A stretch of DNA of 23,189 nt from a virus, in IMG/VR virus record IMGVR_UViG_3300024262_005367, positions 1 through 23,189 of that record; one strand, given 5' to 3'. Positions 1-23,189 of the stretch are shown piece by piece; the first letter of the stretch is position 1; every line of letters begins with the position of its first letter. Position numbers and translations under genes: made by a program. Below the pieces are notes generated by a model. That model was not told where the DNA came from. It searched no databases and worked only from the letters and a program-made list of their open reading frames with translations.

Positions 1-275
1 ATAAAGATTTAATCGTCACCGGAATAATACCATTTGATGGGGTAAAACCGCAACCTTTAATACCAGTTAAAAAGGCTCAGTCAGAAGATGAAAATACAGT
101 AGGGGGAGGTGCTTTAGGACCAGCTGCCGCTGTCGGTCATAATTCATTAACAAATACAGATTGGTATGCCCCCGGCGATTATCGAATACCTTTAGGTAGA
201 GGTACATACTCTAGAAGAGGTAAGGTTGGATCCAGTAAAAAAAAGCAGCGTAGAAAAGGTAAGAAAAAGAAGTAA
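1..275 (+). CDS. 3' end of unknown protein with very basic C-terminus (partial)
   Basis: The reading frame is open from the left edge (first full codon at 3) to TAA at 273-275, giving about 90 residues. The visible part has a Gly/Ala-rich stretch (GGGALGPAAAVGHN), a segment with NTDWYAPGDYRIPLGRGTY, and a tail dominated by Lys and Arg (KKKQRRKGKKKK). I do not recognise the family. The basic tail would suit contact with DNA or an acidic partner in a virion, but that is inference. The stop codon overlaps the TAAATA box of the next gene, so the two genes abut. The upstream part lies outside the window. Confidence 0.6.
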   Translation, partial: KDLIVTGIIPFDGVKPQPLIPVKKAQSEDENTVGGGALGPAAAVGHNSLTNTDWYAPGDYRIPLGRGTYSRRGKVGSSKKKQRRKGKKKK

Positions 276-278
276 ATA
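273..278 (+). promoter_or_regulatory. T4-type late promoter box, 5 nt before GTG start
   Basis: TAAATA matches the last six bases of the T4 late -10 box TATAAATA. Exactly 5 nt separate it from the GTG at 284. Its TAA is also the stop codon of the upstream gene. No Shine-Dalgarno sequence is present. Confidence 0.6.
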
Positions 279-283
279 CTACC

Positions 284-694
284 GTGGATACAGGACATTG
301 GAAAGTTTATGAAGCAATACCGGATGATGCTTTCGGGTTTATATATGAAATTACAAATTTAATAGATGGTAGAAAGTATATTGGTCGAAAGCAGATGGTT
401 AAGAAGATTAGACGTATGCCTCTCAAGGGTAAAAAGAGAAAACGTATTGATTATATAGAGAGTGACTGGAAAACATACACCGGTTCGAGTGATAGGCTTA
501 ATATTGATATAGCTAGTAACGGTAAAGATCAATTCTTATTTAAAATATTAAAATTCTGCAGAAATAAATATGAATTAGGTTATTTTGAAGCTAAAATGCA
601 GTTTGATAAGGATGTATTGCTGAGTGAAGACTATTATAATGGTATAATCAATTGTAGAATAGGTAAACCACCTAAAAACTTTTTGGAACAGTGA
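284..694 (+). CDS. SegE-like GIY-YIG endonuclease-type protein
   Basis: The 136-aa protein carries a GIY-YIG-type core near the N-terminus: residues about 18-35 read GFIYEITNLIDGRKYIGR, with the Tyr of the first motif, the YIG motif and a following Arg. The middle (ESDWKTYTGSS) and the end (YFEAKMQFDKDVL...YYN) resemble, from memory, the SegE-type GIY-YIG proteins of T4-like phages, including an acidic residue in the EAK segment that could be the metal-binding Glu. Such proteins are usually free-standing homing-type endonucleases. The start is GTG, placed by the TAAATA box 5 nt upstream and by the intact fold. The gene sits among late genes, so it may also act in virion assembly or packaging; function is not proven. 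Confidence 0.75.
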   Translation: MDTGHWKVYEAIPDDAFGFIYEITNLIDGRKYIGRKQMVKKIRRMPLKGKKRKRIDYIESDWKTYTGSSDRLNIDIASNGKDQFLFKILKFCRNKYELGYFEAKMQFDKDVLLSEDYYNGIINCRIGKPPKNFLEQ

Positions 695-700
695 TATAAT
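695..700 (+). promoter_or_regulatory. TATAAT -10 box, 6 nt before GTG start
   Basis: A perfect TATAAT lies immediately after the stop of the GIY-YIG gene, with exactly 6 nt before the GTG at 707. This would put transcription start at or next to the first base of the start codon. I see no good -35 box. Confidence 0.4.
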
Positions 701-706
701 CTATAG

Positions 707-1267
707 GTGAAGTCGTTAGATTTAGAACCATATAATATATCACTTATTAACTGCAATAAAATATTTGCAGATAGTATTAGTGATAATATAGTCGGCGATT
801 TACACCAATTTGAGCTATTAAACGCTAAAATTACTCATACAGATACTAAAAAGCTTTTATTTCACCATATAATATACGGATTTTGCGAGGCTATTTTAAA
901 AAGTAATACAAATACAAAAAAAATACTCTTTTTTAATTATACACAGCTAATTGACTGTTCTATTCTTAAGTTTTTTGATGAGATAGACGTTATTAAAGTT
1001 ATAAAAACTGTTCTCGAGCGTTTAAAGCGGATATTACCTGTAAGAATTTACATGAGCAAGTACAGTTTACTCTATTTTGACCATCTCCTGACTAAAAGAG
1101 ACGGTAGGGGTAGTATGCTTCTTAACGATATTATTAAAAGATTCGAAACAGAATATAAAACCTTTACATTTAGCGATATTAAGAAATTTACCAAAAAGTA
1201 TGACCTGACATTTCTTAATACTGATTACTTTAATAGACTTTCAACTAAACTACTCTTAATTAAATAA
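707..1267 (+). CDS. hypothetical protein
   Basis: The 186-aa product starts with GTG (MKSLDLEPYN). The start is supported by the TATAAT box 6 nt upstream and by the short gap after the previous gene. The protein is rich in Ile, Leu, Lys and Phe, and has no signal peptide or clear membrane segment. The C-terminal half is basic and probably helical (VLERLKRILPVRIYMSKYSL). No family is recognised. Its TAA stop falls inside the next gene's late promoter box. Position in the late block suggests a virion or assembly role only by association. Confidence 0.65.
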   Translation: MKSLDLEPYNISLINCNKIFADSISDNIVGDLHQFELLNAKITHTDTKKLLFHHIIYGFCEAILKSNTNTKKILFFNYTQLIDCSILKFFDEIDVIKVIKTVLERLKRILPVRIYMSKYSLLYFDHLLTKRDGRGSMLLNDIIKRFETEYKTFTFSDIKKFTKKYDLTFLNTDYFNRLSTKLLLIK

Positions 1268-1270
1268 ATA
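1261..1270 (+). promoter_or_regulatory. Late promoter box (overlapping TAAATA pair), 5 nt before ATG
   Basis: TAAATAAATA contains two overlapping TAAATA boxes (1261-1266 and 1265-1270). The second lies exactly 5 nt before the ATG at 1276, the same spacing as six other genes here. Confidence 0.6.
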
Positions 1271-1275
1271 TTACT

Positions 1276-1773
1276 ATGGATAACTTTACAATATTAGCAA
1301 ATAAAATCCTTTCAGAATCAATTCAGAATGAATATATGTCCTTCGATGATATATACAGCCAGCCAGGTGCTACTGATTTAAGAGATGAAAATGGAGTTAG
1401 ACCGCGCAGTGACGCTTTAAATACTTTTAGAAATGTAGTTGAATTTTATGCAGATGGTAGACATGGTAAGATCGTAGGAGATCAATATGTAGCTCCTGAA
1501 GTAAAAAGTTATATAGGTTCAGAAGATCAGGAAAGTGGACCGCAAATTCGTTCATTAGATGGGTTTTTTAGCGACGAAGAGGCTTTACCGGAAGATGCCG
1601 AGTCTAGCTTAACCCCAGAAGATTTAAAGACCATTGAAACTGTTAAAAAATTAGCGAGTGGCGAGGCTAAGGGCGGTATAAATCCGTTTGACAATCCTGA
1701 AAAAAAGATAAAAAAAGCGTACGGTAATATCTTAAACCAAGTATCAGCTAAAATTAATAAAATAAAATTATAA
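1276..1773 (+). CDS. hypothetical protein with capsid-targeting-like N-terminus
   Basis: The 165-aa acidic protein has an N-terminus (MDNFTILANKILSES) that fits the T4 internal-protein pattern: a short hydrophobic/basic helix ending in hydrophobic-x-Glu followed by Ser (LSE|S), the type of site cut by the T4 gp21 prohead protease. The middle (DLRDENGVRPRSDALNTFRNVVEFY) and the acidic stretch DGFFSDEEALPEDAE are not recognised. The C-terminus is Lys-rich (KKIKKAYGNILNQVSAKINKIK). It is followed one base later by another gene with the same N-terminal pattern, and a late promoter box precedes it. An internal head or core protein is plausible but unproven. Confidence 0.65.
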   Translation: MDNFTILANKILSESIQNEYMSFDDIYSQPGATDLRDENGVRPRSDALNTFRNVVEFYADGRHGKIVGDQYVAPEVKSYIGSEDQESGPQIRSLDGFFSDEEALPEDAESSLTPEDLKTIETVKKLASGEAKGGINPFDNPEKKIKKAYGNILNQVSAKINKIKL

Positions 1774-1774
1774 T

Positions 1775-2110
1775 ATGAAATTCTTAAAGAAAATATATGA
1801 TCTCAATTTAATTAATGAAGCTGACGAGCCTCCTCCACCTCCAGGCGCTGAGGCGGTCGCTAGTGTAGAAGATCCTGGCACGGCTCCTACAGAAGAGCCG
1901 ACTGAAGAGGTAGTAACTGAGTTATCCCCGGAGAGTGAGGTAATGTATGTCAGGTTACTCAAAAAGGCTATGGTGATGGATATTGACCCGGAGGATATTG
2001 ATAATATTATTAATATCGGCGATATTAATGAGACTAACGCTAAAGAATTACTCAGTTCTATACTTCAAATAATGAAGTCTTATTCAACTGATATTGACAT
2101 CGAAACATGA
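1775..2110 (+). CDS. small acidic Pro-rich protein with capsid-targeting-like N-terminus
   Basis: The 111-aa protein starts MKFLKKIYDLNLINEAD, a basic/hydrophobic helix ending in I-N-E followed by Ala. This is a very good match to the T4 capsid-targeting sequence and gp21 cleavage site as I know them (hydrophobic-x-Glu, then a small residue). After it comes a poly-Pro tract (PPPPPGAEA), a Thr/Glu-rich linker and a short helical C-terminus (SPESEVMYVRLLKKAMVM...LLSSILQIMKSY). No family is recognised. The gene begins one base after its upstream neighbour and overlaps the next gene in an ATGA (2107-2110), so translation is probably coupled. Confidence 0.65.
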   Translation: MKFLKKIYDLNLINEADEPPPPPGAEAVASVEDPGTAPTEEPTEEVVTELSPESEVMYVRLLKKAMVMDIDPEDIDNIINIGDINETNAKELLSSILQIMKSYSTDIDIET

Positions 2111-3237
2111 GCTGGCGATCATTAGATCAAGTATACTTACAAGAATCTGCTGGTAAATCAGTGGGTAAATTACCTAGACAGCGTGTATTAGGTGAAGAAT
2201 TATATAATGTAAAGTATAAGAAAGAATCTCAACCTGAATATACTGATCTAAATGTTGATAGTGAGCAGTTTGAAAAAGCTTACCGTTACCTCAATACACC
2301 TGGTAGTAGTATTAAAAAAGTAATTGAATCATTACAGCTTTCTGGGTTGACAGCTATTCAAGTTAAAGAGGTTGTCGAAGTTGTATACCGATATGACGAG
2401 CCAGATAAATTCTTTGCTGCATTAGAAAATAAAATGCCTATGGAAGAGTTTTTATCGGCACCGAGTAATAATATAATCGACTTGGTATCGAGTAAGTATG
2501 ATCTAGATAAGGATTTAGTTGGTGATCTATTAATGTTTGCACCGACAACGCAACCAGTTACAGGTAGATGTGAAACTTTTATAATATTATTTGTTGAGGG
2601 TGCACGTAAAGGCAGGGGTGGTGGTGATATAGAGATAGGTAAAACTCAATATGAAATAAAAGGTTCTGGAGCTAGACTAAAAGGTCAGAAGGGATTTGGA
2701 TCTCAGCCAGCTGCTTTACGTACGTTTACTGACGGTTTACAGCAGATAATTACAAAATCCGGGTTACAACTTGATTTTAAAAATTCAGATTTTGATGTTT
2801 TAGTAAGAACAAACGGGTTTATTGATCAGATTGCTAACGAATTAGTAGCAACAGGTAATGTCACAAAACAAGACATAGCTCAATTATATGCTAATGGATT
2901 TGCAGAGCTTTACACGAATGCCGATAATCAAGCAGATTTATTAAGCTGGATCGAGCCAAATTTAGATGAAAATGGTAATATAGGTGATAAGTTTAGAGAT
3001 GCTTATTTCTTATTCGCTGCAAAATACTATGCTGATCAAGAGGATTTTAATTACATTTTATTTATAGGTACAGAGCGAATTCAAAAACCGCGGGATTTTG
3101 GTAAGTTACAATATATATCAGTAGCTGATGTAAAGAATAAATCTACATCTATTTTTAGTAAAGTATTAAAAGGATATCCTAGTGTTAAACCAAACGCTGG
3201 TCCACAAGGATCGTTCTTCTCAGTTAAACCTCGATAA
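2107..3237 (+). CDS. putative PD-(D/E)xK nuclease-like protein, possibly packaged
   Basis: The 376-aa protein starts MSWRSLDQVYLQESAG, with a capsid-targeting-like LQE|S site at residues 11-14. Residues about 165-190 read EGARKGRGGGDIEIG and then YEIKGSGARLKG. D174, E183 and K185 have the spacing of a PD-(D/E)xK nuclease core (Asp, about nine residues, then E-x-K), preceded by a possible helix Glu (E156) and followed by a Gly-rich basic loop. I recall similar segments in proteins of T4-like marine phages but not a proven function. The N-terminal 150 residues are helical and unknown. The ATG overlaps the stop of the upstream gene, and the next gene starts 2 nt after the stop. Nuclease activity is inferred from motif spacing only. 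Confidence 0.6.
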   Translation: MSWRSLDQVYLQESAGKSVGKLPRQRVLGEELYNVKYKKESQPEYTDLNVDSEQFEKAYRYLNTPGSSIKKVIESLQLSGLTAIQVKEVVEVVYRYDEPDKFFAALENKMPMEEFLSAPSNNIIDLVSSKYDLDKDLVGDLLMFAPTTQPVTGRCETFIILFVEGARKGRGGGDIEIGKTQYEIKGSGARLKGQKGFGSQPAALRTFTDGLQQIITKSGLQLDFKNSDFDVLVRTNGFIDQIANELVATGNVTKQDIAQLYANGFAELYTNADNQADLLSWIEPNLDENGNIGDKFRDAYFLFAAKYYADQEDFNYILFIGTERIQKPRDFGKLQYISVADVKNKSTSIFSKVLKGYPSVKPNAGPQGSFFSVKPR

Positions 3238-3239
3238 AA

Positions 3240-5273
3240 ATGAAACCATTTAAACAATATTACAATACTATACGTTTAATAGAAGAGCAAGCAGCTAATA
3301 AACACCTCACTCACTTAGAAGAGCTTATTTTAACAAGAGGGCAGGAAGGTTATGATGTAGCTAAAAGCGTATTAACAAACTTACTTTCACATCTTCAAGG
3401 TAAATCAAAAAATAACATTGGAGTTTCTACTAAATGGGATGGTGCACCTGCTATATTTGTTGGTCGAGTTGATACAAAGGATGGTAAAAATAAGTTTTTT
3501 GTAAATACAAAATCTATTTTTAATAAACAACAACAGAAAAATAACTTTAGTGTCGAAGATATTATTAATCATAACTACCCGGAAGGTCTTGAGCAAAAGC
3601 TTATTGCAGCATTTAATAGTCTTAAAGGTATGAAAATTAAACCTAATTCTATGGTTCAAGGTGATTTGATGTTTACCACTAGTTTAGAGGATTCAAAACA
3701 GGTGATTGACGGTGAAGAGTTTATTGTTTTTAAACCTAATACTATCACTTATGCTGTACTTGCTGATTCAGATTTTGGTAGACAGTTAGCCAATTCAAAC
3801 TTGGGTGTTATTTTTCATACAGGCTACCCTAATATATCTTCCTCATACCATGACGATAATAAAGATGATGAGTTGAGATTCTATATAACAGTAGAAGAAG
3901 GTAGTGGAGATCCTATTGAATATAATGCTCAGCTTAAAAAGTACAATATTGACCCAAAACAAATGGCGAGTGAAGGAGTATGGGTCGATGATGCTAACTT
4001 TACTGATGATACAGGAATTGTTACCTTAACAGAAGACGAAGCAAAACAGGTACGCGATTTAATTAAGACTGCTGATATGCTTAAGGTTAATTATAGTGAT
4101 CTACCGGTAGCAGAGTTAAATATTTACGGTAATACGGAGATTAAGAAGGGGACGTTTTTTGATAACCCTGAAAAATCGTACGATGATTTTTATGATTGGT
4201 ATGTTGAACGTGGTAATACTGCAATTAATAAGGTTACAACAGACAAACGTAAAGGAGAGCTAAAAGTTATATGGGATAAAAAGTTTGAGCAAGTATCTCA
4301 ACGTAAGGTTGACATTATTAACATCTTTAAGATTAGTAAGTTATTTCAACAAGCTAAACAAATTTTTGTTAATAAATACAACAACGCTATTTACACTACA
4401 AAACACTTTATAGATAATGGTGATGGTATATTAAAGACAACATCACCGGAGGGTTATGTAGCTGTTCAGAATGACGGTAACGCTGTTAAGCTTGTTGATA
4501 GATTAGAGTTTAGTGCTGCTAATTTCGGTACCGGTAAGCCAGCTGATGTACCGACTAAAGAAGATCAAGAAAACTATATAACTAACCCACCTACCCGTGG
4601 AGATTTTTACGGTAAAGGTAGATTTACTCCAAGATCCAGCCCGATAATAGGTGAAAAATTTAATGAGTTATATAATAAAATAATTGCTGAAGACATTAAT
4701 GATGCTGAAGTCAGTGATGGTAAACATATTACATTTTGCTTTGGACGATTTAACCCGCCAACATTAGGACATAAAAAGGTATTTCAAACTATGCAAGATG
4801 TTGGTGGTGATATGAAAATATTCACCAGTAAATCGCAAGATAAAAAGAAGAATCCATTAGATTATTCAACGAAGATAAATTTTATTCGTAAAATTCACCC
4901 TGAGTTTGCTGATAAAGTCGTTGAAGATGCAAATTTAAATACTGTTTTAAAGGTTGCTAGTGATTTATATGATCGAGGTTATAAAAATGCTACATTTGTT
5001 GGTGGTAGTGATAGAGTTGATAGTATGGGCAACTTATTAAAAGATTATAACGGCAAAGAAGGTCCTCACGGTTACTATAATTTTGAAACTATAAATACCA
5101 AATCAAGTGGAGAACGCGAAGACGGTGCTGAAGGTGTTGAAGGTATTAGTGGTACCTTAGCAAGACAAGATGCTATAAATGGTGATCTTAAAAGCTTTGC
5201 AGAGCATACAGGAGCAGGTCAATATTCTGAAGACCTTTATAATGCAGTAAGAGTAGGATTAGGAATAGAGTAG
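3240..5273 (+). CDS. ligase-like (KWDG) domain fused to NMNAT-like nucleotidyltransferase
   Basis: The 677-aa protein has at least two domains. The N-terminal part has STKWDGAPAIF (K65-W-D-G68), which looks like motif I (KxDG) of the DNA/RNA ligase and capping nucleotidyltransferase superfamily. FFVNTKS and MVQGDLMF (140-144) then sit where later ligase motifs would be; from memory this resembles the phage family DUF6267. The C-terminal part has FGRFNPPTLGH (about 501-511) and ISGTLAR (636-642), the T/HxGH and ISxTxxR motifs of the cytidylyltransferase/NMNAT superfamily. Such C-terminal domains recur in marine T4-like phages. The N-terminus (MKPFKQYYNTIRLIEEQ) resembles a capsid-targeting sequence with L-I-E/I-E-E sites. 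Substrates are unknown; NMN plus ATP is one candidate. It is the last plus-strand gene of this block and converges on the minus-strand gene at 5287. Confidence 0.75.
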   Translation: MKPFKQYYNTIRLIEEQAANKHLTHLEELILTRGQEGYDVAKSVLTNLLSHLQGKSKNNIGVSTKWDGAPAIFVGRVDTKDGKNKFFVNTKSIFNKQQQKNNFSVEDIINHNYPEGLEQKLIAAFNSLKGMKIKPNSMVQGDLMFTTSLEDSKQVIDGEEFIVFKPNTITYAVLADSDFGRQLANSNLGVIFHTGYPNISSSYHDDNKDDELRFYITVEEGSGDPIEYNAQLKKYNIDPKQMASEGVWVDDANFTDDTGIVTLTEDEAKQVRDLIKTADMLKVNYSDLPVAELNIYGNTEIKKGTFFDNPEKSYDDFYDWYVERGNTAINKVTTDKRKGELKVIWDKKFEQVSQRKVDIINIFKISKLFQQAKQIFVNKYNNAIYTTKHFIDNGDGILKTTSPEGYVAVQNDGNAVKLVDRLEFSAANFGTGKPADVPTKEDQENYITNPPTRGDFYGKGRFTPRSSPIIGEKFNELYNKIIAEDINDAEVSDGKHITFCFGRFNPPTLGHKKVFQTMQDVGGDMKIFTSKSQDKKKNPLDYSTKINFIRKIHPEFADKVVEDANLNTVLKVASDLYDRGYKNATFVGGSDRVDSMGNLLKDYNGKEGPHGYYNFETINTKSSGEREDGAEGVEGISGTLARQDAINGDLKSFAEHTGAGQYSEDLYNAVRVGLGIE

Positions 5274-5286
5274 TTAACTCTTAAGC

Positions 5287-5922
5287 TTAAGCAAATCCGG
5301 TTTTTTTAGCTACTTTATTACCATCAAACTCGTCGACTTCAATATCATCTTCTTCGTCTTCAACGTTAGCATCTAATGCATCGTATTCTAATGCATGATA
5401 TACAGATGAAAGATAATCAGAAGCTTTTGTAATTTTACTTGCTGTCCAACCTTCTAAGCTACCAACATTAGCAAGATGGTTGAATAGTTTTGTAGCGTAT
5501 TCAGCTGCTTTAAGTAATTCAGCTCTTGCCATATCTATCTCACCATCAAAATCGTGATCATCTTCTACTTGACTGATGCATGGTGTTTGACCGCAACCGC
5601 AATTTGATTCTTCAGCATCGTCGCCGGCTTGAATATAAACTTCTTCATCGCTATGTGAACGGCCGCATTCATCTTCTGCATAATTCTCAGCATCTTCAGC
5701 ATTTTTTGTACATTCAGGGCAACCTCCGCATGTGCAACCGTTTTTACCATCTTCACATTCTGAATGATCATGTTCAGGCTTCACTAGAGCAAATACAACC
5801 TTTGCTCCAGTAGATTGTCCTCCAGGTCCTGGAACGTTGATTGATTTACCAATACCGTAACCAAGATTTTCATTTACTTGTTTATATTGCTCAAAAATTA
5901 AATTACTATCAATAGAACCCAT
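5287..5922 (-). CDS. Cys-rich acidic putative virion protein
   Basis: The 211-aa protein has three parts. The N-terminus (SNLIFEQYKQVNENLGYG) has hydrophobic-x-Glu sites (IFE, VNE) but no basic start, so the capsid-targeting match is weaker than in its neighbours. Residues about 50-115 are acidic and Cys-rich (HDHSECEDGKNGCTCGGCPEC, later CGCGQTPC), about ten Cys in all, suggesting metal binding or disulfides. The C-terminal part (ARAELLKAAEYATKLFNHLANV...LEGWTASKITKASDYLSSVYHALEY) is helical and, from memory, resembles a domain of virion proteins in marine T4-like phages. The start is fixed by a perfect TATAAATA box 5 nt upstream. It is divergent from the gene at 5953 and convergent with the one ending at 5273. 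Confidence 0.65.
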   Translation of the reverse strand: MGSIDSNLIFEQYKQVNENLGYGIGKSINVPGPGGQSTGAKVVFALVKPEHDHSECEDGKNGCTCGGCPECTKNAEDAENYAEDECGRSHSDEEVYIQAGDDAEESNCGCGQTPCISQVEDDHDFDGEIDMARAELLKAAEYATKLFNHLANVGSLEGWTASKITKASDYLSSVYHALEYDALDANVEDEEDDIEVDEFDGNKVAKKTGFA

Positions 5923-5927
5923 ATAAT

Positions 5928-5935
5928 TATTTATA
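5928..5935 (-). promoter_or_regulatory. Perfect T4-type late promoter box TATAAATA (minus strand)
   Basis: The reverse complement reads TATAAATA, identical to the T4 late consensus, with exactly 5 nt before the minus-strand ATG at 5922. It forms a divergent pair with the plus-strand box at 5942. Confidence 0.75.
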
Positions 5936-5941
5936 CCAGAC

Positions 5942-5947
5942 TAAATA
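5942..5947 (+). promoter_or_regulatory. Late promoter box CTAAATA, 5 nt before ATG
   Basis: TAAATA (preceded by C) ends 5 nt before the ATG at 5953. Only 6 bp separate it from the divergent box at 5928-5935, so two late complexes would be close neighbours. Confidence 0.6.
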
Positions 5948-5952
5948 ATTTT

Positions 5953-6363
5953 ATGAACTTTAATAAATTATATGAATCATTAATGGAATCCATACAAGAG
6001 GAAGCAAAAAAGTGCTGGGATGGGTATAAAAAAGTACCAGGTATTGCGCGTAGTAAACAAGGTTCATGTAAGAAGAAAATCCCAGAAGAAGATGCAGAAT
6101 ATCAAGGTAGGAAGGTAACTCTTAACAAGCCTACCAGGGGAGATGTTAAGAAGTTTAAGGTATATGTAAAGAACCCTAAAACAGGTAACGTTAAGAAGGT
6201 AAATTTTGGACATGGAGGTACATCTGCTAAGAGTAGAGGTGAGAAGACGATGAAGATTCGTAAGAGTAATCCAAAAGCTCGTAAATCTTTTAGAGCTAGA
6301 CATAAATGCGATCAAAAGAAAGATAAAACCACCGCGTCATATTGGAGTTGCAAGAAATGGTGA
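5953..6363 (+). CDS. small basic phage protein with RARHKCD...YWSCKKW C-terminus
   Basis: The 136-aa protein is strongly basic. Its C-terminal segment, with KSFRARHKCDQKKDKTT then ASYWSCKKW, is one I recognise as recurring in tailed-phage and some large-virus proteins (I associate it with DUF5872, from memory). The central part KKFKVYVKNPKTGNVKKVNFG is typical of the same proteins. Conserved Cys and His residues (CWDGYKKVPG, KQGSCKKK, RHKCD, WSCKKW) could bind a metal. The N-terminus (MNFNKLYESLMESIQEEA) has LYE|S and LME|S sites like a capsid-targeting sequence. Function is unknown; a DNA-binding virion protein would fit its charge. The start follows a late box with 5-nt spacing. Confidence 0.75.
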   Translation: MNFNKLYESLMESIQEEAKKCWDGYKKVPGIARSKQGSCKKKIPEEDAEYQGRKVTLNKPTRGDVKKFKVYVKNPKTGNVKKVNFGHGGTSAKSRGEKTMKIRKSNPKARKSFRARHKCDQKKDKTTASYWSCKKW

Positions 6364-6411
6364 CAGACTTGGTAAAAGCTGTAAAACATGGTAGTATTTA
6401 TTGCCTTCGAG

Positions 6412-6419
6412 CATAAATA
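6412..6419 (+). promoter_or_regulatory. Late promoter box CATAAATA, 5 nt before ATG
   Basis: CATAAATA ends exactly 5 nt before the ATG at 6425. It supports 6425 rather than an upstream TTG (6401) as the start of the small GIY-YIG gene. Confidence 0.65.
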
Positions 6420-6424
6420 CTTAT

Positions 6425-6595
6425 ATGCTTATTTATAAACTAACCAATCTAACTAACGGTAAGCTATATATCGGTCAAACCATTAAAACGTGGGAGAAGC
6501 GTAAGGTTGCGTATAACGCTGCCATAAAGAGTAAAAACAATCAGCGTATAGTTAATGCGCTTCGTAAGTATGGTTGGGAAGAAGTGTCACGATAA
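6425..6595 (+). pseudogene. truncated GIY-YIG endonuclease remnant
   Basis: The ATG at 6425 gives a 56-aa product that begins directly with a GIY-YIG core (MLIYKLTNLTNGKLYIGQT), then the helix that usually carries the catalytic Arg (KTWEKRKVAYNAAI) and NALRKYGWEEVSR. It stops there. Typical homing GIY-YIG proteins continue with the metal-binding Glu and a DNA-binding region, which I cannot find in any frame of the 57 bp before the next gene. It is therefore probably a 3'-truncated homing gene. It still has a good late promoter box, so a short protein may be made. It is only distantly similar to the GIY-YIG gene at 284 (ITNL/LTNL, G-K-YIG). Confidence 0.65.
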
Positions 6596-6639
6596 AAAGA
6601 TGTAAATTACTATAATAAGATTAAAAAATAGTTTTACTA

Positions 6640-6647
6640 CATAAATA
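6640..6647 (+). promoter_or_regulatory. Late promoter box CATAAATA, 5 nt before ATG
   Basis: CATAAATA ends 5 nt before the ATG at 6653. The region upstream is A/T only and has no Shine-Dalgarno site. Confidence 0.65.
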
Positions 6648-6652
6648 CAAAT

Positions 6653-7540
6653 ATGGCTATTGTACCTATTGTAAATGATGTATCTATTCTTGATATCCGG
6701 GAGATTATAAATCTTAAGGCGACAATTCTAGGTATATCGTATAATACCGGTACCTCGTATAATATTTACGGTGTCGATAAAAACACAGGTAACATAAGAT
6801 TACGATTATTAAATACAGCTTTGGTCTCTTATACCGTAACAATATTAGTTACAGGACCGGCTACTCAATCCACTACGGTCAGCATATCGCCGAATGGTAC
6901 TTATGATTATAGTAAATCAGCATTACCGGGCGGTACATATACTATAAAGATTAGCATACCTGATGGAAGGAATGATAGTACTAATATTAGTTTAGGTAAT
7001 AACAACATTACTAGTAAAGGTGTATCATTAGGTAATAATTATAATATACAGAATATTAGTATAGCTAAAGACGCGCCAGCACCTCCGTCACCTGCAACTA
7101 CATCTAATTATTTACGTTCAGATGGTATTAACATAGTTAATGCCTTACCACCCACTACCGGTAATGCTGATTTAAGCGACTGGAGAGGAGCTCAAGTATT
7201 TAACGCAGTGTATAATTGTACAAATTCAACTGTAAATATATACGGTGTTGATAAGAGTACAGGTCAAATTAATTTTACTCTGTATAGTATCGGATTTAGT
7301 ACAGGTCCTGTTAGTGTTACCGTTGGTAGTCGTGTAATAACTAAGCCGGTTAGTGCAGGCGCAGCTGGAGAGCCATTTACTCTTAACAATGTATCCGGTG
7401 GTTCGAAGGCATGTAGTATAAAAGATTTGACAACCGGTAATATTTTTAATTTTATTATAACTCTTAATTCGAATGGCGGCACGTCCGCGGGTCTGAACGG
7501 TATTATAAACGGTACAGATAGGATAACTGCATTTGCTTAA
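6653..7540 (+). CDS. putative virion appendage protein with two beta-sandwich-like repeats
   Basis: The 295-aa protein is rich in Asn, Thr, Ser, Gly and Ile, typical of phage fibre or decoration proteins. It contains an internal duplication: residues about 37-50 (YNIYGVDKNTGNIRL) recur near 197-211 (VNIYGVDKSTGQINF). Each is followed by Val/Thr-rich alternating strands (YTVTILVTGPATQ; GPVSVTVGSRVI) and a Gly-rich turn with S-x-LPGGTYTIKI or NVSGGSKACSI. A Pro/Ala linker (APAPPSPATT) joins the halves. This suggests two Ig-like or similar beta domains. No signal peptide is seen, as expected for a virion protein. It is the last gene before the glycan cassette, which may be relevant if virion proteins are glycosylated. 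Exact location on the particle is unknown. Confidence 0.65.
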   Translation: MAIVPIVNDVSILDIREIINLKATILGISYNTGTSYNIYGVDKNTGNIRLRLLNTALVSYTVTILVTGPATQSTTVSISPNGTYDYSKSALPGGTYTIKISIPDGRNDSTNISLGNNNITSKGVSLGNNYNIQNISIAKDAPAPPSPATTSNYLRSDGINIVNALPPTTGNADLSDWRGAQVFNAVYNCTNSTVNIYGVDKSTGQINFTLYSIGFSTGPVSVTVGSRVITKPVSAGAAGEPFTLNNVSGGSKACSIKDLTTGNIFNFIITLNSNGGTSAGLNGIINGTDRITAFA

Positions 7541-7574
7541 TTAGATGCTATACTTCTAAATATTAAGACAAAGG

Positions 7575-7664
7575 TTAATTGAATTTAAACTCTATTTTAA
7601 AGTTATATTAAATAACCATTATCGCGCTATGTCTCTCTTTGGTATTAATATACTACAGCGCGTA
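7575..7664 (-). pseudogene. decayed 3' fragment of 2OG-Fe(II) oxygenase gene (oldest copy)
   Basis: Read on the minus strand, this stretch translates as YAL*YINTKERHSAIMVI*YNFK, then IEFKFN and a stop. It aligns without gaps to the end of the intact oxygenase at 14680-15270 (GLESINIKERRRAIMVNYCT, then FKTEFKVPA). Two in-frame stops show it is dead. The DNA also aligns (shared CCATTAT and CTCTCTTT-ATTAATA blocks). It lies between the fibre-like gene and the first cassette gene, so it marks the left edge of the accessory region. The 7541-7740 gap otherwise holds only an orphan TAAATA (7557-7562), a 10-bp palindrome ACATGCATGT (7679-7688) and a weak promoter-like TATAAT (7733-7738). Confidence 0.75.
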
Positions 7665-7740
7665 TCATAGTACTGATTACATGCATGTACTTAATTGGTA
7701 AGTAGGTTGAAAAACATACGACAGGTATTAACTATAATGT

Positions 7741-8457
7741 ATGAAGTTAAGTGAAATTATTGAAGCAATTAACGGTAATATAAAATTTTGTCTCCGTAAT
7801 AGTAAGACTTTTTTTGTTGAGAAGTGCGACGTAACCGGTAATATTATTAAATTTACTGACGCCGTAGATGATATTGAATGTGAAGAGGCCTTAGATAATA
7901 TTGAATTAATAACATTTTCGGATGGTTCTATACCATTTATGTCAGATATAAGTGATATTAAATCTTTCTTAAAGGTAAATGCAGATAATCATAAACAGAA
8001 TAATTTAATTTTTGACGATTATGTACATGCATGTCGTAAATATATGAAACTGTTTAATAAACAGAGTGTTAATATGATTAAGGATGCAGTTCTAAATAAT
8101 AATACAACAAATTTAGATAAATTAACAATAATTAAGTGTAATCAAGTACTTGATTTAGATAACTGTAGTCAGGATGAAGTAAATATAATTAAAGCAACTT
8201 ATAAGAAGTTAGTTGCTACAAAACTCGATGAAGCTCTACATACATTAGATAAATTCATAGCTGATGTAGATGATAAAGAATTTAAACTGGAAGCTAATAA
8301 TATAAAGAAAGATTTATCTGATAATGCTAATGGCTATATACAATCTATTATTAATATACCTTTTGAAGATTTATTCGATACCTGGCCTACCCTGCTAAAT
8401 CCGTCGCCATTTAATTTAAATAAAAAACGAGTAGGTAATCATAAGTCTAATCAATAA
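7741..8457 (+). CDS. hypothetical protein
   Basis: The 238-aa protein is not recognised. The first 75 residues look beta-rich (MKLSEIIEAINGNIKFCLRN...VEKCDVTGNIIKFTD). The rest is helical and charged, with a possible coiled-coil region (ATKLDEALHTLDKFIADVDD). The C-terminus ends with a short Pro/Asn tail (LLNPSPFNLNKKRVGNHKS). There is no signal peptide or membrane segment. It is the first gene of the cassette and is followed 40 nt later by the aminotransferase on the same strand. The ATG is preceded by TATAAT only 2 nt away, so its promoter is unclear. Confidence 0.6.
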   Translation: MKLSEIIEAINGNIKFCLRNSKTFFVEKCDVTGNIIKFTDAVDDIECEEALDNIELITFSDGSIPFMSDISDIKSFLKVNADNHKQNNLIFDDYVHACRKYMKLFNKQSVNMIKDAVLNNNTTNLDKLTIIKCNQVLDLDNCSQDEVNIIKATYKKLVATKLDEALHTLDKFIADVDDKEFKLEANNIKKDLSDNANGYIQSIINIPFEDLFDTWPTLLNPSPFNLNKKRVGNHKSNQ

Positions 8458-8485
8458 GAAAAAATATGTTATTATATTATAAGGG

Positions 8486-8491
8486 TATATA
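8486..8491 (+). promoter_or_regulatory. possible -10 box TATATA, 6 nt before ATG
   Basis: TATATA lies 6 nt before the ATG at 8498, the spacing seen for the TATAAT genes in this window. The sequence is AT-rich, so chance occurrence is possible, and no -35 box is evident. Confidence 0.3.
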
Positions 8492-8497
8492 AGATGA

Positions 8498-9421
8498 ATG
8501 ATTAGACATAACATTAAAGAAGATAATTCTGCTATAGAGCACAATCGTAATGAGTGTTTATTTCCGTCTATCGCGAATAAGGTAATTGATAATATTAAAC
8601 TTACTACCGATGATATAATTAAATATCACTCAACATTCGATATTGAACGAATGTTATTACAAAAAATAAATTCTAACGGATTTATTTTTTGTAATTCTGG
8701 GTCAGAGTGTGTTATTAAACAGATAATTGAATGCTTATCTGAGAATAATAAACAATGGGTCATCCCGCACCCTACGTTTGAATTAACTGATTTTTATTGC
8801 CGGTATTATAAATGTAAGATTGAAAGACCTCTTTATGTGTATAATAATCATTTTTCTATCGATTTAGAGCATATATTAAATGCGCATCAAAAAATACTAT
8901 ATATTGTTTCGCCTCACAACCCAACCGGAGTTACTTTATCTTTAGAGGAGATTGATAATTTATGTAAAAAATACAAATACGTTATACTGGATCAAGCATA
9001 TATGTTACCGGATGAACCAATACATAATCTTAACCATAAAAATCTAATATTAATTAGATCGTTCAGCAAGATGGGATTAATAACCGGGTTACGATTTGGG
9101 TTTGGTATGTGTTTCAATAATAAGTTATTTTTAAAATTTAATCAAATACGTCCAATGTATTTGAATTCATTGACGTTGAAGTTTATCGAATATATAGTAT
9201 TAAACAATATAACTTATAAAATAAAAAATAAAATTGATGATGAGATTATAAAATTTGAATATAATATTAAAGACAGTATAGTTTCGCGTGCCGGTAATTT
9301 TGTACTGTTTAATAATACAATAGATACGTATAACGACCGCCAATTAAAGCAGTATAATTTTAATAATAAATTATTTTACAGGTTAACGATATATGAAACA
9401 GATGAAAATAAATTATGTTAG
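8498..9421 (+). CDS. HisC-like PLP-dependent aminotransferase (fold type I)
   Basis: The 307-aa protein shows the class I/II aminotransferase signature. It has a Ser-rich cofactor loop (FIFCNSGSE, 62-70), SPHNPTG (138-144), LDQAY (D165 is the pyridine-N partner, Y168 the ring contact; Gln replaces the usual Glu of DEAY), and SFSKMGLITGLRFGFG, where K191 is the expected Schiff-base Lys. YRLTIYETDEN near the end resembles the C-terminal R-x-TIG-x-x-x-EN of HisC. It is shorter than HisC (about 350 aa), mostly at the N-terminus. The amino acceptor is unknown; in a cassette with a CMP-sugar synthetase, an amino sugar or aminoacyl precursor is plausible. The last 4 bases overlap the 3' end of the convergent gene at 9418. 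Confidence 0.8.
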   Translation: MIRHNIKEDNSAIEHNRNECLFPSIANKVIDNIKLTTDDIIKYHSTFDIERMLLQKINSNGFIFCNSGSECVIKQIIECLSENNKQWVIPHPTFELTDFYCRYYKCKIERPLYVYNNHFSIDLEHILNAHQKILYIVSPHNPTGVTLSLEEIDNLCKKYKYVILDQAYMLPDEPIHNLNHKNLILIRSFSKMGLITGLRFGFGMCFNNKLFLKFNQIRPMYLNSLTLKFIEYIVLNNITYKIKNKIDDEIIKFEYNIKDSIVSRAGNFVLFNNTIDTYNDRQLKQYNFNNKLFYRLTIYETDENKLC

Positions 9422-10161
9422 TATTGGATACGTTCACGGGTTTTATAAATTTGACGAGCATTATATAAATCTGATATATTATCTACTGATATACCTGATT
9501 CGTTGATCGGTACCATTAAGACAGGTTTATCATGTTCAATAAACCTGTACATTTCTATAGATTCTGATTGTTCTATAGGTCCCTGATTAGTAGCCGCAAA
9601 AAATTTCAGAGCATCCTTATAAAAGGCATATATCCCGAGTTGACGGTAATATGTTGTATCCTTTTTAAACTCTAATGGTATTGGTAGCCTCGAGTAAGCT
9701 AGGGCGTGGTTAGAGGTTGAAAATATTACCTTTACTACGTTTGGGTTATATATTTCATCTTTCAAATCAATAACACTATAACCGTTAACTACTGCTAGAT
9801 CGCTAATAGTAGTTTTGAGCAACGCCTTTGTAATAGTATTAACTGATTCAGGCTGAATAAACGGTTCATCGCCTTGAATATTTACAATTATATCTACATC
9901 TAACATACGAGCGCATTCAGCAACTCGATCTGTTCCAGTTAAATGTTTGTTTGACGTCATAATCCATTTCATGTTAAGATCATCACATACTTTACCAATT
10001 TCTAAGCTATCAGTTGCAATATATGTTGCATCAATAGAGTTGGCTTTAGATGCTTGTTGATATACATGCCACATCATCGGCTTACCTCCAATAGTTGCTA
10101 AAGGCTTTCTCTCAAATCGCGTAGATAATAATCTACATGGTATAACTGCTGCAGTTTTCAT
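9418..10161 (-). CDS. kdsB: CMP-Kdo synthetase-like cytidylyltransferase (KdsB family)
   Basis: The 247-aa protein has the whole KdsB pattern: an N-terminal nucleotide loop (AVIPCRLLSTRFERKPL), GGKPMMWHVYQQA, YIATDSLEI, HLTGTDRVAE, VNIQGDEPFI (QGDEP at 96-100), NPNVVKVIF, ALAYSRLPIP, YRQLGIYAFY and IEQSESIEMYRFIEH. The length matches bacterial KdsB (about 250 aa). The family makes CMP-activated 3-deoxy-octulosonate or a related ulosonic acid from CTP. It is the third gene of a minus-strand operon: its ATG overlaps the HAD phosphatase stop by 4 bp. A phage copy suggests a CMP-activated sugar for a glycan, perhaps used by the GT29-like enzyme at 16261. The exact sugar cannot be read from the sequence. 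Base composition is less AT-extreme than the neighbouring unknown genes. Confidence 0.85.
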   Translation of the reverse strand: MKTAAVIPCRLLSTRFERKPLATIGGKPMMWHVYQQASKANSIDATYIATDSLEIGKVCDDLNMKWIMTSNKHLTGTDRVAECARMLDVDIIVNIQGDEPFIQPESVNTITKALLKTTISDLAVVNGYSVIDLKDEIYNPNVVKVIFSTSNHALAYSRLPIPLEFKKDTTYYRQLGIYAFYKDALKFFAATNQGPIEQSESIEMYRFIEHDKPVLMVPINESGISVDNISDLYNARQIYKTRERIQY

Positions 10162-10766
10162 ATGATATAATCTGGGAGATCTGAGATACAGTTAAGACTA
10201 TATACACTCTCAATTGTATCGCCATATCCCCAACTTGCATGCACGTAATCAACGCCTGACCGTACTGCAGCTTGCTGGTCAGTCGGCATATCTCCAACAA
10301 ATATAGTATTAGCTGGATCTTCACCAGCTTCTACCATTGCCATCAAAATATGATCAGGTGCGGGTTTTCCTCGTATTCGAGGATCCGGGCACTGTACTGT
10401 AATGAAGTTAATCTCTAGGTGTTTTAATATAAGCTTCGCACGAATAGCATCTTTAGAAGTCACCACTCCAATTTTTACCCCTAAATCCCGAAGCTTTATC
10501 AAGGTTTCTTGTACTCCAGGAAAAAATGTCACTTGAGATAGAAAATTCAAAGATGCTTTTGTATATATGTCTTCAATTTGCTTAATATTTGATGTTATAT
10601 TTAGACATCTCATAATATCTCCGAAAGGACGTCCGATTAATGCAAAGTAATCCTCAAAGGTTCGGTTAATATCGGTTTTAGCTAAAACTATATCCCATGA
10701 TTGCCTCATATTTTCACGGGAGTGTATTAATACCCCGTCTAAGTCAAATAGAACAAGGCGTTTCAT
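10158..10766 (-). CDS. HAD-superfamily phosphatase (Gph-like)
   Basis: The 202-aa protein has all four HAD motifs: VLFDLDGVL (nucleophile D8 and D10), the motif II Ser in VVTSKD, the motif III Lys in RGKPAPD, and FVGDMPTDQQAA (motif IV Asp). The cap sequence between motifs I and II is helical, as in phosphoglycolate-phosphatase-like members. It overlaps the KdsB-like gene by 4 bp and the upstream radical SAM gene by 23 bp, so the three are one operon. In such a set a HAD enzyme could remove the phosphate from an ulosonate-8-phosphate, the job of KdsC in Kdo synthesis; this is inferred from context, as KdsC itself is a different, cap-less HAD type. Confidence 0.85.
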   Translation of the reverse strand: MKRLVLFDLDGVLIHSRENMRQSWDIVLAKTDINRTFEDYFALIGRPFGDIMRCLNITSNIKQIEDIYTKASLNFLSQVTFFPGVQETLIKLRDLGVKIGVVTSKDAIRAKLILKHLEINFITVQCPDPRIRGKPAPDHILMAMVEAGEDPANTIFVGDMPTDQQAAVRSGVDYVHASWGYGDTIESVYSLNCISDLPDYII

Positions 10767-11544
10767 CGTGATTCCAGAGTTGACCTTCTTTAATGCCGTA
10801 TATATCGCATTTTGCGCATGGAGTTAATCCGTTACGTTGAGTTTCAAGCATTTTATTAATAAACCGCCTGTAAATATCACTATTTAAATACTGTTCTAGT
10901 GAGGTAGTTTTAACATTTAAACGAGATTTTGATATCTCAGATTCTCTATGCCAGTCGGAATGACATAATAAGTAGTTACCATTCCAATCGATCATTGCTT
11001 TATAAAACGGTATATGACATGGTCGATTTGTATCTATACCAGCCGCGCTCTCAAATGTAGATATACCACCTCTATTATAGAATTCTAATGTTTCCTGAGA
11101 GTATACTTTTTTGATAGTCAGATTTTCAGAAGTATAATTACTATCGCTTAACATAGATAATAATTTATCGTACTGAGATTCATCATCATATAGATCTATC
11201 TTAAGCTCTTCTAACGCAAAAGAATCTAGTATTTTTAATTTATCGACTGTAAGTAAGTCGTAGTTTGTTATAAGAGTTGTAGGGTAATATTTAGATAGTA
11301 GTTCAAGACCGTACATAATATCCTTACACATAAGCGGTTCCGAAAACCCACTTATATATACCGAGCCTTTATAGTTAGAGGTTTGTAATGATTGTAATAT
11401 ATTACCAAATGTTCCTCGAGACATATGTTTATTTTGATTAGGATAAACTTTACTATCAGATCTTGGACAGAACCAGCATTTTCTCGTGCATAATTCAGTA
11501 ACATTTAATTCCACATTGGTAATATGATTAGAGAAAGTTTTCAT
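10744..11544 (-). CDS. radical SAM/SPASM protein 1
   Basis: The 266-aa protein has the radical SAM CxxxCxxC motif (CTRKCWFC; C19, C23, C26) followed by PRSDSKVYPNQNKH. ISGFSEPL stands in place of the usual GxGEPL, and a Cys-rich C-terminus (CHIPFYKAMIDWNGNYLLC...PCAKCDIYG) fits a SPASM/twitch auxiliary cluster. It aligns along its length with the proteins at 12657 and 15352. Family members modify peptides or act in cell-surface sugar gene clusters; the substrate here is unknown. It leads the minus-strand operon with the HAD and KdsB-like genes. Upstream on its strand is TAAATA, 7 nt from the ATG. Confidence 0.85.
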   Translation of the reverse strand: MKTFSNHITNVELNVTELCTRKCWFCPRSDSKVYPNQNKHMSRGTFGNILQSLQTSNYKGSVYISGFSEPLMCKDIMYGLELLSKYYPTTLITNYDLLTVDKLKILDSFALEELKIDLYDDESQYDKLLSMLSDSNYTSENLTIKKVYSQETLEFYNRGGISTFESAAGIDTNRPCHIPFYKAMIDWNGNYLLCHSDWHRESEISKSRLNVKTTSLEQYLNSDIYRRFINKMLETQRNGLTPCAKCDIYGIKEGQLWNHDETPCSI

Positions 11545-11570
11545 ATCATAGTATTTAACACTTAAATCCG

Positions 11571-11609
11571 ACGATTCCAGTTAGCTATATATGTTGAAGT
11601 AATATTATG
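11571..11609. repeat. intergenic repeat, copy 1
   Basis: GATTCCAGTTA, then an identical 17-bp block TATATATGTTGAAGTAA, then TTAT. The same order occurs at 13673-13714. Both copies lie upstream of the paralogous plus-strand genes, so the duplicated unit includes upstream DNA. Confidence 0.7.
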
Positions 11610-11628
11610 AGATATTAAATATATGCAA

Positions 11629-12543
11629 ATGAAATCTAAATATATAATATCGGTAAAAAGTACCGGTCTTTGCTATAATATAATTAGAGTAATTTTATTA
11701 GCCGATAAAGCTAGAGAATATAATAGACAGTTAATATTTATATCTAATCCTGATCATATACCTATCCTCAAAAAATTTAATAATGATTGTGTATACTTAC
11801 CGTTTACCTCCGATCATACAGATAGATTTAATAATTTTAAACGTACTAAATGCTCTCATTTAGTATATGATTTAACCTATAAGTCCTTTCTAAAGTCCGC
11901 ATATATTGATAGTATAACTGATAATAATATAAAAATGGACGATATGAAATATATCAATGGTTGTGTGTACGACATAACTGATAGTGATCATGATATTTTA
12001 TTAATTGACTACAGTCAAGATATAAAATATACCGTAAAAGCTTTATACAATATACCTCATAATAATTTTAATATCAAGAATAATCCAAGTAATAAATATA
12101 ATAGCAGTATATTATCTACTAACATTAGAGCAGACGATCCGGATAATAGTAGAATATATGAGTTATGGGATGAAATAATACCCGCTTTAAAGCAGGAATA
12201 TAATATGCCTATATTGCTTATATCAGGTAATAATGATATAAAAAAATATCTCGGTGATAAGCATGATTGTATGTATGAAATAAAAGAGACAGAAATAAGA
12301 CATTCATTTAGAAGAAATAGTAATAAAATCAAAGGAATAACAAATCACGTATACGACGATCTACTCATTTGTAGGTCTACTCACTTTATACCACTTATAG
12401 AACTGAAAGATGACTTTAAATTTATACTATCCAAATATCGCGATATTAAATTTATAAAGGGCATTCTTGACGAAAAGGGTAGCGGTATTGAGCATTTTGA
12501 TGTATTAGCTCATTACCTGTCAATACCTATCCCGGTACTTTAA
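11629..12543 (+). CDS. paralog A, unknown (possible glycosyltransferase)
   Basis: The protein is about 304 aa. I chose the second in-frame ATG (11629) because its product (MKSKYIISVKSTG) aligns with the start of paralog B (MITKYIVSVKSTG); an ATG at 11623 is possible. The two paralogs match along their whole length, with long identical blocks such as DPDNSRIYELWDEIIPALK and PILLISGNNDIKKYLGDKH. The order is a first Rossmann-like segment (residues 1-55), a variable middle, a second alpha/beta half with MPILLISGNNDI, then DDLLICRSTHFIPL. This two-domain look recalls GT-B or fucosyltransferase-like enzymes, but no diagnostic motif is certain. It overlaps the dead oxygenase fragment by 17 bp at its 3' end. 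Confidence 0.7.
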   Translation: MKSKYIISVKSTGLCYNIIRVILLADKAREYNRQLIFISNPDHIPILKKFNNDCVYLPFTSDHTDRFNNFKRTKCSHLVYDLTYKSFLKSAYIDSITDNNIKMDDMKYINGCVYDITDSDHDILLIDYSQDIKYTVKALYNIPHNNFNIKNNPSNKYNSSILSTNIRADDPDNSRIYELWDEIIPALKQEYNMPILLISGNNDIKKYLGDKHDCMYEIKETEIRHSFRRNSNKIKGITNHVYDDLLICRSTHFIPLIELKDDFKFILSKYRDIKFIKGILDEKGSGIEHFDVLAHYLSIPIPVL

Positions 12544-12656
12544 ACTCTGTCTTAAAGGTGCAGTAATTAACCATTATAGCTCTACGCCTCTCTTTAATAT
12601 TAATAGATTCTAAACCATGCCAAGTATCATTGCTTGGGTAGAAATAAAAATATATG
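12527..12656 (-). pseudogene. 3' fragment of 2OG-Fe(II) oxygenase gene (recent copy)
   Basis: On the minus strand this encodes YFYFYPSNDTWHGLESI, then NIKERRRAIMVNYCTF and KTEFKVPG with a stop. It is nearly identical to the last 40 or so codons of the intact oxygenase at 14680-15270; the DNA is about 90% alike by eye. The frame is still open, but the HxD iron site and everything upstream are missing. The fragment joins directly to the stop codon of the radical SAM gene at 12657. It overlaps paralog A by 17 bp, exactly as the intact oxygenase overlaps paralog B. Confidence 0.85.
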
Positions 12657-13478
12657 CTATTGATTAGACTGTATTGATTTCTTAAAAATGTCTACAGAAT
12701 TAATTCCTCGTTTTGTACCACATACATTGCAGTTATTACATGGGAATTCTTTTCTATCAGTTAATAATCCTCTCCTCACTTCATTGAAGTGATCTGAAAA
12801 CCATATATCATTTATTTCTAATTTATTTATATTCCCAAAATTTTTAGATTTTGTCCAGTCATTCTCACATAACAATATATCACCGTTCCAGTCCACAAAA
12901 AGTTTATAAAAAGGTATATAGCACGGCTTTTTAAAATAACTACCGACCCGTTTAATTATATCGGATCTATTTACTATATTTAAACCGTAATTTTCTTCTT
13001 GCTTGTAATTATGCGAGAAGATAAGATCAATAGGTATATTACCTTTAATATCCGTAAAATATTGAGATTTATCTTCATCATACATACTTATACATATAAG
13101 ATTACAACCAGCATTATATAATTTTTGAATTACTTCTTTAGTTAGTATATCTCCGTTAGTTACTATTTCTATATATTTTAAATCTGGTAATATATCTCGG
13201 ACAATTTTAATACATGAAAAAATATCTCTATGTAATAACGGTTCACCAAAACCTGCAAAACCAACTCTATTATTAAATCCTATATTTTTTAAATCAGTAC
13301 ATAATTTTTTGATAGTATATTCATCTACATGCTTATTAGCATTAGGGTAAACTTTAGCGTCATGCCTAGGGCAAAAGCTACATTTTCTATTACATAACTC
13401 CGTTGGATTTATCTGTACACTATGTAACATTAAATTTGAAGCTTCAGTTTGAATATTTCTTATCTGTTCTTTAAGCAT
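12657..13478 (-). CDS. radical SAM/SPASM protein 2
   Basis: The 273-aa protein carries CNRKCSFC (C29, C33, C36) after NPTEL, then PRHDAKVYPNANKHV, GFAGFGEPLLHRD (the GGEP-type motif), and EIVTNGD. The C-terminus has CYIPFYKLFVDWNGDILLC and FPCNNCNVCG, consistent with a SPASM/twitch cluster site. It is a paralog of the genes at 10744 and 15352. It is the second gene after a small ORF on the same strand (13460-13651), which it overlaps by 19 bp. Its 3' end abuts the oxygenase fragment, so this gene sits at a recombination joint. Substrate unknown. Confidence 0.85.
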   Translation of the reverse strand: MLKEQIRNIQTEASNLMLHSVQINPTELCNRKCSFCPRHDAKVYPNANKHVDEYTIKKLCTDLKNIGFNNRVGFAGFGEPLLHRDIFSCIKIVRDILPDLKYIEIVTNGDILTKEVIQKLYNAGCNLICISMYDEDKSQYFTDIKGNIPIDLIFSHNYKQEENYGLNIVNRSDIIKRVGSYFKKPCYIPFYKLFVDWNGDILLCENDWTKSKNFGNINKLEINDIWFSDHFNEVRRGLLTDRKEFPCNNCNVCGTKRGINSVDIFKKSIQSNQ

Positions 13479-13651
13479 TTTTTAATTATTTCTAAATTTG
13501 TAAGGGACATTCTCTGATTTTTTAAAATAAAAGAGACATTAAAAATACTTGGATCTTTTAATATTACAAAATTACTAAAACTTTTCTCGCAATAACCGTT
13601 AGTGTATAAAAAATCTTTTGTCTCGTTCATTCTTTCAATATGAAATCTCAT
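13460..13651 (-). CDS. small hypothetical protein upstream of radical SAM 2
   Basis: A 63-aa ORF (MRFHIERMNETKDFLYTNGY...) that overlaps the start of the radical SAM gene by 19 bp. It is supported by the lack of any other gene here, by promoter-like TATACT and TATAAT sequences just upstream on the minus strand, and by the overlap typical of operons in this window. I see no similarity to other genes in the window and no known motif. It could be the remnant of a larger gene lost during the local rearrangements. Low confidence. Confidence 0.35.
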   Translation of the reverse strand: MRFHIERMNETKDFLYTNGYCEKSFSNFVILKDPSIFNVSFILKNQRMSLTNLEIIKKCLKNR

Positions 13652-13672
13652 TTATTATAGTATAATAATCTC

Positions 13673-13714
13673 GAGATTCCAGTTAATTATTTATATATGT
13701 TGAAGTAACTTTAT
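13673..13714. repeat. intergenic repeat, copy 2
   Basis: Second copy of the GATTCCAGTTA ... TATATATGTTGAAGTAA block found at 11571-11609, with three extra bases in the spacer. It lies upstream of paralog B. Confidence 0.7.
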
Positions 13715-13752
13715 AGGCTAATAAGTATACATACCTTAAGGTTTCGCCTATA
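13712..13752. repeat. nested inverted repeat upstream of paralog B
   Basis: TATAGGC (13712-13718) pairs with GCCTATA (13746-13752). The loop contains a second palindrome, ACCTTAAGGT (13733-13742), and ACCATGGT (13753-13760) follows directly. No T tract follows, so it is not an ordinary terminator. The element is absent from the matching place upstream of paralog A. It may be an operator or a structured RNA leader. Confidence 0.5.
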
Positions 13753-13799
13753 ACCATGGTACGGTAATATCTATTACTCCTGATTTAATTAAATTATAA

Positions 13800-14696
13800 A
13801 TGATAACAAAATATATAGTATCGGTAAAAAGTACCGGTATCAGTTACAATATAATTAAGTTAATATTATTAACTGATTTAGCTAAGAGATATAATAGGCA
13901 GTTAATATTTTTAACTGATACAAGCCATATACCTATTCTTAAAAAATTTAATAATGACTGTATATATTTAACTTGTGTATCAGGTCATACCGATAAGTTT
14001 AATAGTTATAACCGTAAGAGACAGATACAGTCAATATATGAGTTAAACTATAAGAAGTTTTTAAAATCGACATATATAGATAATATAACTACCGGTATAG
14101 ACATGCAGGATATAAAATATATTTATGGATGTATATTTGACATAGTTGATAGTAAGCATGATGTATTATTAATCGATTACGGTAAAAACATAAAAAATAC
14201 TGTAAAGGCTCTACATAGTATACCTAGTGATAGATTTAATATAGACGTTAGCCATCATAAATATAACAGTAATATATTAACGATTAATGTTATAATTAAT
14301 GATCCAGATAATAGTAGAATATATGAACTGTGGGATGAAATAATACCAGCTCTTAAACATCGATATAACATGCCTATACTACTTATTTCAGGTAATAATG
14401 ATATAAAGAAATATCTTGGAGATAAGCATAATTGTCAATATGAAATAAAGGAAACTGAAGTAGTTTATTCACTTAAAAGAAATAGTAATACAATTAAAGG
14501 AGTACCGCGGCATGCGTATGATGACCTGGTTATATGTAAATCTACTCATTTTATACCTTTTATAAAGCTAAAGGAAGATTACCCTAGTATAATATCTAAA
14601 TATAACGATATTAAATTTGTAACTAAAGTTAACGCCGTCGGTGGGCCTTTTGATATACTAGCTCATTATCTATCGGTAGCTACGCCGGCACTTTAA
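13800..14696 (+). CDS. paralog B, unknown (possible glycosyltransferase)
   Basis: The 298-aa protein (MITKYIVSVKSTGISYNII) is a full-length paralog of the gene at 11629. Shared features are the N-terminal alpha/beta segment ending in HIPILKKFNNDC, a KALHSIPSDRFNI segment, NSRIYELWDEIIPALK, MPILLISGNNDIKKYLGDKH and the C-terminal STHFIP and FDILAHYLS blocks. Divergence is greatest in the middle third, which may reflect acceptor choice if these are transferases. The strong use of ATA codons and short AT runs matches paralog A and differs from the KdsB and HAD genes. The 3' end overlaps the intact oxygenase by 17 bp. Function is not established. Confidence 0.7.
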   Translation: MITKYIVSVKSTGISYNIIKLILLTDLAKRYNRQLIFLTDTSHIPILKKFNNDCIYLTCVSGHTDKFNSYNRKRQIQSIYELNYKKFLKSTYIDNITTGIDMQDIKYIYGCIFDIVDSKHDVLLIDYGKNIKNTVKALHSIPSDRFNIDVSHHKYNSNILTINVIINDPDNSRIYELWDEIIPALKHRYNMPILLISGNNDIKKYLGDKHNCQYEIKETEVVYSLKRNSNTIKGVPRHAYDDLVICKSTHFIPFIKLKEDYPSIISKYNDIKFVTKVNAVGGPFDILAHYLSVATPAL

Positions 14697-15270
14697 ACTC
14701 TGTCTTAAAGGTGCAGTAATTAACCATTATAGCTCTGCGTCTCTCTTTAATATTAATAGATTCTAGACCGTGCCATGTATTATTACTCGGATAAAAATAA
14801 AACCCCGTATTATTAATATACGGTACTGTTGTTATATATTCTTTTTTATTATTATATAATGCTGTCCCAATATCTGGATCTTCGTCAGTATTATTTAAAT
14901 ATACTAAAAAGCTCATAATCTTTTCATTGATATCTACATGAGGTTCAAGCCAAGATTTTTCCTTATCTTCAATAAGTTCAATTCGGAGATAATTACCTCT
15001 AATCTTTACATTAGACTCTTTTTCAAACATATCAATCGTCTCATCTTTAAGAAAGAAATCTACAGCACGATTTAATACAGAACTACTCCACATATTATCT
15101 TTATTAACAAAGAATCTGTTATTGTTAGTGGCGCGTTCACCATCTAGCATTGCTGAGTGGTTATTTATTTTAATATTATTAATATCTGCTAACTCTTTAT
15201 CGCAGAAAAAATCAGTAAAAGTATAATGAGAAAAGGGGTTAACATTACACTGTTTATTTTGAAATTTCAT
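14680..15270 (-). CDS. 2-oxoglutarate/Fe(II)-dependent oxygenase (intact copy)
   Basis: The 196-aa protein shows the double-stranded beta-helix oxygenase pattern: LEPHVDINEK (HxD; H111, D113), SFLVYLNN, DIGTALYNNK, then NTWHGLESI (distal His, H167) and ERRRAIMVNY (2-oxoglutarate-binding Arg among R177-R179). The family hydroxylates or otherwise oxidises small molecules, sugars or proteins; this short type is common in marine phages. A TATAAT box lies 7 nt upstream of the ATG on the minus strand (15278-15283). The 3' end overlaps paralog B by 17 bp. Two dead copies of its 3' end lie at 12527 and 7575. A role in tailoring the glycan made by the cassette is inferred from context. Confidence 0.85.
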   Translation of the reverse strand: MKFQNKQCNVNPFSHYTFTDFFCDKELADINNIKINNHSAMLDGERATNNNRFFVNKDNMWSSSVLNRAVDFFLKDETIDMFEKESNVKIRGNYLRIELIEDKEKSWLEPHVDINEKIMSFLVYLNNTDEDPDIGTALYNNKKEYITTVPYINNTGFYFYPSNNTWHGLESINIKERRRAIMVNYCTFKTEFKVPA

Positions 15271-15351
15271 TTATTCTATTATATATTAAAGGTAGATATT
15301 TATCAAGATATATTTCATTTGATTTTTATCTTGAATATAATAATTACTTAT

Positions 15352-16209
15352 GTGATAGCTAATAATAAGCAAGATATAATAGAATTAAGAAAGAAGCAGC
15401 TAGCAGTAGATGATAATTTGACGCCGATGCTAGCTCTGCAGAGTATAACTATCAATCCTACAGAATTATGCAATCGTACATGTCACTTTTGCCCTAGAAG
15501 TGATTCAAAGATTTATCCGAATCAGAACTTACATATTTCTGAAAATACAATACGTAAGTTGAGTTCAGAGCTTAAGTTAAACAATTATACAAACAGAGTT
15601 GGTTGGTCTGGTAATGGCGAACCTCTTCTTACAAAGGACTTTTATAAATTAGTAAAAATTATTAGTGATGAAAACCCTCAATTAAAGGTACATGAAATCA
15701 ATACAAATGGTGATAAAATTAAACCAGAAACTATAGATAGAATATTTAATGCTGGTATTAATCATATAATAGTTAGTTTATATGACGGTGATGATCAGCT
15801 TGAAAAATTTACCAGTATGTTTCAAGGTTATAATACAGAGAGTTTTACATTAAGAAAAAGCTATTACACCTCAGATAGCTTTGATGGATTTACTAGTAGA
15901 GCTGGTGCAGTAGAAGTTAATACTAACCTGTTAAAAGATAATATCAAGAATAAATGCTACTTACCTTTCTATAAGCTCTTTATCGATTGGAACGGAGATC
16001 AGATATTATGCTGCGAAGATTGGTTTAAGCTTACAAAAAATAAACTAAATATTAATACTCATACATTAAAAGAAATATGGGAGTCTACTTTTTTAAACAA
16101 TTACCGCACACATCTAAAGGCAGGTAAGAGAGATTTAACAGCTTGTAATAAATGCAATATAAACGGCGAGAAGGTAGGAGAGCAGTATACGGAATATTTT
16201 AAATTATAA
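15352..16209 (+). CDS. radical SAM/SPASM protein 3
   Basis: The frame is open from 15226, but the first 42 codons are hydrophobic, lie across the start of the minus-strand oxygenase and have no counterpart in the paralogs. I therefore prefer the GTG at 15352 (about 285 aa). From there the motifs are NPTELCNRTCHFCPRSDSK (C40, C44, C47), WSGNGEPLLTKD, EINTNGD, and a C-terminal CYLPFYKLFIDWNGDQILCCEDW with TACNKCNING for auxiliary clusters. It is closest to the proteins at 10744 and 12657. TATAAT at 15336-15341 lies 10 nt before the GTG. Downstream on the same strand are the two glycosyltransferase-like genes, so it may be the first gene of a short glycan operon. Confidence 0.8.
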   Translation: MIANNKQDIIELRKKQLAVDDNLTPMLALQSITINPTELCNRTCHFCPRSDSKIYPNQNLHISENTIRKLSSELKLNNYTNRVGWSGNGEPLLTKDFYKLVKIISDENPQLKVHEINTNGDKIKPETIDRIFNAGINHIIVSLYDGDDQLEKFTSMFQGYNTESFTLRKSYYTSDSFDGFTSRAGAVEVNTNLLKDNIKNKCYLPFYKLFIDWNGDQILCCEDWFKLTKNKLNINTHTLKEIWESTFLNNYRTHLKAGKRDLTACNKCNINGEKVGEQYTEYFKL

Positions 16210-16260
16210 ATTTAAATATTGATTAACCGGTACTGTATAATAATTATAGATAATAAGTTA

Positions 16261-16842
16261 ATGGAGAATATAATTATAATCGGTAACGGGGGATCTAACC
16301 TAGATAAAAAGAATGGTAAAGAGATAGATAAATTTACTAAAGTTGTAAGGCTTGGGCAGTTTCATTTAGATGGTTATGAAGATTATGTAGGTAAAAAGAC
16401 TGATATTATATCGACTTCGCATTGGAAATTAAATATAGAGAGGCTCGCTAAAACTAAAACTATAATATGCGTACCGTTCTACTCAAAAGAGAGTTATAAA
16501 GAAAATGAACTATTCGTTAATAGTGATTATAAAGACCTTTTACATAATATATTATATATAGATAAGCAAGAAGACTATCACTATATATGGGATAATTTTA
16601 AAAGTTTAAACCCTCCTTTTGAGAGCGGTGATGTTAATTTTTCACTCGGCTTTAAAACAATTTTTTTAATAATGAAGCTATTCCCGGATAGCAAAATAAC
16701 TGTTACAGGTTTCGATTTTTTCTTAACAGGTTGGTATTGGAAAAAAGATCATAATAGAGATATAGCTAACTGTCATCCGTATATATATGAGAAGCTATAT
16801 CTTAAGAGAATGATAATCGATAAAACTATACATTTACTATAA
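16261..16842 (+). CDS. GT29 (sialyltransferase)-like glycosyltransferase
   Basis: I start the protein at ATG 16261 (MENIIIIGNGGSN, 193 aa) rather than an upstream TTG at 16219, because the nucleotide-sugar fold begins here. The order IIIGNGGSN, FTKVVRLGQFHLDGYEDYVGKKTDII and later ITVTGFDFFLTGWYW resembles the L- and S-type sialylmotifs of GT29-like proteins (a Gly/Asn loop, a V-x-R segment, a G-x-K-TD segment, and TGFDF). HNRDIANCHPYIYEKLYLKRM near the end could supply the catalytic His. GT29 enzymes use CMP-activated sugars, which fits the KdsB-like gene in the same cassette. A GATAAT box sits 6 nt upstream. Family assignment is by motif memory. Confidence 0.65.
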   Translation: MENIIIIGNGGSNLDKKNGKEIDKFTKVVRLGQFHLDGYEDYVGKKTDIISTSHWKLNIERLAKTKTIICVPFYSKESYKENELFVNSDYKDLLHNILYIDKQEDYHYIWDNFKSLNPPFESGDVNFSLGFKTIFLIMKLFPDSKITVTGFDFFLTGWYWKKDHNRDIANCHPYIYEKLYLKRMIIDKTIHLL

Positions 16843-16844
16843 TT

Positions 16845-17534
16845 ATGAAAGATAAAATAAATATCTATATTGGATTAGATGAGGATCATCTAGATGCATT
16901 TAATGTTTGTAAGCAGAGCATACTAGAAAAAAATAAAAAGTATAATATTAATATACTACCTGTTAACTATAACACAGTTAAGGAATATGATAGAGTTAAG
17001 GATCAATATGAATCTACTCAATTTACATTCGCTAGATTTTTTGTACCATATCTTAGTAACTTCAAAGGTATAAGTATATTTCTTGACGGGGACTTTTTAT
17101 TATTGGAATCAATTGATAAATTGTTAGATTTATATGACTCTAAATATGCAGTGCAGTGCTGCAAACATGATTATATTCCGAAAAGTTCAGTTAAAATGGA
17201 CGGTAAAAAACAGGTAGCTTGGCCTCGTAAAAACTGGAGTAGTTTAATAATATTCAACAACGAACATCCAAAAAATAAAACTCTCACACCTCTTACAATT
17301 AATAATCAGTCTGGAGCCTTCTTACATAGGTTTAAATGGTTAGATGATGAGGAAATAGGGTCATTACCGTTGCAATGGAATTGGCTAGTTGGTTGGTATA
17401 CCGAACCTAGAGACGGTAATCCCTTAGCTCTACACTACACAGAAGGTGGACCATGGCTGGATGGATTTAAAAACTGCGAATATTCCGGATTATGGGAAAA
17501 GGCATTTGATAAACTAAAAAAATCAAATAAGTAA
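16845..17534 (+). CDS. GT8-like glycosyltransferase
   Basis: The 229-aa protein has a GT-A look. INIYIGLDEDHLDAFNVCKQSI opens with the nucleotide-binding strand, FTFARFFVPYL precedes the metal site, and ISIFLDGDFLLLESI carries the DxD motif (DGD). The later WSSLIIFNNEHP, LPLQWNWLVGWY, ALHYTEGGPWLDG order matches GT8-type enzymes, with His in LHYTEGGPW a likely second metal ligand. It starts 2 nt after the previous gene, so the two are co-translated. The donor sugar cannot be read from the sequence. It ends the glycan cassette, and the next gene is a histone-like protein of a different kind. Confidence 0.75.
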   Translation: MKDKINIYIGLDEDHLDAFNVCKQSILEKNKKYNINILPVNYNTVKEYDRVKDQYESTQFTFARFFVPYLSNFKGISIFLDGDFLLLESIDKLLDLYDSKYAVQCCKHDYIPKSSVKMDGKKQVAWPRKNWSSLIIFNNEHPKNKTLTPLTINNQSGAFLHRFKWLDDEEIGSLPLQWNWLVGWYTEPRDGNPLALHYTEGGPWLDGFKNCEYSGLWEKAFDKLKKSNK

Positions 17535-17539
17535 TTTTT

Positions 17540-17734
17540 ATGACAGATATCGAAAATAACGTTAATTCACTTAAGGAAAATTATGAGCACTTTACAGCAG
17601 ATGTAGCTAGCTTTACAGAAAAGGGCAATAAAGCTGCAGCCACTAGAGCTCGAAAAGCTTTAATGGATATATCTAAACTTTGCAAAGATATAAGAAAACA
17701 GATTCAAGAGATAAAGAATAGCAGTCAGGCATAA
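17540..17734 (+). CDS. histone H1-like protein (Hc1 type)
   Basis: The 64-aa protein is one long amphipathic helix with TEKGNKAAATRARKALMDI, then KLCKDIRKQIQEIKN. The EKGNKAAATRxR core matches what I know of chlamydial Hc1 and its relatives in other bacteria and phages. Only the Hc1 N-terminal domain is present; the Lys/Ala-rich DNA-binding tail of Hc1 is missing, so the protein has near-neutral charge and may dimerise rather than condense DNA alone. It begins 5 nt after the GT8-like gene. Its stop codon overlaps the late promoter box of the next gene. Confidence 0.7.
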   Translation: MTDIENNVNSLKENYEHFTADVASFTEKGNKAAATRARKALMDISKLCKDIRKQIQEIKNSSQA

Positions 17735-17737
17735 ATA
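17730..17737 (+). promoter_or_regulatory. Late promoter box CATAAATA, 5 nt before GTG
   Basis: CATAAATA ends exactly 5 nt before the GTG at 17743. An ATG at 17741 is followed at once by TGA, so the promoter spacing and frame together point to the GTG as start. Confidence 0.65.
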
Positions 17738-17742
17738 ATAAT

Positions 17743-18159
17743 GTGATTACCTTTAAAGAATTCTTTGAATCAAACAAACCTCTTGGATTAATAGAAACTA
17801 TAGAGTTTGAAGAACTAGGTCCCATTGAAGCTAAAATTGATAGCGGCAATGGGGCTTACAATGTCTTGCATGGTGTTAATATAGACCATAACGGTGACGA
17901 AGTTACTTTTGAAACGGTAAACGGTCAAATAATCACTAAGCAGGTTGTTGAATTAATTGATATTAATATCGGCTCAGGTAATATTGAACAGAGACCGGTC
18001 GTTGAGTTTGACATTAAAATAGGTGATGAATTACACCGTAATATAAAATTCTCTATAGGTGATAGGACAGAAAACGAATATAAAATACTCGTTGGTAAAG
18101 ATTTTATTGAAGAGCTTGGCGGCATCATCGATGTCACCAAGCAAAACAATCTAGACTAA
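17743..18159 (+). CDS. retropepsin-like/RimK-associated protease-like protein, possibly packaged
   Basis: The 138-aa protein has IEAKIDSGNGAYNVLH, a D-S-G active-site loop like that of aspartic retropepsins. It is followed by GDELHRNIKFSIGDRTENEYKILVGKDFI, which resembles the R-x-x-x-F-x-x-x-DR...LLGR-x-F/L region of the RimB-type "ATP-dependent zinc protease" family (PF05618, from memory). Such proteins would act as dimers. The N-terminus (MITFKEFFESNKPLG) resembles a capsid-targeting sequence, which raises the possibility of a packaged or head-maturation protease. Start GTG, see the promoter entry. The stop codon abuts the folE stop with no gap, so the genes converge without a terminator. 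Confidence 0.65.
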   Translation: MITFKEFFESNKPLGLIETIEFEELGPIEAKIDSGNGAYNVLHGVNIDHNGDEVTFETVNGQIITKQVVELIDINIGSGNIEQRPVVEFDIKIGDELHRNIKFSIGDRTENEYKILVGKDFIEELGGIIDVTKQNNLD

Positions 18160-18810
18160 TTAATTCTTCATATCAGCTACAAACTGATAGAATTCACTAC
18201 GCGTAGATGAATCACTCATAAAGTCGCCTGTAAGCTTTGACGTCTTCATCTCACAACCATCATGCTTAACACCTCTGAGACATGCACACGTATGAGTAGC
18301 AGTTAACATCACTGCAACTCCTTTATTACCTTCACAAATCTTGCTGATAGCTTCATGGATTTGAACTGTAAGTCCTTCTTGAATCTGAGGTCGACGAGCA
18401 TAATGTTCTACAATTCTATTAAGCTTACTCAATCCGATTACTTTACCATCTGCAGATGGAATATAAGCGACGTGACACCGGCCAGTAAAAGCCAGGTGAT
18501 GATGAGAACATAAACTCTTAACTGGAATTCCACCTTGAAATACCATTCCATCATACCCATCAGACGGGAATGCAGTAATATTAGGTAATTCATTGTAACA
18601 CCCAGATGCAATATCATTTACATACGCCTTAGCAACGCGTCTAGGTGTATTATCACTATTAGGATCATTGCGCCAATCAATACGTAAGGCATCTAAGAAC
18701 TTTTCATAAGCAAATGTAGCATCATTAATGACAGCTGCTTTTTCTTCATCTGTTAACGGCATATTACCGTTAGCTGTTGGTAATTTCATAATTTTAACTC
18801 TATCTGACAT
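18160..18810 (-). CDS. folE: GTP cyclohydrolase I
   Basis: The 216-aa protein matches FolE (E. coli about 222 aa). It has TPRRVAKAYVNDI, then CSHHHLAFTGRCHVAYIP (zinc C101 and H104), GLSKLNRIVEHYARRPQIQEGLT, and ATHTCACLRGVKHDG (C175, the third zinc ligand), ending with TREEF-like TRSEFYQF. It converts GTP to 7,8-dihydroneopterin triphosphate, the entry to folate or to 7-deazaguanine synthesis. With queD and queE close by on the other strand, the 7-deazaguanine route is the likely use. It has its own early-type promoter, divergent from the head-protein gene at 18860. Confidence 0.95.
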   Translation of the reverse strand: MSDRVKIMKLPTANGNMPLTDEEKAAVINDATFAYEKFLDALRIDWRNDPNSDNTPRRVAKAYVNDIASGCYNELPNITAFPSDGYDGMVFQGGIPVKSLCSHHHLAFTGRCHVAYIPSADGKVIGLSKLNRIVEHYARRPQIQEGLTVQIHEAISKICEGNKGVAVMLTATHTCACLRGVKHDGCEMKTSKLTGDFMSDSSTRSEFYQFVADMKN

Positions 18811-18816
18811 ACTCTA

Positions 18817-18844
18817 ATTATATAGTATATTACTATAAAATCAA
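18817..18844 (-). promoter_or_regulatory. early-type promoter for folE
   Basis: On the minus strand, TTGATT (18839-18844) and TATAAT (18817-18822) are separated by 16 bp. TATAAT ends 6 nt before the ATG, so transcription would begin at the start codon. The -35 box touches the plus-strand late box at 18845. Confidence 0.65.
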
Positions 18845-18850
18845 TAAATA
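18845..18850 (+). promoter_or_regulatory. late promoter box TAAATA, 9 nt before ATG
   Basis: TAAATA upstream of the ATG at 18860. The 9-nt spacing is longer than the 5 nt seen in seven other genes. It lies directly beside the -35 box of the divergent folE promoter. Confidence 0.45.
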
Positions 18851-18859
18851 ATATTAACA

Positions 18860-20575
18860 ATGAGCAATTTCTTAAAAATAATACAAGAGGCAACGCCGCC
18901 TACAGATACTACAGTCGACTCCGCGGTAGATACTGGTATAGGAGGTAAGTTGGCTGCTTCACCTAATACCCCTGCCAAAAAAGGTGGTTTTTTGCAAAAA
19001 GCTGCAGCTGCTGGAGCTAAGATAACAGCCGGTATTAAACAAATCGAAAAAATAGGTACAGGCCAGTGGGATATTGCCGGGGCGTTACAGAACATATTAG
19101 ACCGTCAATTAGATAGTAGTACAGAAAAGTTAGGTAAGTTTGGAAAAGATGGTTTCAAGAAAATAAGATTAGGATCTGATATTGTTGAAAAAATAAATAA
19201 ATATAAACCTGCAATTGCGGATACAGAGTCTACCCCACCGGAGGATTCTGACGCGGCTGATGACGACGTTAGCGAGTCTTATAGAATTAACAGTAATTTC
19301 TTACGACGTATAACAGAAGTAACAGCTGTTATGACCCCAGATTCTGAGGATGGTAAATACAAGACAGCTCATAAAAGTAAAAAACCTGTTGTAGAACGAG
19401 TTTATGATATATTAAAAACATTCGATCTAGAGCCTCCAATTAATTTTAAGGTAAAAAATGTTAATGGCAAAAAAGATGATGATATGAGGCTTAAGTGGAT
19501 AACAAAAGGAGCTAGCTCCTTTTTATCTGGAGTTAAGGAATTGTACCCCGACTTTGAGTTTACATTTTCAAAAGATCCAGGTAAATTATCAGTAGGTATG
19601 GGATCTCAAAACGATGAGCCTAGTGAAGATAATGAAGCTGCAGTTGCTAAGAGATTAGGATTTAAGACTGGAAGAGAATTTCGAGCTGCAGCTAAGGAAG
19701 CCGGAGGATCGGCTAAGTATTTTGAACAAAACCCTGATAAGGCTGAACTAGTTAGATGGGATAGTAGTAAGAGTAATGTAGATAATTTTAATCAATATAG
19801 TATAGGAGATGTACCGGATGAATATAAAGAACTGGATCTTCCAGAAGATTATCAGGGTACTAGTAAGTCGGAGTTTATGAAGAGTATTGGCCGTGAAAAT
19901 ATTGAAACCTTAGTTAGAGGTATGGTCGATATCTACCCGAATGAAAATATAAAATTTCCGGATGATGATACTGATACCGACGCCGACGCCGGTCCGGATG
20001 GCCCGGATACCGACGAAACGCCTGATCCGGAAATTACAGAAGATATAGCCCTCTTCGAGTTAGCTAAGCCGAACGGTTATGGTCAGAAGGGTACTCAATA
20101 TACACTCAAGCCTCTTACACCTGAGCTCAATAATATGTTCAAACAAAAAGATATTAAATATCTAACGTATTTAAATCAAACTCCTCAGAATGAGTTTAAG
20201 GTACCAGAATTAAATGTAGGTATAATATATGCATATGATAATAATAATGAAGTTATTAATGCTATTACAACAGAGCTTGCGCGGTTTCAATGGAACGGTC
20301 AAGATAAACTATATACCATAAGCATTAACAATAAAGAATTAGTGGGAGTTAGTTATAGTGAAGGTCAATTCCCTATTAAAGAAGCGGATGCTGCATTTAT
20401 AGACCCACTGGGTAAGTATCTTATATATAAGGATAAAAAATCTGGTAATTTAGCTAAATGGCCAATAGTTGCTCGAAAATCACGTGACGGTACGTATACT
20501 ATCGATAAGAATAAACCGCAACCTATAACTGAAAAAGATAAAAATGATGTTCTAGGGGCTGATTCTAGGGGCTGA
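18860..20575 (+). CDS. large putative internal head protein, C-terminus frameshifted by a tandem duplication
   Basis: The 571-aa protein starts MSNFLKIIQEATPP, with IQE|A matching a capsid-targeting/gp21-type site; NFLRRITE|V near residue 150 is a second candidate, so the first domain might be released. Residues 35-75 are Ala/Lys/Gly-rich (KKGGFLQKAAAAGAKITAGIK). The centre is acidic and helical, with a low-complexity run of Asp, Thr and Pro around residues 370-395. The last 180 residues are beta-rich and end in a strand-turn repeat. No known family. The final codons carry a 13-bp tandem duplication (20550-20575) that creates the TGA stop; without it the frame continues to TAA at 20613-20615. 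The gene lies between folE and queD but on a late-type promoter. Confidence 0.65.
   Translation: MSNFLKIIQEATPPTDTTVDSAVDTGIGGKLAASPNTPAKKGGFLQKAAAAGAKITAGIKQIEKIGTGQWDIAGALQNILDRQLDSSTEKLGKFGKDGFKKIRLGSDIVEKINKYKPAIADTESTPPEDSDAADDDVSESYRINSNFLRRITEVTAVMTPDSEDGKYKTAHKSKKPVVERVYDILKTFDLEPPINFKVKNVNGKKDDDMRLKWITKGASSFLSGVKELYPDFEFTFSKDPGKLSVGMGSQNDEPSEDNEAAVAKRLGFKTGREFRAAAKEAGGSAKYFEQNPDKAELVRWDSSKSNVDNFNQYSIGDVPDEYKELDLPEDYQGTSKSEFMKSIGRENIETLVRGMVDIYPNENIKFPDDDTDTDADAGPDGPDTDETPDPEITEDIALFELAKPNGYGQKGTQYTLKPLTPELNNMFKQKDIKYLTYLNQTPQNEFKVPELNVGIIYAYDNNNEVINAITTELARFQWNGQDKLYTISINNKELVGVSYSEGQFPIKEADAAFIDPLGKYLIYKDKKSGNLAKWPIVARKSRDGTYTIDKNKPQPITEKDKNDVLGADSRG
20550..20575 (+). repeat. 13-bp perfect tandem duplication at gene end
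   Basis: TTCTAGGGGCTGA occurs twice with no gap (20550-20562 and 20563-20575). The second copy holds the TGA stop of the large gene. Removing one copy restores a frame that reads through GADGSTTTPPISGAA to TAA at 20613. Confidence 0.9.
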
Positions 20576-20696
20576 TGGTTCTACTACAACTCCACCGATA
20601 TCCGGCGCCGCATAAATAAAATTGATTATCTCCTCCCTTTCACCTAAAGGTATTATAAATTAATTAATACATTAATCAACTTTTATTTTTTTATTG

Positions 20697-20725
20697 TTGA
20701 CTATTAGTATATCATATTATATAAT
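20697..20725 (+). promoter_or_regulatory. strong early-type promoter for queD
   Basis: TTGACT (20697-20702), a 17-bp spacer and TATAAT (20720-20725) form a near-consensus sigma-70 promoter. TATAAT ends 6 nt before the ATG at 20732, so the mRNA would start at the A of ATG. The rest of the 20576-20731 gap is AT-rich, with no clear terminator. Confidence 0.8.
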
Positions 20726-20731
20726 TGATAT

Positions 20732-21373
20732 ATGAGATATATATCAACTAAAATTATTCCAATGGGTTCAACTGCTTTTCGTCAATGGAGAGCTGATAGT
20801 CATTGTAGATTAATTCACGGTTATAGATTGCAGTGTAAGATCTGGTTTACATCAGATAAATTAGATGAACGTAACTGGGTATTTGATTTTGGTAGTTGTA
20901 GAGAGATAAAAAATCTATTAGAAAAGCAATTTGACCATACAACTCTGGTGGCTGCTGATGATCCAGAACTTGAAACTTTTAAACTTCTAGAGAGTAAAGG
21001 TATGATTGATTTACGTATTGCTGATAAAGGTGTTGGTATCGAGAGGACAGCAGAATGGGTATATAATACAGTTAGCAAGTATGTTAAAGATACAACTAAT
21101 GGAAGAGTTCGAATTTTAAAGGTAGAAGTATGGGAGCATGAAGGTAATAGTGCTATATACGAAGAAGTTGATAAGCAGGAGTACATGCATACCGGTGAAG
21201 TTGACATGCAAACGGTAGTTATTGATAGTACCGGTACCGGTAATAATAATGTGGTTGAAGCCTCCATTGAAGATGTAGACACGACCACTACTACTAAGCT
21301 ATTACCACCGCTATATAGTAAAGTAACTACCGGTATGAGTAATCCGTTTGAAGGTACTTCATGGGGTGATTAA
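20732..21373 (+). CDS. queD: QueD/PTPS-family 6-carboxytetrahydropterin synthase-like protein
   Basis: The 213-aa protein has the T-fold pattern of QueD/PTPS: FRQWRADSHCRLIHGY (H24 and H29 as zinc ligands), NWVFDFGSCREIKNLLEKQFDHTTL (the FDFG and DH motifs; H69 is the likely catalytic His) and VEVWEHEGNSAIY (catalytic Glu region, E135). Two points are unusual. The third zinc His of HGH is Tyr (HGY), and the loop that carries the Cys in E. coli QueD is very short, with C25 next to H24. The last 60 residues are a Thr/Val-rich tail ending NPFEGTSWGD, beyond the usual length of 120-150 aa. It is followed after 2 nt by an unknown gene and then queE. Confidence 0.85.
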   Translation: MRYISTKIIPMGSTAFRQWRADSHCRLIHGYRLQCKIWFTSDKLDERNWVFDFGSCREIKNLLEKQFDHTTLVAADDPELETFKLLESKGMIDLRIADKGVGIERTAEWVYNTVSKYVKDTTNGRVRILKVEVWEHEGNSAIYEEVDKQEYMHTGEVDMQTVVIDSTGTGNNNVVEASIEDVDTTTTTKLLPPLYSKVTTGMSNPFEGTSWGD

Positions 21374-21375
21374 TA

Positions 21376-21648
21376 ATGGAGTTAGGTGATATATATTCAA
21401 ACAACGTCCGAAAAGCCTCTATAGGTATATCCGGTAGTACAGGAAGTATGCCAGCTGGTCGCGATAGGGATCCAAAGTCTTTGGAATTGGAACATAATGT
21501 ATTCAATCAAATGCGGCAAGCGGTTATACCTACTGATAGTATAAACCTTAATAATTATGAACCGGCTGTTATGATTCAGCCGGTAGGTCTCGAGCAAGCA
21601 ATGCAAGAACTACTTAATAATACTCAGTCTTTCGACGACGAACTTTAA
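21376..21648 (+). CDS. hypothetical protein between queD and queE
   Basis: The 90-aa protein (MELGDIYSNNVRKASIG) starts 2 nt after the queD stop and so is probably translated with it. It has a Gly/Ser-rich N-terminal part, a middle with DPKSLELEHNVFNQMRQAVIP and an acidic helical end (GLEQAMQELLNNTQSFDDEL). I recognise no family and no catalytic motif. Close linkage to queD suggests a link to the 7-deazaguanine pathway or the modified DNA, but this is guesswork. Confidence 0.6.
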   Translation: MELGDIYSNNVRKASIGISGSTGSMPAGRDRDPKSLELEHNVFNQMRQAVIPTDSINLNNYEPAVMIQPVGLEQAMQELLNNTQSFDDEL

Positions 21649-21702
21649 GATTTTACTTCTTCAAGGAGAGATACCTTCCTTAAAGTTAATGGCAGGCAGA
21701 TA

Positions 21703-21720
21703 TATGATTATATAATCATA
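21703..21720. repeat. 18-bp perfect palindrome upstream of queE
   Basis: TATGATTATATAATCATA is its own reverse complement over all 18 bp and is followed by AAAATTT. It lies 57 bp before the queE ATG and contains TATAAT in both directions. It may be an operator for a dimeric repressor or an AT-rich promoter overlap. Confidence 0.6.
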
Positions 21721-21740
21721 AAAATTTAACATAATACCAG

Positions 21741-21768
21741 TTGAGAACTCAATTTAATAAGCTACAAT
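21741..21768 (+). promoter_or_regulatory. promoter-like site for queE
   Basis: TTGAGA (21741-21746), a 16-bp spacer and TACAAT (21763-21768). The predicted start would leave a leader of only about 3 nt before the ATG at 21778. Confidence 0.45.
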
Positions 21769-21777
21769 TAATTTAAT

Positions 21778-22545
21778 ATGATAGATAACGATAAAGAATA
21801 TTTACTAATGGCGGGAGAAAATGGTATACCAGAATTGTTTTATACGATTGAAGGGGAAGGTGAATTTATCGGCCAACCTTCTGTATTTCTACGGTTATTC
21901 GGTTGTAATCTTACCTGCTCTGGTTTTATTTCTGAAGATGCTCCTTACGGCTGCGATTCATTTATATCCTGGTCAAAAAAAAATAAGGTTACATTTAATG
22001 AAATGTTTAAACTATTAGAGGATAATAATTACATTAAGCGTTTGAGACAAGGTGCTATCTTCAAATATACTGGAGGTGAACCCATGGTTAGGCAGAAGCA
22101 ATTGCTCAAATTTACCGCGGCATTTGTAGATAAGTATGATTTTCTACCTCGTATCGATTTTGAAACAAACGCTACTATGCAACCTGATGAAGAGTGGGTA
22201 ACTAGGTATAAAGCTACATTTACTACCTCACCTAAACTATCAACAAATGGTGACCCTGAAACAAAGACATATAAGCCAGAAGTTCTTAAGTGGCATAGAG
22301 ATCATGGCTCTAGTTTTAAGTTTGTAATTACATCCTCAGAGGATGTGGAGGAAATTTGGGTAAAGTATATTCAAGATGGGGATATAAATCTTCATCTTAA
22401 ACGTGTCTGGTTAATGCCATGTGCAGGCTCACGTTCAGAGCATATTAATATCGCCCCCGCAGTAGCTGAATATGCAAAAGAGTTGAATGTTAACTTTAGT
22501 CCTAGATTGCATCTGCTGTTATGGGATCTTGCGTTACGAGTTTAG
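21778..22545 (+). CDS. queE: 7-carboxy-7-deazaguanine synthase (radical SAM), phage-type Cys loop
   Basis: The 255-aa protein has the QueE signature: LFYTIEGEGEFIGQPSVFLRL, then the cluster motif FGCNLTC...GCDSF, KYTGGEP (98-102), DFETNAT, SPKLS and FKFVI. The cluster loop is expanded: C43, C47 and C59 have CX3CX11C spacing instead of CX3CX2C, with CDSF standing for the usual CDTxY. Expanded loops are known in other QueE proteins (a CX14CX2C form, from memory), and this kind appears in phages. QueE makes 7-carboxy-7-deazaguanine from 6-carboxytetrahydropterin, the product of QueD. An internal ATG at 21808 is an alternative start. QueC, needed for preQ0, is not in the window. Confidence 0.9.
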   Translation: MIDNDKEYLLMAGENGIPELFYTIEGEGEFIGQPSVFLRLFGCNLTCSGFISEDAPYGCDSFISWSKKNKVTFNEMFKLLEDNNYIKRLRQGAIFKYTGGEPMVRQKQLLKFTAAFVDKYDFLPRIDFETNATMQPDEEWVTRYKATFTTSPKLSTNGDPETKTYKPEVLKWHRDHGSSFKFVITSSEDVEEIWVKYIQDGDINLHLKRVWLMPCAGSRSEHINIAPAVAEYAKELNVNFSPRLHLLLWDLALRV

Positions 22546-22548
22546 ATT

Positions 22549-23189
22549 ATGAGTGAATTAATTTGCAATATACCTAGTACTAAAGTATACGTCCGTAAGG
22601 AGTACTTACATGATGGTAAGGAAGGTCATGGTGAGTTTGTCGAAGGTCATTGGGTAAGTGCAAAATCATTGCCCGGTAGAGCCTTCTACTTTGAGACATA
22701 TTTACCGGAATATGGTGCCTTATATGATAAACTACCTGTTTCAGCGTTTGTGTCATCGCCTGAAACCCCATCCCCAGACCTACCATTACAAGACTTACAA
22801 TTTTGGAATTGTATGGATTATGGTGTAACTGCAATACATAAACAGTTCATCGGATCTATGGACTTCGAAGTTTTTACCCGCAGTCATAAAGTATTAAAGG
22901 GTACATATTTGTTTACATTGGATAACTACCACTCAGATCCGGATAATATAGATTATTCAACTTCAGAAGTACCAGAAGAACATAAATCATTTAATTGTAT
23001 TGAGCTTGAGAATGGTCAATATGCGCTATACCCTAATAATAGGATGAGAGTTTATGATAATTCTCTTACACCCCCAGATCCAAAGATGCCTGATTTTAAA
23101 GTAAGTACGGAATACTACCAGGTTGAGAACGGTTATCAATACCGTCTAGGAGATACAGATGAATATTATTGGAAGACAAGTGATTCAAA
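22549..23189 (+). CDS. unknown protein, open at the right edge
   Basis: From the ATG at 22549 the frame is open to the end of the window (213 codons plus 2 bases). It starts 3 nt after the queE stop, so it probably belongs to the same transcript. The N-terminal part (CNIPSTKVYVRKEYLHDGKEGHGEFVEGHWVSAK) and the following SLPGRAFYFETYLPEYGALYDKLPVSAFV segment look like a soluble beta-rich domain. Later sections are acidic and Tyr-rich (FNCIELENGQYALYPNNRMRVYDN; YYQVENGYQYRLGDTDEYYW). No QueC or DpdA motif is visible. I do not recognise the family. Confidence 0.65.
   Translation, partial: MSELICNIPSTKVYVRKEYLHDGKEGHGEFVEGHWVSAKSLPGRAFYFETYLPEYGALYDKLPVSAFVSSPETPSPDLPLQDLQFWNCMDYGVTAIHKQFIGSMDFEVFTRSHKVLKGTYLFTLDNYHSDPDNIDYSTSEVPEEHKSFNCIELENGQYALYPNNRMRVYDNSLTPPDPKMPDFKVSTEYYQVENGYQYRLGDTDEYYWKTSDS

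Follow-up and report, generated by a model that had tools for sequence, protein, structure and literature searches.

Gene content of the locus

We analyzed a window of 23,189 nucleotides, the whole stretch of IMG/VR record IMGVR_UViG_3300024262_005367, which is a fragment of a T4-like marine phage. A preliminary description of this DNA had named a set of genes at positions 7741 to 17534, consisting of an aminotransferase, a KdsB-like enzyme, a HAD phosphatase, three radical SAM proteins, a 2OG oxygenase, a GT29-like transferase, and a GT8-like transferase. Every one of these genes is real, as all are intact open reading frames whose profile matches to Pfam and curated families score far above chance. 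However, the list overlooked two further transferase genes, X1 and X2, as well as two gene tails that reveal the way in which the cassette was assembled. The features and their borders are as follows.

5287-6363: f24 (− strand) and f29 (+ strand), conserved left border of the swap site
6653-7540, +: f47, fast-evolving protein with weak Ig/X25-like matches, just upstream of type-A cassettes
7741-8457, +: U1, conserved first gene of type-A cassettes (11-member alignment)
8498-9421, +: HisC/CobD-like PLP aminotransferase, type A (79% to L092, 59% to L023)
9418-10161, −: KdsB-like CMP-ulosonate (Kdo-type) cytidylyltransferase (47.5% to L023)
10158-10766, −: HAD-IA phosphatase (39% to L023)
10744-11544, −: rSAM1, BtrN-like twitch radical SAM protein, type-C lineage (77% to L116)
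11629-12543, +: X1, predicted GT-B glycosyltransferase from a family without a name (64% alike to X2)
12527-12650, −: tail remnant (~40 codons) of a second 2OG oxygenase copy, duplicated with X1 (self-alignment 75% over 1040 nt)
12657-13478, −: rSAM2, BtrN-like twitch radical SAM protein, type-B lineage (62% to L004)
13460-13651, −: C-terminal tail (63 codons) of a type-B aminotransferase, beside rSAM2 (61 bits to the L004 aminotransferase)
13800-14696, +: X2, predicted GT-B glycosyltransferase in the ancestral position adjoining the 2OG gene
14680-15270, −: 2OG-Fe(II) oxygenase, conserved in type-A cassettes (12 loci)
15352-16209, +: rSAM3, the BtrN-like twitch radical SAM protein native to type A (start moved from 15226)
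16261-16842, +: GT29-like (sialyltransferase-like) transferase (ATG start at 16261 by alignment with relatives)
16845-17534, +: GT8-like glycosyltransferase (phrog_28018, E 7e-52)
17743-18159, +: f14, PF05618 Zn_protease, conserved right border of the swap site

The site adjoins replication and nucleotide-metabolism genes, a setting that argues for neither a host-surface nor a virion target, and genes of the 7-deazaguanine type (GTP cyclohydrolase, PTPS, and QueE-like) lie just to the right of the cassette. No Rfam or tRNA feature was found in the window, and comparison of the cassette DNA with phage records gave no match.

Family assignment of the cassette enzymes

The aminotransferase matches PF00155 (E 9e-20) and carries the Schiff-base lysine in the sequence SFSK, whose SK motif is invariant in 15 sequences; by the equivalog model it is not a true histidinol-phosphate transaminase (TIGR01141, 76.6 bits versus a cut-off of 276.6). 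The KdsB-like protein matches PF02348 (E 1e-42) and exceeds the cut-off of the subfamily model NF003952 (247.7 bits versus 193), while falling just under that of NF009905 (246.2 versus 255) and not reaching that of the kdsB equivalog TIGR00466 (143.9 versus 155.2). Its nearest solved structure, 1gq9, is a Kdo cytidylyltransferase, and a scan of IMG/VR with KdsB found nothing. The adjacent phosphatase matches PF13419 (E 2e-29); an assignment as KdsC is not supported, since it scores best with models for HAD-IA phosphatases of the phosphoglycolate and AHBA types and all equivalogs stay below cut-off. No ulosonate synthase of the KdsA or NeuB type was found in the window.

The GT29-like protein exceeds the PF00777 cut-off (35 bits versus 23), but over only 53 residues, and it matches sialyltransferases in the PDB with E 2e-5; the match is strong over the sialyl-motif-L region only. 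Most cassettes with this gene are without KdsB. Matches of the GT8-like protein to PF01501 (25.4 bits, cut-off 24.3) and of the 2OG oxygenase to PF13640 (25.8, just under the cut-off of 27) are marginal and subthreshold, respectively, and the latter protein has the HxD...H...R residues.

X1 and X2 belong to a family for which there is no Pfam model. According to its predicted structure (AF2 pLDDT 87.6), X is a GT-B fold nearest to NodZ, FUT1, and POFUT, which lead the fold search with Z scores of 11.3 to 9.2 (top 17 rows), other GT-B proteins scoring lower. While the predicted fold is that of the NodZ/FUT1/POFUT fucosyltransferase superfamily, X has no sequence match in the PDB or Pfam, and the HxR motif for the GDP-fucose donor, usual in that superfamily, is not evident in X: the alignment of 13 sequences has no invariant HxR, with an N-x-K-like position, assigned by eye, in its place. 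Scanning IMG/VR with X2 as a single protein gave no match. X has no relative in 84,980 bacterial and archaeal genomes, and the search therefore pointed to no host from which the cassette might derive.

U1, always present in type A, ends in a nearly invariant C-terminal motif, WPTLLNPSPF, which among the fetched loci is confined to U1 proteins. Neither a fold search (AF2 pLDDT 89, best model only) nor comparison with phage records returned a match for U1. The upstream protein f47, which has no structural annotation, is a speculative candidate for an acceptor or virion protein.

An exchangeable and mosaic cassette

The preliminary description had taken these genes for a glycan-making set, and a search of other phages bears this out: a core of U1, the GT29-like transferase, X, the 2OG oxygenase, rSAM3, and GT8, that is, a block with glycosyltransferases and sugar-modifying enzymes, recurs in about a dozen viral contigs. 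Nor are homologs of the core scattered singly over related phages, as in an alignment search of IMG/VR X lay inside this cassette at all 16 of 16 loci. The case is different for KdsB and HAD, which occur together in one other related cassette only (L023); five distinct type-A cassettes that are complete (L025, L030, L036/L092, L039, and L057) have neither. Because of this restricted recurrence, we regard the CMP-ulosonate branch as optional. Given also that rSAM1 and rSAM2 come from other cassette types and that the base cassette has one radical SAM gene, the earlier picture of one coherent CMP-ulosonate pathway with three SPASM paralogues is not supported.

In close relatives, the flanks are 84 to 97% identical and the cassette is different. 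The left flank of the window is 97% identical to that of L030 and 93 to 97% to that of L010, which carries a type-B cassette, so that between the window, L010, and L030 different cassettes occupy one site between near-identical flanks. Judged from these alignments, the cassette located at a fixed site between f24/f29 and f14 in T4-like marine phages is exchangeable. The PTPS and QueE-like genes of the right flank are kept regardless of the cassette carried.

By the same kind of comparison, the cassette of the window is itself a mosaic, to which three or more cassette lineages have contributed. The base type-A cassette (L036, L092) has one radical SAM gene; rSAM3 is native to type A, whereas rSAM2 belongs to type B and rSAM1 to type C. 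We base the mosaic origin on the oxygenase tail, the aminotransferase tail, the duplication of X, the three-lineage radical SAM tree, and the GC content of the KdsB-HAD-rSAM1 block (32 to 38%, versus 27 to 32% in the other cassette genes). For rSAM2 and the aminotransferase tail, a colinear DNA match of 70% to L004 runs across both genes. The window also shows how a cassette grows, with whole swaps at a fixed site and with enzyme genes that come in from elsewhere and are accompanied by leftover gene tails.

The radical SAM proteins are related to BtrN

All three radical SAM proteins have Radical_SAM and SPASM Pfam matches above gathering, in line with their earlier designation as radical SAM/SPASM enzymes, but "SPASM" is a loose term here, since all are 4-Cys twitch proteins with one auxiliary cluster. 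The 7-Cys SPASM motif (CX9-15GX4C-gap-CX2CX5CX3C-gap-C, two auxiliary clusters), as defined in PMC6231123, occurs in 0 of ~70 relatives. Against the PDB, the family profile matches BtrN (4m7t/4m7s) over its whole length with E 8e-44, the next enzyme following at 8e-9. In 29 of 29 aligned sequences, including rSAM1 to rSAM3, we found the CxxxCxxC cluster motif (C16/C20/C23 of BtrN) and the equivalents of its twitch cysteines C169/C187/C232/C235, from which the three proteins are classified, by sequence, as BtrN-like twitch proteins with 3+4 cysteines. Equally invariant (29/29, rSAM1 to rSAM3 included) is the equivalent of BtrN R152, a residue that we take to be catalytic, and the TNGD of BtrN is conserved as well. 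In contrast, H117/A118 and F61 of BtrN are replaced by an invariant Y-D and G, and therefore the substrate is predicted to differ from that of BtrN. The start of rSAM3, previously placed at 15226, was moved to the GTG at 15352, because its homologues start at residue 43 of the longer frame.

Three paralogs in one cassette had been called unusual. All three genes are intact, and an origin by local triplication is rejected, since the tree puts each in a separate phage lineage (support 100/100, 100/99, and 100/100 for the three lineages); in this tree, BtrN sits on a long branch (3.7) of unsure placement. A role as antiviral viperins was also ruled out, as the PADLOC matches span the generic radical SAM core only. 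Among 72 non-redundant radical SAM genes, 30 have a GT8-family gene and 18 a HisC-family gene no more than two genes away, and lineages A, B, and C each have their own HisC. The bacterial relatives L086, L087, and L089, too, have an aminotransferase-family gene nearby (class III by Pfam in L089); bacterial relatives are located in glycan-type islands, one of them adjoining flagellar-type genes. BtrN is a two-electron alcohol dehydrogenase (PMC9012708).

Proposed function and alternative explanations

Gene content, enzyme families, BtrN-type cluster ligands, the GT-B fold of X (as a predicted model), conservation of the core, cassette swapping, and mosaic origin can be read from the sequence itself; what the enzymes catalyze and in which order, what they make, and where it is attached we infer as follows. 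The radical SAM proteins would act as BtrN-like twitch dehydrogenases, in which the 5'-deoxyadenosyl radical abstracts a hydrogen from the carbinol carbon of a sugar or cyclitol and the auxiliary [4Fe-4S] cluster accepts the second electron, yielding a ketone. The HisC-like PLP enzyme would convert the ketone to an amine. HisC is absent from the complete type-A cassettes L025, L030, L039, and L057, all of which keep rSAM3, and therefore the phage aminotransferase need not follow the oxidation. The HAD phosphatase would remove phosphate, the KdsB-like enzyme make a CMP-ulosonate, and the 2OG oxygenase hydroxylate either a sugar or the acceptor molecule. Assembly of the residues, on a glycan of the host surface or on a virion protein, may be the task of the GT29-like and GT8-like transferases and of X with its predicted fucosyltransferase-like GT-B fold, and the changed surface could exclude rival phages or shield the particle. 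An unusual, probably amino-modified sugar would be built and attached, and we favor, as reasonably probable, an exchangeable glycan cassette with BtrN-like oxidation to a ketone, usually PLP-dependent amination, and several transferases that link the product to an acceptor on the host surface or the virion.

An alternative to which we give somewhat less than an even chance is that the cassette acts on nothing but the surface polysaccharide of the host (LPS or capsule), tailoring host-made precursors in a serotype conversion for superinfection exclusion. GT8 proteins are typical of LPS loci, KdsB is nearest to Kdo cytidylyltransferases, the bacterial radical SAM relatives sit in the islands described above, precursor synthases are absent from the window, and remodeling of the host surface is the published view for pelagimyophages (PMC7029224); on the other hand, the window carries no gene for membrane transport or ligation. 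That a virion protein such as f47 or U1 is glycosylated, as a shield or host-recognition decoration, is possible but rather doubtful: the two genes lie directly upstream of, and travel with, type-A cassettes, and for mycobacteriophages it is established that virions can be glycosylated (cited in PMC12619734), but f47 is without structural annotation and U1 without a fold match, so that virion membership of either is speculative.

A peptide substrate seems very improbable. Many SPASM/twitch enzymes modify peptides, and U1, with its conserved terminus and constant presence in type A, might serve as the target of RiPP-like enzymes; however, types B and C carry radical SAM genes without U1, the full-length profile match is to BtrN and not to RiPP maturases, and the neighbors are sugar enzymes and glycosyltransferases. 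Hypermodification of phage DNA with a cassette-made sugar appears just as remote. Phage glycosyltransferases can act on DNA (cited in PMC12619734) and 7-deazaguanine-type genes are close by, but the PTPS and QueE-like genes are independent of cassette type, GT29, GT8, and X are not known DNA glycosyltransferase families, and the window has no hydroxymethyl-base enzyme. Finally, rSAM1 and rSAM2 could be decaying cargo, hitchhikers of recombination without a present role, as the patchwork of two gene tails and a duplicated X and the single radical SAM gene of the base cassette (L036, L092) might suggest; we consider this unlikely, as neither reading frame is broken and both keep R152 and the full set of seven cluster cysteines.

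Returning to the exchangeable glycan cassette, the different versions of the gene set at one genome position suggest a modular exchange, among phages, of sugar coats or of changes to the host surface. More tentatively, such cassettes may be glycotype loci of marine T4-like phages, in which BtrN-like and PLP enzymes make amino-ketosugars absent from the host, here an amino-ulosonate, that phage transferases, including the new GT-B family X, attach to the particle or infected cell, the loci being recombined like bacterial O-antigen loci. The kinship to BtrN, together with steady aminotransferase and glycosyltransferase neighbors in three or more lineages, gives the whole group a concrete candidate reaction that can be put to the test. 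Should the product be borne out, this would be a case of phages inventing surface sugars as interchangeable modules, which bears on host range and on competition among phages in the ocean.

Comparison with known systems

BtrN, the radical SAM/twitch 2-deoxy-scyllo-inosamine dehydrogenase of butirosin biosynthesis, shares with the cassette proteins the cluster cysteines, R152, TNGD, and an aminotransferase as frequent neighbor. It differs at F61, H117, and A118, and the cassette genes, whose activity is predicted, lie in phage glycan cassettes with glycosyltransferases. The logic proposed here, to oxidize, aminate, and CMP-activate a Kdo-type sugar, resembles the Kdo8N route of Shewanella, in which KdnB oxidizes, KdnA transaminates, and KdsB activates. 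However, KdnB is a metal alcohol dehydrogenase and not a radical SAM enzyme, KdnA belongs to another aminotransferase class than that of the cassette, and the cassette is without KdsA.

To call the locus an undescribed system, for which the preliminary description had it as its best candidate, is too strong, because cassettes with radical SAM and glycosyltransferase genes are in print for Campylobacter phages (2010; PMC2853527) and pelagimyophages (2020; PMC7029224), although the chemistry is not worked out in the parts of these reports available to us. Radical SAM genes of marine and Campylobacter phages have been on record for >15 years, with no role assigned in those same parts. According to Timms et al. 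(PMC2853527), phages CP220 and CPt10 carry several radical SAM genes and an amidinotransferase in an interchangeable block, a radical SAM cluster that, as here, is swapped between close relatives; in the available part of that report, no radical SAM function is assigned and glycan synthesis is not proposed. Phage CP20, a relative of these two, has an amidinotransferase, two radical SAM genes, and a gene of the aminotransferase family that all fall into families of our cassettes, but the Campylobacter modules belong to another host and are without the GT29/X/OG core. For the pelagimyophages, the available part of Zaragoza-Solas et al. (PMC7029224) does not describe gene-level anatomy or a relationship to BtrN. 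It does report a hypervariable host-recognition island that, as in our case, belongs to T4-like marine phages related to cyanomyophages and holds glycan genes rich in GT8 together with cassettes of radical SAM genes that differ between near relatives; that island lies by the tail-fibre genes, whereas the site described here lies between replication-type and 7-deazaguanine genes.

Gene content of the cassette and kinship of its radical SAM proteins with BtrN

All of the genes named in the preliminary description are present with every ORF intact: a HisC-like aminotransferase, a KdsB-like cytidylyltransferase, a HAD phosphatase, three radical SAM proteins (rSAM1 to rSAM3), a 2OG-Fe(II) oxygenase (2OG), and GT29-like and GT8-like transferases. 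Their family scores are clear, except for 2OG and GT8, which are marginal. Two further cassette genes, X1 and X2, were absent from that first reading. U1, the first cassette gene (7741-8457, + strand), and its relatives share a nearly invariant C-terminal WPTLLNPSPF, the remainder falling to ∼20% identity, and the U1 fold had no match in PDB.

A profile of 29 phage rSAM members found BtrN, the radical SAM/twitch dehydrogenase of butirosin biosynthesis (4m7t, 4m7s), over its full length at an E value of 8e-44, with the next enzyme at 8e-9. The three radical-cluster cysteines, four cysteines matching the single auxiliary cluster of BtrN, and R152, a residue with a catalytic role in BtrN, are kept in 29/29 members. 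The 7-Cys SPASM motif, as defined in PMC6231123, was found in none of the rSAM relatives examined. BtrN oxidizes an aminocyclitol hydroxyl by two electrons (PMC9012708), and from this kinship we infer that the phage proteins may likewise convert a hydroxyl to a ketone. F61 and H117-A118 of BtrN are, however, replaced by G and Y-D in the phage family. Since these replacements set the phage members apart from BtrN but are invariant among them, their substrate is likely to be unlike that of BtrN, yet common to the family in its main features.

The predicted fold of family X resembles GT-B fucosyltransferases

X1 and X2, which are 64% alike, had no match in Pfam, PDB sequences, or phage records. 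A confident structural model of the family, built from a 13-member alignment (pLDDT 87.6), most resembles NodZ, FUT1, and POFUT, all GT-B fucosyltransferases (Z scores of 11.3 to 9.2), followed by WaaC (9.1) and lower-scoring structures. Because of these top matches, X is most likely a GT-B glycosyltransferase, as judged from the predicted fold. X also has a distant relative, f31, a protein encoded in related cassettes (94% by hhalign). The giant-virus protein A0A3G5A2W3 (BFVD; Harvfovirus), labelled “radical SAM protein,” shares the fold of X over most of its length; either its annotation and fold are at odds or the protein is a fusion.

Cassette types A and B are exchanged at one site

Scanning IMG/VR with the rSAM profile yielded 136 relatives, and 80 loci were kept; many contigs are fragments, and gene absence was scored solely in cassettes with both borders. 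Type A comprises U1, GT29, X, 2OG (on the opposite strand), rSAM3, often f31, and GT8. This block was recovered in about a dozen contigs. Separate IMG/VR scans with GT29 and with X retrieved the same type-A contigs, and X was not seen outside type-A cassettes (16 loci in the IMG/VR scan). Type B (L004, L007, L009, L010, and L026, with L011-L012 akin) holds HisC, rSAM, GT8, an epimerase, a PIG-L deacetylase, a DegT-type protein, an RmlD-type reductase, a nucleotide-diphospho-sugar transferase, and a member of the Campylobacter-phage amidinotransferase family. Type C (L116-L118) combines the rSAM1 lineage with another rSAM and its own HisC. In these rSAM-centred searches, a GT8-family gene lay within two genes of rSAM in 30 of the 72 nonredundant cases and a HisC-family gene in 18. 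Another phage cassette type (L029 and L040) carries a DAHP/KdsA-like synthase (PF00793), a distant KdsB-like protein, GT29, GT8, and a cupin, i.e., a putative fuller CMP-Kdo-type route.

Types A and B have one site in common. Over window positions 1588-4541, the left flank is 97% identical to that of L030, and over 5281-6335 it is 93% identical to that of L010; the right flank, over 17516-21171, is 84% identical to that of L030. Despite these like flanks, L010 is of type B, and L030 is of type A without HisC, KdsB, and HAD. The cassette is thus subject to allelic replacement between conserved borders.

The flanking genes match those of T4-like marine phages, and the window, an IMG/VR virus record of 23,189 bases, contained no tRNA genes or Rfam families. 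Genes at and around the borders are as follows.

284-694 (+): SegE-like GIY-YIG homing endonuclease (PF19835, E value of 4e-32)
3240: 677-aa gene with DUF6267 and a cytidylyltransferase-like domain
6401-6595 (+): left border, short GIY-YIG endonuclease fragment flanked by f29 and f47 (PF01541, E value of 3e-5)
17540-17734 (+): small histone H1-like Hc1 protein at the right edge (PF07432, E value of 4e-21), also present in L028/L057
18160-22545: 7-deazaguanine-type set with genes for GTP cyclohydrolase I, a PTPS/QueD-like protein, and a QueE-like protein, the last named from a weak 4Fe-4S match and reading of the sequence

Homologues of the 677-aa gene occur in 523 phage records, for the most part cyanomyophages but also Methylophilales phage Melnitz, where they follow DNA polymerase and helicase genes and precede ribonucleotide reductase. 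The 7-deazaguanine-type set borders the cassette rightward in several relatives as well. The GIY-YIG fragment, whose place is taken by gene f21 in L010, L030, and L036, may be a footprint of a cassette-moving agent.

The three radical SAM genes reflect recombination

The base form of the cassette, seen in L036 and L092, reads U1, HisC, X, X, 2OG, rSAM3, GT29, and GT8, with a single rSAM and without KdsB or HAD. In the window the cassette is mosaic, with two inserts relative to this base form; they are listed together with a gene remnant.

9418-11544: insert 1, KdsB-HAD-rSAM1; GC content of 32-38% versus 27-32% elsewhere in the cassette
12527-12650: tail of a 2OG gene, about 40 codons, between X1 and rSAM2
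12657-13651: insert 2, rSAM2 and a 63-codon tail of a type-B aminotransferase; 70% DNA match to L004 spanning both genes

The order HisC, KdsB, HAD recurs in L023 (59%, 47%, and 39% identity to the window, respectively), and rSAM1 is 77% identical to its type-C counterpart in L116. X1 and the 2OG tail together duplicate X2 and the end of the 2OG gene (75% match). In the rSAM tree, rSAM3, rSAM2, and rSAM1 fall into three distinct clades (support of 100/100, 100/99, and 100/100). The cassette had been described as holding three SPASM paralogues; the three intact genes stand, whereas the SPASM motif is absent and the proteins belong to separate clades. The inserts, gene tails, and clades indicate that the three rSAMs were brought together as cassettes recombined and do not represent a conserved pathway of three steps.

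Proposed pathway, acceptor, and comparison with known systems

The Kdo8N route offers a comparison for the sugar chemistry of the cassette. In the phage-encoded pathway that we propose, rSAM would oxidize a sugar hydroxyl, HisC would usually aminate the product, KdsB and HAD would, in the window phage, provide CMP activation of an ulosonate, 2OG would add a modification step, and GT29, X, and GT8 would transfer residues. Support for oxidation followed by amination comes from the aminotransferase gene that often accompanies rSAM, both in phage cassettes of types A, B, and C and at bacterial loci L086, L087, and L089; HisC would not be obligatory, since several type-A cassettes are without it. 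In L087, a locus of an alphaproteobacterial MAG (71-16133), a BtrN-like rSAM adjoins flagellar-type genes, accompanied by a carbamoyltransferase (PF02543/PF16861) and a relative from the aminotransferase family, a gene set that suggests flagellin glycan modification.

The acceptor could lie on the host surface, the view taken for similar genes in PMC7029224, or on the virion; both targets fit the proposed pathway, so the confidence that we place in one overlaps with that in the other. By their position alone, U1 and the fast-evolving f47 just upstream (6653-7540, + strand) are candidate acceptors.

Radical SAM modules with an amidinotransferase, exchanged between phages, are described for Campylobacter phages in PMC2853527, and hypervariable islands with radical SAM cassettes and GT8-rich glycan genes for pelagimyophages in PMC7029224. 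Relative to the literature covered here, the BtrN assignment with its conserved ligands, the putative GT-B family X, the definition of cassette types that share one site, the finding that the CMP-ulosonate branch is dispensable, and the assembly footprints are new.
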